Of a stretch of DNA of 64,000 bases, positions 1 to 64,000 are shown in pieces (position 1 is the stretch's first letter; every line of letters starts with the position of its first letter). Where the stretch lies: NCBI RefSeq assembly GCF_902652685.1, contig NZ_CACRUY010000003.1, positions 124,001 through 188,000 on the forward strand, read 5' to 3'. A model generated the notes under the pieces. The model searched no databases, was not told the DNA's origin, and saw only the letters and a list, made by a program, of their open reading frames with translations. A program made the position numbers and the translations under genes. This stretch comes from Mycobacterium sp. Marseille-P9652. Lineage in GTDB: Bacteria; Actinomycetota; Actinomycetes; Mycobacteriales; Mycobacteriaceae.

Positions 1-552
1 CCTAACGTCGGGCACGCCGTTGGCGATGCCCTCGGCCACGGTCAGCGGCATGATGCCCGGCGCCAGCCGCTGGAAGACCGTCGGGTCCAGGTGGCCGCCG
101 TAGGGAGTGACGGCGTGGCCGGCGGGGATGATCCGCGGCCCGGCGTGCCAGCCCTGATCGATCGCCCGCTGCAGCGCCACGTCCAATAGGTAGCCGCCGG
201 TCTTGACCATCAGGCCCAGGTTGCGCACCGTGGTGAAGCCGGCGTCCAGCGTGGTGCGGGCATTGACGGCACCACGCAGCGTGCGGTACGCAGGATCGTC
301 TTGGACACCGTGCATGGGGTTGGGCAAGCCCTCCGGTCCGCCGGGACCGCCGATGAGCAGGTTCAGCTCCATGTCCATCAGGCCCGGCAGCAGGGTCACG
401 TCGCCCAGGTCGATCTCAGTCGCCGAATCCGGTGGCGCCTCAGCGGGATTGACCGCGGCGATCCGGTTGCCCTCGATCACCAGGACGGCCGGCGAGCGGA
501 CCGCACCGCCGTCGACGTCGGCCCAGCGGTCGGCCCGCAGCACGATGGTCAC
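1..552 (-). CDS. Amidohydrolase-family protein (C-terminal part outside the window)
   Basis: The first 184 codons of an imidazolonepropionase/prolidase-like amidohydrolase are present. An N-terminal composite-domain beta strand region with VIEGNRIAAV is followed by LLPGLMDME (residues 54-62) and GFTTVRNLG, both family hallmarks. The usual metal-binding HxH after PGLxD reads ELN (residues 62-64), so the first metal site of a classical member looks absent; this may be a subfamily trait. The GTG start at 552 overlaps the stop of the upstream small gene by four bases, so it is the last visible gene of an operon with the small protein and the Rieske oxygenase. The substrate cannot be told from the sequence. 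Confidence 0.8.
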   Translation of the reverse strand, partial: MTIVLRADRWADVDGGAVRSPAVLVIEGNRIAAVNPAEAPPDSATEIDLGDVTLLPGLMDMELNLLIGGPGGPEGLPNPMHGVQDDPAYRTLRGAVNARTTLDAGFTTVRNLGLMVKTGGYLLDVALQRAIDQGWHAGPRIIPAGHAVTPYGGHLDPTVFQRLAPGIMPLTVAEGIANGVPDVR

Positions 553-884
553 GGGACGGGTTCGGAGACGCAGTCGAGGCTCGAGGCGCCGGAGTCGGGC
601 ACGCGCGGCTGTTTCCAGCACTCCACCGGAAACGACACCATGATCATCGAGTACAGCAGGTGCATCAGGTTGGTGACGTCCTCGGGCAGGTCGTCGAGGG
701 GGAACTTGTCGCAGTGGGCAATGGCCTCCTCGGCGCGCGGCGTGATGGCGTCGTAGAACGCCTGCATCTCGGCCATGGAGCTGTTCAACCGCTTGCGATA
801 ACGCTGGGGCTCGCTGTCCAGGCACCAGGCCGAAAACGGCTCCAGGTCCGCGAATTCGCTTGGCAGCTTGGCGTTCACGGTCAC
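549..884 (-). CDS. Conserved small protein in the Rieske oxygenase operon, function unknown
   Basis: This 111-residue, mildly acidic, helix-rich soluble protein has no signal peptide or membrane segment. I do not recognise a family. It starts with GTG at 884, overlaps the stop of the Rieske oxygenase gene by four bases and overlaps the start of the amidohydrolase gene by four bases, so it is translationally coupled to both. The position suggests an accessory protein or small subunit for the oxygenase pathway, but nothing in the sequence proves that. It is not a ferredoxin: its two cysteines (in AWCLD and ECWK) and a third near the C-terminus form no cluster motif. Confidence 0.75.
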   Translation of the reverse strand: MTVNAKLPSEFADLEPFSAWCLDSEPQRYRKRLNSSMAEMQAFYDAITPRAEEAIAHCDKFPLDDLPEDVTNLMHLLYSMIMVSFPVECWKQPRVPDSGASSLDCVSEPVP

Positions 885-2146
885 ACCCCCACCGAATTGT
901 GCTGGTATTCGGCGATCCAGGCGGCCGTCTCGTGGTGGAGGTGGCGCAACAGGATCTCCTGGTCGTTGAGCAGAAATTCGCTCACCGCACCCGACTCGAT
1001 CATGCTCTGGGTCGCCTCGAGGGTGTTGGCGTCCTGCAGGCCGTATTCCTTGAACGTCACCGCGGCGAGTTCCTGGGCGACGCGGTCGCGCGGCGTGCGC
1101 GGCTCGGGGAAGTACAGGGTGCCCTCGAAGAGGTGGGTGTGGGGGGACGTCGGCCAGTAGCGGTAGGTCAGGTACCAGCCCTGACTCCAGATCAGGATGA
1201 CGAAGTTGGGGAACAGCTGGAACGAGTCCAGCCCCCAGGGATCACACTTGGCCGGGTTCACCCCGGCGGGCAGCTCGCCGAGATCCGGCTTCTCCCAGGG
1301 CCCGAAAAGCCCACTCTGACAGATGTCTTCGATGGGCTTGCGCATCTCGGCGTCCATCTCCCAGGCGCGGACGCCGGAGGTGCTGACGAGGCGATGCGGT
1401 CCGTCGATGCGGTAGTGCGGGGCCTCGAAGCCGGCCTCGGCCGCGGCCTTGGCGTAGCTGGTGGGCGACTGGTTCGCGTGCAGCACGGGCGCGTGATAGA
1501 ACTCCTGGAACGCGTCCATGTACAGCTTCCAGTTGGCATTCACCTCCGAGCGGTATTGCCAGCGCGAGGTCATCCGCTCGAACGGGTAACCCTCCAACCC
1601 GGTGACCATCGGCCCGAGGAAGTCGCGCAGCGACTGCGCGGGTTGCGCGGCGAAGTTGACGAAGATGAATCCCGCCCACACGTCGCAGTGGACCGGCACG
1701 AGCCCGTAGCGGTCCTTGTCGAGATCGAAGAATTCGCTCTCTTGTTGCACGTGGGTGAGCTTGCCGTCCAGGTCGTAGCGCCACGCGTGGTACTTGCAGG
1801 TGAACTGCCGGCACACGCCGCTGGTCTCTTCCAACGGCATGTCGTTCCACACCAGCTTGTTGCCGCGGTGCCGGCAGATGTTGTGGAACGCGTTGATCGC
1901 ACCCTGCGCGTTGCGGACCACGATGATCGACGTGTTCGCGACCTTGACTTCCTTGGTGAAGTAGCTGCCCTTGCGTGGAAGGCTTTCCACGCGGCCGACA
2001 TTCAGCCATGCCCGCTTGAAGATCGCCGCCCGTTCGAGCTCGTAGACCTCGGGGCTGACGCAGTCGTGGTAGGACACCGGTCCGGTGCCAAGCTCGGGAT
2101 AGTGCTGTGTCCAGCTGCCCTCGGAGGGCTTGGGGAAGCGAGCCAT
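881..2146 (-). CDS. Rieske [2Fe-2S] non-heme iron oxygenase, alpha subunit
   Basis: This 421-residue protein is a ring-hydroxylating-type oxygenase. The Rieske cluster ligands are C91 and H93 (CRH) and C117 and H120 (CKYH). The catalytic domain shows the mononuclear iron histidines H218 and H223 in the FYHAPVLH segment after NWKLYMDAF. Such enzymes need a ferredoxin and reductase, none of which is adjacent. The ATG at 2146 is chosen because the protein then begins just before the conserved N-terminal region; the frame stays open upstream but reads like shadow sequence. Divergent from the aldehyde dehydrogenase gene and first of a three-gene operon with four-base overlaps. Substrate unknown; carnitine/betaine-type or aromatic substrates are both possible. 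Confidence 0.9.
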   Translation of the reverse strand: MARFPKPSEGSWTQHYPELGTGPVSYHDCVSPEVYELERAAIFKRAWLNVGRVESLPRKGSYFTKEVKVANTSIIVVRNAQGAINAFHNICRHRGNKLVWNDMPLEETSGVCRQFTCKYHAWRYDLDGKLTHVQQESEFFDLDKDRYGLVPVHCDVWAGFIFVNFAAQPAQSLRDFLGPMVTGLEGYPFERMTSRWQYRSEVNANWKLYMDAFQEFYHAPVLHANQSPTSYAKAAAEAGFEAPHYRIDGPHRLVSTSGVRAWEMDAEMRKPIEDICQSGLFGPWEKPDLGELPAGVNPAKCDPWGLDSFQLFPNFVILIWSQGWYLTYRYWPTSPHTHLFEGTLYFPEPRTPRDRVAQELAAVTFKEYGLQDANTLEATQSMIESGAVSEFLLNDQEILLRHLHHETAAWIAEYQHNSVGV

Positions 2147-2229
2147 GTTTGCCGACCGTATAGGCTCTACATCACAATCGCAAGTAGTTGATATTAGGGC
2201 CATTGGCCAACCGTTGAGGAGGACCTTCA
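2147..2229. promoter_or_regulatory. Divergent promoter region between Rieske oxygenase and aldehyde dehydrogenase
   Basis: These 83 bases separate two divergent starts. They are locally AT-richer than their surroundings and contain an 11-bp dyad, GGCC-ATT-GGCC, at 2198-2208. The aldehyde dehydrogenase ribosome binding site (GAGGAGGA) follows at about 2216-2223. A shared operator is likely, but the regulator is not encoded next to it. Confidence 0.4.
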
Positions 2230-3678
2230 GTGCGCCGACACGACACCCCATACGTCGCCGGAAGTTGGTCCTCGCGCGGCACCGGCGAAACCATCGAGGT
2301 GATCTCACCGCACACGGAGTCGCCCATCGCCTCGGTGGTTGCCGCCGGCCCCGCCGAGGTGGACGCCGCGGTGACGGGCGCCCGGCGAGCCTTCGACGAC
2401 GGCCCGTGGCCACGCCTGGATCCCGCCGATCGCATCGACGCCGTGCGCCGACTGGCGAAACTGTATGCGGCACAACGGGTCCAGATGGCGGAGTTGATCA
2501 CCGCGGAGATGGGTGCGCCCACCAGCTTCGCCCAGCGAGCCCAGGTCGGCCTGCCGTCGATGATGATGGCGGCGTTCTGCGACCTCGCCGAGGGCTTCCC
2601 CTGGCAGGAGACGCGCCCCGGCTACTACGGCTCCGACCTCGACATCCGGCACGAACCGGTCGGCGTGATCGCGGCGATCGTGCCCTGGAACATGCCGCAG
2701 TTCCTCATCGTCACCAAGCTGATCCCGGCGCTGCTCGCCGGCTGCTGCGTGGTGGTCAAGCCGGCGCCGGAGTCGCCACTGGACGCGCTGCTACTGGCGG
2801 CGATGCTCGACGAGGCCGGCCTTCCCGAGGGCGTCGTCAGCGTGCTGCCCGGCGACGCGACGGTCGGTGCGCAGCTGATCGCGCACCCCGGCGTCGACAA
2901 GGTCTCGTTCACCGGGTCCACCGCCGCGGGCAGGGCGGTCGCGCAGGCCTGCGCGCCCGGCCTCAAGCAGGTCAGCCTGGAACTCGGCGGGAAGTCGGCG
3001 GCCATCGTCCTCGACGACGCCGACCCGGCCGCGGTCGCGGCCGCGATCCGCTCGGCGAGCCTGTCCAATTCCGGGCAGATCTGCAACGCGCTCACCCGGA
3101 TCCTGTTGCCGGACAGCAGGAGCGAAGAGTTCGTCGACGTGCTGGCCGCCGAGATCGCCGAACTGCGCGTCGGCGATCCGGCCGACCCGGCAACGCAGGT
3201 GGGTCCGTTGGTGTCCCGGCGGCAACAGGAGCGGGTTCGCGACTACATCGCCGAAGGCGAGCGGGAGGGCGCTCGCCTGGTCGTCGGTGGCGCCGACATG
3301 CCCGTCGGCGTCGACCGGGGCTGGTACGTCAGGCCGACGCTGTTCGCCGACGCCGACAACTCCATGCGGATCGCCCGCGAGGAGATCTTCGGCCCGGTCC
3401 TCACCGCCATCTTTTACCGCGACGTCGACGAAGCCGTCGCGATCGCCAACGATTCCGACTACGGGCTGGCGGGGTCGGTGTTCACCTCCGACCGCGAACG
3501 CGGACTGGCCGTGGCCGGCCGCGTCCGCACCGGCACCTTCGGCGTCAACCAGGGCTACACCATGGACCCGTTCGCGCCCTTCGGCGGCGTGAAGGGCAGC
3601 GGGTACGGGCGCGAACTCGGCCCCGAGGGGATCGGGGGTTACACGGTCGCCAAGTCGATCTCGTGTGCGGACGCGTAA
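2230..3678 (+). CDS. NAD(P)-dependent aldehyde dehydrogenase
   Basis: This 482-residue member of the ALDH superfamily oxidises an aldehyde to the acid. Visible are VPWN (N154), K177 in VVKPAP, FTGSTAAG (227-234), general base E251 in ELGGKS and the nucleophile C285 in SGQICNA. Length is normal and the start is GTG with a strong GAGGAGGA ribosome site. It is divergent from the Rieske oxygenase operon and probably handles the aldehyde released by that pathway (inference from position). It ends 13 bases before the convergent stop of the histidine kinase gene. Confidence 0.95.
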   Translation: MRRHDTPYVAGSWSSRGTGETIEVISPHTESPIASVVAAGPAEVDAAVTGARRAFDDGPWPRLDPADRIDAVRRLAKLYAAQRVQMAELITAEMGAPTSFAQRAQVGLPSMMMAAFCDLAEGFPWQETRPGYYGSDLDIRHEPVGVIAAIVPWNMPQFLIVTKLIPALLAGCCVVVKPAPESPLDALLLAAMLDEAGLPEGVVSVLPGDATVGAQLIAHPGVDKVSFTGSTAAGRAVAQACAPGLKQVSLELGGKSAAIVLDDADPAAVAAAIRSASLSNSGQICNALTRILLPDSRSEEFVDVLAAEIAELRVGDPADPATQVGPLVSRRQQERVRDYIAEGEREGARLVVGGADMPVGVDRGWYVRPTLFADADNSMRIAREEIFGPVLTAIFYRDVDEAVAIANDSDYGLAGSVFTSDRERGLAVAGRVRTGTFGVNQGYTMDPFAPFGGVKGSGYGRELGPEGIGGYTVAKSISCADA

Positions 3679-3691
3679 GTCGGCGGCGGCC

Positions 3692-5017
3692 TTATGCCGG
3701 GCCGCGCCCGTCGCCGGCCAGCCTCAGCAGGAGTCGCGTTCCACCCAGCGGGCTGGTGTGCAAAGAGGCTGTGCCGCCGTGCAATTCGGCCTGCTGCGCC
3801 ACCAGCGCCAGGCCCAGCCCGGACCCCGACCGCGATGCCGTCGAACCGCGGGAGAAGCGCTCGAAGACCGCGCTGCGCTCGGCTTCCGGGACGCCCGAGC
3901 CGTTGTCGTCGATCGCGATTTCCACGCCCTCGCTCGAACTGGCCACGCACAGGCTGATTTCGGTCGCGCCGCCATGCTTGACCGCGTTGGCGATCGCATT
4001 GTCGATCACCAGCCGCAGCCCGGTCGGCAGCCCGACCATGAGCACCGTCGGCGAGGGCACCAGCGAGACCCGGACATCGGGATAGACGCGGAGCGCGTCG
4101 TGCGCCGCGCGGTCGAGCAGCTCGGTGATGTCGAACGGGACGAAGTCGTCGACCGTCGTGAGCTCGCCCTGCGCCAGCCGTTCGAGCGCCGTCAGCGTCG
4201 CCTCGATGCGGCTCTGGGTGCGGATGACGTCACCGATCACCTCGTGGCGCTGCTCGGGTGCCAGCTCCAACGTGGACAGGACCTCGAGGTTGGTCCGCAT
4301 GGCCGTCAGCGGCGTGCGCAGCTCGTGCGACGCGACGGCCGCGAAGTCGCGAGCCGATTCGAGCGCCGCGCGGGTGCGCTGCTGTTCGTTGCCGATGCGC
4401 GCGAGCATGCCCTCGACCGCCTCGGCGATCTCCACGGCCTCGCGGACCCCGCGGACCTGGACCTCGTCCGGGCTGGACTGGGCGTTGATGGCGCGCGCCT
4501 GCTGCGCCAGCAGCAGGAAGGGGTTGACCATGATCAGCGAGATCACCCAGCCGACCAGCACCGTCCCGGTGATGACGCTGCCACAGATGAGCAGCACGCG
4601 CAGGTGCAGTTCGTTGATCCGGTGCTGCGCCTCGGCCAGCGGCGCGGCGAGGGCGATGGACGCGGCGCCCGCGGTGAACGTGCGGACGCGGTACTGCACA
4701 CCGTCGATGGTGGTGTTCGCGTACCCGTTGGGCAGTTTCGGCAACACGATGTTGCCCGGAACGGACACGACCACGTCACCGATGCGCGCGGTGCGCACCA
4801 GGTTGCCGTCCGGCATGGGCCGGTCGGCGGTGAGCTGCGGGTTGTTGATCAGGGTGTTGATGTCGCCGAGGCTGGTCACCGAATCGAGCCGGCGGTCGAG
4901 CTGGCTGTACTGGTCGTTGGTGACGCCGATCCACACCCAAGCGCCCAGAGCGACGACGAGGGCCATGACCGACAGCGCGGCGACGATGACGATGGTTCGC
5001 AGTGACAGCACCCGCAT
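3692..5017 (-). CDS. PrrB-like sensor histidine kinase without adjacent response regulator
   Basis: This 441-residue membrane sensor kinase has a first membrane helix at residues 9-30, an extracytoplasmic region, a second helix at 141-163, HAMP, HisKA with phospho-acceptor H231 in ASHELRTP, and an HATPase with NAIANAVKHGG, DDNGSGVP and GSGLGLAL. The kinase core is very like Mycobacterium tuberculosis PrrB (for example the run after ELRTPLTAMRTNLEV and the C-terminal ATPase). PrrB is normally downstream of the response regulator gene prrA. Here the neighbours are an aldehyde dehydrogenase and an SDR, so the kinase is an orphan and may feed PrrA or another regulator elsewhere. ATG start at 5017. 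Confidence 0.92.
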   Translation of the reverse strand: MRVLSLRTIVIVAALSVMALVVALGAWVWIGVTNDQYSQLDRRLDSVTSLGDINTLINNPQLTADRPMPDGNLVRTARIGDVVVSVPGNIVLPKLPNGYANTTIDGVQYRVRTFTAGAASIALAAPLAEAQHRINELHLRVLLICGSVITGTVLVGWVISLIMVNPFLLLAQQARAINAQSSPDEVQVRGVREAVEIAEAVEGMLARIGNEQQRTRAALESARDFAAVASHELRTPLTAMRTNLEVLSTLELAPEQRHEVIGDVIRTQSRIEATLTALERLAQGELTTVDDFVPFDITELLDRAAHDALRVYPDVRVSLVPSPTVLMVGLPTGLRLVIDNAIANAVKHGGATEISLCVASSSEGVEIAIDDNGSGVPEAERSAVFERFSRGSTASRSGSGLGLALVAQQAELHGGTASLHTSPLGGTRLLLRLAGDGRGPA

Positions 5018-5201
5018 CGGCAGCTGTACATGCCGAAAGAGGCGAATGTGGGCTCCAGGTAGTGCGCTCGAAGTGCCAGACCGACATGGATCTTATCCAG
5101 CGCGGGTGAACTGGCCCTGGCGAGGCGCGCGAAAGTCGACTTGTTGTCGTCGGTGACGGCGTGTTCACGCAACAAGTCCACGTTCGACGCTATAAAAAGC
5201 C
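5018..5201. other. Divergent intergenic region with a short open frame of unclear status
   Basis: This is the gap between the histidine kinase (minus) and the SDR gene (plus). The minus strand carries an open frame from 5181 that runs into the kinase gene in another frame. Its first 50 or so codons have fairly coding-like third positions and a protein-like composition, but there is no ribosome site and no recognised homologue. It could be the remnant of a gene that once preceded the kinase, or chance. Confidence 0.25.
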
Positions 5202-5966
5202 ATGGCGGACAACGAACTTTTCACCCTCTCCGGCCGCGTCGCCGTGATCACCGGCGGCGCCAGCGGGATCGGCGCCGGGATCGCCGACGTGCTCGCGGAA
5301 GCCGGCGCCACCGTGGTGATCGCCGACCGCGATCGCGACGGCGCCGACGGCCGGGTTGCCGCGCTCACCGGCGCCGGACGGCACGCCGCGGCGGTCGAGG
5401 TCGACCTCGCGGATGAGGCGTCGGTGGTCGCGGCCGCCGACGCGATCGCGGGCATCGGCGCGCCTTGGCTGCTGGTCAACAACGCCGCCCTGCAGGATCG
5501 CGAGTTGCTGCTCGACGCGCATGCCGAGGACTGGGACCGGATTCATACCGTGAACGCACGCGGGGCGTTCCTGATGACCCGGGAGATCGCCCGGCAGATG
5601 GTCGCGGCGGGCCAGGGCGGACGGATCGTGAACATCGCCTCCAACGCCCTGCGCGGAGGGCTTGTCCCCGGGCTGGCCGCCTACGCCTCGTCCAAGGGCG
5701 CCCTGCAGGCCCTCAGCCTGGTGAGCGCGTTCGAGCTCGCCGAGCACCGGATCACGGTCAACACGATCCTGCCTGGGGCGGTCATCACCCCGGGCGCCAT
5801 CAACGCCACCGGCCCGCTGACGGCGGGGCCCGCGACGCGGCCGACGCCCTTCGGCTTCCAGGAACCACACGAGATCGGCGCCGCGGTGCTCTTCTTCGCG
5901 GCCGACTCCAGCCGGGGGATCACCAACCAGGTGCTCGCCATCGACGGCGGGTTCTCGGTCAGCTAG
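5202..5966 (+). CDS. Short-chain dehydrogenase/reductase (SDR)
   Basis: This 254-residue classical SDR has the cofactor motif TGGASGIG near the N-terminus, an acidic residue (IADRDR) after the second strand that favours NAD(H), the NNA motif, and the catalytic Ser and YASSK segment with Tyr-x3-Lys. The C-terminal IDGGF is typical. It is a cytoplasmic oxidoreductase of unknown alcohol/ketone substrate. It is followed by a TetR gene and an acyl-CoA dehydrogenase in the same direction, which suggests fatty-acid or isoprenoid-type catabolism. ATG start; upstream ribosome site is weak. Confidence 0.92.
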   Translation: MADNELFTLSGRVAVITGGASGIGAGIADVLAEAGATVVIADRDRDGADGRVAALTGAGRHAAAVEVDLADEASVVAAADAIAGIGAPWLLVNNAALQDRELLLDAHAEDWDRIHTVNARGAFLMTREIARQMVAAGQGGRIVNIASNALRGGLVPGLAAYASSKGALQALSLVSAFELAEHRITVNTILPGAVITPGAINATGPLTAGPATRPTPFGFQEPHEIGAAVLFFAADSSRGITNQVLAIDGGFSVS

Positions 5967-6007
5967 GCCGATGCACCGGCCATCCTCGGCGTTTGCCCGG
6001 CCCGGGG

Positions 6008-6027
6008 GTGAGTGAGTACTCTCTCAC
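6008..6027. promoter_or_regulatory. Candidate TetR operator (20-bp dyad)
   Basis: GTGAGTGAGTACTCTCTCAC reads as an inverted repeat with nine of ten bases paired per arm, centred on AGTACT. It lies directly upstream of the ATG at 6030 of the TetR gene, where a bound repressor would block its own transcription. It also overlaps an alternative GTG start at 6012, which argues for the later start. Confidence 0.6.
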
Positions 6028-6029
6028 CT

Positions 6030-6641
6030 ATGGTCACCTCCGGCCGCGACCGGCTGCTCGCCGAGGCGCTGAGGCTCTTCGCCGCGAAGGGCTACGCGGC
6101 GACGTCGGTGGCCGACATCCAGCGGGCATCCGGGCTGGCCCCGGGATCCGGCGCGCTCTACAAGCACTTCGGGTCCAAGCGCGAGCTGTTGGAGGCGGCG
6201 GTCGCGTACCGGATCGACAGCATCGTGACCGCACGCGAGCAGTACGACGCCGGGGAGCCCGGCAGCGTCGAGGAAGCCGTTCGCACCGCGGGGCGGCTGA
6301 TCTGGAACAACCTCAAGCAGGGCGAGGACCTGCTGAAGGTCATGCTGCGCGAACCGGACGAACTCGGCGACCTCGACGAGAAGACCTGGCAGGTGATCAC
6401 CGACAACGCCTACCAGCGGTTCGCCGACGAGTTGGCCGCGTTGAACCGGTCCGGCCGCAGCAGCATTCCCGACCCCGAGGCCACCGCGGCCGTGGCCATC
6501 GGGTCGCTGTCGTATGCCGCGACGCTGCAGGCGCTGACCGGCCGCCTGCCGGGCAACATCGACGAAGAGCGCTACTTCGAGGCGTGGGTGAACCAAACGC
6601 TCAGCGTCCTCGCGAACTACCGAATCCCCAAAAAGGCATGA
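6030..6641 (+). CDS. TetR-family transcriptional regulator
   Basis: This 203-residue repressor has an N-terminal TetR helix-turn-helix ([20 protein letters not shown], then the [12 protein letters not shown] recognition segment) and a C-terminal ligand domain of usual length. It sits between an SDR and an acyl-CoA dehydrogenase gene and probably controls both (inference). An in-frame GTG at 6012 lies inside a dyad that looks like the operator, so the ATG at 6030 is preferred. The ligand is unknown; acyl-CoA-type ligands are common for TetR proteins beside acyl-CoA dehydrogenase genes. Confidence 0.9.
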
Positions 6642-6666
6642 GCCTCAGCATATTTCAGGAGCAACT

Positions 6667-7874
<1,208 letters not shown>

Positions 7875-7878
<4 letters not shown>

Positions 7879-9008
7879 CGGCGGGCCCACTCCCCGGCGA
7901 GCAGTTCGTAGGAGCGCACCCGGTCGCGGTGGTCGTGCGTGATCGTCGTGACGATCAGCTCGTCGGCGCCGGTGGCGTCGCGCAACCGCTCCAGCTCGTC
8001 GGCGACCTGGACGGCGGAGCCGACGAACTGCGTCGCGACGCGGTCGGCCACCAGGTCGCGGTCGGCGTCGGTCCAGGCGTGCGCGCGCACCTCGGCCGTG
8101 GTGGGAAACGGAATCGCCCCTTCACCGGTGCGGATGCTGCGGACCCACAGGGGATAACCTGCTGCGAGTTCCCCTGCCTTCGAAGCATTTTCGGCGACGA
8201 CGACGTCCGCCGACACGGCGACGTAGGGCGACTCGAGGTGCGCCGAGGGCCGAAATGCCGCCCGGTACGCCTCGGTCGCCTCGAGTACCGTCGCCGGGGT
8301 GATGTGGTAGTTCGCGCCGAAGCGCAGGCCCCGGCTGCCCGCCACCTCGGCGCTCTCCCCTGCGCTGCTGCCGAGCATCCACACCTGCAGAGCCGCTCCG
8401 GACCCCGGTACGGCGCGCGCGTCAACCCCTTCGGCCGAGCGGTAGGTTCCGCCTTGCAGCGCGAGGATGTCGTCGACCTGCTCGCCGTAGTCCTGGGACT
8501 GCGCGCCCGGCAGCGCAAGCAGCGACTTCTGCAGGGCCACACGGGGCGAGGCGAAGAATGGCGTCGGGTCGAACGCCGGCGGGATGAGCAGACCGTTGGA
8601 TGCGCGTCCACCGCTCACCGCCCCCGCCGGGCCGGCCGCCACGAGGGACCGCGGTGCGCCCGGTTTGCCGCCGGACCGGCCGAGTCCGAGGTCGAACCGC
8701 CCCGGGTGCGCCGCGTCCAACAGGCCGAACTCCTCCACGGTGGCCAGGGCGGTGCGATGCCCCATCAGCACCGCACCGGATCCGAGCCGGATCGTCGAGG
8801 TTTCCGCGGCGGTGAGCGCCAGCAGTACCGCGGGTGAGCTGCCCGCGACGCCGGGATTGAGGTGGTGTTCGGCGAACCAGTACCGCGCGTAGCCGAGCGC
8901 CTCGGCGCGCCGCGCGAGGTCGATGCTGTTGCGAAGCGCCTGCGCCGCAGTGGATCCCGACGAGATCGGGACCAGGTCGAGCACCCCTAAGGGGGTCCTG
9001 GCGGTCAC
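7875..9008 (-). CDS. Luciferase-like flavin-dependent oxidoreductase (MsnO8 type)
   Basis: This 377-residue member of the bacterial-luciferase (LLM) superfamily has a TIM-barrel start (LDLVPISSG), the WFAEHH motif near residue 45, and the [11 protein letters not shown] and [11 protein letters not shown] segments typical of the alkanal-monooxygenase-like MsnO8 group. It probably uses FMNH2 supplied by a separate reductase. GTG start at 9008 overlaps the stop of the preceding DszA-like gene by four bases. It is the third gene of a minus-strand operon of three LLM enzymes, an arrangement often seen for organosulfur or other heteroatom-compound use (inference). Confidence 0.9.
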
Positions 9009-10390
9009 GACGCCACCCCGGACGAGGCTCCCGGCACCCGCGGCGCGGGAAGTGGTGCGAGCCCGAGGTGGTCGCGCAGCGTGGTGCCCGTGTAGTCGGT
9101 GCGGAAGACGCCGCGCTCCTGAAGGAGTGGCACGACCCGGTCGACGAACGGGTCCAGCCCGCCGGGCGTGAGGTGCGGGACCAGGATGAAGCCGTCGCTG
9201 CCGTCGGCCTGGACGAAGTCGTTGATCGACGCCGCGACCGTCGCCGGCGCACCGATGAACGACTGCCGCCCGGTGACCTCGACGATCAACTCACGAGTGG
9301 TCAGGTTCTCCGCCTCGGCCTTGGCCCGCCATTGGTTGGCGATCGCGATCGGGTCCCGGAAGGTGCGGACGCTGGCCCGCCCGCGCGAAATGGTGTTCTC
9401 CCCCACGACCGGGTCCACGCTCGGCAGGGGCCCGTCGGGGTCGTGATCGGAGAGATCCCGGTTCCAGAGTTGCTCGAGGAACTTGATCGCCGTCTGGGGC
9501 GACACCTGGGCGAGCCGGATCTGGTGTGCGATCTCCTCGGCGTCGGCGTCGGTGTCACCGACCACGAACGTGGCGGCGGGCAGGATGAGCAGGTCGTCGC
9601 GCCGACGCCCGTGGCGGGCGAGCCGCCCCTTGACGTCGGCGTAGAACGCCTGGCCGGCGGCCAGGGTGCTGTGCCGGGAGAAGATGGCGTCCGCGGCGGC
9701 GGCGGCGAAGTCGCGGCCCTCGTCGGAGTCGCCGGCCTGGAAGATGACCGGCCGGCCCTGCGGGCTGCGGGGGACGTTGAACCGCCCCCGAATGTCGAAG
9801 TGCGCGTCCCGGTGAGCGAAGGCTCCGGCGTGGGGGTCGGACAGGAAGACGCCGCTCGCCTTATCGGCCACGATTTCGTCGCCACGCCAGGAGTCGAAAA
9901 GCTCCTGGGCCGTCTGTAGGAAGGTCTTCGCCCTTTCGTAGCGCTGGTCTTCGGCGAGAAACCCTCCGCGGCGAAAGTTCTCGCCGGTGAACGCATCCCA
10001 CGACGTCACGACGTTCCAGGCGGCCCGGCCCCCGGACAGATGGTCGAGGGACGCGAACTGTCGGGCCACCTCGTACGGCTCGTTGAAGGTGGAGTTGATC
10101 GTGCCCGTCAGGCCGATCCGGTCGGTGACGGCGGCGAGCGCGGCCAGCACCGTGAAGGTGTCGGGTCGGCCGACCACATCGAGGTCATAGATCTGGCCGT
10201 TCTGCTCCCGCAGCCTCAGTCCCTCGGCCAGGAACAGGAAGTCGAACTTGCCCCGCTCCGCGGTTTGGGCAAAACGGACGAACGACCCGAACTCGATGTG
10301 GCTGCCGGCCGCCGGGTCGCTCCACACCGTGGTGTTGTTGACGCCGGGGAAGTGGGCGGCGAGGTGGATTTGCTTGAGCGGCTGGCTCAT
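9005..10390 (-). CDS. NtaA/SnaA/DszA-family FMN-dependent monooxygenase
   Basis: This 461-residue LLM monooxygenase is of the nitrilotriacetate/desulfurisation type. Hallmarks are HLAAHFPGVNN at the N-terminus, the VVTSWDAFTGENF segment, RGRFNVPRSPQGRPV and the Q-A-G-DS loop. Enzymes of this group hydroxylate C-N or C-S bonds using FMNH2 and oxygen. The ATG at 10390 is preceded by GAAGGA; longer upstream reading is shadow of the neighbour. It is the middle gene of the three-LLM operon, 28 bases after the first gene and overlapping the third by four bases. Confidence 0.92.
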   Translation of the reverse strand: MSQPLKQIHLAAHFPGVNNTTVWSDPAAGSHIEFGSFVRFAQTAERGKFDFLFLAEGLRLREQNGQIYDLDVVGRPDTFTVLAALAAVTDRIGLTGTINSTFNEPYEVARQFASLDHLSGGRAAWNVVTSWDAFTGENFRRGGFLAEDQRYERAKTFLQTAQELFDSWRGDEIVADKASGVFLSDPHAGAFAHRDAHFDIRGRFNVPRSPQGRPVIFQAGDSDEGRDFAAAAADAIFSRHSTLAAGQAFYADVKGRLARHGRRRDDLLILPAATFVVGDTDADAEEIAHQIRLAQVSPQTAIKFLEQLWNRDLSDHDPDGPLPSVDPVVGENTISRGRASVRTFRDPIAIANQWRAKAEAENLTTRELIVEVTGRQSFIGAPATVAASINDFVQADGSDGFILVPHLTPGGLDPFVDRVVPLLQERGVFRTDYTGTTLRDHLGLAPLPAPRVPGASSGVAS

Positions 10391-10418
10391 CGGTGACGTT
10401 CCTTCGCAGTCGGGCGGC

Positions 10419-11627
10419 TCAGGCGGTCGCGTAACGGTTGGCGGGCCGGGCCAATCCGAGCAGGCCCCGCAGCGTGTCCGCCTGGTATGTCGTGCGGAAC
10501 AGGCCTCGCCGGCGCAGTTCGGGCACCAGGCCCTCGGTGATCTGCACCAGGTCGTGCGGCAGCGCGGCAGGCCGCAACCGAAAGCCCGACAGCCCGGCGG
10601 CGTGCCACTCCTCGAGCAGGTCGGCGAGCTGAGCGGGCGTGCCGGTGAAAACCTCGGCGTCACTGGTAAATTCGGCACCGGCCAGATCGTCGAGGCGGCG
10701 CCGCCGCGCCCCGGCCGCCTCGGCGGTGTCGTCGAGGAACACCGCCAGGTCGCCGAAGATGTGCAGGGTTTCCCGGCTGCGGCCGGCCGCCCACTGCACC
10801 GCGTCGATCTCACCGACGATGTCGGCGGCCTCCGTGGCGTCGCGTGGGGTCACGAAGCCGACGTCCGCGCTGCCGGCGATCAGGTCGTACGACGCCCCGC
10901 CGTGGCCCAGGGCGGCCACGATGGGCTGGCCCTGCGGTGGTCGGGGCGTGATCGAGGGCCCCTTGACGGAGAACCAGCGGCCCTCGAAGTCGATGTAGTG
11001 CAGCTTGTTCCGGTCGACGAAGCGTCCCGTGGCGACGTCGCGGATCTCGGCGTCGTCCTCCCAGCTGTCCCAGAGGCGGCGCAGCACTTCCACATAATCG
11101 GCGGCCTCCGCGAAGTACTCGTTGACCTGCCGCCGCCAAGCCGGGTCGGCGGTGGACTGCGCCGAGACGCGCGGCAACTGGCGGCGGCCGAAGTGGGCGG
11201 CCACGTCGGCGCGCGTCGAGACCTGCACCCGGACACCGGCCCGTCCGGCGCTGACGTAGTCGAGGGTGGCGATCGCCTTCGACAGGTGGAACGGTTCGGT
11301 GTGCGTGACGACCGCGCTCGGCACCAGGCCGATCGACCGGGTTCGCGGCGCGATCCGGGCGGCGATGAGCACCGCGTCCAACCGCCCCTGAACCCGGTCG
11401 GTGCGGCCCTCTTGTTCGACGGTGTCGTCGGACTGTGCGCCCAGCGAATCCTCGATGGTCACGAAGTCCAGCGATCCGCGTTCGGCTTCCGCCACCAGGT
11501 CCACCCAGTAATCCGCGTCGAGCAACGCGTCCGGTCGCGCGTCCGGCTCGCGCCACGCGGCGGGGTGCCAGCCGGCGCCCTCCAACGCAATGGCCAAGTG
11601 CACGGGATCGAACGAACGAGAGGTCAC
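10419..11627 (-). CDS. Second NtaA-type FMN-dependent monooxygenase
   Basis: This LLM enzyme of about 402 residues is related to the next gene but distinct. It has HLAIALEGAGWHP at the start, the LDYVSAGRAGVRVQVST segment, KLHYIDFEGRWFSVKGP, and a C-terminus ending GLFRTTYQADTLRGLLGL that parallels the neighbour's C-terminus, which fits an old duplication. I place the start at GTG 11627; the frame remains open upstream to 11762, but that part is low-complexity and not family-like. First gene of the three-gene operon. The substrate is not evident. Confidence 0.88.
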   Translation of the reverse strand: MTSRSFDPVHLAIALEGAGWHPAAWREPDARPDALLDADYWVDLVAEAERGSLDFVTIEDSLGAQSDDTVEQEGRTDRVQGRLDAVLIAARIAPRTRSIGLVPSAVVTHTEPFHLSKAIATLDYVSAGRAGVRVQVSTRADVAAHFGRRQLPRVSAQSTADPAWRRQVNEYFAEAADYVEVLRRLWDSWEDDAEIRDVATGRFVDRNKLHYIDFEGRWFSVKGPSITPRPPQGQPIVAALGHGGASYDLIAGSADVGFVTPRDATEAADIVGEIDAVQWAAGRSRETLHIFGDLAVFLDDTAEAAGARRRRLDDLAGAEFTSDAEVFTGTPAQLADLLEEWHAAGLSGFRLRPAALPHDLVQITEGLVPELRRRGLFRTTYQADTLRGLLGLARPANRYATA

Positions 11628-12019
11628 ACGACCACTGTGCCGACAAACCGCCGGGCAACCGAGTCGTGACCATCCGCGCGGCCGGCTCTCCGGGAGGCCC
11701 GGGAATAGACCGGCCGCGGCGTGGTCAGCGCGGGCAGGGCTGGCCCGAGCCGGGACGGTCACCGGTTCGCCGGCGACCGGACGCCAATGAGCCTGCGGCC
11801 GGGCTCATTTCCGGACCCCAGCCCGTTGGCGATGCGCGGTCGGACGCCGTTCCACCGGAAGGGGCCGCCTCCGGCGGGGAGCTCGCCCGGGGGCGAACTG
11901 GGCGCCGCGTCCACGCCGCGGCCCAGCGGGGCCGCTGAAATCATCGCGATTGAAACACCCCGCCCGGCGAAAACCGAGCCGGACGCCGTGTCACCCGCGC
12001 GACGCGACATGATGTCGGC
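11628..12019. other. Divergent intergenic region, 392 bases, no gene seen
   Basis: This lies between the first LLM monooxygenase (minus) and the Eis-like gene (plus). Open frames here have proline/arginine-rich shadow composition and no ribosome sites. It must hold the promoters of both flanking transcripts, but I could not identify a clear -10/-35 pair or dyad. Confidence 0.5.
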
Positions 12020-13237
12020 ATGACGGCCGACATCCGCGTGCTGGAGAGCGAGGAGGACCTGCTCGCCGCGACCGACGTGTTCCGCACCGCCATGATCGGC
12101 CTTCCTCCGCTGTCCAACCTCACGCCCGGGCAGATCAATAGCCTGCTCGAACCGGGCCGCACCATCGGGGCCTTCGTCGACGGAAGACTCGTAGGCACGG
12201 CCGACGCCGTGACGAGCGGGTTGACGCTCCCGGGTGGGGCGGTCGTCGGCCACGCCGCCGTCACCCACATCGGGGTACTCCCGTCGTTCACCCGCAGGGG
12301 CATCGCCACCGCCCTGGTCGGGCATCAGTTGCGGGACATCGCGGACCGCGGCGAGGTCGTGGCCACCCTGCGCGCCTCGGAAGCGACCATCTACGGACGC
12401 TACGGCTACGGCGTGGCCAATTCGACGCAGACCGTCGAGGTTCGGACGGCGCGGGCGGCGCTGCGGCCCGGCGTCGGGTCGGGCGGTCCCGTTCGGCTGG
12501 TCGATCCCGGCGACGCCTGGGACGACCTGGCCGAGATCTACACCCGCAACCGCCCGTCGCGCCCGGGCACGATCGACCGGCCCGAGGTGTGGTGGCGCAG
12601 CCGGCGACTGCGCGCCGAATCGGCATCGGCACCAAGCTATGTCGTGGTCCATGGGGCGCCCGGGCACGAGTCCGGATTCGCCCGCTACCGCCCGGTCGAC
12701 ACCGACTCCTGGTTCGTCAGCGACCAGCGGACCATCGTGGTCGAGGATTTCTTCGCGCCCACGACCGACGCATACCTGGGCCTGCTGCGGTTCCTGCTGG
12801 GCCTCGACCTGATCGACCGGGTGGTGTTCTGGATGCTGCCGATGGACGATCCGCTGGCCTGGCTCATGCTCGACCGCCGGGCCGTGCGGACCACGGCTGT
12901 GCACGACGAGACGTGGCTGCGCGTCGTCGACGTCGCGCGGGCACTCGCGGCGCGCCGCTACCAAGGCGACGGCGAGGTCACCGCAGCGATCGAAGACCCT
13001 CTCCTGAAGCACAATTCGGTGACCGTGGCGATCAGCGCGGATGGCGCGGGGCCGACCGGACGCAAGCCGCAGCTGCACGTCGGCATCGAGGGGCTGTCCG
13101 CCGTCCTGCTCGGTGGCACGAGGTGGCGCGAACTCGCCATCGCGGGGCTGGCCCGGGCCGACGACCCCGCGGCGCTCGCCGCAGCCGATCGGCTGTTCGC
13201 GGTGGCCGCCGCGCCCTACGCCGGGTTCTACTTCTAG
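12020..13237 (+). CDS. Eis-family GNAT N-acetyltransferase
   Basis: This 405-residue protein matches the three-part Eis architecture: a GNAT domain (THIGVLPSFTRRGIATALV, acetyl-CoA pyrophosphate loop RRGIAT), a second GNAT-like domain, and a C-terminal sterol-carrier-like domain ending in a free aromatic carboxylate (AGFYF), which in Eis serves as the catalytic base. The Eis-type segment IYGRYGYG supplies the expected tyrosine. Eis proteins acetylate aminoglycosides and lysines of host or bacterial proteins; this is probably a paralogue and its substrate is unknown. It is followed closely by a DAO-type oxidase on the same strand. Confidence 0.88.
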   Translation: MTADIRVLESEEDLLAATDVFRTAMIGLPPLSNLTPGQINSLLEPGRTIGAFVDGRLVGTADAVTSGLTLPGGAVVGHAAVTHIGVLPSFTRRGIATALVGHQLRDIADRGEVVATLRASEATIYGRYGYGVANSTQTVEVRTARAALRPGVGSGGPVRLVDPGDAWDDLAEIYTRNRPSRPGTIDRPEVWWRSRRLRAESASAPSYVVVHGAPGHESGFARYRPVDTDSWFVSDQRTIVVEDFFAPTTDAYLGLLRFLLGLDLIDRVVFWMLPMDDPLAWLMLDRRAVRTTAVHDETWLRVVDVARALAARRYQGDGEVTAAIEDPLLKHNSVTVAISADGAGPTGRKPQLHVGIEGLSAVLLGGTRWRELAIAGLARADDPAALAAADRLFAVAAAPYAGFYF

Positions 13238-13258
13238 CGCGATGGGTATCAGCGTCGG

Positions 13259-14206
13259 GTGATCGTCGTCATCGGCGCGGGCGTCTGCGGCCTCGCGGCC
13301 GCCTATGAGTTGTCCCGTCGCGGCGCCGATGTCGTCGTGCTCGAACGCGGTGAACCGTTCGCGGAGCAGTCCGTCGGGCTCGCACGCATCTTCCGCGTCG
13401 CGCACCGGCGTCCGGCCCTGTGCCGCCTCGCGATGCGGGCGCGCGCCGGTTGGCAGCGCTGGGAGGCCGAACTGGGCGCGGGCCGGCTGCTGGGCACCGA
13501 GGGCTTCGTCAGCGTCAGTGCCCCCGACGACATCGCGGCCGCGATGGGGACCGCGGGCGCCGACTTCAGGCGCATCGACCGGGCCGGGATCGAGGCCCGG
13601 GTCCCGTTTGTCGAGTCACCCTGGGAGACGGGGCTTTTCGATCCGTCGGGGGGAAGCCTGCGGATCCGCCGCGCCCTGAGCGCCCTGGCGCAACGGGTCG
13701 CCATCCGGCGCGCGGAGGTGGTGTCGGTCGGCGACGACGGCGCGACGGTGCTCGCGGACGGCACCGTGGTGCGGGGCGACCGCGTGCTCGTCTGCGCGGG
13801 AGTCCGGACGCCCGAGTTGTTCGGTCCGCTCGACGTCGAGTTCGGCCCGCACACCCGGTTCACCTACGAGGGGGCCGATGCCACCGGAGCGGCCTGCCTG
13901 TCGGCGCCCGAGGGTTACGGTCTTCCGCTGGGCAGCACGGGCCGCTGGGCGTTCGGGCAGGAGGTGCCGGACCCCGCCACCGTGCGGGCGCTGTTTCCGA
14001 CACTCTCACCGGTGGGGCGGGTGGATTGCGTCACCGTGCGGGCCCCGTGGCTCGACGCCGGCGGCGACGGGTGGACCGTGGCGCGCCGCGGTCGCGTTGT
14101 CGCGTTCGTCGGCAGCAACCTGATGAAGTTCGGGCCCTTGCTCGGCGAGCTTTTGGCTCAAGCGGTGCTCGGGGACGAGCCGCCCGGCGACCTGATGATC
14201 ACTTGA
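13259..14206 (+). CDS. FAD-dependent oxidoreductase, DAO (sarcosine oxidase-like) family
   Basis: This 315-residue flavoprotein starts directly with the ADP-binding fold VVIGAGVCGLAAAYEL followed by the acidic end of strand two (VVLERG). A C-terminal FVGSNLMKFGPLLGELLA segment resembles the FAD-closing helix of sarcosine/N-methyl-amino-acid oxidases. The length is somewhat shorter than the roughly 380 residues typical of that family. The GTG start at 13259 is the only one that keeps the dinucleotide fold complete. It follows the Eis-like gene by 21 bases and ends overlapping the convergent P450 stop by eight bases. Confidence 0.85.
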   Translation: MIVVIGAGVCGLAAAYELSRRGADVVVLERGEPFAEQSVGLARIFRVAHRRPALCRLAMRARAGWQRWEAELGAGRLLGTEGFVSVSAPDDIAAAMGTAGADFRRIDRAGIEARVPFVESPWETGLFDPSGGSLRIRRALSALAQRVAIRRAEVVSVGDDGATVLADGTVVRGDRVLVCAGVRTPELFGPLDVEFGPHTRFTYEGADATGAACLSAPEGYGLPLGSTGRWAFGQEVPDPATVRALFPTLSPVGRVDCVTVRAPWLDAGGDGWTVARRGRVVAFVGSNLMKFGPLLGELLAQAVLGDEPPGDLMIT

Positions 14207-15449
14207 GCGAGTAGCGGATTGGCAGGTGCTTGAGGCCGCCGACGAACGTCGTGGCCATCAGCTCCGGCTCGCCGGCCAGCTCGATCGAGTTGATCCGCGG
14301 CACGAGTTCGGAGAAGAGGCTGTTCATCTCCATCCGCGCCAGCGCGGCGCCCAGGCAGAAGTGCACGCCGTAACCGAACGACAGGTGTTTGTTGGGGTCG
14401 CGGCCGACGTCGAAGCGCATCGGGTCGGAGAACACGTCCTCGTCGCGGTTGGCCGACACGTAGGACAGCAGCACCGACTCGCCCTTGGCGATCGGCACCC
14501 CCCGCACCTCGGTGTCGGCCTGCGCGGTGCGCATGAATTCCTTGACCGGCACGGCGCAGCGGATCATCTCCTCGACCGCGGTGCCCATCAGGCCCAGGTC
14601 GTTCTGCAGGCGGGCCAGCTCACCGGGGTTCTCCAGCAGCGCCAGCATGCCGCCGGCAATCCCGGCGCTGGTGGTGTCGTGGCCGGCGCTGGCCACGATC
14701 ACGTAATACGACACGGTGTCCATGTCGGACAACGGTTCTCCGTTGATCTTGGCGTTGGCGATCGCCGAAGCCAGGTCCTCGGTCGGGTGCTCGCGGCGCG
14801 ACGCGGTGAGGGCCGTGAAGTAGTTGAAGAAGTCGAGCAGCACGGCGTACTGCTCCTCGGTGGTGCCGCCGCGCTGGAACTCCGCGTCGTCACCGCCGAA
14901 CATCTCCTGCGTGAGCTTGAGCATGCGCGGGAAGTCGGACTCCGGCAGGCCGAGCAGCGAGAGGATCACGTAGAGCGGGTAGTTGACCGCGATCTCCTGG
15001 ACGAAGTCACACTCCGGTCCCTTCTCGGCCATCCTGTCGACGTAAAGCTTGGCCAGCTCGTCGACACGGATCTTCAAGTCCCGCATGGCCTTCGGACGGA
15101 ACCAGTCGGCGCCGATCTTGCGGACGTCGCGGTGCAGCGGATCGTCCATGTGGATCAGCGTGCGGAGGCCCACACCGGCCTCCATCTGTTCCCGCATCAG
15201 GTCTTCGGCCTCGGCGATCACGAGCGCCGGGCGCGGATCGTTGGTGAACAGGTCGTTTTGCCGCTCGATGTCCATGATGTCGGCGTGCTTGGTGATCGCC
15301 CAGAAGGGCCGGTATGGCTCGACGTCCACCCAGGACACGGGGGCGTGGGCGCGCAGGTGAGCCAGCGCCTCGTGCAGGCGCTTCTCGTCGGTGTAGGCCT
15401 TCGGGGTGGCCAGCAACCGCGCGGCCTCGTCCATGATTCGAGTGCTCAT
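14199..15449 (-). CDS. Cytochrome P450, P450terp (CYP108)-like
   Basis: This 416-residue soluble P450 has the I-helix oxygen-activation motif AGHDTT (256-260), the ExxR helix (EEMIR), and the heme loop FGYGVHFCLG with Cys365 as ligand. Whole-length resemblance to Pseudomonas P450terp is clear, for example KHADIM near residue 55, VKxFMRTAxADTEVRG and the C-terminal NFVGG-like TFVGGLKHLPIR. CYP108-related enzymes hydroxylate terpene alcohols; the mycobacterial substrate is unknown. No ferredoxin lies beside it. It is divergent from a TetR gene with an operator dyad between them. Confidence 0.93.
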   Translation of the reverse strand: MSTRIMDEAARLLATPKAYTDEKRLHEALAHLRAHAPVSWVDVEPYRPFWAITKHADIMDIERQNDLFTNDPRPALVIAEAEDLMREQMEAGVGLRTLIHMDDPLHRDVRKIGADWFRPKAMRDLKIRVDELAKLYVDRMAEKGPECDFVQEIAVNYPLYVILSLLGLPESDFPRMLKLTQEMFGGDDAEFQRGGTTEEQYAVLLDFFNYFTALTASRREHPTEDLASAIANAKINGEPLSDMDTVSYYVIVASAGHDTTSAGIAGGMLALLENPGELARLQNDLGLMGTAVEEMIRCAVPVKEFMRTAQADTEVRGVPIAKGESVLLSYVSANRDEDVFSDPMRFDVGRDPNKHLSFGYGVHFCLGAALARMEMNSLFSELVPRINSIELAGEPELMATTFVGGLKHLPIRYSLK

Positions 15450-15551
15450 TGAAGTCTCCTACGGTGCGGTTGCCGGTTGAGGGGTGTCAGACACTTTGCA
15501 TCCCGACGGCTCGAGGGTGAAGAGGTCGAAAGTCACCGATGCGCCGCCTGA

Positions 15552-15574
15552 TAGGATGTGGAACGGAATCGTTC
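15552..15574 (+). promoter_or_regulatory. Promoter and operator of the TetR gene
   Basis: TAGGAT at 15552-15557 is a good mycobacterial -10 hexamer. It is followed at 15561-15574 by GAACG-GAAT-CGTTC, a perfect five-base inverted repeat (six of seven bases when extended outward). The predicted transcription start falls inside the dyad, so repressor binding would block transcription. The divergent P450 gene begins about 110 bases away and may share it. Confidence 0.6.
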
Positions 15575-15596
15575 TAGATTAGGCTGGCGCCGCTCG

Positions 15597-16223
15597 ATGG
15601 GTCAAGATGTCCTCATGAACGTGGGGGGCCGGGTCTACGGCGGACTCAGTGCCGAGCAACGTTCGGAGGAACGCCGGGTTCGGCTGCTGCAGGCCGCTCG
15701 CGCGTTGATCGCCGACGCCGGCGTGGCTCCTCTGACGGTCGACGTGGTGTGCCAGCGGGCCAACCTCAGCAAGCGGTATTTCTACCGCGAGTTCGCCGGC
15801 AAGGACGAGTTGCTCGATGCGTGCGCGGACGACCTCTTCGGCCGGCTGTCGGCGCAGATGGAGCGCGTCATGACCACGGCACCCCTCGCCGCCCGCGTCG
15901 AGGGCACCCTTCGCGCGGTCCTGCACACCCTCGCGTCGGATCCCGCCGACGCCCGCCTTTACATGGAGTGTCCGGGCTTTCCGCGGCTGCGCGAGCGCCA
16001 ACAACGCGCCGTCCGGGACTTCAGTGAGCGCATGGCCGTCGACGCCATGCCGTTCACGGGGCGCCCGGCCCAAGCCGTCGACCGGGTGTTGGCGACCCGT
16101 GCGCTGGTGGCCGGAACCACCGACCTGATCATCGGCTGGCTGCACGGTGACATCGACACCGACGAGGACAGCCTCGTCGCCACCCTCACCGCGGCGGCCC
16201 GCGGGGCGGCGACCGCGATCTGA
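15597..16223 (+). CDS. TetR-family transcriptional regulator
   Basis: This 208-residue regulator has an HTH in VDVVCQRANLSKRYFYREFAGKDELL and a C-terminal ligand domain ending in a hydrophobic region. An upstream in-frame GTG at 15558 overlaps the -10 element and the operator dyad, so the ATG at 15597 (or a second ATG at 15615) is more likely. The gene is divergent from the P450, its probable target. Neither start has a strong ribosome site. Confidence 0.88.
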   Translation: MGQDVLMNVGGRVYGGLSAEQRSEERRVRLLQAARALIADAGVAPLTVDVVCQRANLSKRYFYREFAGKDELLDACADDLFGRLSAQMERVMTTAPLAARVEGTLRAVLHTLASDPADARLYMECPGFPRLRERQQRAVRDFSERMAVDAMPFTGRPAQAVDRVLATRALVAGTTDLIIGWLHGDIDTDEDSLVATLTAAARGAATAI

Positions 16224-16321
16224 CCGCCCGTTAACACGTTGCTCGGCACGGGTTTCCGCGGCCTCCTGCCAAGGTAAGCCTTCGCTTCTTCGACGTGCGG
16301 TGCACGGATCAGGGCGGCAAA

Positions 16322-16339
16322 TAGGGACGTTCGGCCCTA
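16322..16339 (+). promoter_or_regulatory. DosR-like box upstream of ctaD
   Basis: TAGGGAC-GTTC-GGCCCTA matches the DosR core GGGAC-N4-GTCCC at nine of ten positions and is itself dyad-symmetric. Its centre is about 88 bases before the ctaD start. DosR activates mycobacterial genes under hypoxia and nitric oxide. Assignment rests on the motif alone. Confidence 0.5.
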
Positions 16340-16418
16340 GGTCGGCGCCCGCCCAACTCGGAATACTTGGGCCGCTTGGATTGCCGGACCCGAAGCGGGG
16401 GCCCATTGGAGGTAGTTG

Positions 16419-18167
16419 ATGACCGCTGAAGCGCCGCCCGTCGGGAGCATCGAGGCCCGCCGGCCGTTCCCGCCGCGAACCGGTCCCAAGGGCAATCTCG
16501 TCTACAAGCTCATCAGCACCACCGACCACAAGATGATCGGCATCATGTACATGGTCGCCTGCTTCATCTTCTTCTTCATCGGCGGCCTGATGGCGCTGTT
16601 GATCCGTCTCGAGCTGGCGCGTCCGGGGTTGCAGTTCCTGTCCAACGAGCAGTACAACCAGCTGTTCACGATGCACGGCACCGCCATGTTGCTGTTCTAC
16701 GCGACGCCGATCGTGTTCGGCTTCGCCAACCTGGTGTTGCCGCTGCAGATCGGCGCCCCCGACGTGGCGTTCCCGCGGCTCAATGCGCTGTCGTTCTGGC
16801 TCTTCATCTGCGGCGCGCTGATCGCGCTGGGCGGCTTCATCATGCCCGGCGGCGCGGCCGATTTCGGGTGGACCGCCTACACGCCGCTGTCGAATGCCGT
16901 CCACACTCCCGGTGCGGGCGGAGACCTGTGGATCCTGGGCGTCGGTGTCGGCGGCCTGGGCACCATCCTCGGTGCGGTCAACATGATCACCACCGTGGTG
17001 TGCCTGCGCGCACCGGGGATGACCATGTTCCGGATGCCGATCTTCACGTGGAACATTCTGGTCACGAGCGTTCTCGTGCTGATCGTCTTCCCGCTGTTGA
17101 CCGCCGCGCTGTTCGGCCTCGAAGCCGACCGCCGCCTCGGCGCGCACGTGTACGACCCCGCCAACGGCGGCGTGATCCTCTTCCAGCACCTGTTCTGGTT
17201 CTTCGGGCATCCCGAGGTGTACGTGATCGCGTTGCCGTTCTTCGGCATCGTGTCCGAGATCATCCCGGTGTTCTCACGCAAGCCGATCTTCGGCTACACC
17301 ACGCTGGTCTATGCGACGCTGGCCATCGCCGCGCTGTCCGTGGCGGTGTGGGCGCACCACATGTACGTGACCGGCGCAGTCTTGCTTCCGTTCTTCTCGT
17401 TCATGACGTTCTTGATCGCCGTCCCGACGGGTATCAAGTTCTTCAACTGGATCGGCACGATGTGGCGGGGGCAACTGACGTTCGAGACACCCATGCTCTT
17501 CGTGCTCGGCTTCATGGTGACGTTCCTACTGGGTGGACTGACCGGCGTGTTGCTGGCCAGCCCGCCACTCGACTTCCACATCAGCGACACGTATTTCGTC
17601 GTGGCGCACTTCCACTACACCTTGTTCGGCACGATCGTGTTCGCCACCTACGCGGGCGTGTACTTCTGGTTCCCGAAGATGACGGGCCGCCTGCTCGACG
17701 AGCGCCTGGGCAAGCTGCACTTCTGGCTGACGTTCCTCGGGTTCCACCTCACGTTCCTGGTTCAGCACTGGCTCGGCAACTCCGGCATGCCGCGCCGCTA
17801 CGCCGACTACCTGCCCACCGACGGCTTTGCGACCCTCAACTTCGTCTCCACCATCGGTGCGTTCGTCCTCGGGGTCTCGGTCCTGCCGTTCGCGTGGAAC
17901 GTCTTCAAGAGCTGGCGCTACGGCGAACCCGTGCTGGTGGACGATCCCTGGGGACACGGCAATTCGCTGGAGTGGGCCACCAGTTGCCCGCCGCCGCGGC
18001 ACAACTTCACCGAGCTGCCCCGAATCCGTTCGGAGCGGCCGGCTTTCGAGTTGCACTACCCGCACATGGTCGAACGGATGCGCGCCGAGTCCCACGTCGG
18101 CCGGCGTCATGTCGAGGCCGCCGCCGCGGAAGCGCTGCCCGCATCGACGGGGCACTCGGAGCAGTAA
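16419..18167 (+). CDS. ctaD: Cytochrome c oxidase subunit I (aa3-type)
   Basis: This 582-residue integral membrane protein has about 12 hydrophobic helices. It is the catalytic subunit of the proton-pumping terminal oxidase. Visible ligands are H86 in TMHGTAM, the CuB site and cross-linked Tyr in HPEVY (H263, Y267), the CuB pair HH at 312-313, and heme a3/a histidines in VAHFHY (396, 398). GGAGGT at 16408-16413 fits the ATG at 16419 better than the TTG just before it. None of the partner genes (ctaC, ctaE, qcrCAB) is adjacent, so this may be an extra copy. A DosR-like box lies upstream and a strong hairpin downstream. Confidence 0.97.
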
Positions 18168-18193
18168 CTCAAAGTCAGCGCTGACGCACCATC

Positions 18194-18218
18194 CGGCGCT
18201 CGACGGCGCCGAGCGCCG
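18194..18218. terminator. Hairpin terminator between convergent ctaD and lipoprotein genes
   Basis: CGGCGCTCG and its exact complement CGAGCGCCG form a nine-base stem with a seven-base loop, with no U-tract, as is usual for mycobacteria. A 12-bp perfect palindrome (GTCAGCGCTGAC, 18174-18185) lies just before it. Both convergent transcripts end here. Confidence 0.6.
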
Positions 18219-18262
18219 CGTCGGACGCCGGCGGCGACCCGCGGTGGTGTGGGCTCCCGGCG

Positions 18263-18541
18263 TCAGCCGTGGGGCGCCTCGGAGATCTTGCTGTCCGGCT
18301 TGCCCACCGTCTGGCAGTACGTCGTCGCGGACAGCCGGGTCGCGGAGATCTCCACGTTGCTCGGGTCGGCGCCGCTCTTGTCCTTGAGCATCTTGCTCAC
18401 TTCGTCGTTCTGCTTCTTCTCGTCCTGCGACGTGAAGTCCTTGCACTTGGTGTCGCCGCCGGTGTTGATGACCTGTGAGGGCGAGCAGGCGCCGATCAGC
18501 AGCGCGGCGGCGGCGAGCGCGGCGGCCGAGGTTCTCTTCAT
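18263..18541 (-). CDS. Small secreted lipoprotein, HdeA-like
   Basis: This 92-residue protein has a lipoprotein signal peptide (MKRTS start, lipobox LIGAC at about residues 14-18), so it is lipid-anchored outside the membrane. The mature part is small, charged and has two cysteines, in KCKDF and TYCQTV, spaced as in the acid chaperone HdeA fold; the family assignment is tentative. The ATG at 18541 has AGGAAGG upstream; the longer reading frame would bury the signal peptide. Convergent with ctaD across a hairpin. Confidence 0.8.
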   Translation of the reverse strand: MKRTSAAALAAAALLIGACSPSQVINTGGDTKCKDFTSQDEKKQNDEVSKMLKDKSGADPSNVEISATRLSATTYCQTVGKPDSKISEAPHG

Positions 18542-18785
18542 CGTTTGCCTTCCTGGAGGGGAATGGAGGGACTGGTGGCTACGAGTACACAAAATCATGC
18601 GGTTCTCAAACGCCGGGCGCTGGCCCGCCGGCGCGGCCTGCGTTTGCGGGGTGGCGGTGCAGCCCTTGCCGGGGCTGTGACGCGCGACATTCCGGTGCGC
18701 AAACGCACGGCCAGTGGGAATACCTCCCGGGTCGGCTTCGTCGTTGAGGGTCGGTCGAGTCTGACGTCAGGGAGGGGAGGCAGGG

Positions 18786-20006
18786 ATGCGGTCGAAGGAG
18801 GCGGCCGTCGCGGAACGTGCGCCGTCCGCGCCGGGCGGGCTCGACCGGCGTGCCGATACCGGCCTGTTCGGCAGCATCCTGGCCCTCCTGTTCGCCGTCG
18901 GCTGGGCCGCCAACAACTTCGTCGCGGCGATGCCGCTCATCAGCGTTCGCCGGCACCTCAGCGCGGCGACGCTCGACGCCACGTTCGGGATCTACGCGCT
19001 CGGCCTGCTCCCCGGCCTCCTGATCGGCGGCCGCGCCTCGGACGCCCTCGGCCGCCGCGCGCTGGCCCTGGCGGGTTCGGCAACCGCTCTGGCCGGCACG
19101 GTGGCGATGCTGCTGTCGCTGCAAACCGACGTGTTGCTGGCCGGCAGGCTGACCGTCGGGCTGGGCGTCGGCCTGGCGATGAGCTCCTGCACCGCGTGGG
19201 CCTCCGACCTGAGGGGTCCGGCCGGTGCCGCCACCGCCGGCGCCGTACTGATCGGTGGGTTCGCCGTGGGCCCGTTTGCCGCCGGGGCCATCGTCGGGCG
19301 CGGACGGCCAGGCATCCCCGTGTCGTTCGGGGTCGCCGCCGGGATCCTGCTGCTGGCGATGCTCGTCGTGGCGGCGGCCTCGCGGCGCGCGGACGCGACG
19401 CCGCCGGCGGCGCCCCCGACGTCGCAGCGGTCGATCCCCGCCCGGCAGGGCACCGCCTGGGCACTGAGTTGGGCCATGCCGCTGGCGCCCTGGGTATTCG
19501 CTTCGGCCACATTGGGTTTCGTGACGATTCCCGGCCGGATCCACACCGGGCTCGCCGCACCGATGGCCGCGGGCACCGCGACCCTGCTCGTCAACGGCAT
19601 CAGCGGGGTCATCCAGGTGGTCGCGAGGGCGCGCGCGTGGGGGCCACAGGCCGGCACGATGGGCGCGCTGCTGGCCGCGCTGGGATACGCGGCGTCCGCC
19701 GTCGCCCCCGCGGCCATGTCGTTGGCCGCGGGCCTGCCGTTGTTGCTGGTTCTCGGCTGCGCGTCGGGGCTCTGCCTCCGCGAGGGCCTCATCGATCTGC
19801 AGGTCGCCGCCCCGCCGCAGGCGCGCGGCGCGCTCGTCGGGCTGTTCTACGTGGTGACCTACGTCGGCTTCGCGCTCCCCCTGGTCTTGACCCTCGTGGC
19901 GTCCACCGAGGTCCCCGCGATCATCCTTCTCGCGATGGCCGTGCTGGCGTCGGCGACGGCGGTCGGCCGGGCCGTCCGCCTGCGACGCGTTGGGCACCTG
20001 CGTTGA
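18786..20006 (+). CDS. Major facilitator superfamily transporter
   Basis: This 406-residue membrane protein has about 12 hydrophobic helices. The loop between helices 2 and 3 carries the MFS signature region GGRASDALGRRAL. The halves are separated by a basic, proline/alanine-rich cytoplasmic loop near residue 205. It probably exports or imports a small molecule; the substrate is unknown. GGAGG lies just upstream of the ATG. It is followed within 60 bases by the hemerythrin gene on the same strand. Confidence 0.88.
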   Translation: MRSKEAAVAERAPSAPGGLDRRADTGLFGSILALLFAVGWAANNFVAAMPLISVRRHLSAATLDATFGIYALGLLPGLLIGGRASDALGRRALALAGSATALAGTVAMLLSLQTDVLLAGRLTVGLGVGLAMSSCTAWASDLRGPAGAATAGAVLIGGFAVGPFAAGAIVGRGRPGIPVSFGVAAGILLLAMLVVAAASRRADATPPAAPPTSQRSIPARQGTAWALSWAMPLAPWVFASATLGFVTIPGRIHTGLAAPMAAGTATLLVNGISGVIQVVARARAWGPQAGTMGALLAALGYAASAVAPAAMSLAAGLPLLLVLGCASGLCLREGLIDLQVAAPPQARGALVGLFYVVTYVGFALPLVLTLVASTEVPAIILLAMAVLASATAVGRAVRLRRVGHLR

Positions 20007-20066
20007 CGCGCGCCGCAAGATGGGAAACGATGGCGGCGATGCGTGGCAGGAGGTCCGGGGGTCGCA

Positions 20067-20642
20067 ATGGCTGACATCACCATGTTGATCCTCGCGGACC
20101 ACGAATGGTTCCGCGAACAGTTCGCGCGGCTCGACGACCTGCAGGCGCAACAGTCCGGCCGCGGCGCGCTCGAGCGGGTATGGCGTCCGCTTGCCGACAA
20201 ACTCGACGTGCACGCCTATATCGAGGAGAAGATCTTCTACCCTCAATTGCTCAAGCGGGGCGCCGACGATCCCGAGGGCGAGACGCTCGACGCGATCGGC
20301 GATCACAACGACATTCGCGACGCCGTGCGGGACGCGAACGACGCGCCGACCGGAAGCGACGAGTGGTGGCAGGCGGTCGGCCGGGCCCGGCTCGCCAACG
20401 ACGACCACATGGGCGAGGAGGAACGGGAGGGGCTCTCCGACTTCCGCCGCCACGCCCCGGCCGGCCTGCGGGAGGCGCTCGGGCGCCAATACGGGGAGTT
20501 CATGGCCGCGCACCCCACCACCGAGGGCCTGCCGATCGTCGACCGCGACCCGCAACGCTACGTCGAGGAAATCGAAAACCCGGCGCCAACGAGGCAACGC
20601 ACCGACTGGTCGCTGGGCATCGGCAGCCTGAAAGGCCAGTGA
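20067..20642 (+). CDS. Hemerythrin HHE-domain protein
   Basis: This 191-residue soluble protein has the diiron ligands of a four-helix hemerythrin bundle: DHEWFREQF, HAYIEEKIFYP, DHNDIRD and NDDHMGEEE. Mycobacterial HHE proteins bind oxygen, nitric oxide or peroxide and modulate stress responses. The ATG at 20067 with GGAGG upstream gives the normal length; an earlier in-frame ATG adds only eight residues. The C-terminal 60 residues beyond the HHE domain are polar and unassigned. It lies close behind the MFS gene and may be co-transcribed. Confidence 0.92.
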   Translation: MADITMLILADHEWFREQFARLDDLQAQQSGRGALERVWRPLADKLDVHAYIEEKIFYPQLLKRGADDPEGETLDAIGDHNDIRDAVRDANDAPTGSDEWWQAVGRARLANDDHMGEEEREGLSDFRRHAPAGLREALGRQYGEFMAAHPTTEGLPIVDRDPQRYVEEIENPAPTRQRTDWSLGIGSLKGQ

Positions 20643-20750
20643 GCCGGCGCGTTTCGCCGCAAAGAATCCGGGTATCTCCACAAGTCACGTGCGCTGGTCG
20701 CCCGTTGATCTTCCCGCCGCCCGTCCTCGATCGCTGAAAACTGTTGCGCC

Positions 20751-21824
20751 ATGAGTGAACACGCCCGCGTGGACAACGCGACGCCCATCGCGTCGGAGGA
20801 CCGCCGCGAGACCGGAGACGCTGGAAGTCCCCCGACGACGCCGACCACAAAGCGCCGATTCCTGAAGGGCATCCCCCTCGAATATCGCAAGGCCGCCGCG
20901 GTGATGGCCATCGCCCTCATCATGACGTCGGCGTTCGCCGCGGCATATACGGTGGCGCTGGGGCGTCCCGTCCCGCGGCGCCTTCCGGTGGGCGTCATCG
21001 GCCCCACCTCGATCACGGCGCCGGTGATCGCCGCGATGCAGCGCGGGAGGCACGAATTCGATGTGCACACTTACCCGTCCCGGCAGGCGGCGACGGCGGC
21101 CGTCGACCATCAAGCCATCACGGCGGTGATCGATGCGACGTCGGTTCCGGCCCAGTTGCTGCTGTCCAGTGCCTCCGACGCGTCGGCCGCCCGCGTCCTC
21201 ACGGAGCGCGATCAGACAGCCCCCGGTCACTACCTGCTACCCATCGTCGACCTACATCCGTTGCCGGCATGCGACCCGGCCGGGGTGGCCACCTTCTACG
21301 TCATCATCGCCGCGACGATCCTGGGGTTCGTCACCATGTTTCAATTGCGCGCCAACGTCAAGACGCTGACGCTCCCCCGCTGGCTCGCCTGTGTTGCCGT
21401 GCTGACGGTCGTCGGGGGCGCTTGCCTCGCGTCCGTGGCCGGACCGCTGCTGGGGGCGCTGCGTGCGCCGTTTCCCGAACTGTGGCTGCTGATCTCGGCG
21501 CAGATCGCCATCGCGGCGCTCTTCAACTCGACGATGCTGGTCCTGATTCACCGATGGGCGATCATCCCGACCTGGGTTGTGTTCATCCTGCTCGGCAACA
21601 CCTCGTCGGGTGGAGCCGTGTCTGCCTCCCTGCTGCCACAACCGTTCGCGTTTCTGAACCACGCGCTGCCCAGTGGGGCCGCGGTCTCGGCCATCCACAC
21701 CGCCACCTATTTTCCCGACAATCAGCGCGTGTTGCCGTTTCTCGTTCTACTGGCGTGGTTTTCGGTGGCCCTGGTCGCTCTGGTGGTGAGTTCACGCGTG
21801 TTGAAGCGCTCGCCCGCGGAATAG
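20751..21824 (+). CDS. ABC-2/YhgE-like membrane protein
   Basis: This 357-residue protein has an N-terminal cytoplasmic tail of about 45 residues, one membrane helix (about 46-68), an extracytoplasmic domain of about 120 residues, then five to six helices (about 180-350). That layout is typical of YhgE/Pip-like and ABC-2-type permease-related proteins. No ATPase gene is adjacent, so it may act without one or with a distant partner. Role unknown; membrane or cell-envelope export is a guess. It ends 13 bases before the convergent decarboxylase stop. Confidence 0.8.
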   Translation: MSEHARVDNATPIASEDRRETGDAGSPPTTPTTKRRFLKGIPLEYRKAAAVMAIALIMTSAFAAAYTVALGRPVPRRLPVGVIGPTSITAPVIAAMQRGRHEFDVHTYPSRQAATAAVDHQAITAVIDATSVPAQLLLSSASDASAARVLTERDQTAPGHYLLPIVDLHPLPACDPAGVATFYVIIAATILGFVTMFQLRANVKTLTLPRWLACVAVLTVVGGACLASVAGPLLGALRAPFPELWLLISAQIAIAALFNSTMLVLIHRWAIIPTWVVFILLGNTSSGGAVSASLLPQPFAFLNHALPSGAAVSAIHTATYFPDNQRVLPFLVLLAWFSVALVALVVSSRVLKRSPAE

Positions 21825-21837
21825 GCTCGGGGAGCTG

Positions 21838-24747
21838 TCAGGGCGGCGGCGCGCTCACCGCGTCGCCCGGGTACTGTTCGCCGACGAGCTGCTCGGAACC
21901 GATCTCGACGGGCGCCGTGTCGCCGTTGCTGCCACCTCGGGTGGACCTCTTCTTCGGCGCCTTCACCCGCTCGGGCGCCTGCGCGGCGGCTCCGTGACCG
22001 TCGGACCGCAGGCCGGCGCTGGCGATTTCGATGGCCTTCTCGGTGTAGACGCGGTAGCCGAAATTGGGCAGGTAGCCGTGGATCTCGGGTGTGTCGAGGT
22101 CGCGCATGAACTGGAGAATCTCGCGGCTGAACACCTGGCCCGGCACCAGCACCGGGAATCCCGGCGGGTAGGGCGTCACGTAGGTCGCCGACACCACTTG
22201 CGTTCCCGCATCGAGCTTTTCGTCGATCTGCTCACCGGTGAGATATTCACAGTTGGTGTCGTCGTAGGACAGGTAGAAGCCCCGCCGCACGTCACCCTCG
22301 GGCGTGGCCTCACTTCCGCTGTGATCCATGAACGCGGGATGGAAGCCGCTGAAGTCCGGCAACGGCAAGGACATTTCGGTGAGGCGGTAGACCGCCCGCT
22401 CGAAGTGCTCACGCTCACCGAGGCTCATCTCGGAGATGTCCTGGTCGAGCTCGCGCGCGATGTTGACGAGTACCTCCACCAGGAATGCGACCGAGCTGCG
22501 GGTGGTGCCGATGTTCGTCATGAACAACACGCTGTTGCGCGACGTCTTGTTGATCTGGATCCCGTATCGGTCCATCAACTGTTGACGCTTGAATGCGTCC
22601 CCGTCATAACCGGTGTGGCCGATGAAGAGGGTTATCCGGGACGGGTCGAGCACGAACTCGTCCTGGTCCCAGGCGGCCATCATGTTGCGCAGCCCCGAGC
22701 GCAGGGGCTGCTCGATGGCCGACGGCCGGAAGCGGTCCGGGATCAGGTCCGACGTGCGTAGGCATCTCATGTACTTGCTGAGCAGCGGATGATTGTCGAT
22801 CGCGTCGCGCAACTGCATCGCGTTCTCGATCTGGCGCTGAACGAGTTCCACGCCTTCCAGCGCGACCTGCCGGCGACCCAGGTCCAGCGAGGCCAGGATC
22901 TGGTAGTTGGGCGAGGTCGAAGTGTGCGCCATGTACGCCTCGTGGAACGGCTCGGCCACCTTCTGATCGAAGTCCTGGTCGAAGACGTGGATCATCGATC
23001 CCTGCCGCAGCGCCGTCAGGGTCTTGTGTGTCGACTGCGTGGCGTACACGCGCACCCTGGCCTTCGCCGGGTCGGGGACGAGGCGGCGGTTCAGCAGCTC
23101 ATCGTCGCTCGGCTCGGTGCCGGATCCTCCCGTCAGCTCGTCTTCGTAGCGGCGCCGGTATTCGGGATCCTGCAACCGCTGGCGCAGCGCGCGGGCGGCC
23201 GCCATCGCGGTACGCGTGCGATAGACGGGATGGAACCGCGCGAAGGCGAACCACGCCTCGTCCCAGAGGAATACGAGGTCCGGCTTGATGGCGAGGCACT
23301 CCTCCATGACGCGCTCGACGTCGTAGACGATCCCGTCGAACGTGCAGTTGGTCAGCGACATCATCTTGACGCGGTGCAGCTTGCCGGCGCGCTTGAGCGC
23401 CACCAGCTTCGACTTGATCTCACGCAGCGGCACCGCGCCGTACATCGAATACTCGTTGAGCGGATAGGCCTCCAGGTAAACGACATTCGCGCCGGCCAGC
23501 ATCATCCCGTAGTGATGCGACTGGTGGCAGTTGCGGTCCAGCAGCACGATGTCGCCGGGCGCCACCAACGCCTGGGTGACGATCTTGTTGGCCGTCGACG
23601 TGCCGTTGGTGACGAAGTAGGTGTGGCGCGAGCCGTAGGTCTGCGCCGCGAGCTGCTGGGCTTCGCGCAGCGGTCCCGTCGGCTCCAGCAGCGAGTCGAG
23701 GCCGCCGCACGTCGCCGACGTCTCGGCCATGAACACGTCCAGGCCGTAGAAGCCCACCATGTCCTTGATCCAGTGCGAATTGACGATCGACTTGCCCTGC
23801 GAGATCGGCAGCGCGTGGAAGACACCCGTGGGCCGGTGACTGTACTGCTTGAGCGCGCTGAAGAACGGCGTGCGGTAGCGCGCGGCCACCCCCTGCAGGA
23901 TCGACAGATGCAGCTCGAGCATGCCTTCCCGGGCATGGAACACCCGGCGGAAATACTGGCCCAACCGGCCGGCGATGCCCTCGACCTCGATCTCGGTCAT
24001 GAGGTAGAGGTCCAGCTCGGGCCGCAGCTGCGTCAGGGAGACGGCCAGGATCTGGGCGCGCTCCTCGGGAGTCTGGTGGTCGGCCAACTCGTTCGACACC
24101 GCGGTGTCGACGAACTCCGACAGAGCCGACAGGTCCCGGGTCGACTGGTGCGAGAAGCGCCGCCTGATCACCACCGCCTGCAGGTTGACGTTGAGCCGGG
24201 CCGCGATCAGGGCCTCGTCTCCGCTCGACACCACCACGAGTTCGTAGACGAACTCGTCGTCGGGCCGGCGCCACTTGCGGACCTCGTTGCGCAGCGCGCG
24301 CTCCTGGTCTTCGGTCATCTTCTCGACGACGAGGACCTCGAAGTAGGGGCGATCGCCCTGCGGCGCCGCGTGGTGGTCGACGAGCGTGCGCGGGTCGGAG
24401 GGAAACATGTCGAGGTCGTCGGCGCCCGCGTTGTCGACGTCTCCCGACCGGTACGACTCCGTGGTCAGCGCCCGGTTGATCTGGCCGACCGTCTGGGCGA
24501 ACTTGTCGTAGCTTCCGGCCGCGAAAAGCCTTTGCACACGGGCGAATTGAGGTGAGCCGGGATAGGCCCAGTAGGGCTCGAGCGTGCTCAGGCGCGTCAG
24601 CAGTTCCTGGCAGACACCGGCCCATTTGTCCTTGAGCGCTCCGGTGGTGGTCGGGCGCATCAGCCGATCGGCGGCCTCCTCCAACCGGCACCATGAGTCG
24701 CTGCGGACCTGCCACAGGCTGTTGTAGGCACGCAAGTGTTCGGTCAT
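21838..24747 (-). CDS. PLP-dependent Orn/Lys/Arg-type amino acid decarboxylase
   Basis: This 969-residue enzyme belongs to fold-I basic amino acid decarboxylases. It has an N-terminal extension and wing domain (1-340), the PLP domain with FVTNGTSTANK, WDEAWFAF (the aspartate that binds the pyridine nitrogen), the Schiff-base Lys575 in QSTHKTL, and a C-terminal domain. Its size and sequence match the M. tuberculosis protein annotated adi (Rv2531c). The reaction would be decarboxylation of arginine, lysine or ornithine to a polyamine or diamine, with a possible role in acid resistance; the exact substrate cannot be read. The ATG at 24747 is preceded by a weak ribosome site. It appears to be a single-gene transcript. 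Confidence 0.92.
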   Translation of the reverse strand: MTEHLRAYNSLWQVRSDSWCRLEEAADRLMRPTTTGALKDKWAGVCQELLTRLSTLEPYWAYPGSPQFARVQRLFAAGSYDKFAQTVGQINRALTTESYRSGDVDNAGADDLDMFPSDPRTLVDHHAAPQGDRPYFEVLVVEKMTEDQERALRNEVRKWRRPDDEFVYELVVVSSGDEALIAARLNVNLQAVVIRRRFSHQSTRDLSALSEFVDTAVSNELADHQTPEERAQILAVSLTQLRPELDLYLMTEIEVEGIAGRLGQYFRRVFHAREGMLELHLSILQGVAARYRTPFFSALKQYSHRPTGVFHALPISQGKSIVNSHWIKDMVGFYGLDVFMAETSATCGGLDSLLEPTGPLREAQQLAAQTYGSRHTYFVTNGTSTANKIVTQALVAPGDIVLLDRNCHQSHHYGMMLAGANVVYLEAYPLNEYSMYGAVPLREIKSKLVALKRAGKLHRVKMMSLTNCTFDGIVYDVERVMEECLAIKPDLVFLWDEAWFAFARFHPVYRTRTAMAAARALRQRLQDPEYRRRYEDELTGGSGTEPSDDELLNRRLVPDPAKARVRVYATQSTHKTLTALRQGSMIHVFDQDFDQKVAEPFHEAYMAHTSTSPNYQILASLDLGRRQVALEGVELVQRQIENAMQLRDAIDNHPLLSKYMRCLRTSDLIPDRFRPSAIEQPLRSGLRNMMAAWDQDEFVLDPSRITLFIGHTGYDGDAFKRQQLMDRYGIQINKTSRNSVLFMTNIGTTRSSVAFLVEVLVNIARELDQDISEMSLGEREHFERAVYRLTEMSLPLPDFSGFHPAFMDHSGSEATPEGDVRRGFYLSYDDTNCEYLTGEQIDEKLDAGTQVVSATYVTPYPPGFPVLVPGQVFSREILQFMRDLDTPEIHGYLPNFGYRVYTEKAIEIASAGLRSDGHGAAAQAPERVKAPKKRSTRGGSNGDTAPVEIGSEQLVGEQYPGDAVSAPPP

Positions 24748-24823
24748 GGCCGCCCTTTCCTCACCAGCCGCGGCGACTTTTCCGTCCCGGAGCGCCGGTC
24801 AAGGCTTGCAGACCGAGTCCGCG

Positions 24824-24841
24824 GCCCGATGACGATCGGGC
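24824..24841. terminator. GC-rich hairpin between the reductase and decarboxylase genes
   Basis: GCCCGAT-GACG-ATCGGGC is a perfect seven-base stem with a four-base loop. It lies just downstream of the ketopantoate-reductase-like stop and upstream of the decarboxylase start, both minus strand, so it most likely terminates the former. An operator role is also possible. Confidence 0.45.
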
Positions 24842-24896
24842 AAACAGTGCGCGTCCGGACGGTTACACGGCGTGGCTGCTCGGGTGACCCGGCTAT

Positions 24897-25946
24897 TCAC
24901 CCGCCTCGCCGGAGACCGATCATGTCCGCGAGTCGCGCGGCCGTGTAACTGCCCGGGCCCAGACCGTCGCGGACGGCGGCCCGCGCCGCCCGTGCCACGC
25001 CCGCGTTGAGCGGCGCGGCCAGGCCGTGCCGGTGAGCAATGCGGACGATCTCCCCGTTGAGGTAGTCCGTCTCCACGTTGCCGGTGTTGCGGCTCATCGA
25101 CTGCCAGGTGGAGTTGCTGGGCCCGGAGTCCCAGCCGGGCACGGGGCGGATGATCGGCCCGTCAACCCGCGCCGCCTTCGAGATCTCGAACGAGACAAAA
25201 TCGATTCCCGCGCAGCGCAACACGTGCTCCCCTTCGGCGCGCACGGCGGCCACGACCCCGCCCGCACCGCGGGCGGCGGCGGTCAGGGCGCCGACGGCGT
25301 TGCCCAAATTGCTGAGCAGCTTGTTGTACTTCCACGGGGCCACGTCCTCGGGCAGGCTCACCAGGATTCCCGCTGCGCTCCAGGCCCGGGCGAGCACGTC
25401 CAAGAGAGCGAGGTCGTCCGCCGTCGTCCGCGCCGCGGGCCACCGCGAGATGTGGAACTGGCCGGCCACCGGCCACGACCGCACGATCACCTCGCCCGGC
25501 TCGACATGCACGGCGGGCAACCACACGCAGACACCGAACACCCGCGCGTAATAGCGGAGCGACATCTCCTCGGCCGCAACGCCGTTGAGCGCTGTCATCA
25601 CCGGCAGCCGCTCGCCCGCGGTTCCGATCAGGCCACCCGGGCCGCGCACCGGTCGATCCGCCCATTCGCGCAACGCCGCATCGAGTTGCTGCGTCTTGGT
25701 CGCGAAGACCAACACGTCGCGATGGTCCAACTCCACATCGTCGGGTCGCCCCGCCGCGCTCACCGGGGTGCGGAAGGTGCCGTCGGGCGTTCTGAGCGAC
25801 AAGCCCTGCCGGGCGAGCACCTCGGCGTGGCGCCCCCGCGCCACCAACACCGCGGGTATGCCCGCCCGCGTCAGCACCGCGCCGACGGTGCCGCCTATGG
25901 CACCCGCGCCGATGATCACGTATCGGTGCTCGTCCGCCCGGGGCAA
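24897..25946 (-). CDS. Ketopantoate reductase (ApbA/PanE) family protein
   Basis: This protein of about 349 residues has an N-terminal NADP-binding fold (IIGAGAIGG, then an arginine after strand two, VARGRH, typical for NADPH) and the C-terminal helical domain with a conserved lysine in WKYNKLLSNLGNAV. Such enzymes reduce 2-dehydropantoate, but many homologues act on other ketoacids, so the pantothenate role is uncertain. TTG at 25946 has GAGAGG at ideal spacing and leaves 95 bases to the divergent gene. A longer frame to TTG 26021 exists but would leave only 20 bases between divergent starts. Confidence 0.82.
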   Translation of the reverse strand: MPRADEHRYVIIGAGAIGGTVGAVLTRAGIPAVLVARGRHAEVLARQGLSLRTPDGTFRTPVSAAGRPDDVELDHRDVLVFATKTQQLDAALREWADRPVRGPGGLIGTAGERLPVMTALNGVAAEEMSLRYYARVFGVCVWLPAVHVEPGEVIVRSWPVAGQFHISRWPAARTTADDLALLDVLARAWSAAGILVSLPEDVAPWKYNKLLSNLGNAVGALTAAARGAGGVVAAVRAEGEHVLRCAGIDFVSFEISKAARVDGPIIRPVPGWDSGPSNSTWQSMSRNTGNVETDYLNGEIVRIAHRHGLAAPLNAGVARAARAAVRDGLGPGSYTAARLADMIGLRRGG

Positions 25947-26041
25947 TCGCCGCGCCTCTCGCCGGTATTCGTCTAGCGCGAGGGTACGCGCGGGCCAGAC
26001 CGGTATCGCGCCGCGCGGCAACCGGGTGGTTAACTTCGACG

Positions 26042-26935
26042 ATGCGCAGACAACCCCGTTTGGCGCGGCGCTTCTTCGATCGATTCGAGCCGGTGCACGC
26101 CGTCACCTATTTCGCGCCGGAGGCGCGGGCCGCGCTGGACGGCCTGGGCTACCGGGGCTTCTGGATGGGATACTTCGCCGCCCGCTCGGCGCCCCTGGGC
26201 ATGGTGCCGCCCGAGGTGGTGAGCGCGGTCTTCTACAACTTCGCGCCCGAACGGGTGGCCAAGGCGCTGCCGGCGGCCTGGGAGATCGCCGGGCCCGACG
26301 CGGCGCTGCGCGCGCGGCAGGACGCCGCGGTCGCGGCGCTGCGCCGCTACGGCCTCGACTCGGACGAAACGGTCTCGGTCGCAGCCGAATTGGCGGGCAA
26401 GGCGGCCCGGCACGCTCCCCTCGACGGCAGGCCACTGTTCGCCGCCAACCGCGCGTTGCCGTGGCCCGACGAGCCCTTGGCGGCGCTGTGGCACGCCGCG
26501 ACCTTGCTGCGCGAGCAGCGCGGCGACGGCCACGTGGCGGCGTTGGTGGCCCACGGCATCTCGGGCCGGGAGTCGAACGTGCTGCACGCCGCCGCGGGCC
26601 GCGTCCCGCGCGAGTACCTCGCCCGCACCCGCGACTACGACGAGGAGGCGTGGCGCCATCACGAACGGCGCCTCGCCGACCGGGGGCTCCTCGACGACGA
26701 CGGGTCACTGACCGCGGTGGGTCGGGACCTCAAGGACCGCATCGAATCCACCACGGACGCCCTCGGACTGTCCGCGCTCGACGCGCTCACCGACGACGAG
26801 GTCGAGGCGCTGTTTCGGGCGCTGACCCCGATCACCCGGGCGGTGATCGCCGGCGGCGACCTGCCCGAGCTCACGCCGATGACGCTGCGCCGCGACGAAT
26901 TGCACGACGAAAGCGCGCATTTGGAACGTAGCTGA
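26042..26935 (+). CDS. SCO6745-family protein
   Basis: This 297-residue soluble protein is alanine- and arginine-rich and mostly helical. It resembles the actinobacterial SCO6745/SalK-like family, with the characteristic N-terminal ARRFFDRFEPVHAVTYFAPEA segment, the LGYRGFWMGYFAARSAPLG motif, and a winged-helix-like C-terminal part (WRHHERRLADRGLL). The function is unknown in this family. It is divergent from the ketopantoate-reductase-like gene and converges on an esterase gene five bases away. Confidence 0.8.
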   Translation: MRRQPRLARRFFDRFEPVHAVTYFAPEARAALDGLGYRGFWMGYFAARSAPLGMVPPEVVSAVFYNFAPERVAKALPAAWEIAGPDAALRARQDAAVAALRRYGLDSDETVSVAAELAGKAARHAPLDGRPLFAANRALPWPDEPLAALWHAATLLREQRGDGHVAALVAHGISGRESNVLHAAAGRVPREYLARTRDYDEEAWRHHERRLADRGLLDDDGSLTAVGRDLKDRIESTTDALGLSALDALTDDEVEALFRALTPITRAVIAGGDLPELTPMTLRRDELHDESAHLERS

Positions 26936-26940
26936 GCGCC

Positions 26941-27855
26941 TTACGCGGATTCTCGGGTGACCGCACGCACCACGTGCGCTGCCATGATTTCGTAGCTTCG
27001 GACCGTCACCTCGGTGGCGTTGGTCATGATGTTGTAGCCGTGGTCGACACCGGGCACCTCGTAGTACTCGGCCAACGCGCCGACGGCCGCGAGTTTCTCG
27101 CCGTACAGGCGGGCTTCGTCTCGCAGCCGGTCCTTTTCCGCGGTCACGATCAACGCGGGTGCGATGCCCGCGATGCCGTCGGCGTTGGCGCCCCACGCCG
27201 GTGACGCCAGCCGGTGACGCCGCTGCGCCGGATCGGGGATGTACGCGGTGTCGAAGATCTCACCCATCCAGGGCTTCATCACCGCACCGGCGCCTGCCGC
27301 CGAGGGCTTGTCGCGGGTGGGGGTGACCAGGTCGAGCGGTGGGTAGTGCAGCACCTGCAAGACGATCGCCGGACCGCTGTTTTCGAGCGCCAGCCGGGCG
27401 GCGGCCGCACTGAGGTTGCCGCCCGCGCTTTGCCCGCCGACACACAACCGGGTGCCGTCCCAGTCCCGGCCCGGTCCGGCCGCCCAGCAGACGATGTCGT
27501 AAACCTGTTCGGCCGCAATGGGAAAGCGGCTGCGCGGTGCCAGCGCGTAGTCCGGATTCACCACCACCACGCCGGCGTGGGCGGCGAGGTAGCGGCACCA
27601 CGGGTCGTCCTGCTCGGGGTGGCCGATGACGAAACCGCCGCCGTGCACGTTGACGTATACCGGCGGGCGAGCAGGGCCGGGACCCGGGTGGTATACAGTT
27701 GCGGCGACTGGCCCGTGCCGCGTGGGCACGGTGGCGAGCGTCGTTCGGCCGGCGATGGACGGAAAGCTGACCCCGGCCTTGGCGGCGGGACGGATCGTCG
27801 CGGCGATCGCGCGGGAAAGCGCGTCGGCGACAATGGGTGTGGAAAGCACTGACAT
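26941..27855 (-). CDS. Alpha/beta hydrolase, hormone-sensitive-lipase (LipN/Est) family
   Basis: This 304-residue esterase has the oxyanion-hole motif HGGGF near residue 72, the nucleophile in GGQSAGG, the catalytic Asp in the TAEKDRLRDEA segment and His in GVDHGYN. It lacks a signal peptide. HSL-type esterases hydrolyse short to medium acyl esters and are abundant in mycobacteria. The ATG at 27855 follows GGGAGG at good spacing, better than the GTG three bases earlier. Single gene, minus strand, upstream region shared with the YdeI-like gene. Confidence 0.93.
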   Translation of the reverse strand: MSVLSTPIVADALSRAIAATIRPAAKAGVSFPSIAGRTTLATVPTRHGPVAATVYHPGPGPARPPVYVNVHGGGFVIGHPEQDDPWCRYLAAHAGVVVVNPDYALAPRSRFPIAAEQVYDIVCWAAGPGRDWDGTRLCVGGQSAGGNLSAAAARLALENSGPAIVLQVLHYPPLDLVTPTRDKPSAAGAGAVMKPWMGEIFDTAYIPDPAQRRHRLASPAWGANADGIAGIAPALIVTAEKDRLRDEARLYGEKLAAVGALAEYYEVPGVDHGYNIMTNATEVTVRSYEIMAAHVVRAVTRESA

Positions 27856-28082
27856 CACGACCTCCCACCCGTCCGCGTCCCAACCACCCTACGGACGCGA
27901 CGGCGGGGCCCGGACGGCGGGCGGACTCGCGGGCCGTTGGTGAAGCCAACCTCGGTGCCGCCGGGCGAACCCCGTCGTCAAGAGCGGCTATTGCCGTCCG
28001 GAAGACGTGCAGCTCAGCGGAGGCGCGCGGAAAACGTGTCGTGATTGGTTCCGCCGCCGGGTCCAACCGCTAGCCTGACCCC

Positions 28083-28352
28083 ATGACGGACAAGGGGGAC
28101 GTTCCCGGCGGGGTGGTGCACGAATTGCCCGCGGACTTGCGTACTTCGCTGTCGGCCAACGCGGCCGCACTCGCCGCATGGACGGACATCACGCCGTTGG
28201 CGCGTAACGAGTTCATCTGCTGGATCGAGGACGCCAAGCAGGAGAAGACTCGTCAACGCCGCATCCGCCGCACTCAGGAGGAGCTGGAAGAGGGCAAGCG
28301 CAGGCCCTGCTGCTGGCCGGGTTGCAAGCACCGCGAGCGCACCGGAAGGTAG
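28083..28352 (+). CDS. YdeI/OmpD-associated (bacteriocin-protection) family protein
   Basis: This 89-residue protein has the family's helical core (ADLRTSLSANAAALAAWTDITPLARNEFICWIEDAKQ region) and the C-terminal CCWPGCKHRE signature. The cysteines and histidine there could bind metal. Its role is poorly known; relatives were linked to bacteriocin protection. A TAGCCT -10 element at 28071-28076 lies only six bases before the ATG, so the mRNA is probably leaderless. It ends 11 bases before the convergent VOC gene. Confidence 0.88.
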   Translation: MTDKGDVPGGVVHELPADLRTSLSANAAALAAWTDITPLARNEFICWIEDAKQEKTRQRRIRRTQEELEEGKRRPCCWPGCKHRERTGR

Positions 28353-28363
28353 GTCACCGCGAC

Positions 28364-28717
28364 TCACCGGGACAGGGGCCGGTAGAACACCAGGCCGTTG
28401 CCCTTGTTGTCGTAGACCACCGCTCGGCGTTCGTGAGCATCGTCGTACGGCCCCTTGACAATTCCGCCACCGCTGGCCTCGATGGCCTTGGCGGCGGCGT
28501 CGACGTCCGCCGTCTTGATGCCGACGACCACCTTTCCCGGGATCGGATGGTCGACCGCGGTAGCCAGCGCTAGGGTGACCGCTCCTCCGTCGAGGGCCGC
28601 GAAGTGGGCTCCGTCGCGGAACTTCAGCGGCATCCCGAGGGTTTCGCCATAGAACCGGATCGACTCGTCCAGGTCGTCGGTCGACAGAATGATCATGCGC
28701 ACTTCGTGCTCGCTCAC
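28364..28717 (-). CDS. VOC-family (glyoxalase/bleomycin-resistance fold) protein
   Basis: This 117-residue single-domain protein has paired beta-alpha-beta-beta-beta modules: IILSTDDLDESIRFYGETLGM at the start and VVGIKTADVDAAAKAIEASGG in the second half, ending with VVYDNKGNGLVFY, where the acidic/Asn metal-ligand positions occur. It is likely a dimer with a metal site; function is not predictable (lyase, dioxygenase or binding protein). GTG at 28717 has AGGAGG upstream; the longer frame to 28855 is not supported. Confidence 0.88.
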   Translation of the reverse strand: MSEHEVRMIILSTDDLDESIRFYGETLGMPLKFRDGAHFAALDGGAVTLALATAVDHPIPGKVVVGIKTADVDAAAKAIEASGGGIVKGPYDDAHERRAVVYDNKGNGLVFYRPLSR

Positions 28718-28796
28718 GGGTGCCTCCTGCGGTCGAGGATTCGGATAGAGGCGGACTCTACTGAATCCGACCGCAGGGCGCTGCTCGCGAAAGTGT

Positions 28797-29297
28797 TCAG
28801 GTGTGGCCAGGATCCCCGTCGAAGTCCATCGGCGGTCCGTCCCCGTGGCCGGCATCGCCGGCGGCCACGGCCGTCGCCAGCGCGGTGCCGCCCTGGATGG
28901 TGCCGACGATGTCGATCCGATCGTTGACGGCGAAATGCGCTGGGGCGGTGACGAGGTGGGTGCCGTTCTGGGTGATGAGAGTGGTGTTCGGGGTGACGAC
29001 GTAGGTTTGCGTGTACCCGTTGGCGCTGCGCGCGGTCACCGAGTTGCCGGACACGGCGATCACGGTCCCCTGCTGACGCACCGGTTGCGAGATCGGCGGT
29101 GGCGCCGGGTTCGCCACCACGGACGGCTTCTGCGGCTCGACGTTGATCATGAGCGCCGTCAGGGCCGCCGCGCACAGCACCGACGCCGAGACGACTTCGC
29201 ACAACGAGGCGATGCCCGACATCGCGCGCCGCGCGCCTCCCTCGGCCGGTGATCGTCTTTGCTCCGGCGCTTCACTCAGGCGATGTTTGGCACCCAC
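28797..29297 (-). CDS. Membrane-anchored exported protein with a DUF5666-like domain
   Basis: This protein of about 166 residues has a basic N-terminal tail, one membrane helix (about residues 28-50, VVSASVLCAAALTALMI) and an exported domain. The exported domain has a beta-rich repeat with QGTVIAVSGNSVTARSANG and NDRIDIVGTI, which resembles the small DUF5666 barrel. GGAGGA upstream fits the GTG at 29297 better than TTG 29303. Function unknown; a surface or periplasmic binding role is possible. It stands alone between the VOC gene and the mycolate methyltransferase. Confidence 0.78.
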   Translation of the reverse strand: MGAKHRLSEAPEQRRSPAEGGARRAMSGIASLCEVVSASVLCAAALTALMINVEPQKPSVVANPAPPPISQPVRQQGTVIAVSGNSVTARSANGYTQTYVVTPNTTLITQNGTHLVTAPAHFAVNDRIDIVGTIQGGTALATAVAAGDAGHGDGPPMDFDGDPGHT

Positions 29298-29411
29298 GGT
29301 CAACTCCTCCTGCGGTTTTGCGCCGATGAGGATCGGCGCCTACCGGATCAGGTTGTTGCTCGTGGAGTTACCCGGTGCCCGGCGCTCATAAACCGCGCAC
29401 GGGCGTGGCGG

Positions 29412-30296
29412 TCAGCCCTTGGTGAGGGTGAACTGCGCGACGTCGGTGTAGCCCTCGCGGAACAGGTCGGCGCAGCCGGTCAGGTACTTCATGTACCGGT
29501 CGTACACCTCCTGCGACTGGATCGCGATGGCCTCGTCGCGGTGCGCCTCCAGGGCCGCCGCCCAGGTGTCGAGGGTGCGGGCGTAGTGCAGGCGCAGCTG
29601 CTGGACGAGCTTCAGGTCGAAGCCGGCGCGCTCCGCGTGCTCCTTGACGACCTTGGCCGCGGGCAGGTCACCGCCGGGGAAGATCTCGTCCATGATGAAC
29701 TTCATGAACCGGATCTTGGTCATGGTGATGGGCAGCCCGCGCTCGGCAAACTCCTCGTCGCTGGGCTTGATGATGGTGTGCAGCAACATCACGCCATCAG
29801 CCGGCAGGGCCTCATAGGCCATCTTGAAGAAGTCGGGGTAGCGGTCGCGCCCGAAGTGCTCGAAGGCGCCGATCGAGACGATCCGGTCCACCTTCTCGTC
29901 GAACTGTTCCCAGCCCTGCAGCAGCACGCGCTTGCTCCGTTGCGAGGGGTGCTCGTCAAGACGCTTCTGGACGTGCGCCTGCTGGTTGCGGCTCAACGTC
30001 AGGCCGACGACGTTGACGTCGTAGCGCTCGAGCGCACGGACGATCGTCGTGCCCCACCCGCAGCCGATGTCGAGCAGCGTCATGCCCGGTTCCAGCCCGA
30101 GCTTGCCGAGGGAAAGGTCGACCTTGGCCAGCTGCGCCTCTTCCAGCGTCATGTCGTCGCGCTCGAAGTATGCGCAGCTGTAGGTCCGCGTCGGGTCCAA
30201 GAACAGCGCGAAGAACTCGTCGGACAGGTCGTAGTGCGCCTGCACGTCCTCGAAATGCGGCTTCAAGCTGACGTTTTCGCTCGGCTTTTCGGGCAA
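29412..30296 (-). CDS. Cyclopropane mycolic acid synthase-type SAM methyltransferase
   Basis: This 294-residue enzyme belongs to the CmaA/MmaA/PcaA/UmaA family that modifies meromycolate double bonds. It has [23 protein letters not shown] (acyl and cofactor pocket), the SAM motif LDIGCGWG near residue 80, IGAFEHFG with the conserved glutamate near the bicarbonate site, and a C-terminal [17 protein letters not shown]. It resembles MmaA2/CmaA1 in the first half. Which modification it makes (cyclopropane, methyl or hydroxyl) cannot be read from the sequence. TTG start at 30296 with GAAGG upstream. Single gene, not in the usual mmaA cluster. Confidence 0.94.
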
Positions 30297-30617
30297 GGCA
30301 CAACCTTCGACGTTGGATGATTTTGTTGGCTTGGCGGCATGCGATCAGGGCCGATCACCGCGCTGAGGCCCTAGTGTATCGGGCCGGTCGCACCGCTCCT
30401 GCCAGTGCATTCCCCCTCCCGCGGGCCGGCCGCGAAACGGCCTATCGGGCAATCGATCTCCGGACGCGGCGGACAGCCGCGGCTCGGTGCCCCCGGCGTT
30501 GCTGGCGCCCGGCGCCGGCCGGTGTGAGAAATGGGGGCCTGGGTATACCCTCGTCGTGCTCACGACTCGTTGCGGTGCCAGCGTTTCAGCCGTTCGCCCC
30601 GACGGTCCGGTGCGGTG
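30297..30617. other. Divergent intergenic region, 321 bases, no gene seen
   Basis: This lies between the mycolate methyltransferase (minus) and malQ (plus). A GGGTAT element near 30540, with GGTGT 14 bases before it, vaguely resembles a SigF-type promoter for malQ. I see no strong dyad and no convincing small gene. Confidence 0.4.
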
Positions 30618-32648
30618 ATGGCGGAGGCCAAGCCGATCCCCGAGGATCTGCGCCGCTTGGCGGCCGCGCACGGGGTGGCCACGTCCTATCGCAACGAGCG
30701 CCGCGAGCCGGTCGAGGTGGACGCGGACGTGGTGGTCCGCGTGCTCGGACTGCTCGACGTCGAGGCGGCCACGCCCGAGCAGCGGCGCCGCGAGCTGGCC
30801 CGGCTCGACGAGCTCAACCGCGTCGGCGCCCTGCCGCCGACGGTCGCCGTGCGTGTGGACGGGCGTCCCCATCCGCTTCCGGGGGCCACGCTCCTGGTGG
30901 GTGAGGACGGCGACCGGATCGACGTGCGTGACGAATTGCCCGGCGATCTGCAGCCCGGCTGGTACCGGCTCCACACCCGCGACGGCGGGGAGGCGACGCT
31001 GGTGGCCGCCCCGCCGCGGGTGCCGACCGCGCCGGACACGTGGGGGTGGATGCTGCAGCTGTATGCGCTTCGCTCGGCCCGCTCGTGGGGCATCGGCGAC
31101 CTGGGGGATCTGCGGCAGTTCATGGATTGGACCGCGGCCGAGCACGGAGCCGGCGCGGTGTTGCTCAACCCGCTGAGCGCACCGGGGCCGACGCACCCCG
31201 TGCAACCCTCGCCCTACACCCCGTCCAGCCGGCGGTTCGCCAACCCGCTGGCGCTGCGCATCGAGGACATCGACGCCTATCACCGGGCCGACCCCGAGAC
31301 CCGCGCGGAGATCGGTGCCCTGCGGGTGTCGGCGAGCACCGAGCGGATCGACCACGACCTCGTGTGGGCGGCCAAGCGGGCGGCGCTGGAGTTGCTGTGG
31401 CGCGCCGAGGGCAGGCCCTCCCCGCTGGACGCGCCGAACGCCTCAGCAGGCCTGCGGGACTGGGCCACCTACTGCGCGCTGGCCGAGCGCCACGACGGGC
31501 GGTGGAGCCGGTGGCCGGAGCCTCTGCGCGACGTCGCGAGCCCGGCGGTGGCCGAGACGCGCCTGGAGCTGGCGCCCAGGGTGGCGTTTCACGCCTGGGT
31601 TCAGCAGCAGTGCGCCGAGCAGCTCATCGCGGTCAGAGACGCCGCCCGCCAAGCCGGCATGGCCCTGGGCGTACTGCACGACCTTCCCGTCGGGGTCGAC
31701 CAGGAGGGCGCCGACGCGTGGGCGCTGGCCAACGTGCTCGCCAGGGGTGTCAGCGTCGGCGCGCCGCCGGACAACTTCACGCCCCGCGGACAGGATTGGG
31801 GCCTGCCGCCCTGGCGGCCGGACCGCCTCGCCGCCACCGGCTACGCAGCGCTGCGCGACATGCTGCGCGCCGTGTTGACCTACGCCGACGGCCTGCGCAT
31901 CGACCACGTCGCCGGCCTGTGGCGGCTCTGGTGGATACCGCCCGGCGACGGCCCGGACCGCGGCACCTACGTGCACTACGACGCCGACGTGATGCTCGCC
32001 GTCCTCGCCCTGGAGGCGCACCGCGCCGGGGCCATTGTGGTCGGCGAGGACCTGGGCACCGTCGAACCGGAGGTCACCGAGGCGCTGGCCGGCAACGGCA
32101 TGTTGGGGTGCGCGGTGTCGTGGTTCACCCGCGACGAGTCCGCACCCGACGAGCCGCTGCTGCGCCCGGCGCAGTGGCCGTCGCGGGCGGCGGCGAGCCT
32201 TTCCACCCATGACCTGCCCACGGCGGCCGGGTTCCTCCGGGGAGAGCACGTGCGCGCGCGGGCCGACCTGGGCCTGCTCGACGACGTCCCCGCCGAGGAG
32301 GCCGGCGCCAAAAAGGAACGGGCCGAGTGGCTGGCGCTGCTGCGCTCCGAGGGGCTGCTGCCGCAGGACTCGCGCGAGCCCGACGAGGCGGCGATCATCG
32401 CCGCGATGCACCGGTTCCTGGCGGCGACGCCGAGCCGGCTGAAGCTGATCTCGCCGTACGACGTGATCGCCGAGCCCCGGCAGCCCAACCTGCCGGGCAC
32501 CATCGACGAGTACCCGAACTGGCGGATCCCGCTGCCGGAGACCCTCGAGCAGCTGCGCGACGACCCCCGGGTCGCGGAGGTCACCGCCGCCTTCCGGGCG
32601 GTCGCGCCCGCGGCGCCCGCCGGCGCTCCGCCAATTCCCCAGGCGTGA
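30618..32648 (+). CDS. malQ: 4-alpha-glucanotransferase (amylomaltase, GH77)
   Basis: This 676-residue enzyme transfers glucan segments between maltodextrins in glycogen/maltose metabolism. It has the GH77 entry motif GWMLQLYALRSARSWGIGD, the nucleophile Asp in LRIDHVAGL, the acid/base Glu in VGEDLGT, and the STHDLPT third acidic residue. The N-terminal 130 residues form the usual extra domain of actinobacterial MalQ. The frame extends 29 codons upstream, but the ATG at 30618 fits the family start. Ends before the WS/DGAT gene on the same strand. Confidence 0.95.
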   Translation: MAEAKPIPEDLRRLAAAHGVATSYRNERREPVEVDADVVVRVLGLLDVEAATPEQRRRELARLDELNRVGALPPTVAVRVDGRPHPLPGATLLVGEDGDRIDVRDELPGDLQPGWYRLHTRDGGEATLVAAPPRVPTAPDTWGWMLQLYALRSARSWGIGDLGDLRQFMDWTAAEHGAGAVLLNPLSAPGPTHPVQPSPYTPSSRRFANPLALRIEDIDAYHRADPETRAEIGALRVSASTERIDHDLVWAAKRAALELLWRAEGRPSPLDAPNASAGLRDWATYCALAERHDGRWSRWPEPLRDVASPAVAETRLELAPRVAFHAWVQQQCAEQLIAVRDAARQAGMALGVLHDLPVGVDQEGADAWALANVLARGVSVGAPPDNFTPRGQDWGLPPWRPDRLAATGYAALRDMLRAVLTYADGLRIDHVAGLWRLWWIPPGDGPDRGTYVHYDADVMLAVLALEAHRAGAIVVGEDLGTVEPEVTEALAGNGMLGCAVSWFTRDESAPDEPLLRPAQWPSRAAASLSTHDLPTAAGFLRGEHVRARADLGLLDDVPAEEAGAKKERAEWLALLRSEGLLPQDSREPDEAAIIAAMHRFLAATPSRLKLISPYDVIAEPRQPNLPGTIDEYPNWRIPLPETLEQLRDDPRVAEVTAAFRAVAPAAPAGAPPIPQA

Positions 32649-32738
32649 TCGGGTGTGGTGGACGCCCGCTTTGGCTAAAGGGAAGTAGAGCCCGGTGTCA
32701 GGTGGGTGGCACGGCCACACGGAATGGGAGCGTCAACC

Positions 32739-34094
32739 ATGGAACCGATATCGCCGACGGATGCGCTGTTCCTTATCGGCGAGTCCCGCGAGCATCCGAT
32801 GCACGTGGGTTCGCTGCAGCTCTTCGAGCCGCCCGAGGATGCTGGGCCGCACTTCGTCCGCGAGAACTACCAGGCCATGCTCGAGTGCACGCAGGTGCAG
32901 CCCACCTTCCGCAAGCACCCGGCCTTCTTCGGCGGCGTCACCAACGTGGCGTGGTCGTTCGACCGGGACGTCGAGCTCGACTACCACCTCCGCCGCTCGG
33001 CCCTCCCCGAGCCTGGACGGGTGCGTGACCTCCTGGAACTGGTGTCCCGGCTGCACGGCAGCCTGCTCGACCGGCACCGCCCGCTGTGGGAGGCGCACCT
33101 GGTCGAGGGCCTGCAGGACGGACGGTACGCGGTCTACACGAAGTTCCATCACTCGCTGATGGACGGCGTGACGGCGTTGCGGCTGATGCAGCGCGCGTTC
33201 ACCGCCGACCCGGCCGATGACGAGGTGCGGGTGCCGTGGGCCCTGGGCCCGCGGCAGCGCAAGCAGCGCGAGCGGGCGTCGCTGCTGGGGCGGCTCGGCG
33301 GCGCCGCCGGGGCGGCGCTCTCCCTCGCCCCGTCCACGCTGAAGCTCGCGCGCGCCGCGCTGCTCGAGCAGCAACTCAACTTGCCGTTCCAGGCACCGCG
33401 CAGCATGTTCAACGTCCGGATCGGCGGGGCCCGGCGGGTGGCCGCCCAGTCGTGGTCGTTGGAACGCATCAAGGCGGTCAAGTCGGCCGCGGGCGTCACC
33501 GTCAACGACGTGGTGCTCGCCATGTCGGCCGGGGCCCTGCGCGCGTACCTGCAGGAGCAGAACGCGCTGCCCGACGCCCCGTTGACCGCGATGGTCCCGG
33601 TCAACCTCCGCAAGGACGACGACGACCGCGGGGGCAACATGGTCGGGACGTTCCTGTGCAACCTGGCGACCGACCTCGACGACCCGGGCCGGCGGCTCGA
33701 GGTGATCAGCACGTCGATCCGCGACACGAAAGAGGTGTTCTGGCAGCTGCCGCCGGTGCAGCAGCTCGCCCTGTCCGCGTTGAACGTCGGCGGGCTGTTC
33801 TTCGGCCTGATCCCCGGGTACCTTTCGGCGGCCTCCCCGCCGTTCAACATCGTCATCTCCAACGTCTCGGCCGGCCGCTCGGAGCCGCTGTACTGGCGCG
33901 GCGCCCGCCTCGACGGGAACTACCCCCTGTCGATCCCACTGGACGGGCAGGCGGTGAACATCACCGTCACGAACAACGACAGGAACCTCGACTTCGGTCT
34001 CGTCGGGTGCCGCCGCAGCATCCCCCACCTGCAGCGGCTGCTCGGTCACCTGGAGACGTCGCTGAAGGAGTTGGAGCGCGCCGTCGGCGTCTAG
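32739..34094 (+). CDS. Wax ester synthase/diacylglycerol acyltransferase (WS/DGAT)
   Basis: This 451-residue acyltransferase forms triacylglycerol or wax esters from acyl-CoA. The active-site motif HHSLMDG lies at residues 137-143, preceded by the PLWE motif (RHRPLWEAHLVEG) and followed by NDVVLAMSAGALR and the C-terminal NYPLSIPLDGQAVNITV, all family signatures. The start at ATG 32739 fits family members that begin ISPTDALFL; earlier in-frame codons are unlikely. It is one of the tgs-type genes that mycobacteria carry in many copies. No DosR box was seen upstream, unlike tgs1. Confidence 0.95.
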   Translation: MEPISPTDALFLIGESREHPMHVGSLQLFEPPEDAGPHFVRENYQAMLECTQVQPTFRKHPAFFGGVTNVAWSFDRDVELDYHLRRSALPEPGRVRDLLELVSRLHGSLLDRHRPLWEAHLVEGLQDGRYAVYTKFHHSLMDGVTALRLMQRAFTADPADDEVRVPWALGPRQRKQRERASLLGRLGGAAGAALSLAPSTLKLARAALLEQQLNLPFQAPRSMFNVRIGGARRVAAQSWSLERIKAVKSAAGVTVNDVVLAMSAGALRAYLQEQNALPDAPLTAMVPVNLRKDDDDRGGNMVGTFLCNLATDLDDPGRRLEVISTSIRDTKEVFWQLPPVQQLALSALNVGGLFFGLIPGYLSAASPPFNIVISNVSAGRSEPLYWRGARLDGNYPLSIPLDGQAVNITVTNNDRNLDFGLVGCRRSIPHLQRLLGHLETSLKELERAVGV

Positions 34095-34120
34095 GACACG
34101 CGTTCGGCCAAGCATGCTGG

Positions 34121-34136
34121 GTATGGTGTACCATAC
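34121..34136. promoter_or_regulatory. Operator dyad upstream of the QueG-like gene
   Basis: GTATGGT-GT-ACCATAC is a perfect seven-base inverted repeat ending five bases before the ATG at 34142. It overlaps a possible -10 (CATACT, 34132-34137), so the transcript is likely leaderless and repressible. No regulator gene is adjacent. Confidence 0.6.
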
Positions 34137-34141
34137 TCAGC

Positions 34142-35176
34142 ATGGCGGACAGGCTTCCCGAACGACTGAACCGGCACCCCACCGTCCGGCGGGTGCGGTC
34201 CAGGCCGAAGCAGACCAAACCCGTTGTCGTAGAGGCTGATTGGCTGCGCGAAATGTGCCTTCGGGCGGGCGCCGACGACGTCGCGTTCGCCAGCGTCGAC
34301 GATCCCGCTCTGGCGTCGGAGGTCGAGCACGTCCGGGCCGCGCTTCCGGGAACGAATAGCTACATCTCCCTGGTGGTCAAGATGAACCGCGACAACGTGC
34401 GCTCGACGGCGCGCAGCGTGGCCAACCAGGAGTTCCATCGCAGCGGCGAGGTGCTCAACGAGGCGGCCCACCGGATCGTGCGGCAACTGCAGGATGCGGG
34501 CTACCGGGCGCTCAACCCGTCGGCGACCTTCCCGATGGAGATGGACAGGTTCCCCGGCAGGATCTGGGTGGTGGCGCACAAGCCGGTCGCCGTCGCGGCG
34601 GGCCTGGGCGTAATGGGCATCCACCGCAATGTGATTCATCCGAAGTTCGGCAATTTCATCCTGCTGGGCACCATCCTGCTCGACGCGCAGATAAGCAGTT
34701 ACGGCACGCCACTGGACTACAGCCCGTGCCTGGAGTGCAAGCTGTGTGTCGCCGCCTGCCCCGTCGGGGCGATCGGCAAACAGGGCGAGTTCGACTTCGT
34801 CGCCTGCTCGGTGCACAACTATCGCGAGTTCATGGGCGGGTTCACCGACTGGGTCCAGACGATCGCCGACAGCGCTGGCGCGGCCGATTTCCGTTCCCGC
34901 GTCACCGATTCGGAGAACGCGTCGATGTGGCAGAGCCTGGCGTTCAAACCCAACTACAAGGCCGCCTACTGCCTGGCGGTGTGCCCGGCGGGTGAGGACG
35001 TCATCGAGCCGTACCTCGACGACCGCAGGGCCTTCATGGACACGGTGCTGAAACCGCTGCAGGACAAGGAGGAAACGCTGTATGTGCTGCCGAACTCGGC
35101 GGCGGGTGAGCACGCCCGGCGGCGATACCCGCACAAGCAGGTGAAGGTCGTCGACGGCGGGATCCGCGGACGCTAG
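34142..35176 (+). CDS. QueG/reductive-dehalogenase-like double [4Fe-4S] protein
   Basis: This 344-residue iron-sulfur protein has the region GLGVMGIHRNVIHPKFGNFILLG typical of QueG and reductive dehalogenases. A cluster motif CLECKLCVAACP follows, with further cysteines in FVACS and YCLAVCP completing a second cluster. QueG reduces epoxyqueuosine with cobalamin, but many actinobacterial homologues are not QueG, so the reaction is unknown. The open frame extends far upstream only as shadow of the WS/DGAT gene; ATG 34142 is right after a dyad and -10. The N-terminal 30 residues are very basic. Confidence 0.85.
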   Translation: MADRLPERLNRHPTVRRVRSRPKQTKPVVVEADWLREMCLRAGADDVAFASVDDPALASEVEHVRAALPGTNSYISLVVKMNRDNVRSTARSVANQEFHRSGEVLNEAAHRIVRQLQDAGYRALNPSATFPMEMDRFPGRIWVVAHKPVAVAAGLGVMGIHRNVIHPKFGNFILLGTILLDAQISSYGTPLDYSPCLECKLCVAACPVGAIGKQGEFDFVACSVHNYREFMGGFTDWVQTIADSAGAADFRSRVTDSENASMWQSLAFKPNYKAAYCLAVCPAGEDVIEPYLDDRRAFMDTVLKPLQDKEETLYVLPNSAAGEHARRRYPHKQVKVVDGGIRGR

Positions 35177-35178
35177 CC
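35158..35178 (+). repeat. 21-bp direct repeat, copy 1
   Basis: This copy covers the last codons and stop of the QueG-like gene (GATCCGCGGACGCTAGCC core). The identical copy is 46 bases further on, at 35204-35224. Confidence 0.85.
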
Positions 35179-35203
35179 GGGCGCGGCGGGTCGCCGCCAA
35201 TGA

Positions 35204-35224
35204 CGGGATCCGCGGACGCTAGCC
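35204..35224 (+). repeat. 21-bp direct repeat, copy 2
   Basis: This identical copy supplies the TAG stop of the convergent RsbW-like gene (35219-35221, read on the minus strand). It suggests a short tandem duplication that moved or created that gene's 3' end. Confidence 0.85.
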
Positions 35225-35668
35225 TGCGGCGCGTTCGGCGTCGGCCGCGTAATCCAGGCACACGGTGGTGCCGCTGGGGCGCGCCTCGATGACGCAATGG
35301 TCGGCTACGGCATGCATGAGCAGGATGCCGCGCGACGCCCGCGGATCGTTGGGCCGGTGCGCCGTGCGCCGGTACCAGGTCCCGCGGTCGCTGACGCACA
35401 CCCGGATCGACTTGACGGCGGGATCGAAGCTCGCATGAAGTTTCATGGTGCCCACGGTGCGGTGCTCGCGATACGCGTGCTCGACGCAATTGGCGAGCGC
35501 CTCGTTGACTCCCAGCACGATGTCGTCGTGGGCCTCCCCGGGCATCCGGGCGACCTGCCGCAGCCACCGCCGCAGCGCATGGCGCAGGTGCGCGGCCGTG
35601 GCGGCGTCGGCGGATCCGGCGAGCATCAACTGCGCCGGTGTGGCGGTCGTCGGGGGTCGTGAACTCAT
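35219..35668 (-). CDS. RsbW-like ATP-binding (anti-sigma/GHKL) protein
   Basis: This 149-residue single-domain HATPase has an N box in NEALANCVEHAYREH, a G1 box in SDRGTWYR and a G2-like SRGILLMHAVAD. These are features of serine-kinase anti-sigma factors that phosphorylate STAS antagonists. No STAS or sigma gene is adjacent, but a STAS protein and an RsbW-containing fusion lie at 49.7-54.2 kb. ATG 35668 is chosen; a GTG nine bases earlier is possible and the longer frame to 35875 runs into the divergent gene. The stop lies in a direct repeat. Confidence 0.88.
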   Translation of the reverse strand: MSSRPPTTATPAQLMLAGSADAATAAHLRHALRRWLRQVARMPGEAHDDIVLGVNEALANCVEHAYREHRTVGTMKLHASFDPAVKSIRVCVSDRGTWYRRTAHRPNDPRASRGILLMHAVADHCVIEARPSGTTVCLDYAADAERAAG

Positions 35669-35783
35669 GACTGTCACATACCCATTCGGCCCGGGGCCGA
35701 TAACGCGATCCTCGTCTCGCTTCGGCCACGGACCCATCAAGGTCGGTCGCGGAGGGTCGGGCCCCGGGCCGTTAGGCTGAGCA

Positions 35784-36524
35784 ATGCCCGAATATCGATC
35801 ACCCTCGACGGGTCGGACGGTGCGCGCGATCCTCTTCGATACCTTCGGAACCGTCGTCGACTGGCGCTCGGGCATCGCCGACGCGGTGGGGCAATTCGCT
35901 CATCGTCACCGCATCTCCTTGCGGCCGGCGGAGTTCGCCCTCGACTGGCGCAGCCGCTACCAGCCGGCGCTTCACGAAGTCCGTTCGGGGCGCAGGGAGT
36001 TCACGTCGCTGGACGTCCTGCACCGGGAGAACCTCGAAGCGTCGCTGCGGGCCGTCGGCGTCGCACCCGAGTCGTTGCCCGACGACGAGCTTCGGGCGCT
36101 GGCGCGCTCGTGGCGGTGGCTGCCGCCGTGGCCGGACAGCGTCGCCGGGATCTCCGCGATGAAGCGGCACGTCATCGTGGGACCGCTCTCGAACGGCAAC
36201 ACCGGACTGCTCGTCGAGATGGCGAAGTACGCCGGCCTGCCCTGGGACGTGGTGCTGGGCTCGGATGTCGGGCGCGCCTACAAGCCCGATCCGCGCGCCT
36301 ATCACGCCCCGGCGCGTCTGCTGGGCCTGGAACCCGGCGAGGTGATGCTCGTCGCGGCGCACAACTCCGACCTTGCGGCCGCGCAAAGCTGCGGCCTGGC
36401 AACGGGATTCGTGGCCCGCCCCGGCGAATACGGGCCGGGTCAGACCGACGACCTCGGGCCGTCGGGCGACTGGGACGTGTCGGGCTCGGCCGTCACCGAG
36501 TTGGCCGACCGGCTGTTCGCCTGA
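35784..36524 (+). CDS. Haloacid dehalogenase type II (HAD superfamily)
   Basis: This 246-residue HAD hydrolase has motif I FDTFGTVVDWR (nucleophile Asp at the first D), motif II in PLSNGN, the lysine of motif III in RAYKPDPRAYH, and motif IV-like VAAHNSDLAAAQ. This is the L-2-haloacid dehalogenase pattern, although the family also contains phosphatases. A TAGGCT -10 element at 35773-35778 sits five bases before the ATG, so the mRNA is probably leaderless. It converges on the FNT channel gene 18 bases away. Confidence 0.9.
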   Translation: MPEYRSPSTGRTVRAILFDTFGTVVDWRSGIADAVGQFAHRHRISLRPAEFALDWRSRYQPALHEVRSGRREFTSLDVLHRENLEASLRAVGVAPESLPDDELRALARSWRWLPPWPDSVAGISAMKRHVIVGPLSNGNTGLLVEMAKYAGLPWDVVLGSDVGRAYKPDPRAYHAPARLLGLEPGEVMLVAAHNSDLAAAQSCGLATGFVARPGEYGPGQTDDLGPSGDWDVSGSAVTELADRLFA

Positions 36525-36542
36525 GTCAGCGGGATGCCCGGC

Positions 36543-37361
36543 TCACGAGGCCTCGGCCTCGGCGCGTTCGTCCTGCAGCCGGTCCTTGCTGCGCAGCAGC
36601 CGCAGCATGGTCACGAACAGCAGCCCGCCCACGACATTGCCCACGACGGTGTAGCCGAACCAGCCCAGCCAGGTGAGGTAGCCGAACGGCGCCTTGCCGG
36701 TGACGAGCGCGCCGAAGATCAGCAGCGAGTCCAGGATCGAGTGGAACAGCCGCAGCCCGGCGAGCAGGAAGGCCCCGGCGATCGCCGCGGCGATCTTCGC
36801 GGGGACGGAATCCGTGCCGTGCTGCATGCGCGTCATCAGGGTGATGACCATGCCGCCGAGCACCGCCAGCGCCATGGACTGCGCCGACAGCGGCGCGGTC
36901 GCGAAGTGCGCCCCCGACTCCACGGTCTGCTCGTGCAGCTCCGGGAACCCTGTCATGATCAGCCACATGATCACGAAGCCGCCGACCAGATTGGCGAACA
37001 TCGTGCCGCCCCAGAGTTTGGCGAGCTGCAGAAAGCTCGCGCGCTTGGCCGCCACGGTGACGACGGGCACCAGGAACCCCTCGGTGAACAGCTCGCTGCG
37101 GCCGAGCAGGAGCGCCAGGAAGCCGATCGAGAAGGCCAGTCCCGCCAGCAACGGCTGGTGGGTGGCATTGAGGGTTGACACGTAGGCGAGCACCCCCAGC
37201 GCGACCTCGGTACCGCCGAAGAAGCCGGTCACCAGCACCCCGCGCCAGGAGCGGTGCATCCGCTGGGCGCCCTCGCTCAGCATTCGGGTGAACGCCTCCT
37301 CGAGTTCGTCCTCGATGGGGCTGTTGTACTCCCCGAGCTGGCGTTGGATGGTGTGGCTCAT
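36543..37361 (-). CDS. Formate/nitrite transporter (FNT) family channel
   Basis: This 272-residue membrane protein has six hydrophobic helices. FNT features are the GVLVTGFFGGTEVALGVL entry helix, the LGRSELFTEGFLVPV half-helix motif, GGTMFANLVGGF and the second half-helix near FHSILDSLL. FNT proteins are pentameric channels for formate, nitrite or related anions. The N-terminal 40 residues form a polar cytoplasmic tail as in the actinobacterial group. It follows the diiron/ferredoxin operon by about 170 bases in the same direction. ATG start at 37361. Confidence 0.92.
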   Translation of the reverse strand: MSHTIQRQLGEYNSPIEDELEEAFTRMLSEGAQRMHRSWRGVLVTGFFGGTEVALGVLAYVSTLNATHQPLLAGLAFSIGFLALLLGRSELFTEGFLVPVVTVAAKRASFLQLAKLWGGTMFANLVGGFVIMWLIMTGFPELHEQTVESGAHFATAPLSAQSMALAVLGGMVITLMTRMQHGTDSVPAKIAAAIAGAFLLAGLRLFHSILDSLLIFGALVTGKAPFGYLTWLGWFGYTVVGNVVGGLLFVTMLRLLRSKDRLQDERAEAEAS

Positions 37362-37530
37362 GATGGATTCCTCACGCGGCCTAGATACCCGTTAATCGAA
37401 TGACCAAGCCGTCTCGATGCCGCGTCAGTGCGGGTTTGTCCGGGCGTAGCGAGTCGGGTACCCGGTTTGCGGTGGCGCATCCTCGTGTTTGTGGTGGATG
37501 CCACACCGGGCCGATCCGGGCTGATTCGGG

Positions 37531-38733
37531 TTAATCCGGCCGCGGGGGCGGAAACTCGGCGCGTCGTGCGATGGCGTCGCGGTAGGCGTGCACGCGGTTG
37601 GGAATCGTCCCGAGCACCGCGACGGTGCGCCCCTCGATGCCGTAGGCGGCGACGAACTCCCACGCGCCCGCGTCGCCCTCGACGATCTCGACCGCATCGT
37701 AACCCGTTGGCACGCCCAGCATTTGGAGCTTCACATCGTACTGGTCCGACCAGAAGTACGGCACGTCGTCGTAGGCCTGGGCGGAGTCCGGGCCCGCGAG
37801 GAGCGTCCGGGCCGCTGCCGCGCCCTGCCGTCCCGCGTCCTCCCAGTGCTCGGTGCGCAGGTGCCGCTCGTACAGCGGGTGCCACCAGCGCGCGACGTCA
37901 CCGGCGGCGACGACGTCGGGGGCGCCTTCCGCCGCACCCGTGGCGTCGCAGAGCACGCCGTCGTCCACCTGCAGTCCGGATCCCTCGAGCCAGCCGGTGT
38001 TCGGGCTGACACCCAGGCCGACCACCACGAGGTCCGCGGGCACCTGCGAACCGTCGGTGAGGCGGACCGCTTTGACGTGCCCGTTGCCGACGAAACCGTC
38101 GACTCCGACCCCGACGCGGAGGTCCACGCCGTGGCGGCGATGCAGGGCGGCCCACCGGGCGGCGAGTTCCTCGCCCAACGCGGCCAACAGCGGGCAGGCG
38201 GCCTTCTCGACGAGCACGACGTCGAGCCCGATCGATCGGCAACTCGCGGCGACCTCGGCGCCGATGAAACCGCCGCCCACCACGACGACCCGCGGCCGCG
38301 AGCCGAGCCGCTCCCGGATGGCCAGGCAGTCCTCGACCGTCCGCAGCATCAGCACCCCGTCGGGGACCGGGCCCCCCGGCCACTCGCGCGGGTGCGCACC
38401 GCTGGCGATCACCAGGCCGGCGAACGGTATCGGCGACTCCCGGCCATCGTCGCGCGTGTGCAGGGTCCGCGACGCCATGTCCACCTTCAGCGCCGTGGCG
38501 CCGCGCAGCACGCGCGCGTCAAAGTCGAACTGCGGAGCCAGGTCCACCCCCGCCCGGTAGACCTCGCCGGTGAGCAGTTTCTTCGACAGCGGCGGGCGGT
38601 GGTAGGGGGCGTGCCGCTCGGCGCCCACGATGGTCAGGTCACCGTCGTAGCCGTCCTGGCGCAGGGTTTCCGCCGCCCGCGTCCCCGCCACGCCGTTGCC
38701 GACGACGACCACCTTCCTGAGCTGACGAACCAT
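37531..38733 (-). CDS. NAD(P)H-dependent ferredoxin reductase (FAD)
   Basis: This 400-residue flavoprotein is of the rubredoxin/putidaredoxin-reductase type. It has an FAD fold KVVVVGNGVAGTRAAE at the N-terminus, YHRPPLSKKLL, a second nucleotide fold VVVVGGGFIGAEVAASC (about 150-165), and the FAD-closing VVAAGDVARWW segment. It passes electrons from NAD(P)H to a ferredoxin. It begins four bases after the stop of the ferredoxin gene, so the two work together. Last gene of a three-gene minus-strand operon with the diiron protein. Confidence 0.93.
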   Translation of the reverse strand: MVRQLRKVVVVGNGVAGTRAAETLRQDGYDGDLTIVGAERHAPYHRPPLSKKLLTGEVYRAGVDLAPQFDFDARVLRGATALKVDMASRTLHTRDDGRESPIPFAGLVIASGAHPREWPGGPVPDGVLMLRTVEDCLAIRERLGSRPRVVVVGGGFIGAEVAASCRSIGLDVVLVEKAACPLLAALGEELAARWAALHRRHGVDLRVGVGVDGFVGNGHVKAVRLTDGSQVPADLVVVGLGVSPNTGWLEGSGLQVDDGVLCDATGAAEGAPDVVAAGDVARWWHPLYERHLRTEHWEDAGRQGAAAARTLLAGPDSAQAYDDVPYFWSDQYDVKLQMLGVPTGYDAVEIVEGDAGAWEFVAAYGIEGRTVAVLGTIPNRVHAYRDAIARRAEFPPPRPD

Positions 38734-38736
38734 GGC

Positions 38737-38925
38737 TCAGTCCCTCACCGTGATGGCCCGGGTGGGGCAGGAGACCTCGGCGGCCTTCAGCTGACCCCGA
38801 AGGTCGGCCGGAGGTTCGGCCTGCAGCACGTGCAGCCCGTCCTCGCGCGCGTCGAACACCTCGTGGCACAGGCTCATGCACACGCCGTTGCCGTCGCACG
38901 TGTCAAGATCGACCAGAACCTTCAT
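38737..38925 (-). CDS. Small variant-ligand ferredoxin
   Basis: This 62-residue ferredoxin has cluster ligands C10, C16, C20 and C53 (followed by P). The position of the usual second cysteine is Asn13, giving C-x2-N-x2-C-x3-C, a variant typical of mycobacterial P450-type [3Fe-4S] or alternative-ligand [4Fe-4S] ferredoxins. Its ATG shares one base with the stop of the diiron protein gene (TGATG), and the reductase starts three bases after its stop. It is therefore the electron carrier of this operon. The operon has no P450 of its own; one lies at 14.2 kb and may be a further partner. Confidence 0.93.
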   Translation of the reverse strand: MKVLVDLDTCDGNGVCMSLCHEVFDAREDGLHVLQAEPPADLRGQLKAAEVSCPTRAITVRD

Positions 38926-39836
38926 CAGACCGTCACCTTTCCCTGCGACTGCGCCCGCTCCCGGGCGGCCTTGGCGGCCGGCGACTGCTCGATGTACGCG
39001 ACCGCCTTCTGGGTGTCCGCCTCGGGACCGGGATGGTGGCCGGGCCGCAGGTAGCGGGCGGGCTGGGTGACCAAGAGCTGCCACGGTCCGGGCAGCTTGC
39101 TCGCGCGGGCGGCGCGCAGCCAATCCCGGAATCGCCATTTCTGGTCGATGGTCGGATCGTGGGACATGAGGTATCGCGCCCCGGCGATCCACCAGCCGAT
39201 GAAGAGCGGCGCGACCATCGCCATCGAGAACGCCCGGATGAGGTAGTTGCCGCACACGTGCTCGTAGACGTCGAAGACCAGCGACCGGTGCTCGACCTCC
39301 TCCGCGCCGTGCCAGCGCAGCAGGTCGAGCATGACCGGGTCGGCGCCGGCCTGCTCGAGGCCCCGGTTCTGCAGGACCCACTGCCCGAGCATCGCGGTGA
39401 AGTGCTCCAGCGCCGCCACGTCGGCCAGGCGCCGGTACAACCACCACCTCTGCAGCGGCGGCGGGAAGAACTTCGGCGGGTCGCCGAGGGACAGGGACAG
39501 GGTCTTGCGCAGCCGCGTGGTGTACGGCGCGGTGTCGATGCCCTGCTCGGCCAGGTGGTCCAGCACCACCTGGTGCGCCCAGGCATGCCAGGACTCCTGC
39601 TGGATGAACGGCTTGATCGCCGCCTCCAGCTCGGGGTCGTCGACCAGCGACGACGCCTCGAGGACGGCCTTGATGAAGTGGCGCTCACCCTCGGGCAACA
39701 GCAGGTGCAGGACGTTGATCATGTGCGTGGTGAACGGGTCGTCCGGCACCCAGTGCAACGGCGTGTCCGACCAGTCGAAGCGAACCATCCGGCGGTACCT
39801 CGGATGTCCGTCGTGGTGCAGTTGGACCTCTGGCAT
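38925..39836 (-). CDS. Ferritin-like diiron protein annotated as metal-dependent hydrolase (PF10118 family)
   Basis: This 303-residue protein is of the so-called predicted metal-dependent hydrolase family. Carboxylate/histidine motifs expected of a diiron four-helix bundle are visible: EGERHFI, QQESWHAWAHQ, LEHFTAML and GAEEVEHRS. A hydrophobic segment (FSMAMVAPLFIGWWIAGARYL) follows and may attach it to the membrane. Being first in an operon with a ferredoxin and a ferredoxin reductase makes an oxygenase or desaturase role more likely than hydrolysis (inference). GGAGGA precedes the ATG at 39836. Substrate unknown, possibly a lipid. Confidence 0.88.
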   Translation of the reverse strand: MPEVQLHHDGHPRYRRMVRFDWSDTPLHWVPDDPFTTHMINVLHLLLPEGERHFIKAVLEASSLVDDPELEAAIKPFIQQESWHAWAHQVVLDHLAEQGIDTAPYTTRLRKTLSLSLGDPPKFFPPPLQRWWLYRRLADVAALEHFTAMLGQWVLQNRGLEQAGADPVMLDLLRWHGAEEVEHRSLVFDVYEHVCGNYLIRAFSMAMVAPLFIGWWIAGARYLMSHDPTIDQKWRFRDWLRAARASKLPGPWQLLVTQPARYLRPGHHPGPEADTQKAVAYIEQSPAAKAARERAQSQGKVTV

Positions 39837-40038
39837 TGGAACTCCTCCCGCCGACCGACGGCCGGCTCCTGCCTCGTTCGTGACGGAGTGGTCGACCAAG
39901 CGCGAGAGTGCTTGAGGCGTGTCGTGCTCACGACGCGCCGGCGCGGTCACGGCGCCGTGGCGACCCTTCAGTCGGCCGGGTACCCCGCGATCCGGGGAGA
40001 TATACATACCGGCGGTACCGGGATCCTGGCAATTGCCT

Positions 40039-40054
40039 GTGAACAATCGTTCAC
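40039..40054. promoter_or_regulatory. Operator dyad between the diiron operon and an F420-type oxidoreductase gene
   Basis: GTGAAC-AATC-GTTCAC is a perfect six-base inverted repeat with a four-base spacer, in the 263-base divergent gap (39837-40099) and 46 bases before the ATG at 40100. It is TetR-like in form. No adjacent regulator gene. Confidence 0.5.
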
Positions 40055-40099
40055 TGCTCGCCGGGGAAGTTATCCCGTCGGCTCGCGGTTGCACCGTCA

Positions 40100-40957
40100 A
40101 TGCGCACCGGTGTCGTGTTCCCTCAGACCGAGCTCGGCGGAGACCCTGCCGTCGTCCGCGCCTACGGTCAGCGGGTCGAAGAACTGGGATTCACCCACAT
40201 CCTCGCCTACGACCACGTCGTGGGCGCCGACCCGGAGGTGCACCGCGACTGGCGGGGCCCCTACGACATCGAGACGACGTTCCATGAGCCGTTCGTCATG
40301 TTCGGCTACCTGGCCGCGGTCACCTCGCTGGAACTCGTCACCGGCGTCATCATCCTGCCGCAGCGCCAGTCGGTCCTGGTGGCCAAGCAGGCCGCCGAGG
40401 TCGACCTGCTCACCGGCGGGAACTTCCGGCTCGGTGTCGGATTGGGTTGGAACGCGGTCGAATACGAGGCGCTGGGCGAGCGGTTCACCAACCGCGGCGC
40501 GCGCTCCGAGGAACAGGTGCAGCTCATGCGCGCGCTGTGGACGCAGCGATCCGTCACCTTCGAGGGCCGATATCACACGGTGACCGGCGCCGGCCTGGCG
40601 CCGCTGCCGGTCCAGCGGCCGATCCCGGTGTGGATCGGCGCCGCGTCGGACCGCGCGCTGGAACGCGCCGGACGGCTGGGCGACGGGTGGTTCCCGATGG
40701 TGGGCCCGGGCCCGCGCCTCGACCAGGCGCGCGAACGGGTGGCGCGGGCGGCAAGCGATGCCGGGCGCGACCCCGCCACCCTCGGGATGGAGGGCCAGGT
40801 CAGCTGGACCGGTGATCCCGACAAGGTCGCCGCCCACATCGCGGCCTGGCGCGAGGGCGGGGCGACGTACGTCTCGGTGAACACCATGGGCGCCGGGCTC
40901 GCGACGGTCGACGACCACCTCGCCGCGCTGGAACGGGTGGCCGCCGACCTCACGTAG
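40100..40957 (+). CDS. LLM-class F420-type oxidoreductase
   Basis: This 285-residue luciferase-fold oxidoreductase has YDHVVGADP near residue 37 and the TGVIILPQRQSVLVAKQAAEVDLLTGGNFRLGVGLGW signature typical of actinobacterial enzymes that use F420 or FMN. The IGAASDRALERAGRLGDGW region is also conserved. The substrate is unknown. It is divergent from the diiron operon and converges on the hydroxyacid dehydrogenase gene seven bases away. ATG start at 40100. Confidence 0.92.
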   Translation: MRTGVVFPQTELGGDPAVVRAYGQRVEELGFTHILAYDHVVGADPEVHRDWRGPYDIETTFHEPFVMFGYLAAVTSLELVTGVIILPQRQSVLVAKQAAEVDLLTGGNFRLGVGLGWNAVEYEALGERFTNRGARSEEQVQLMRALWTQRSVTFEGRYHTVTGAGLAPLPVQRPIPVWIGAASDRALERAGRLGDGWFPMVGPGPRLDQARERVARAASDAGRDPATLGMEGQVSWTGDPDKVAAHIAAWREGGATYVSVNTMGAGLATVDDHLAALERVAADLT

Positions 40958-40964
40958 CGTCTTC

Positions 40965-41933
40965 TCAGCGCCGCGCGGGCCGGAGCACCGGGGTCACCAG
41001 CTCGCCCGTGGTCAGGTAGCTGTCGAGGTTGTGAATCGCCAACAGCGCCATGGCCCGTCGGGTCCGGGCGGTGGCGCTCCCGATGTGCGGGAACAGCACG
41101 ACGTTGTCGAGGCCGACCAGCTCGGCCGGGACGTGCGGTTCGTCGGCGAAGACGTCCAGCCCCGCACCGGCCAGTCCCCCGGTCGCGAGCAGCTCGACGA
41201 GGGCGTCCTGATCAACGACGCTGCCGCGCGCGATGTTGACGAGATATCCCTCGGGGCCCAGCGCCTCGAGCACGGCGCGGTCGACGAGGTGTGGGGTCTT
41301 GCGGTCGCCCGTGGTGGCGACGACCAGGACGTCGACCGACTCGGCCAGCTCGACGGGCGATGCGGCATAGCGGTAGGGCGAGCCGTCGACCCGGTGGCGG
41401 TTGTGATAAGCGATTTCACAGTCGAATCCGAGCAGCCGCGTCGCAATGGCCGAACCGATCCGGCCCAGTCCCAGGATCCCGACCCGCAGACCGCTCACGT
41501 CCCGGCCGTACGGAAACGCGCCGTCGCGGGACCACCGGCCCTCCCGCACGTAGCGGTCGGCGGCCCCGAAGCGGCGCAGCGTCATCAGGATCAGCCCCAG
41601 CGCCGTGTCGGCCACGGTGTCCGACAGCACGTCGGGGGTGTTGCTCACGCCGATGCCGCGGCGCCCGGCCTCGTCCAGGTCGATCGAATCGACCCCGTCG
41701 CCGTAGTTGACGATCGCCTCGAGGTTGGGCAGCGCCGCCATGGTGTCGGCGTCGACGCCCGGGGAGCCGGACGTGACGACGACCCGCACGTCCGTCCCGT
41801 GCTCGGCGAGGAACTGCTTGCGACTGGGGCCGCCCGGGAGTTCGGGAATGTCATAGCGCGCGGCCAGCTCGGCGGAGAACGTTGGCTCGAGGTTACCGAC
41901 GCGCAGCACCCCGCCGTTGTTGTTCACCGTCAC
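40965..41933 (-). CDS. D-isomer-specific 2-hydroxyacid dehydrogenase
   Basis: This 322-residue NAD(P)-dependent enzyme reduces glyoxylate, hydroxypyruvate or related 2-ketoacids. It has the Rossmann motif GLGRIG (about 153-158) followed by YHNRHR (basic residues favour NADP), the catalytic Arg in NIARGSVVD, Glu in DVFADEP and His in LFPHIGSAT. GTG start at 41933, with a second GTG two codons later. Single gene; a MacR-like dyad lies about 65 bases upstream in the gap shared with the YiaA-like gene. Confidence 0.93.
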   Translation of the reverse strand: MTVNNNGGVLRVGNLEPTFSAELAARYDIPELPGGPSRKQFLAEHGTDVRVVVTSGSPGVDADTMAALPNLEAIVNYGDGVDSIDLDEAGRRGIGVSNTPDVLSDTVADTALGLILMTLRRFGAADRYVREGRWSRDGAFPYGRDVSGLRVGILGLGRIGSAIATRLLGFDCEIAYHNRHRVDGSPYRYAASPVELAESVDVLVVATTGDRKTPHLVDRAVLEALGPEGYLVNIARGSVVDQDALVELLATGGLAGAGLDVFADEPHVPAELVGLDNVVLFPHIGSATARTRRAMALLAIHNLDSYLTTGELVTPVLRPARR

Positions 41934-41996
41934 GCTCCGCTCCCGCCCGAGTCACCCGACCGCCATCGCCGCAAGGCAACCCCCGGGTTCCCGATT

Positions 41997-42012
41997 TGAG
42001 TAGTCCTACCCT
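41997..42012. promoter_or_regulatory. MacR-like dyad, imperfect copy
   Basis: TGAGTAG-TC-CTACCCT matches the copy at 46131-46146 in the full left arm and five of seven bases of the right arm. It lies about 40 bases upstream of the YiaA-like gene that precedes the MacS/MacR-like pair. Confidence 0.45.
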
Positions 42013-42048
42013 TCTGAACCCACCGCGCCCGGCCGCATGCTGGTGCCC

Positions 42049-42339
42049 ATGACACTTCCCGACAACACCTCGAAGAACACCGTCGCCTTCTTCATCCAGG
42101 CAGCCGTGGCGTTCGGCGTCAGCCTGGTCGCCGCGGTCGGCGGCATCCTCTTCCTTCCGCTCGACACGTGGCAGCGGATGTTCTTCGGCATCACGATGCT
42201 GTTCCTCGTCTCGAGCGCCTTCACCCTGGCGAAGGTCATCCGCGACCAGCAGGAAGCCGCGACCGTCCGGGTGCGCCTCGACGAGGCGCGGATCGAGAAG
42301 CTGCTGGCGGAGTACGACCCGTTCACCAGCGCGGGCTGA
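42049..42339 (+). CDS. YiaA/YiaB-family two-helix inner membrane protein
   Basis: This 96-residue protein has two membrane helices (about residues 12-36 and 43-63) typical of the YiaAB domain, joined by LPLDTWQRMFFG, and a C-terminal charged helix (RDQQEAATVRVRLDEARIEKLL). The function is unknown in this family. ATG at 42049 is preferred; another ATG lies four codons upstream. It precedes the sensor kinase gene by 65 bases on the same strand and may belong to its regulon. Confidence 0.82.
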   Translation: MTLPDNTSKNTVAFFIQAAVAFGVSLVAAVGGILFLPLDTWQRMFFGITMLFLVSSAFTLAKVIRDQQEAATVRVRLDEARIEKLLAEYDPFTSAG

Positions 42340-42403
42340 CGCCCGGTCTCGCGCGGGATTCTCCGCGCGGGCCGAGGCCCGCGCACGCCCTATGCTGAGC
42401 CCG

Positions 42404-43549
42404 ATGGCGACCGACAGTCCCGACGCGACCGCGCCGCTGTGGCGCGCGGCCCAGGTCTTCCGGCTGCTGAGTTGCCTTTATGCGCTGGGCTTTCAGATCG
42501 CGGTCAACGCGGACCTGCGCCGGCCGGCGCTGGGATGGGTGCTGTTCGCGGTCCTCATCGCCTGGAGCGCGGCCTGCGCGTACGCCTACCTGCGCGGCTT
42601 CGGCCGCAGGCCCGCGTGGGTGATCGCGGAAGTCGTGGTCGTCGTCGGGCTGATGTTGTCGAACGAGATCGTCACCTCCCCGCAGTGGGCCGCCGACAAC
42701 CAGACGTGGCCGACGACGCTGTGGGCCAGCAACCCGACGATCTCGACCGCCATCCAATTCGGCCCGGTCGGCGGGGTGGCGACGGGCCTGGTGGTGATGG
42801 CCACCAACTTCGCCGTGAAGAACTACTTCAGCCTCAACCTCGGCCACAACGCCACCATCATCATCGAGTTGGCGATCGGCATGGCCATCGGTATGGCCGC
42901 CCAGACCGCGCGCCGCGCCCACGACGAGCTGCAGCGGGCGGCTCAGTTGTCCGCCGCGGTGAACGAACGGGAGCGACTCTCGCGTGAGGTTCACGACGGC
43001 GCCATCCAGGTGTTGGCGCTCATCGCCAAGCGGGGCCACGAAATCGGCGGCGCCACTTCCGATCTGGCCGACCTGGCCGGTGAGCAGGAACGGGCGCTAC
43101 GACGGTGGGTGGCCTCCATCGGCATCGACCAGGACGGGGACCGGTCCACGATCGACGTGCGCTCCCTGCTCCGCCGCAAGGAGTCCGACCGGGTGTCTGT
43201 CAGCCTGCCGGGAACGCCCGTCGTCCTACCGAGGCCCGCGGCCGCGGAGTTGGACGCCGCGGTGGGTAACGCGCTGGACAACGTTCGGGCCCACGCGGGC
43301 CCCGACGCCCACGCATACGTGCTCCTGGAGGACCTGGGTGACTCGGTGACGGTCACCGTGCGCGACGACGGAGTCGGAATCCCCGCCGGCCGGCTGGAGG
43401 AGGCCGTGCTGCAGGGACGCTTCGGGATCGCGAAATCGATTGTGGGCCGGTTGGAGTCGATGGGGGGCAGCGCACACCTGCACTCTGCCGCGGGCGAGGG
43501 CAGCGAGTGGGAGATGCGGGTGCCGCGACGGGAGGGACGCCATGGCTGA
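42404..43549 (+). CDS. MacS-family sensor histidine kinase
   Basis: This 381-residue membrane kinase of the NarX/DesK class has five or six N-terminal helices (about residues 15-165, a DUF5931-like sensor), then a dimerisation helix with phospho-acceptor H197 in SREVHDGAIQV, and an HATPase with NALDNVRAHAG, DDGVGIP and GRFGIAKSIVGRLESMGG. TATGCT at about 42390 is a -10 placed for a leaderless mRNA starting near ATG 42404. It overlaps the response regulator gene by eight bases. Known MacS proteins pair with MacR and control membrane protein genes in Streptomyces. Confidence 0.9.
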   Translation: MATDSPDATAPLWRAAQVFRLLSCLYALGFQIAVNADLRRPALGWVLFAVLIAWSAACAYAYLRGFGRRPAWVIAEVVVVVGLMLSNEIVTSPQWAADNQTWPTTLWASNPTISTAIQFGPVGGVATGLVVMATNFAVKNYFSLNLGHNATIIIELAIGMAIGMAAQTARRAHDELQRAAQLSAAVNERERLSREVHDGAIQVLALIAKRGHEIGGATSDLADLAGEQERALRRWVASIGIDQDGDRSTIDVRSLLRRKESDRVSVSLPGTPVVLPRPAAAELDAAVGNALDNVRAHAGPDAHAYVLLEDLGDSVTVTVRDDGVGIPAGRLEEAVLQGRFGIAKSIVGRLESMGGSAHLHSAAGEGSEWEMRVPRREGRHG

Positions 43550-44210
43550 GGCCACCGATACTGCCCCGACGGTGATGGTGGTCGACGACCACCCGATCTG
43601 GCGCGACGCGGTCGCACGCGACCTCGCCGGCGACGGATTCGACGTGGTCGCCACCGCCGACGACGTCGCCGCCGCGCGCCGCCGCGCGGAAGTGCTCAAG
43701 CCGGACGTCGTCGTGATGGACATGAGGCTCGCCGACGGTGACGGAGCCCAGGCGACGGCGGAGGTGCTCGCGGTGTCACCGTCGTCGCGGGTGCTGGTGC
43801 TGTCGGCATCGGACGAGCGCGACGACGTCCTCGAAGCGGTCAAGGCGGGAGCCACCGGGTACCTCGTGAAAAGCGCTTCCAGGGCCGAGCTTTCGGAGGC
43901 CGTCGCGGCGACGGCGGCGGGCCGGGCGGTGTTCACCCCGAGCCTGGCCGGGCTGGTCCTCGGCGAGTACCGGCGCATCGCCCAGAGCAAGGAGCCGGGA
44001 GTGACCGGGCCCAGCCTCACCGAGCGTGAAACCGAGGTGTTGCGCTACGTGGCAAAGGGCCTGTCGGCCAAACAGATTGCGCAGAGGCTGTCGCTGAGCC
44101 ACCGCACCGTCGAGAATCACGTCCAGGCGACGTTCCGCAAGCTACAGGTCGCCAACCGCGTGGAGCTGACGCGCTACGCGATCGAGCACGGGCTGGACGG
44201 CGAGCCCTAG
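43542..44210 (+). CDS. MacR-like NarL/LuxR-family response regulator
   Basis: This 222-residue regulator has a receiver domain (VVDDHPIWR acidic pair, phospho-acceptor D60 in VVMDMRL, SAS switch, K110 in GYLVKS) and a C-terminal LuxR-type HTH (LTERETEVLRYVAKGLSAKQIAQRL region, SHRTVENHVQ recognition helix). It is translated from an ATG inside the 3' end of the kinase gene, so the two are coupled. Candidate binding dyads lie at 41997 and 46131, on either side of the operon. It converges on a membrane protein gene six bases away. Confidence 0.94.
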   Translation: MAEATDTAPTVMVVDDHPIWRDAVARDLAGDGFDVVATADDVAAARRRAEVLKPDVVVMDMRLADGDGAQATAEVLAVSPSSRVLVLSASDERDDVLEAVKAGATGYLVKSASRAELSEAVAATAAGRAVFTPSLAGLVLGEYRRIAQSKEPGVTGPSLTERETEVLRYVAKGLSAKQIAQRLSLSHRTVENHVQATFRKLQVANRVELTRYAIEHGLDGEP

Positions 44211-44216
44211 AGAGCC

Positions 44217-44702
44217 CTAGCCCGCCGCGACGCGCCCCGGAGCGGTGACCGCCAGAACCATCGTGAGGGCCATGATCAGGCCCGACAGCACCACGACGCA
44301 GCCGCCGAGGAGGAGGGCCAACTGGCCGCTGGGCATCCCCGCCGCAACCTTGCCGAAGACGATGGGAGCGGGGATGATTCGCGCGGCCAGCAGCAGCGGG
44401 CCCAGGCAGCCCGCCGCGGACGCGCCGACGGTGACCCAGACACCGGACCGCCGCCGACACAGCAGCAGGACGCCGCCACCCAGCAGCCCCGCCGCGGCGA
44501 ACAGCTCGAGGCAGCCGAGCAACCCCAGACCGAGGCCGAAGGGGCTCAGCAGCATCAGCACGGCGAGGAAGCCCAGGCCGTCGAGCAACTTGGCAAGGGC
44601 GCAGCCGGCGGTGAGGAACCCGCACAGGTGGACCGCGAATCCGACGAAATTCAAGGCGGCGGCTCCGGCGGCCAGGGACCGCGGCGCATTCTGAATCGCC
44701 AT
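44217..44702 (-). CDS. Small integral membrane protein, unknown function
   Basis: This 161-residue hydrophobic protein has about four membrane helices rich in Gly, Leu and Ala (around residues 10-33, 40-62, 66-85 and 118-155). I do not recognise a family. It follows the acyltransferase gene by ten bases in the same direction, so it is probably co-transcribed with it and could assist the same membrane process. Position next to the MacS/MacR genes makes it a candidate member of that regulon. Confidence 0.75.
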   Translation of the reverse strand: MAIQNAPRSLAAGAAALNFVGFAVHLCGFLTAGCALAKLLDGLGFLAVLMLLSPFGLGLGLLGCLELFAAAGLLGGGVLLLCRRRSGVWVTVGASAAGCLGPLLLAARIIPAPIVFGKVAAGMPSGQLALLLGGCVVVLSGLIMALTMVLAVTAPGRVAAG

Positions 44703-44712
44703 GTCCGCCCGC

Positions 44713-46020
44713 CTATCTCGGCTCGACGGGAGCGGGTGCGAGCGTGGCCACCGCCCGGGCGGCCAGCAGCGCGGCCACCATGGCGGTGAAGCAGACGAGG
44801 CCCTCGTCCTTGAGGCCCCACCGCACCCCGGCCAAGGTCGCCACTCCCGCGACGCACAGCAGGGCGCCGGTCACCGCCCCCCGTCCGACCGAGGAGATCG
44901 CGCCCACCCCGTCCCAGCCCGCCAGCGGGTTGTTCTCCAGCGGCCGCCGCGCCAGAAACATCGCGGCGACGGCGATCACCATCACCAGCACTTGCGCGAC
45001 GCTGACGACCAGGAAGTCCGGCCGGCCGGGATAGCGGGGGTGACCCAGGACGTCGAACACCAGTTGCGTGGCGAGCAGCGCGGGCATGTGCCAGAGGTAG
45101 AGGGTCATCGCCCCGGAGTTGCCGATCGCGGTCCACCACCACACCCGCGGCCGCCGCGCCCACCGCCCGACCGCCGGCGCGGCGGCGATCGCCAAGGCGC
45201 TCAACACAATCGCGTGTCCGGCCAGCAGCAGCGACGGCGGGCTGGTGTTGGACAGGCGGTGGTCGCCGGTGCCGACCATGCTGACCTCGTACGGACCCCA
45301 GGTCACCAGCGCCAGATCCACCGCGAACGCGGCGGCGGCCACCACCAGCGCGGCCCGCCCGCTGAGCAGTCGGCGGCGATACGCCACGCCGAACATGGCG
45401 GGGATGAGCCACACACCGAGGTTGAGGTAACCCAGCGCCGACGCGGCGGGCCAATGCAACCGGACCGCGTCCACCGCCGCGATGGCCCCATAGACCACCA
45501 GCACACCCCAGGCCAGGCGGTGCCCTGTGGTGATCCGGGCCAGCACCGGCATGGCGCCCAGCACCAGCACATAAGCGCCGAGGAACCACAGCAGCTGGGT
45601 GCTGACGCCGGCGACGGGTTCGTAAACGTGCTGCGGCAGAACGCCGTACAGCACGGTCAGCGCGACCGCCCAGAAGGCGAGGTAGTAGAAGACCGGCCGG
45701 AAAAGCCTGGTGCAGCGCCGCATCAGCCAGCCACCCCAGTTGGTGCCCGGCGACCAGGACGACACGCACGCCGCGGCGCCGGCGAAGAAGAACAGCGGCA
45801 TGATCTGGAAGATCCAGGTCAGCGCCTGGAACACCACCGAGGTCGTCAGCAGGTTGTCCCAGATCAGCACGCCGTTGCGGATGACGCTGATCGCCATCAC
45901 GGTGTGGCCGGCGATGACGCCGATCAGGGCCCCGATGCGCATGACGTCCAGGGCGCGGTCGCGGTCGGCCGGGGTGCGGGCCGCCAGCTCGGTGGGCGTG
46001 GGAAAGCCAAAAGTTGTCAC
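44713..46020 (-). CDS. Membrane acyltransferase, acyltransferase-3 (OafA-like) family
   Basis: This 435-residue protein has about ten hydrophobic helices. It begins with RDRALDVMRIGALIGVIAGH, where the arginine and histidine correspond to the conserved pair of acyltransferase-3 proteins. These transfer acyl groups to sugars or glycolipids at the membrane. A late helix contains GAMTLYLWHMPAL, another family hallmark. GTG at 46020 is the likely start; the frame continues upstream to 46071 without family sequence. A perfect MacR-like dyad lies about 110 bases upstream. Confidence 0.87.
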   Translation of the reverse strand: MTTFGFPTPTELAARTPADRDRALDVMRIGALIGVIAGHTVMAISVIRNGVLIWDNLLTTSVVFQALTWIFQIMPLFFFAGAAACVSSWSPGTNWGGWLMRRCTRLFRPVFYYLAFWAVALTVLYGVLPQHVYEPVAGVSTQLLWFLGAYVLVLGAMPVLARITTGHRLAWGVLVVYGAIAAVDAVRLHWPAASALGYLNLGVWLIPAMFGVAYRRRLLSGRAALVVAAAAFAVDLALVTWGPYEVSMVGTGDHRLSNTSPPSLLLAGHAIVLSALAIAAAPAVGRWARRPRVWWWTAIGNSGAMTLYLWHMPALLATQLVFDVLGHPRYPGRPDFLVVSVAQVLVMVIAVAAMFLARRPLENNPLAGWDGVGAISSVGRGAVTGALLCVAGVATLAGVRWGLKDEGLVCFTAMVAALLAARAVATLAPAPVEPR

Positions 46021-46130
46021 GGGCGCGTGGATGCCTTTCCGTTCGAGGGTGCGAATCTGGTTGCAGCGCACCTCGAAAAAGCATCACGAAATGACGGGGC
46101 GCAAGCCCGCGCGTTTCTACCCGTCATGCG

Positions 46131-46146
46131 TGAGTAGAACTACTCA
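46131..46146. promoter_or_regulatory. MacR-like dyad, perfect copy
   Basis: TGAGTAG-AA-CTACTCA is a perfect seven-base inverted repeat. It resembles the MacR site known from Streptomyces (TGAGTAC-N2-GTACTCA) with one base changed per arm. It lies upstream of the acyltransferase gene and just after the Ddn-like gene. Confidence 0.6.
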
Positions 46147-46160
46147 GGTTCCGTCCCGCG

Positions 46161-46583
46161 TTATTCCAGGACGAAGACGGGGATCTGCCGCTCCGTCTTC
46201 GTCTGGTATTCGGCGTACGGCGGGTACGCCTCGACCGCCAGGCGCCACCACTCGTCGCGCTCGGGCCCCTCGAGCTCGCGCGCGGTCAGCTGCACCACCT
46301 TGTCGCCGTCCTGCAGCGTCACCGACGGATTGGCCTTGACGTTGAAGTACCACAGCGGGTGCTCCGGGGCGCCGCCCTTGGACGCCACCATGGCGTAGCG
46401 CCCATCCTTCTCGACGCGCATCAACGGCACGTATCGCTGCTTGCCGCTCTTCGCGCCCGTGACGGTCAGCAGCACGACGGGGCGGTCGTAGATGTGGACG
46501 CCGTCGGTCGTGCCCTGACTCAGGATCTTCTCGGTCTGCTCGCGCACCCAATCGGTCGGGCTCAGCTCAATGTTGTCGGCCAT
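46161..46583 (-). CDS. Ddn-like deazaflavin (F420)-dependent nitroreductase family protein
   Basis: This 140-residue split-barrel protein has WVREQTEKIL at the N-terminus, VVLLTVTGAKSGKQRYVPLMRV, the GGAPEHPLWYFNVKANP signature and a C-terminal YPPYAEYQTKTERQIPVFVLE. These define the Ddn/nitroreductase family that uses F420H2 to reduce quinones and activates nitroimidazoles in M. tuberculosis. ATG at 46583 fits; the longer upstream start is Gly-rich shadow. It is divergent from a MarR gene across a large dyad, which probably controls both. Confidence 0.92.
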   Translation of the reverse strand: MADNIELSPTDWVREQTEKILSQGTTDGVHIYDRPVVLLTVTGAKSGKQRYVPLMRVEKDGRYAMVASKGGAPEHPLWYFNVKANPSVTLQDGDKVVQLTARELEGPERDEWWRLAVEAYPPYAEYQTKTERQIPVFVLE

Positions 46584-46639
46584 AGCCAGGCCAACGCCCC
46601 CGCCACCCCCGGTCATTCCCCCGGCCCTCGCGGTGTAAC

Positions 46640-46673
46640 TAGACAGTTCAGACTGTACAGTCTAGGCTGTCTA
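46640..46673. promoter_or_regulatory. 34-bp nested MarR operator
   Basis: An inner perfect palindrome AGACTGTACAGTCT (46650-46663) is centred exactly inside an outer pair TAGACAG/CTGTCTA (46640-46646 and 46667-46673), with 28 of 34 bases symmetric. A TAGGCT -10 at 46663-46668 lies inside and the ATG of the MarR gene follows at 46675, so bound regulator would cover the promoter. The divergent Ddn-like gene begins 57 bases away. Confidence 0.75.
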
Positions 46674-46674
46674 T

Positions 46675-47109
46675 ATGGTCACCGTCAGCGAGTCGTCGAT
46701 CCGGGCGGCCAGGGATCTGCGCGTCGTGTTCAGCAGGCTGCGCAGGCGCCTGCGGGAGGCCGCCACGGCGGACGACCTCACACCGCCGCAGACGGCGGCG
46801 TTGCTGCGGCTCGCCAAGGACGGGCCGGCCTCCACCAGCCAGCTGGCCGGCGCCGAACGCGTTCGGCCGCAGTCCATGGCCGCCACGGTGGCCGGGCTCG
46901 ACCGGCACGGCCTGATCGAACGCGCGCCCGATCCGCACGACGGCCGCCGCCAGCTCATCGCCCTGACCGCCGCCGGCCGCCGCCGCGCCGAGAGTGACCG
47001 GAAGGTGCGCGACGAGTGGCTGGCGCGCGCGATGGAGGACCGCTACACCGAGCGCGAGCGCCAGGTGATCAACGACGCCCTGGCGTTGCTCGCCCGGCTG
47101 GACGATTGA
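46675..47109 (+). CDS. MarR-family transcriptional regulator
   Basis: This 144-residue winged-helix repressor has the DNA-binding region LTPPQTAALLRLAKDGPASTSQLAGAERVRPQSM, the wing DPHDGRRQLIALTAAG, and flanking dimerisation helices. MarR proteins commonly sense redox or phenolic compounds; no sensing cysteine is seen. The ATG is at the end of the operator, so the mRNA is probably leaderless. It is followed by an F420-type oxidoreductase after 19 bases and faces a Ddn-like reductase; both are likely targets. Confidence 0.94.
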   Translation: MVTVSESSIRAARDLRVVFSRLRRRLREAATADDLTPPQTAALLRLAKDGPASTSQLAGAERVRPQSMAATVAGLDRHGLIERAPDPHDGRRQLIALTAAGRRRAESDRKVRDEWLARAMEDRYTERERQVINDALALLARLDD

Positions 47110-47128
47110 CGAAAGGAGCCACGACACA

Positions 47129-47989
47129 ATGAAATTCGGCGTCCACTACATCGATTTCCTGCCCGGGCCGCCCGAACGGCTTGGCCCGACGATGGCCGCC
47201 ACGGCCAGAGCCGCCGAGGATGCCGGAGTGGAGATGTTCACCCTGGCGGACCACTTCTTCCAGATGGAAGGCCTCGGTTCGGCCGAAGACCCGTTCCTCG
47301 AGGGGTATACGTCCATGGGTTACCTCGCCGGCCTGACCGAGCGCCTCACGCTCACCATGCTGGTCACCGGGGTCACGTACCGCTACCCCGGCGTGCTCGC
47401 CAAGACCGTGACCACCCTGGACGTCCTTGCCGGCGGCCGAGCCATGCTGGGCCTCGGCGCCGCCTGGTACGACCGCGAGCATCACGCGCTCGGCATCCCC
47501 TACCCGCCGCTCGGCGAGCGCTTCGAGATGCTCGAGGAAACGCTGCAGATCTGCCGGCAGATGTGGAGCGACGACGACGGTCCGTTCGAAGGCCGGCACT
47601 ACCGGCTCGCCGAGACGATCTGCCGGCCGCAGCCGGTGCGCCGACCACCCATCCTCATCGGCGGCGCCGGGGAGAAGAAGACGCTGCGCCTGGTGGCGCA
47701 GTACGCCGACGTGTGGAACAGCACTTCCGCGCTCGAGGAGTTGCCGCACAAGCTGGACGTCCTGCGCCGCCACTGCGACGCCGTGGGACGCGATTTTGGT
47801 GAGATCCGGCTCACCGCGGGCCTTTTCGCAGATCCCTTCGCCGACGTCGACGAATACCTGCGCCAGTTGGACCGCTACTCCGCGCTGGGAATCGACCTGG
47901 TCAACACCGGGCCGCTTCCCGGCACGACCGATCCGGCGGGTTGGGTCCGGCGGCTGGGCGACGAGGTGCTCCCGCGGGTGGCGGCATAG
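47129..47989 (+). CDS. LLM-class F420-type oxidoreductase
   Basis: This 286-residue luciferase-fold enzyme has FTLADHFFQM near residue 40, RLTLTMLVTGVTYRYPGVLAKTVTTLDVLAGGR and the GLGAAWYDREH motif, then RPPILIGGAGEKKTLRLVAQYAD. These suggest F420 as cofactor. It is in the MarR operon (19 bases after the regulator, with AAAGGAG upstream of ATG 47129), so it probably works on the compound sensed by that repressor. Substrate unknown. Confidence 0.92.
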   Translation: MKFGVHYIDFLPGPPERLGPTMAATARAAEDAGVEMFTLADHFFQMEGLGSAEDPFLEGYTSMGYLAGLTERLTLTMLVTGVTYRYPGVLAKTVTTLDVLAGGRAMLGLGAAWYDREHHALGIPYPPLGERFEMLEETLQICRQMWSDDDGPFEGRHYRLAETICRPQPVRRPPILIGGAGEKKTLRLVAQYADVWNSTSALEELPHKLDVLRRHCDAVGRDFGEIRLTAGLFADPFADVDEYLRQLDRYSALGIDLVNTGPLPGTTDPAGWVRRLGDEVLPRVAA

Positions 47990-48004
47990 GTCCGGATCGC
48001 GGGG

Positions 48005-48334
48005 TCAGCTCTTGGCCGGTGGGCTCGCGTTGTGGTGGTTCGGGCAGTAGTCGGCGGTCGCCGCCCCGACGAACAGCTTGGCCTGGTCCGGATTCAGCCG
48101 GTGCGCGCCGGTGAGCACGTCCACCTCGTCCTTCTGGGTGAAGCCGGAGTCGAGGTCCTTGCACATCATGCGGGCCATGTCCACGGTCTGGGCCGCCGAG
48201 CCGAGATGGACGCCGTGGTTGTTGAGGTAGCTGTTGAAGTCGGCGTCGGTGGTGTCGGCCGCCGCCGACGCGGCCGGCAGCAGCGCGATCGCCAGCAACC
48301 CACCCGAGACGCACGCGCAGATCTTGTTCATCAT
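48005..48334 (-). CDS. DUF732 secreted protein
   Basis: This 109-residue exported protein has an N-terminal signal peptide (hydrophobic stretch VSGGLLAIALLPAASAAA, cleavage probably after ASA). The mature domain contains the mycobacterial DUF732 pattern DADFNSYLNNHGV, a conserved cysteine in MARMMCKDL and a second in ADYCPNH that probably form a disulfide. The function is unknown. Of three close ATG codons (48340, 48334, 48331), 48334 has GGAAGG at the best distance. Confidence 0.88.
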   Translation of the reverse strand: MMNKICACVSGGLLAIALLPAASAAADTTDADFNSYLNNHGVHLGSAAQTVDMARMMCKDLDSGFTQKDEVDVLTGAHRLNPDQAKLFVGAATADYCPNHHNASPPAKS

Positions 48335-48480
48335 GTCCATCACCTTCCGAACGGTCGACAGCCGGACCATCCTCATAGGAAACTGTTTCCGGTAAGCATG
48401 GACCCTTGGCGTTGCGGGAGGTTGAACGGTGCGGAAACGGCGACTGACGTCACCCGCGCGCGACGGGGTCGGCGATGCGC

Positions 48481-49404
48481 TCAGCCGAGCTCGGCGCTCA
48501 CGTAGCTGATCGCGCCGCGGAACGTGGCGAGTATCTCGTTGTCGGGCACGGCGAACCCGTACCGGGCGTAGACATCCTCGGTGGCGTGCCGGGTCACCCG
48601 CCAACCGGTCGAGGTCAGGTGGTCGGCGGCCTGGCGCCGTTCGCCGGCCCACACCAACTCGGCGACGTCGATGTCGAGGCCGTGCTTGCGCCAGCCGCTC
48701 CGCAACGCGCGGGCGCGCTCGTCGGTGAACACGGACATGTCGGCGATGTTCTCGGTCGCCAGCCGGCTCCCGGGCGCGCTCAGCGAGGTGATGTTGTCCA
48801 GCAGCCGATCCTGGGCCTCCGGCGGCAGGTAGGGCAACAGCCCCTCGGCGATCCAGGCGGTGGGCGCCGCGCTGTCGAAGTAGTTGTCGCGCAACGCGCC
48901 CGGCCAATCGTCGCGCAGGTCGACGCCCACGGCGCGCCGCTCGGCGGTCGGTTCGGCGCCGAGCTGGGCCAGCGTCACGCCCTTGAAGGCGATCACCTCG
49001 GGCTGATCCACCTCGAACACCACGGTGCCCGACGGCCAGGGCAACCGGTACGCCCGCGCGTCCAGCCCGGCGGCCAGGATGACGGCCTGGCGGATGCCGC
49101 CGGCCGTGGAATCGAGGAGAAAGTCGTCGAAAAACCTTGTGCGAACGGTGATCTGCTCACGGCGCTGCTGGAACGTCAGGGGCACGTCGTCGTCGTCGAG
49201 CGGTATCTCGCCGTCGAGCATGCGGACGAAGAACGGGTGACCGACCGCGCGGACCAGCGGCTCGGCGAAACGGTCGTCGAGCAGCGGGTCCGGCCCGCGC
49301 GACGCCAGCGCCCGCGCCGACGCGACCATCGTCGCGGTCGCCCCCACGCTGGAGGCCAGATCCCAGCTGTCGCCGTCCGAGCGCGCCGAACCACCCGATG
49401 ACAA
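48481..49404 (-). CDS. SAM-dependent methyltransferase, LCM/TIGR00027-type mycobacterial family
   Basis: This 307-residue protein belongs to the large mycobacterial family of putative S-adenosylmethionine methyltransferases (leucine carboxyl methyltransferase fold). It has [19 protein letters not shown] at the start, the R-T-R-FFDDFL segment, the SAM-binding [27 protein letters not shown] and [19 protein letters not shown]. Substrates are unknown for nearly all members. It appears to use TTG at 49404. Single gene divergent from the large sensor fusion. Confidence 0.92.
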
Positions 49405-49719
49405 GGCTCACCCCTCTCGTCACTGTCCAGTGGATGTGCAGATCCTAACGGGCGCCCGCGCGAGACGGGCCGACGTGGTCACACCGTCTCTCGGGCCGAC
49501 GCGGCCGAACAGACGGCGGCTGAAGGAGTCGAGATTCGTTTGCTGAGGGCACCCTTGGTCTGGCCGTGGCCGTGCCATACCGGTCGCCGGTCGCCCTCCG
49601 GTAGGCTCCGAAGATCAGTCTGCAGGATCGCGCTCCCATCAGCGCCGAAGAGCAAACCGCCTGGGCGAGCCAGCCGCCCCGCGGCGCCTCGGCTTTGCTC
49701 CGCCAGAGAGGAACGGCGG
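49405..49719. other. Divergent intergenic region, 315 bases, no gene seen
   Basis: This lies between the methyltransferase (minus) and the sensor fusion (plus). The fusion frame is open from 49540, but that stretch has shadow-like composition. GAGAGG precedes GTG 49720. A TAGGCT hexamer near 49602 could be a -10. No dyad stands out. Confidence 0.4.
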
Positions 49720-52700
49720 GTGGGTGCTGATGACAGCACCGCGCAATCGCCGGCCGCCAAGGAGGCCGCCGTGTTCGCCGCCGACGACGAACTGCGGCCC
49801 GATCTCGCCAAGGTCGATTGGTCGGCGACCCCGCTAGGATCGCCGCTCGGCTGGCCACAAAGCCTGCAGACCGCGGTCAACACTGTGCTGTCCTCGCGCT
49901 TCTCCATGTGGATGGCGTGGGGTCCGGAACTCACCTTCTTCTGCAACGCGGCCTACCGCCACGCCACCCTCGGCCGCAAATACCCCTGGGCCCTGGGCCG
50001 TCCCGCGCGGGAGGTTTGGGCGGAGATCTGGACCGACATCGGCCCGCGCATCGAGCAGGTGCTCTCGACCGGGCAGGCGACGTGGGACACGGCGCTGCAG
50101 CTGTTCCTCGAGCGGTCGGGATACGCCGAAGAGTCGTATCACACGTTCTCCTACAGTCCCCTGCGCGACGAGGACGGCCACGTGGCCGGCATGCTCTGCG
50201 TCGTCAGGGAGGACACCGAGCAGGTGATCGCGGAGCGGCGGATGGCCACGCTGCGCGACCTCGGCTCCGACCCGAGCGTGGTGCGCACCGAAGACCAGAT
50301 GCTGGCGTTCGCCGGCCGCCAACTCAGCCGGAATCAGCAGGATCTGCCGTTCACTCTCATCGGCCTCTTCGACGACACCGGCGGGGCCCGGCTCGCGGGG
50401 TTCAGCGGGATCGAGGCCGACCATCCGGCCGCCCGGGCCCTGCTGACGGCGGCCCGCTCCCTGGTGTGGACCGCCGAAGAGTCACCCCGCAACGAGTCGA
50501 TGGTGATCGCACTCGACGACGACCTCCCGGCCGGCCTGCCGACCGGAGCCTGGCCGGATCCGCCGCTGCAGGCGCTGGTGGTTCCGCTGTCTCAGCAGGG
50601 CGCCGCCCCCTACGGCGTCCTGGTCGCCGCGCTGAACCGCTACCGTCCGCTCGACGAGGGCTATCGCGCGTTCCTCCAACTGGTCGGGGCGCACCTTGCG
50701 GCGGGAATCGGCAGCGCCCGCAGCTACCAGGCCCAGCAGCGACGCGCCGAGGAGCTGGCGGAGCTTGACCGGGCTAAGACCACGTTCTTCTCCAACATCA
50801 GCCACGAGCTGCGCACCCCGCTGACCCTGATCCTGGGACCGCTGGCCGAATTGCGTTCGCACACGGCGCAACTCGATGAGCAGACGCGTGGAGAACTCGA
50901 GATCATCCACCGCAACGGGCTGCGCCTGATGAAGCTCGTCAACACGCTGCTGGACTTTTCGCGCATCCAGGCCGGCCGCATGCAAGCCCATTACGAGCCG
51001 ATCGATTTGGCCGGCGTCACCGCGGACCTGGCCAGCATCTTCCGGTCGGCCGTCGACCGGGCGGGGCTCGAGTTGCGGGTCGACTGCCCACCGCTGGACG
51101 AGCCGGTGTACCTCGACCGCGACATGTGGGAGAAGGTGGTGCTCAACCTGCTGTCCAACGCGCTGAAGTTCACCTTCCAGGGCTCGATCACCGTCGCCGT
51201 CCGCCGCGAGGGCCCCGACGCGGTCGTCACGGTCAGCGACACCGGGATCGGCGTTCCCGCAACGGAACTCCCGAGGCTCTTCGACCGGTTCCACCGCATC
51301 GAGACCCCCTACGCCCGCTCCTCGGAAGGCAGCGGGATCGGCCTTGCCCTCGTCAAAGAGCTGGTCGGGTTGCACGAGGGCAGCATCGCCGTCGACAGCA
51401 CCGAGGGCCTGGGCACCACCTTCACGGTCCGGCTGCCGCTGGGCGTCGCGCACCTGCCGGCCGACGCCGTCTCCGCCGCCGAAACGTCGCGCGGCGGCTC
51501 GGGCAGCGCCGAACCGTACGTGCAGGAGGCCCTGCGCTGGGTGGCCAGCGACGTCGACGCCACGTCGGCCGACGGCCCCGAAGTGGGGCTGGCACCGGTC
51601 AGCGCGGCCAGCCAGGTGTGGAGCTCGGGACCGCCGCCGCGGGTGCTGATCGCCGACGACAACATCGACATGCGCGAGTACCTGGGCCGTTTGTTGGGCG
51701 CGGCCGGCTACGAGGTCGACTCCGTCAGCGACGGCGTGCGCGCGCTCGAGTCGGTTCGAAACAGCGCCCCGGACCTCGTGGTCAGCGACGTGATGATGCC
51801 CCGGCTCGACGGCATGGCGCTGGTGAAGGCACTGCGCTCGGACGCGCGGACGGCCGCGGTGCCGGTGCTGCTGCTCTCGGCGCGGGCCGGGCAGGAGGCG
51901 TCCATCGAGGGCTTGCGCGCCGGCGCCGACGACTACCTGGTCAAGCCCTTCGTCGCCGCGGAGCTGCTGGCCCGCGTGCGCGCCAACATCGAACTCGCGC
52001 GGCTGCGCAACCACCAGGCGCGGTGGCGCAGCGCGTTGATCGAGTCGATCCAGGAGGCGTTCTTCGTGTGCGACGAGCGCGGCGCCGTCATCGAGATCAA
52101 CGCCGCCTTCGCCCACGTCCTCGGGTACGGGCAGGACGGCATCCCCTACCAGCCGATGCACCCGTGGTGGCCCGATCCGGAGACCGACCGCGATGCCCAC
52201 CTGCAGTGCGCCGGGTTGTTCGCGGCCTTGTCGGGGGAGGCCAGCGGCACCTACGTCGTGCCCGCCGTGCACCGCGACGGTCATCGGCTGTGGATCCGGA
52301 CCGCCGTCAACCACGCCCGGGACCCCGACACCGGCCGCCGGGTCGTCGTCGGCACGTTCCGCGACGTCACCACCGAGCACTACACGGTGCAACGACAGAG
52401 TGCCCTGGCCGAGCTCAACGAGCAACTCGCGCAGGCGGATTCGGTCGACGACGCCCTGTCGGCCGCCGTCCGCGGGCTGCGCAAGCTGTGGCGGGCCCGC
52501 CTGGTGCTTGCCGCCACGTTCCCCGCACCCGCCCCCGACTCGGCGTCGGGATCGGATGAACCGAGCCTGGTGTCGGACGGGGAGCCGTCGCGCTGGGCGG
52601 ACCTGCCGGCAGCCACCCGGGACGCGATCACCTCGCTGCGTGACGGGCACATGCTGATCACCGACGCGACCACTCGGGAGACGGCCGGCATCGCGCTGCA

Positions 52701-53928
52701 ACATCCCCGCGGCGTCCTGGTGATCTGGGTCGAACTCGCCCGGTACCGGCCGTTCACCGGCGACGACCAAACGCTGCTGACGGTGCTGGCCGGCCGCCTG
52801 GGCCAGGGCCTGCAACGGGTGCATCAGATCGACCAGCAGCGCGAAACCGCGCTGGCCTTGCAGCACGCGATGCTCGGCCCCGCCGTGCTGCCTTCGGGAT
52901 TCGCGGTGCGCTACCAGCCCGCGACCCGGCCCCTGCAGATCGGCGGCGACTGGTATGACGTCGTCGACCTCGGCGACGGGCGGCTGGCGTTGATCGTCGG
53001 GGATTGCGTGGGCCACGGCCTGACGGCGGCGACGGTGATGGGTCAGCTCCGCAGCGCCTGCCGCGCCCTCCTGCTCGAGAACCCCAGTCCCAGCGCCACT
53101 CTCGAGGCGCTCGACCGCTTCGCGGCGCAGCTGCCCGGCGCCGCATGCACCACGGCGTTCTGCGCCGTGCTCACCAGCGAGACCGGCGAGTTGATCTACG
53201 CCAGCGCGGGCCATCCACCGCCGGTGGTGGTCGACGCCGATCGCACGATCCGGTTGCTCGACGAGGGCCGCAGCATCCCCCTCGGGCTGCGGCTTCGGCA
53301 GGACTGGCCGCGCCCACAGGCCCGGATCACCCTTCCGGCGCGCGCCACCCTGCTGCTCTACACCGACGGCCTCGTCGAGCGCCGCCGCGTCCCGCTGGAC
53401 GACGGCATCGCCCAGGCGGCGGAGATCGTCCGGGACGGCGGCGCGTCCTCGCTGGAAGAGCTTGCGGGCGAACTCATGTCGAGCCTCGCGCCCGACGGCG
53501 GATATCAGGACGACGTCGCCATGCTGCTCTACCGCCAACCGCCCCCGCTGGAAGCGGATTTCGAGGCCGACGTCAACCACCTGGCCAGCACCCGCGCCGC
53601 CCTGCGGACCTGGCTGAAACGCGCCGGGGTGGACGCGGATCAGACGCTGAGTGTGCTCATGGCCGCGGGCGAGGCTGTCGCGAACGCGATCGAGCACGGG
53701 CACCGCAACGGCCCCGGCACGGTTACCCTGTACGCGACGGCGCTTGCCGACCAGGTCCGGGTGACGGTCTCCGACACCGGCAGCTGGAAGACACCGCAAC
53801 AGGCCGCCGATTCTCACCGCGGCCGGGGCATCACCCTCATGCGGGGGCTGATGAACGACGTCAGCATCAAGCCGGGCACGGCCGGCACCGGCGGCACAGT
53901 GGTCGAGTTGCGGGCGAGGCTCACCTGA
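49720..53928 (+). CDS. Sensor fusion: PAS-GAF-histidine kinase-receiver-PAS-GAF-PP2C phosphatase-RsbW kinase
   Basis: This 1402-residue soluble protein combines, in order: PAS (about 20-160), GAF (165-335), HisKA with H362 in ISHELRTP, HATPase with NLLSNALKF, SDTGIGVP and GSGIGLAL (to about 560), a receiver with D690 in SDVMMP and its lysine in YLVKPF, PAS (770-885), GAF (905-1035), a SpoIIE/PP2C phosphatase with GGDWYD, GDCVGHG and TDGLVE metal sites (1045-1270), and an RsbW-like HATPase with EAVANAIEHGH and SDTGSW (1280-1402). It would both dephosphorylate and phosphorylate a STAS partner, with phosphorelay input. The STAS gene overlaps its stop (TGATG). GTG 49720 with GAGAGG is the likely start. 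Confidence 0.92.
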   Translation: MGADDSTAQSPAAKEAAVFAADDELRPDLAKVDWSATPLGSPLGWPQSLQTAVNTVLSSRFSMWMAWGPELTFFCNAAYRHATLGRKYPWALGRPAREVWAEIWTDIGPRIEQVLSTGQATWDTALQLFLERSGYAEESYHTFSYSPLRDEDGHVAGMLCVVREDTEQVIAERRMATLRDLGSDPSVVRTEDQMLAFAGRQLSRNQQDLPFTLIGLFDDTGGARLAGFSGIEADHPAARALLTAARSLVWTAEESPRNESMVIALDDDLPAGLPTGAWPDPPLQALVVPLSQQGAAPYGVLVAALNRYRPLDEGYRAFLQLVGAHLAAGIGSARSYQAQQRRAEELAELDRAKTTFFSNISHELRTPLTLILGPLAELRSHTAQLDEQTRGELEIIHRNGLRLMKLVNTLLDFSRIQAGRMQAHYEPIDLAGVTADLASIFRSAVDRAGLELRVDCPPLDEPVYLDRDMWEKVVLNLLSNALKFTFQGSITVAVRREGPDAVVTVSDTGIGVPATELPRLFDRFHRIETPYARSSEGSGIGLALVKELVGLHEGSIAVDSTEGLGTTFTVRLPLGVAHLPADAVSAAETSRGGSGSAEPYVQEALRWVASDVDATSADGPEVGLAPVSAASQVWSSGPPPRVLIADDNIDMREYLGRLLGAAGYEVDSVSDGVRALESVRNSAPDLVVSDVMMPRLDGMALVKALRSDARTAAVPVLLLSARAGQEASIEGLRAGADDYLVKPFVAAELLARVRANIELARLRNHQARWRSALIESIQEAFFVCDERGAVIEINAAFAHVLGYGQDGIPYQPMHPWWPDPETDRDAHLQCAGLFAALSGEASGTYVVPAVHRDGHRLWIRTAVNHARDPDTGRRVVVGTFRDVTTEHYTVQRQSALAELNEQLAQADSVDDALSAAVRGLRKLWRARLVLAATFPAPAPDSASGSDEPSLVSDGEPSRWADLPAATRDAITSLRDGHMLITDATTRETAGIALQHPRGVLVIWVELARYRPFTGDDQTLLTVLAGRLGQGLQRVHQIDQQRETALALQHAMLGPAVLPSGFAVRYQPATRPLQIGGDWYDVVDLGDGRLALIVGDCVGHGLTAATVMGQLRSACRALLLENPSPSATLEALDRFAAQLPGAACTTAFCAVLTSETGELIYASAGHPPPVVVDADRTIRLLDEGRSIPLGLRLRQDWPRPQARITLPARATLLLYTDGLVERRRVPLDDGIAQAAEIVRDGGASSLEELAGELMSSLAPDGGYQDDVAMLLYRQPPPLEADFEADVNHLASTRAALRTWLKRAGVDADQTLSVLMAAGEAVANAIEHGHRNGPGTVTLYATALADQVRVTVSDTGSWKTPQQAADSHRGRGITLMRGLMNDVSIKPGTAGTGGTVVELRARLT

Positions 53929-54227
53929 TGGCCACGCCCTTGATCCTCTCCGCCACCCGTCGGACCGACGGCACGCGCGTGCTGATCGCGCGGGGCGAGC
54001 TGGACCTCAGCAACATCGACCAGTTCATCGAGGCGCTGCGGGAGGCCACCGCCGACGGGGGGACGGTCACGATCGACCTGAGCCAGGTGGAATACCTGGA
54101 CAGCGCCGCGATCAACACCCTCTTCGCGCATGTCGGCCACATCGAGATCGTCGCGAACCGGGTGTTGATGCCGCTCCTGCAGTTCAGCGGCCTCGCCGAC
54201 GTGGTGACGGTGCGGCCCCCGCTCTGA
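53928..54227 (+). CDS. STAS-domain anti-sigma factor antagonist
   Basis: This 99-residue protein is a single STAS domain with the phosphorylation site S59 in EYLDSAAINTL. In partner switching, the unphosphorylated form binds an RsbW-like kinase and frees the sigma factor. Its ATG shares a base with the stop of the sensor fusion, whose phosphatase and kinase domains are the obvious partners. The free RsbW-like protein at 35.2 kb is another candidate. No sigma factor gene is in the window, so the final target (SigF or another) is unknown. Confidence 0.93.
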   Translation: MATPLILSATRRTDGTRVLIARGELDLSNIDQFIEALREATADGGTVTIDLSQVEYLDSAAINTLFAHVGHIEIVANRVLMPLLQFSGLADVVTVRPPL

Positions 54228-54420
54228 CATCCGGCGGAATAAGCGGGGCGGGGTGCTCGTTGGTTCCGGTCGGCGGTGTCGTGCGTTCCCCCGGGTACCA
54301 CACCAGAACCGTCGCTTCGAGCGACCACTTGCCGAGAGGCGTGAACACGGCACCGCCCCCTCTCTTGTTCCGGCGACTTGTTTCCCGGCTTGTTTCGATG
54401 GGCGCGATTCGGTCGAACCT

Positions 54421-54460
54421 CACCGGAGACATCGACCAACGTTCGAGGAGATCTCCGGTG
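54421..54460 (+). promoter_or_regulatory. Hairpin enclosing the start of the 55-residue protein
   Basis: CACCGGAGA (54421-54429) pairs perfectly with TCTCCGGTG (54452-54460). The GTG start lies in the stem and the GAGGAG ribosome site in the 22-base loop. This could limit translation, if transcription starts upstream of it. Confidence 0.35.
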
Positions 54461-54625
54461 GATCAGCAGAACAACATCGACCCCGCGCCGACGCCCGAGG
54501 ACGCCAGGAAGGCGACCGAGGAGCAGCGCGAATTGCAGGAGCAGCTGGAGCAGCGGGACAACGACCCGGACGCGCCGGGTCGCCATCAGTCCCACCACGA
54601 CCTGGCCGACGAGAGCACCCGCTGA
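54458..54625 (+). CDS. Small acidic protein, unknown function
   Basis: This 55-residue highly charged protein has a helical, Glu/Gln/Arg-rich middle (KATEEQRELQEQLEQRDN) and an Asp/His-rich end. It has no signal peptide or membrane segment. GAGGAG sits at ideal distance from the GTG at 54458. The longer frame back to 54260 is not family-like. I do not recognise it; the composition is that of small mycobacterial stress-associated proteins. It is on the same strand as the STAS gene but 230 bases later. Confidence 0.65.
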   Translation: MDQQNNIDPAPTPEDARKATEEQRELQEQLEQRDNDPDAPGRHQSHHDLADESTR

Positions 54626-55863
54626 CGGCTACCTCGCCTGCTCGCCGTCGAGCCGGTCCATGAGCCACGGCAGTGTCGCCGTGAATGCCGTTGCCGCTGA
54701 GGGTATTCGACGATGTCGCAGTCGATTCCCCTGGCGGCGCCCAGCGCACACAGGGATTCGGCGGCGGCCTGACCCACGCCCGCCTTCTTGCCCGCCCTCG
54801 ACACCGCGAAGAGGCCGGACAGGTCGGCGTACGGTCCGTGCCGGGCGATCGCGGTGCCGGGATCGAACCTCGACCACTGTTCCGCGTCGCCCCCGAAGAG
54901 CCGATCGATGGTCTGCTCGCGGGTGCCGGCATTCGGACCGAGGTCGCCGCCGATGTCGACGAACGCGCTGAACAGCTCGGGGTGCATGACCGCGAAGTCG
55001 ACCGCGCAGGTGCCCCCGGAAGAGAATCCCACCACGCCCCATTTCCCCTGTCCCCCAACGTCGAAGGCGCGCTGCACCGCGGGCACCACGTCGTCGGTCA
55101 CATGGTCGGCGGCGTTTCCCCGCGACCCGTTGACACATTCGGTGTCGACGGCGAAACCGCCGCTCGGGTCGGCGAAGACGACGGCGGGGGCCCGCCCGGC
55201 GTGTGCCGAGGCGAACGCGTCCAGGGTGTAAACCGCGTCACCGGCGCGAATCCAGTCGGCCGGGGTGTTGAATTCGCCGCCGATCATCGCGATCGCGGGG
55301 AGCCGCGGTGGCGCCGCGGCGAACCAGGCCGGCGGAAGGTACACCCACTCGGTGCGGTGGCGAAAACCCGATCCGCCCGTCCCGGTGTCGACGGCCAGCA
55401 CCGCGCCGCGTTGCGGCGCAACCCCTTTGGCCTTGAAGGCCCGGACCGTTTGCAGGTCGGTCTGATCCGGCAGCCGGCCGCCGGTGAGCTGGCCCCACGC
55501 CGACGAGACCGTCGGGAAGTAGCCCAACCACCCGTTGATCGTAAGCCCGGTGCACAGCAGGCAGAACGACCACGCGAACGCGGCCGCGTTCCGGCGCCAC
55601 CAGCCCGCGCCGCGCCAACCGAATACCGCCGCGGCGGTCGCTACCCCCACCAGGCACACCCACCCCCACATCCGCCACGGCGGAGGCTCGCTCGCCAGTC
55701 CGAGGTTGCTGTAGCACTCATGGGCCACGCTGCCGGTTGCCGCCCCCACCGCCGCGGCCAGGGGCACCCAGAGGGTCCGCCAGCGCCGGCCCCGCCGGAC
55801 GATGACATAGGCCAGCGCCGCGCCGGTGATCACCTGCAGGGCCACGGGGATCGGACCGTGCAT
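54586..55863 (-). CDS. Membrane-anchored alpha/beta esterase, apparently frameshifted near its C-terminus
   Basis: The open frame is 425 residues. Four hydrophobic helices (about 1-115) are followed by an esterase-D/antigen-85-like alpha/beta hydrolase domain with the nucleophile S281 in GFSSGG. After IVEYP (residue 388, about 54700) the frame turns into Arg/Ser-rich sequence and runs on into the convergent small gene. The expected end, AATAFTATLPWLMDRLDGEQ, is present in another frame and stops at 54629, four bases after that gene. A short deletion also seems to have removed the region that normally carries the catalytic histidine. It may be a pseudogene or contain an assembly error. ATG at 55863. 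Confidence 0.7.
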   Translation of the reverse strand: MHGPIPVALQVITGAALAYVIVRRGRRWRTLWVPLAAAVGAATGSVAHECYSNLGLASEPPPWRMWGWVCLVGVATAAAVFGWRGAGWWRRNAAAFAWSFCLLCTGLTINGWLGYFPTVSSAWGQLTGGRLPDQTDLQTVRAFKAKGVAPQRGAVLAVDTGTGGSGFRHRTEWVYLPPAWFAAAPPRLPAIAMIGGEFNTPADWIRAGDAVYTLDAFASAHAGRAPAVVFADPSGGFAVDTECVNGSRGNAADHVTDDVVPAVQRAFDVGGQGKWGVVGFSSGGTCAVDFAVMHPELFSAFVDIGGDLGPNAGTREQTIDRLFGGDAEQWSRFDPGTAIARHGPYADLSGLFAVSRAGKKAGVGQAAAESLCALGAARGIDCDIVEYPQRQRHSRRHCRGSWTGSTASRRGSRQRVLSSARSWWD

Positions 55864-56118
55864 GAGCGACGCGCGCCCGAGATCTGGGATAAGCAGTTGC
55901 CGACCGCCCGGTCGTCGGGGTGTCGGGAGTCATTGCGACCCGCGGCACCGTTGTCATGGGTGGCAGGCTGATACCCCGGCGCCGGTGCCGGAAAACGCTG
56001 GCCGACGACCGCATTCGCTGGTCGCGCGCCGGTTGCCGCGGGGCCGGGTGAATTGACCATGGCAGGATGTTTCGGTGTTGTCGTTGCGTGGCGCCGCGCA
56101 GTAGCTGAGGTGGTGGGG

Positions 56119-58008
56119 GTGGGCGAGGATCCGGCGGTGGGTCGGCCGGCCGATTCGCGGGTGGGCTCGCTGTTCGGCCCCTATCGGCTCACGCGGCTGC
56201 TGGGGGCCGGGGGTTTCGGCGAGGTGTACGAGGCCGAGGACACCGCGATGCACCGCGTAGTGGCGCTGAAGGTGTTGAGCGGCACCTTCTCCCAGGACCC
56301 GGTGTTCCGTGAGCGCTTGTTCCGCGAGGCGCGCACGGCCGGGCGGCTGCGCGAACCGCACGTGCTGCCCATCCACGGGTGCGGGGAGATCGATGGCCAG
56401 GTCTACATCGACATGCGGCTGGTCCGCGGCGTCGACCTGGCGACTCTGCTGCAACGCGAGGGCCCCCTGGAGCCGGGCCGGGCGGTGTCCATCGTGCGGC
56501 AGGTCGCCGACGCGCTGGACGCCGCCCATGCCGAGACCGTGATCCATCGCGACGTGAAACCCGCCAACATCCTGCTGGCCGGTGACGGCTTCGCCAGCCT
56601 CGTCGACTTCGGGTTGGCGAACGCCGCGGGGGACGCCAGGCTCACCAAGCCCGGCACCGCCGTCGGCACCTTCGACTACGTCGCGCCCGAACGGCTCACC
56701 GGCGAGCCCGTCGACCACCGCTGTGACGTCTACGCGCTCGCCTGCGTCCTCTACGAACTCCTGACCGGTCGCGCCCCGTATTCGGCGCACCGCGAACTGC
56801 CCGAGCTGATGGCCGCGCACATGACCGCCCCGATCCCCGTGCCCAGCCGCCAGCGACCGGGAATCCCCGCGGGATTCGACGCCGTCGTCGCCCGCGGCAT
56901 GGCCAAGAACCCCGGCGACCGCTACCAGAGCGCAGGCCAACTCGCCGCCGCCGCGGAGGCGGTGGTGGCGCCCGCGCGCCGCGGTCCCGCGGTGTCGACG
57001 ACGCAACCCTGGGAATCGACGCCGGCGCCGCCCCCCGCCCAGCATCCGTCCCCGGCCGTCGGCCCGCCGCCGCCGCGCCGCGGGTCGCGCCGTCGCCTGC
57101 TCACGATCGTGGCCGCGCTCGCCGTCGTCGTCGCGACCGCCGCCACCGTGGCGGCCATCGCGATCACCCATCGGCGCGGTCCGGCCCAGCAGGCCGCCTC
57201 TCGGCCGCGGCCCTCGTCGACGGCTCCCGTCACCCTGCCGTTCCCCAAGCTTGCCCTTCCCCGCGGCGTCGCGTTGGACGGCCGGGGCACCATCTACGTC
57301 GCCGAACTGACACCCCACTCCCCGAACGGACGCATCCTCGAACTGGCCGAAGGCCGCGACGCTCCCGTGGAGTTGCCCTTCGGGGACCTGTTCGCCGAAG
57401 GTGTCGCTGTCGACGCCCACGACAACGTGTACGCCACCGACACGCACGCGTCCGCGGTTTGGCAGTTGACGCCCGGGGCCCGGGGCCCGCATCTCATGCC
57501 GTTCGGGCCCCTCGGGAACCCGGTGGGCGTGGCCGCCGGCAAGGACGGGAGCGTCTACGTCGCCGACCAGGCCCTGAAGGAGGTGCTCAAGCTGTCGGCC
57601 GGTGACACGCAGCCCACGCGGCTGATGCCCACCACCCCCCTTGACTCACCGGTGGGCATCGCGGTCGATGGCGACAGCAACGTCTACGTCGTCGACAGCG
57701 GCGGCCGGCATGTGCTGAAGCTCGGCGCCGGCGCCTCCATCCCCACCGAACTGCCCTTCGGGGGCCTCGACGCGCCCTACGGCGTGGCCGCCGCCAAGGA
57801 TGGGACGGTATACGTCTCCGATCCGTTCAAGCATCGGGTGTGGAAGTTGCCCTCCGGCGCGGCGGCGTCCGCCGAGCTGCACTTCCCGGGGCTGAACTAC
57901 CCGCGCGGGTTGGCCACCGATGAGGCCGGCGAGATCTATGTGGTCGACTGCAACAACGCCGACAGCTGCACGGACGGCAGGGTCCTGGAACTGGGTGCGG
58001 GAGCGTGA
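56119..58008 (+). CDS. PknD-like receptor Ser/Thr kinase 1 with NHL propeller
   Basis: This protein of about 629 residues has an intracellular kinase domain, a membrane helix (about 328-349) and an extracellular NHL-type beta-propeller. The kinase is complete: GAGGFG loop (29-34), K51 in ALKVL, HRDVKPAN with D145, DFG with D163 and APE (189-191). The propeller (about 374-629) has repeats of the form GVAVD, NVYV.D, and V.KL.G. M. tuberculosis PknD has the same plan. GTG 56119 is chosen among several close GTG codons. First of three tandem PknD-like genes, all the same direction with 30 bases to the next. Confidence 0.93.
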   Translation: MGEDPAVGRPADSRVGSLFGPYRLTRLLGAGGFGEVYEAEDTAMHRVVALKVLSGTFSQDPVFRERLFREARTAGRLREPHVLPIHGCGEIDGQVYIDMRLVRGVDLATLLQREGPLEPGRAVSIVRQVADALDAAHAETVIHRDVKPANILLAGDGFASLVDFGLANAAGDARLTKPGTAVGTFDYVAPERLTGEPVDHRCDVYALACVLYELLTGRAPYSAHRELPELMAAHMTAPIPVPSRQRPGIPAGFDAVVARGMAKNPGDRYQSAGQLAAAAEAVVAPARRGPAVSTTQPWESTPAPPPAQHPSPAVGPPPPRRGSRRRLLTIVAALAVVVATAATVAAIAITHRRGPAQQAASRPRPSSTAPVTLPFPKLALPRGVALDGRGTIYVAELTPHSPNGRILELAEGRDAPVELPFGDLFAEGVAVDAHDNVYATDTHASAVWQLTPGARGPHLMPFGPLGNPVGVAAGKDGSVYVADQALKEVLKLSAGDTQPTRLMPTTPLDSPVGIAVDGDSNVYVVDSGGRHVLKLGAGASIPTELPFGGLDAPYGVAAAKDGTVYVSDPFKHRVWKLPSGAAASAELHFPGLNYPRGLATDEAGEIYVVDCNNADSCTDGRVLELGAGA

Positions 58009-58038
58009 TCACCGATATGTCGACGGCGGGGGGCCGGC

Positions 58039-59928
58039 GTGGTCGATGAACCGACCGATACCCATCCTTCCGGCCCGCGCGCCGGCTCCCGGTTCGGCCC
58101 GTACCTGCTGAGGCGCCTCTTGGGCCGGGGCGGGTTCGGCGAGGTCTACGAGGCCGAGGACACCGCGATGCATCGCGTGGTGGCCCTGAAGCTGTTGTCC
58201 AGCAGCTACTCTCACAACCCGGCGTTCCGGGAGCGGCTGTTTCGCGAGGCCCGCACAGCGGGACGGCTGCACGATCCGCACGTCGTGCCCGTCCACAGCT
58301 GCGGCGAGATCGACGGCCAGCTCTACATCGACATGCGGCTCATCGACGGCACCGACCTGCAGGGCGTGCTCGACCGCGAGGGGGCGCTGGACCCGGGGCG
58401 GGCGGTGGCCATCACCCGCCAGATCGCCTCCGCGCTGGACGCCGCGCACGCCGAGCGGGTGATCCACCGCGACGTCAAGCCCGCCAACATCCTGCTGGGC
58501 CGCAACGACTTCGCCTCGCTGGTCGACTTCGGCCTGGCGAACGCGGCCACCGACACCAAGCTCACGAGCGAGGGCACCACCATCGGCTCGTTCGCTTACC
58601 TCGCGCCGGAGCGACTCACCAACGGCCAGGTCACCCCCGCCGCCGACATCTACGCCCTGGCCTGTGTGCTCTACGAATGTCTGACCGGATCGCACCCGTT
58701 CCCGGGCCGCGACGAAATCCCGTCGCTGGTGGCCGCCCACCTGACCGCGCCGATCCCCCTGCCCAGCCGGCAGCGGCCGGGGCTTCCCGTGGGCTTCGAC
58801 GAGGTGATCGCGCGCGGCATGGCCAAGAACCCCGGCGAGCGCTATCGCAGCGCCGGCGAGCTCGCCGCCGCGGCCCAACGCGCACTGCACACCGGCGCAC
58901 CCGAACAGGGATGGGCGAGCGCGCCGACCACGCAGCCGTGGCAGCAGGATCGTGACCGCACGGTTCCGAGGGCGGCCCCGCCGGCATTCCACCCGCCGGC
59001 GAAACCTCGAAAAGCCCGGCGCCGCATCGTCATTGCCGTCGTCATCGCGGCGGTCATCGCCGCCTCCATCGCCGCGGTCGCCCTGGTCCGCGTCGGCAAT
59101 CGGTCCACTTCCCCCGGCGGCGCGCCCGGCGCCACCACGACGTCGCGTTCGGCCGCCGCGACGAGCACCGCCCCGCCGCTCAACGCGACGCCGTTGCCGG
59201 TCGTGGGGACCGGCGATCTCCTGGGCGTGGCCGTGGACGACCGGGGTGACATCTACGTGGTCGACGAAATCGCGAAGCGCGTGCTCGAACTTCCCGTCGG
59301 CGCCACCGCGGCCCGGGAGTTGCCCTTTCCTCCCCTGGAGGACCCGAAACGCGTCGCGGCAGACGGGGCCGGAAACGTCTATGTCGTCGACTGGACCAAG
59401 AGCAACGGCGCCGGGCGCGTGTGGAAGCTGCCGCCCGGCGCAACGGGCGCAACGGAATTGCCCTTCGGCCGGATCCGCCCCGAGGATGTCGCAACCGACG
59501 CGGCCGGGAACGTGTACACCGCAAGCGTCGACCGGGTGCTCGAACTGCCCGTGGGCGCCACCAATCCGACGGTGCTCCCCCTCGGCAGCGGGTACTTCAC
59601 CAGCGTCGCGGTCGACAAGACGGGCAACGTCTACGCCGCCGACCGCGGCCGGGTGTTCAGGCTTAGGCCCGGCGCCCCGACCGCGGATCAGCTGCCGTTC
59701 GCCGCGCTCGGCTCGGCCCATGGGCTGGCGGTCGACGCGCGCGGCGACGTCTATGTGCTCGACAACGCGAACCTCATGGGGCGGGTGATCAGGCTTCCCG
59801 CCGGGGCGAACACATCAATACAGTTGTTCGCCACCGAAAGTCAGGAATTCGGCGGAATCGCGCTCGACGAGGCCGGCAACCTCTACCTGACCGAGAACAA
59901 GCGCCTGCTCAAGCTTGCGGTCGCGTGA
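58039..59928 (+). CDS. PknD-like receptor Ser/Thr kinase 2 with NHL propeller
   Basis: This 629-residue protein is a close paralogue of the preceding one. It has GRGGFG (29-34), K51, HRDVKPAN with D145, DFG with D163, APE, a Pro/Ala-rich juxtamembrane linker, a membrane helix (about 330-351), and six or so propeller repeats (GVAVDDRGDIYVVD and variants). The kinase domain is very close to kinase 1 while the propellers differ more, which suggests the same output and different ligands. GTG start at 58039, 30 bases after kinase 1. It ends 49 bases before the third gene. Confidence 0.94.
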   Translation: MVDEPTDTHPSGPRAGSRFGPYLLRRLLGRGGFGEVYEAEDTAMHRVVALKLLSSSYSHNPAFRERLFREARTAGRLHDPHVVPVHSCGEIDGQLYIDMRLIDGTDLQGVLDREGALDPGRAVAITRQIASALDAAHAERVIHRDVKPANILLGRNDFASLVDFGLANAATDTKLTSEGTTIGSFAYLAPERLTNGQVTPAADIYALACVLYECLTGSHPFPGRDEIPSLVAAHLTAPIPLPSRQRPGLPVGFDEVIARGMAKNPGERYRSAGELAAAAQRALHTGAPEQGWASAPTTQPWQQDRDRTVPRAAPPAFHPPAKPRKARRRIVIAVVIAAVIAASIAAVALVRVGNRSTSPGGAPGATTTSRSAAATSTAPPLNATPLPVVGTGDLLGVAVDDRGDIYVVDEIAKRVLELPVGATAARELPFPPLEDPKRVAADGAGNVYVVDWTKSNGAGRVWKLPPGATGATELPFGRIRPEDVATDAAGNVYTASVDRVLELPVGATNPTVLPLGSGYFTSVAVDKTGNVYAADRGRVFRLRPGAPTADQLPFAALGSAHGLAVDARGDVYVLDNANLMGRVIRLPAGANTSIQLFATESQEFGGIALDEAGNLYLTENKRLLKLAVA

Positions 59929-59977
59929 TGGGACGCGCCAGCCAAACCCACCCCCGGCCGCGGATCGGGGCCGGCAC

Positions 59978-61528
59978 GTGAGCACCGACCTGCGGACGGT
60001 GCTGGCGCGCGGGCCGATGGAGCCCGCGCGGGCCGTCGACCTGGTGTGCCAGATCGCCGCGGCAATCGACCACCTCCACGCCACCGAGTCGCTCCATCGC
60101 GAGGTCACGACGGCCACCATCCTGCTGTCCGACGACGGGCGCGCCTACCTGGCGGATCCCCGGGCGTTCCCGTCGCCACAGCAGCGGTCCCCCGAAGGGA
60201 TGCGCAACAGCGAGGCAAGCTACCGCGCCGACATCTACGCCCTGGCCGGCGTTCTCTACGAGTGCCTCACCGGCTTCCCCCCGATGCCGATCGTCGTGCC
60301 TCCCAGTCAGCGCCGGCCCGGCATCCCGCCCGAGTTCGACCGCGTGATCGCCCGTGGCATGGCCCCCAATCCCGGCGAGCGTTATGGCAGCGCCGCGGAG
60401 CTGGCCGACGCCGCCCGGCACGCCCTGGCCACCGCGCACCATGACGGACCGAGCAATCGGCTCACGAGACCCTCTGCGCCCGGCGGGTATCCGTCCCACG
60501 GCCACGCCGAATGGCAACCCCTGCCCTCTCCCGTCGCGCGGCCGAGGCGACGGCGACGCGTGCTCATCGCCGTGCTCGCGGTCGTCGCCGTGGCCCTGAT
60601 CGGGACCGCGGCCGCCGTCGCCGTTCCCCGCCTCACCCGTCATTCGGACACCACGCCGAGCCAGCACACCTACACCGCCGCGCCCACGCCCCTGCCGTTC
60701 CCCGACCTGAACCAGGCCCAGAGCATCGCAGTCGATGCCGCCGGAGGTGTCTACGTCCTCGGGTCGCTGACTCCGGGCGTCGCAGAGGGTGATCTGGGGA
60801 CACGCCGGCTCTTCACGCTGCCCCCGTCCGCCACCAGCCCGACCGCGAAAACCGTGCCGGGCATCGATTTCCGCCTGGCGTCCGACATGGCCACCGACGG
60901 CGCCGGCAACCTCTACCTGTGCGACGGAACGAGCGTTTGGGAGCTCGCGCCGGGCGCGCCCAGCCCGATCCGGCTGCCGTTCCGCGGATTCGTGAACATC
61001 CAGGCCATCGCCGTCGATGCGGCAGGTACCGCCTACGCGGCCGGCGACGAGGCCGGCGGCGGCCTGGACGTCAAGTACGGAGTGAAGAGGCTGGCCCCGG
61101 GAGACACCCGCTCAACAGACCTTCCCTTCGCCGACGTGGACCTGCCGCGCGCGGTGGCGGTCGACAAGGCCGGCACCGTCTACCTCGGTGACACCATCCG
61201 GGGCACCGGGAAGGGCCGGGTCCGCAAACTCGTGGCCAACGCCGACACCCCGACCGCCCTCTCCTTCCCGGGCCTGCTCGAAGCCAGTCGGTTTGCGATC
61301 GACTCCGCCGGAAACCTCTTCGTCGCCGACGCCTGGCAGAAGACGGCCGGGTTGTTCGAGCTGCCGGCCGGTGGGACGACCGCCACGAAAGTGCCTGTCT
61401 CCGAGCGCGCTTCCACCGTGGCCGTCGACTCGGCCGACAACCTCTACATCGCCGAGAACGCCACGCTCGACAGGAACAACCGGATCGTGAGGCCGGGGCA
61501 GGTGTTGAAGTTCGCCCCCGACCGATGA
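59978..61528 (+). CDS. PknD-like receptor pseudokinase lacking the N-lobe, with NHL propeller
   Basis: This 516-residue protein starts at the position equal to the kinase hinge (DLRTVLARGPMEPARAV). The glycine loop, the ATP-binding lysine and helix C are absent. The catalytic loop reads HREVTTAT (40-47) instead of HRDVKPAN, and DFG reads DPR (60-62), so it cannot be an active kinase. The C-lobe end (RADIYALAGVLYECLTG, GMAPNPGERYGSA), the membrane helix (about 188-210) and the propeller (to 516) are intact. GTG 59978 is the likely start, although the frame is open from 59915. It may bind a ligand and regulate the two neighbours. Confidence 0.9.
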   Translation: MSTDLRTVLARGPMEPARAVDLVCQIAAAIDHLHATESLHREVTTATILLSDDGRAYLADPRAFPSPQQRSPEGMRNSEASYRADIYALAGVLYECLTGFPPMPIVVPPSQRRPGIPPEFDRVIARGMAPNPGERYGSAAELADAARHALATAHHDGPSNRLTRPSAPGGYPSHGHAEWQPLPSPVARPRRRRRVLIAVLAVVAVALIGTAAAVAVPRLTRHSDTTPSQHTYTAAPTPLPFPDLNQAQSIAVDAAGGVYVLGSLTPGVAEGDLGTRRLFTLPPSATSPTAKTVPGIDFRLASDMATDGAGNLYLCDGTSVWELAPGAPSPIRLPFRGFVNIQAIAVDAAGTAYAAGDEAGGGLDVKYGVKRLAPGDTRSTDLPFADVDLPRAVAVDKAGTVYLGDTIRGTGKGRVRKLVANADTPTALSFPGLLEASRFAIDSAGNLFVADAWQKTAGLFELPAGGTTATKVPVSERASTVAVDSADNLYIAENATLDRNNRIVRPGQVLKFAPDR

Positions 61529-61614
61529 TTCACCGGAACAGTCGTTCGCCAACGATTCGACGTGTCGGGAAACGGGTACTTACCGCCTCATAGCAGAGTG
61601 AAGGGACGCAGCCG

Positions 61615-61785
61615 ATGGCGGTGGAACGCGGTCGTACCCGTTGCCCGAGGTGCATGGCCTGGGCCGACTATCGATTCCTGGACCGCGGGGCGAACACCCT
61701 CGAGTACGAGGTCCGATGCGCGGCCTGCGGTCACCTGCACTCCGAAGTCAACGTCCTCTCGACTCAGAGGACGGCAGCGGCCTGA
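61615..61785 (+). CDS. Small zinc-ribbon protein
   Basis: This 56-residue protein has two CxxC pairs, C10-P-R-C13 and C35-A-A-C38-G-H, which make a classical zinc ribbon. The spacing and the aromatic core (WADYRFLD, NTLEYEVRC) suggest a folded domain. AAGGGA lies upstream of the ATG at 61615. It follows the pseudokinase by 86 bases and ends ten bases before the convergent Nudix stop. The function is unknown; nucleic-acid or protein binding is likely. Confidence 0.8.
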   Translation: MAVERGRTRCPRCMAWADYRFLDRGANTLEYEVRCAACGHLHSEVNVLSTQRTAAA

Positions 61786-61795
61786 CCCGGTTGAC

Positions 61796-62515
61796 CTATC
61801 GCCAGGCGAACACCGGCTGCTCGAACTCTCCGACCGGGTCGTCGCGGCCCTCGAGGCACAGCCACCGCAGCTGCAACAGCACGGCGCCCGTCGGTGCGTG
61901 AATGAGGTCGTTCCCCAACGGAATCTGCACCACCGGCCGCTGGCTCTCCGGGATGCTGATGAAGCGCGGGGAGTCGTCGCGCTGCAATTCGTGCAGACCC
62001 ACCCGGTAGACCGCCACCACCTCCTGCGGCGCCGGCCGCGGGTCGAGCCGGCCGCCGCCCCAGATCACCACCGGCGTGATGACGTACCCGGACCGCGTCG
62101 CGTAGTCGTCGAGCAGGCCGAGCACCGACGAGTCGGGAAGCGCGACGCCGACCTCCTCACTCAACTCCCGCAGCGCCGCGTCGACGACGGTCTCACCGGG
62201 GTCGAGACGACCGCCCGGCAGCGCCCACTGCGCGGCATGCGACGTCAGACGTGCCGCCCTGCGGCACAGCAGGAACGCCGCACCGCCCGAGACGTTGACC
62301 ATGCGGCCGTCGAGGCCGGCCTCCGGCATCGGCCGGTCGGCGTTCCATTCGTCGACCGGCGCGGGGTCCACCCTGTCCTCCCCGACGCGCGAATCCACCA
62401 GCACCACCGCGACGGCCGCGTGCCGCTTGCTCGCGTCGGTCACCGTGCGGCGGTCGTGCGCCTTCAGGTGCGCCCGAACCCGCTCGCGGAGCGCCTCGTC
62501 GTACCGGATGGTCAC
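61796..62515 (-). CDS. Nudix hydrolase
   Basis: This 239-residue protein has a perfect Nudix box: GGRLDPGE, then REL and SEEVG at the standard spacing, which binds Mg and hydrolyses a nucleoside-diphosphate-linked compound. An N-terminal extension of about 60 residues (VTDASKRHAAVAVVLV begins the fold) and a C-terminal helix resemble CoA- or NAD-pyrophosphatase types, but the substrate is not certain. ATG at 62515. A DosR-like box sits 90 bases upstream, so induction under hypoxia is possible. Confidence 0.92.
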   Translation of the reverse strand: MTIRYDEALRERVRAHLKAHDRRTVTDASKRHAAVAVVLVDSRVGEDRVDPAPVDEWNADRPMPEAGLDGRMVNVSGGAAFLLCRRAARLTSHAAQWALPGGRLDPGETVVDAALRELSEEVGVALPDSSVLGLLDDYATRSGYVITPVVIWGGGRLDPRPAPQEVVAVYRVGLHELQRDDSPRFISIPESQRPVVQIPLGNDLIHAPTGAVLLQLRWLCLEGRDDPVGEFEQPVFAWR

Positions 62516-62597
62516 TGCTCGACTATAGGCAGGGGGCGGCGTAGCGCGTCCGGCGACGAGGAGCGGGAGATCTCGTGGACCCTAATGCTCAAATACC

Positions 62598-62613
62598 GAG
62601 GACCTTCGGCCCT
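62598..62613 (-). promoter_or_regulatory. DosR-like box upstream of the Nudix gene
   Basis: On the minus strand this reads AGGGCC-GAAG-GTCCTC, matching eight of ten core positions of GGGAC-N4-GTCCC. Its centre is 90 bases before the Nudix ATG, nearly the same distance as the box before ctaD. Confidence 0.4.
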
Positions 62614-62666
62614 GAATCATCGGTCCGGCCGTCCGTAGGGTCTTAAATCAGCGACGGATCGGAGAA

Positions 62667-62709
62667 GGTTGCGTCTTGTCCTTCGCCAGGCGACAAAGGG
62701 ATTGCAACC
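62667..62709. terminator. Imperfect hairpin downstream of the 62750 gene
   Basis: GGTTGC (62667) and GCAACC (62704) enclose an inner TTGTC/GACAA pair. It lies after the stop of the minus-strand small gene and before the DosR-like box, so termination is the likeliest role. Confidence 0.3.
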
Positions 62710-62749
62710 TCCGTGTTAAGAAGCCAGCCCGGTCCTCCGTCGCCGCCCC

Positions 62750-63043
62750 TCAAGCGGACGGTTTCGTCACCAGAAGACGCAGCTGAGGCCGCCGGGAATC
62801 GGCCTTCGACTCTGGTTCGGGCCGACGCAGATCACCGGCGAGATCCTGGTAGTCCCACGCCAGGTCCGATATTTCGCGAGCGGCCCGCGCCACGGCCGTC
62901 GAGACGAACCCCACCACGCGCACCATGCGGGTGATGGTCGCGTCCACGGCATCGAAGGCGACGTCCGCGACTCGGCCTATTTCTCGCTCCAGCATCGAAA
63001 AGCTCTCCATGTCCGCACGGTGCACCAGTCCATCGGTGAACAA
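62750..63043 (-). CDS. Conserved hypothetical small helical protein
   Basis: This 97-residue protein is predicted mostly helical. It has an amphipathic stretch EREIGRVADVAFDAVDATITRMVRVVGFVSTAVARAAREISDLAWDYQDLAGDL and a basic C-terminus (split here only for description: residues 19-72 and 73-97). No domain is recognised. The frame starts at TTG 63043 with AAGG at good spacing; an ATG at 63010 is an alternative. It is divergent from a methyltransferase gene and lies close to a clear dyad. Confidence 0.6.
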   Translation of the reverse strand: MFTDGLVHRADMESFSMLEREIGRVADVAFDAVDATITRMVRVVGFVSTAVARAAREISDLAWDYQDLAGDLRRPEPESKADSRRPQLRLLVTKPSA

Positions 63044-63102
63044 CCGTATACCTTAGCGCCCCACCTGCCGGTCCACCAAAGCTATATCAAGAAGCTTGAC
63101 TC

Positions 63103-63820
<718 letters not shown>

Positions 63821-63950
63821 GCCTCGTTGTTCCGAAGGATTGGTTGCCGCGCAACATTTTTCGGGGCATTCGCGAAGATTCGTTTGTAGCCTCAGTTTGG
63901 CCGCGGGCGGGTGCGGGGTTCGAAGTTTCACGAGGGGGTAAACCCTCCGC

Positions 63951-64000
63951 ATGAATCTGCATGACGCCCTGGGCAGCGCCGAACGGATCAAAGCGCTCGA
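63951..64000 (+). CDS. Start of a gene cut off by the window edge
   Basis: An ATG at 63951 begins MNLHDALGSAERIKAL, preceded by GAGGGGG. Only 16 codons are visible, helical in appearance, with no family recognisable. It lies 130 bases after the methyltransferase on the same strand. Confidence 0.5.
   Translation, partial: MNLHDALGSAERIKAL

What the first reader, a model, noticed from the sequence alone, without database searches (positions are those of the whole stretch)
56119..61528. Three tandem PknD-like receptor genes, the last an N-lobe-less pseudokinase
Two complete receptor kinases with near-identical kinase domains are followed by a paralogue that lacks the whole N-lobe. In it HRD has become HRE, the catalytic-loop Lys and Asn are both Thr, and DFG is DPR, while the C-lobe remnant, membrane helix and NHL propeller are intact. 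Keeping the sensor while losing catalysis suggests a decoy receptor or an allosteric partner for the two active kinases. I know of no described mycobacterial system of two PknD-type kinases plus a receptor pseudokinase.
Basis: partly seen in the sequence, partly recalled or inferred. Interest (0 to 1): 0.78.

Follow-up and report, generated by a model that had tools for sequence, protein, structure and literature searches.

The report
Conserved half-kinase receptor beside two kinases
In a small group of slow-growing mycobacteria, two membrane sensor kinases travel with a third sensor that has kept its outside propeller but lost half of its kinase, and its persistence suggests that it regulates the other two rather than being a dead gene.

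Summary
Two intact receptor Ser/Thr kinases (g1, g2) are followed by g3, which has only a kinase C-lobe, a membrane helix and an NHL-type propeller; likely start GTG 59978. g3 is not a recent deletion: searches with g1, g2 and g3 each return the same 16 of 396 genomes of the genus. All 19 trio g3 that I aligned lack the N-lobe, the catalytic Lys and Asn and the DFG Phe. One genome holds two trios in tandem, one with a less degraded g3. Against: genome G195 has lost g1, g2 and most of g3 at the window's own site, leaving a broken g3 tail, so the cassette is dispensable. dN/dS of the g3 C-lobe is below 1 (0.156 over the tree, 0.296 in close pairs) but about 2.6-4.2 times that of the active C-lobes. 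AlphaFold predicts a folded C-lobe. My reading: a non-catalytic co-receptor that probably limits N-lobe-dependent activation of g1 and g2. No interaction or activity was tested.

The parts
56053..58008 (+). g1: receptor Ser/Thr kinase (kinase, membrane helix, NHL propeller); possible later start GTG 56119
   Evidence: ORF; Pfam Pkinase 152.6 bits, 6 NHL stretches; HRDVKPAN and DFG intact
58039..59928 (+). g2: second receptor Ser/Thr kinase with NHL propeller
   Evidence: ORF; Pfam Pkinase 147.5 bits, NHL; catalytic motifs intact
59928..59981 (+). 17-codon open frame whose ATG overlaps the g2 stop and whose TGA overlaps the g3 GTG start; possible translational bridge
   Evidence: Translation, sequence. 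In 16 of 19 aligned g3 the start codon itself overlaps the g2 stop. Coupling is inferred.
59978..61528 (+). g3: N-lobe-less receptor pseudokinase, 516 aa
   Evidence: ORF; start by homology; profile match only to the C-lobe part of Pkinase
59978..60442 (+). g3 kinase C-lobe remnant (about residues 1-155)
   Evidence: Ten-residue pLDDT means 82-98 for residues 1-150 except 47 and 63 at 61-80; Foldseek match to PknE 2h34 and PknB
60095..60118 (+). degenerate catalytic loop HREVTTAT
   Evidence: Sequence; Lys and Asn absent in 19 of 19 g3
60155..60163 (+). DPR in place of DFG
   Evidence: Phe absent in 19 of 19, Asp kept in 17 of 19
60560..60622 (+). g3 membrane helix (about residues 195-215)
   Evidence: Helix 195-215 in the model at low to middling confidence; hydrophobic stretch in the sequence
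60683..61525 (+). g3 extracellular beta-propeller
   Evidence: SBBP/NHL in Pfam; Foldseek match to the PknD sensor domain 1rwi/1rwl

Best explanation
g3 is a conserved, non-catalytic co-receptor of a three-gene signalling cassette. Shown: it lacks the whole ATP-binding N-lobe and the catalytic residues, keeps a C-lobe predicted to fold, a membrane helix and a propeller, and is found together with g1 and g2. Inferred: its propeller and membrane parts let it pair with g1 or g2. Activation of PknB and PknD by dimerisation runs through the N-lobes, so a pair containing g3 cannot form that activating dimer. g3 would then limit or tune the signal of the two active kinases according to what its propeller senses.
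For: g1, g2 and g3 are found in the same 16 of 396 genomes, contiguous and in the same order as far as the contigs reach. One genome has the whole trio twice in tandem. The g3 start overlaps the g2 stop in 16 of 19. 19 of 19 trio g3 lack N-lobe, Lys, Asn and Phe. g3 is monophyletic with support 100 in the C-lobe, propeller and joint trees. dN/dS of the g3 C-lobe is 0.156; a model with omega 1 (and kappa 2) is worse by about 199 log units. The g3 propeller is nearly as constrained as those of g1 and g2 (0.155 against 0.139 and 0.113). Two AlphaFold models with different alignments agree on the C-lobe. Where the trio was lost (G195), all three genes were hit together. N-lobe-dependent activation of PknD and PknB: passages of PMC3601408. 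A bacterial histidine pseudokinase forms heterodimers with its paralogue: abstract of PMC9491836.
Against: No physical interaction, expression or activity was tested. The dN/dS of the C-lobe is about 2.6-4.2 times that of the active C-lobes, so the remnant matters less than the propeller, or its role is loose. The cassette is dispensable: G195 has lost g1 and g2 and keeps a g3 tail in two frames at the window's site. In three of 19 copies, the window's included, the g3 start does not overlap the g2 stop. In G045 g1 is split over two frames while g2 and g3 are open. The dampening direction is inference only.
Confidence: 0.45

Rival explanations
1. g3 is a positive scaffold or substrate. Its C-lobe docks g1 or g2, and the Thr-rich segment that replaces the activation loop is phosphorylated by them, as MviN is by PknB, and recruits an FHA-domain partner.
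For: A segment of the type TPSTERTR..VTNTEATYRAD, with 4-8 Thr, replaces the activation loop in 15 of 19 g3. MviN is a precedent for a phosphorylated mycobacterial pseudokinase (passages).
Against: The segment is absent in the window's own g3 (0 Thr), in M. szulgai and M. angelicum (2-3 Thr), and different in G381 copy B.
Confidence: 0.2
2. g3 is mainly a sensor or ligand decoy. The propeller is the working part and the C-lobe remnant only helps folding or membrane insertion.
For: The g3 propeller is nearly as constrained as those of g1 and g2, while the C-lobe is relaxed.
Against: The C-lobe is present and open in 19 of 19 trio g3, has dN/dS below 1, and keeps the helix-F Asp in 18 of 19.
Confidence: 0.22
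3. g3 is a decaying paralogue carried along by linkage.
For: Loss of catalytic elements; relaxed C-lobe (dN/dS 0.19-0.63 over eight close pairs); variable HRD region; a frame-broken g3 tail in G195.
Against: 17 of 17 matches have no stop inside despite deep divergence; the omega-1 model is rejected for C-lobe, linker and propeller; the overlapping start is kept in 16 of 19. In G195 g1 and g2 went as well, so that relic does not show g3 decaying alone.
Confidence: 0.07

Closest known systems
PknD of M. tuberculosis (receptor Ser/Thr kinase with NHL propeller; structures 1rwi/1rwl of the sensor)
   Same: Propeller fold and kinase-membrane helix-propeller order; the order in the tuberculosis protein, there called Mbk, is from a passage of PMC1262709
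   Different: g3 has no N-lobe and no catalytic residues. By sequence the g3 C-lobe is closest to PknE 2h34 among solved chains (also first mycobacterial kinase domain). Three paralogues in a row.
MviN (MurJ) pseudokinase domain of M. tuberculosis, family ActPs3
   Same: Mycobacterial membrane-bound pseudokinase; the family has a deletion in the activation loop (passages of PMC12599244)
   Different: MviN has an N-lobe with a dimer interface; no NHL propeller is mentioned there; g3 has no N-lobe
ActPs1 pseudokinases (actinobacteria)
   Same: Substituted catalytic motifs, about 60% lack helix G, often a PQQ domain C-terminal to the kinase (section 6 of PMC12599244)
   Different: ActPs1 is described by substitution, not loss, of all three catalytic residues, so I take it to have an N-lobe; g3 has none. 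Family assignment was not tested.
EssB/YukC of type VII secretion
   Same: Membrane protein with a non-catalytic kinase-like cytosolic part (passages of PMC3694306)
   Different: EssB-N is bilobal and its outer part is helical, not a propeller
ChrS pseudokinase variant of Corynebacterium glutamicum
   Same: A sensor kinase that lost its catalytic part acts through a paralogous kinase; heterodimers shown (abstract of PMC9491836)
   Different: A histidine kinase, and a laboratory-evolved frameshift rather than a conserved gene
StpK7 of M. smegmatis (NF052427)
   Same: Best NCBIfam match of all three proteins
   Different: All three far below the family cut-off of 900 bits (g3 90.6, g1 360, g2 370)

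Membership tests
PknD-type receptor Ser/Thr kinase (g1, g2) | Bilobal kinase domain with Lys, HRD and DFG | tested here: met
PknD-type receptor Ser/Thr kinase (g1, g2) | C-terminal NHL beta-propeller after a membrane helix | tested here: met
   (NHL 81.1 and 51.9 bits); hydrophobic stretch by eye
PknD-type receptor Ser/Thr kinase (g3) | Complete bilobal kinase domain | tested here: not met
PknD-type receptor Ser/Thr kinase (g3) | PknD-like propeller sensor | tested here: met
   Foldseek 1rwi_A E 5.8e-19; phmmer 1rwi_B 1.2e-30
Pseudokinase (general) | Kinase fold lacking one or more of Lys, HRD, DFG | tested here: met
   Beta-3 Lys gone with the whole N-lobe; 19 of 19 lack the catalytic-loop Lys and Asn and the DFG Phe
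Pseudokinase (general) | No phosphotransfer or ATP binding in assay | not testable with these tools
   Needs biochemistry
ActPs1/2/3 bacterial pseudokinase families | Kinase domain with an N-lobe and family-specific substitutions | tested here: not met
   No N-lobe in 19 of 19 g3; the families' own profiles were not available, so the substitutions were not tested
Pseudogene | Frameshift, internal stop or neutral dN/dS | tested here: not met
   Trio g3: no stop inside in 17 of 17 matches, dN/dS below 1. Met only by the separate relic in G195.

The most novel reading that the evidence does not exclude
An inherited three-receptor module in which an N-lobe-less pseudo-receptor is a built-in limiter: it pairs with active kinases through propeller and membrane parts but cannot make the N-lobe dimer that switches them on. 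The degradation was stepwise (N-lobe first, activation loop and helix G later), with an intermediate preserved in one genome.
Probability: 0.3. Interest if true: 0.75.

Novelty: new variant of a known kind. Interest (0 to 1): 0.6.

Why it matters
Bacterial pseudokinases are barely studied. The 2025 review of their families (PMC12599244: outline, passages and two sections seen) has no occurrence of 'NHL', 'propeller' or 'truncat' in its text. A naturally N-lobe-less receptor next to its two active paralogues is a natural test of the model that mycobacterial receptor kinases are switched on by N-lobe dimers. It also shows that a receptor kinase can keep its sensor under near-normal constraint after catalysis is gone.

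Tried and rejected
Recent deletion: rejected. My first thought was that the 17-codon frame after the g2 stop was the leftover N-terminus of a freshly deleted kinase. Relatives show that g3 begins at helix D at the g2 stop.

G195, seen as a 65% match to residues 372-480, carries a g3 tail in two frames at the window's own site, with the stretch that holds the esterase-like ORF, g1, g2 and most of g3 missing. It lies below the cut-offs. I left the odds as they were, since g1 and g2 are gone there too.

Origin of g3 from g1 or g2: unsettled. The joint and propeller trees join g3 to g1 (support 100); the C-lobe tree puts g3 outside g1+g2. The first tree contained four mis-picked paralogue ORFs (L017, L019, L020, L026), dropped.

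Flanks: four window genes found no match in 17 trio loci; an all-against-all flank comparison showed that those loci share flanks with each other but not with the window.

The dN/dS trees use 11 genomes with all three genes complete, of 13 loci held then, one fixed tree, and a null model that also fixed kappa; the eight close pairs were chosen by me for low divergence (seven usable for g1).

The search for related loci with the window protein alone found no relative; the alignment worked. A StpK7-like role was dropped: scores are far below the cut-off.
Full report
What is there. The window carries three ORFs in a row on the + strand. g1 and g2 are receptor Ser/Thr kinases: Pfam kinase domain from the N-lobe on, NHL repeats, intact HRDVKPAN and DFG. 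g3 matches only positions 84-198 of 263 of the kinase profile (29.5 bits, cut-off 31.7) and has propeller repeats. The window's g3 has HREVTTAT for the catalytic loop and DPR for DFG. Between g1 and g2 of the window, identity is 79% in the N-lobe, 67% in the C-lobe and 39% in the propeller; g3 against g1 and g2 is 49-52% in the C-lobe and 30-36% in the propeller. 'Near-identical kinase domains' is therefore too strong.

g3 is an old, shared form. In one search all 198 genomes had some kinase match; by score and by what the loci hold I take nine of them, the window's included, to carry g3. In a search of 396 genomes with the g3 of G006, 16 pass E 1e-60, with 17 copies. A search with the g3 propeller alone at E 1e-25 gave the same 16 plus two weak matches, G270 and G291, at 41-45% identity, which I did not follow. 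In the relatives g3 begins at helix D, at the g2 stop. I aligned 19 trio g3: the 17 copies plus two named strains. None has an N-lobe; the catalytic-loop Lys and Asn and the DFG Phe are absent in 19 of 19. The HRD Asp is kept in 7 of 19, the DFG Asp in 17 and the helix-F Asp in 18. The alignment was made from open frames; one search lists no stop inside any of its 17 matches. The activation segment is 20-26 residues in 18 and 30 in one; I count 41 in the window's g2. The helix-G stretch is missing in 18 and present in that same one.

A result against. G195 (L042) holds a piece of g3 most like the window's: residues 352-458 and 459-515, at 66% and 60% identity, in two different frames, without g1 or g2. 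Its surroundings match the window at 46108-49396, 54257-54625, 61053-62541 and 63084-63821. So at the window's own site this genome has lost g1, g2 and most of g3. The cassette can be lost, and one frame-broken g3 tail exists; all three genes went together there.

Names. A scan of one genome per species found trio loci in M. gordonae (two records), a Mycobacterium MAG AWTP1-6, M. asiaticum (four records), Mycobacterium sp. 1423905.2, M. szulgai and M. angelicum. The scan did not list M. tuberculosis, but it depends on two short peptide patterns. No call names the window's species.

A unit of three. The g2 propeller and the g1 propeller, searched in 396 genomes each, return the same 16 as g3 (cut-offs E 1e-60 and 1e-50; the weakest hits are 3.7e-82 and 1.6e-84). 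The order is g1-g2-g3 in each; in two contigs g1 is cut by the contig end (G010, G236). G381 holds two trios in tandem. The g3 start overlaps the g2 stop in 16 of 19; it lies +49 nt in the window, +28 in G381 copy B and +4 in G236. In the window a 17-codon frame starts on the g2 stop and ends on the g3 start, which could keep the coupling; this is inference. In G045 g1 is split over two overlapping frames while g2 and g3 are open.

Stepwise loss. G381 copy-B g3 lacks the N-lobe, Lys and Asn like the rest but keeps an APE-like motif and helix G. It branches outside the other 18 g3 in the joint, C-lobe and propeller trees (support 99, 94, 99). This fits loss of the N-lobe first and of the other parts later. 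g3 is monophyletic with support 100 in all three trees; which paralogue it came from is unsettled.

Selection. Over 11 genomes dN/dS is 0.156 for the g3 C-lobe, 0.205 for its linker and membrane part and 0.104 for its propeller. The g1 and g2 C-lobes give 0.059 and 0.037, their N-lobes 0.045 and 0.014 and their propellers 0.097 and 0.070. Fixing omega at 1 (and kappa at 2) costs the g3 C-lobe about 199 log-likelihood units. In up to eight close pairs the pooled values are 0.296 (g3 C-lobe, range 0.19-0.63), 0.155 (g3 propeller), 0.072 and 0.074 (g1 and g2 C-lobes) and 0.139 and 0.113 (g1 and g2 propellers). The remnant is under purifying selection, clearly weaker than in the active paralogues; the propeller is nearly as constrained as theirs.

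Structure. AlphaFold with 32 rows gives mean pLDDT 84.8 and pTM 0.61; with 11 g3 rows only, 78.4 and 0.56, with nearly the same elements. The C-lobe is confident except residues 61-80; linker and membrane helix are not. Foldseek matches the propeller to the PknD sensor and the C-lobe to PknE and PknB; by sequence the closest solved kinase domain is PknE.

Place. In the other trio loci, where the contig reaches, the trio lies between a DNA polymerase III alpha gene (dnaE1 is my name for it), pointing away from it, and two genes of the short-chain dehydrogenase kind (best NCBIfam matches below their cut-offs). In the window's genome that site is on another contig, and between polymerase and dehydrogenase it holds other genes and no trio match. 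The trio was moved, or gained separately, in the lineage of the window and G195. It keeps its composition in two genomic places.

How it may work. PknD and PknB are activated allosterically by dimerisation through their N-lobes (passages of the review PMC3601408). A receptor without an N-lobe cannot take part in such a dimer. If its propeller, membrane helix or C-lobe pairs with g1 or g2, it would hold an active kinase in a non-activating pair. This limiting direction is inference; scaffold/substrate and sensor-decoy rivals are given with probabilities.

Literature. Searches for pseudokinase with mycobacteria and PknD, bacterial pseudokinase and N-lobe, PknD with NHL, N-lobe-less wording, M. 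gordonae with PknD (no paper) and pseudokinase with NHL repeat (12 of 383 listed) showed no title or abstract start describing this trio. Of PMC12599244 I saw the outline, passages and two sections; of PMC4238996, PMC3694306, PMC1262709, PMC3601408 and PMC13355554 passages; of PMC9491836 the abstract.

Verdict. A real, conserved and unusual variant of a known kind. The anatomy and conservation are well supported; the mechanism is a hypothesis.

Noticed in passing
L042:5039-5529 (G195), - strand; window 54625-61053: G195 matches the window on both sides of the cassette but lacks the stretch with g1, g2 and most of g3; a g3 tail remains in two frames.
   Followed up: partly
L093 (G381), trio ORFs 1394-6830 and 6703-12319 of the flipped locus: Two complete trios in tandem; the second g3 keeps an APE-like motif and helix G.
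   Followed up: partly
L038:2595-3854 and 3325-4488 (G045): g1 is split over two overlapping frames (kinase part and propeller part), whereas g2 and g3 are open; real break or assembly error not decided.
   Followed up: no
L106:6150-10900 (G000 contig C9): At the polymerase site, where the other trio genomes carry the cassette, the window's genome has other genes that look like an MmpL/MmpS-type pair and a TetR-type regulator (by eye, from the translation).
   Followed up: partly
window 49540-53928 +: A 1462-aa ORF that reads like a hybrid sensor kinase with receiver, PAS/GAF and RsbU-type phosphatase parts (by eye, no search run).
   Followed up: no
alignment A3, columns about 290-300: The three receptors show a similar Thr-containing motif in the cytosolic juxtamembrane region in many rows (TREW or TTQPW in g1, TQAW or TTRPW in g2, ATRTIQLP in g3 of relatives).
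   Followed up: no
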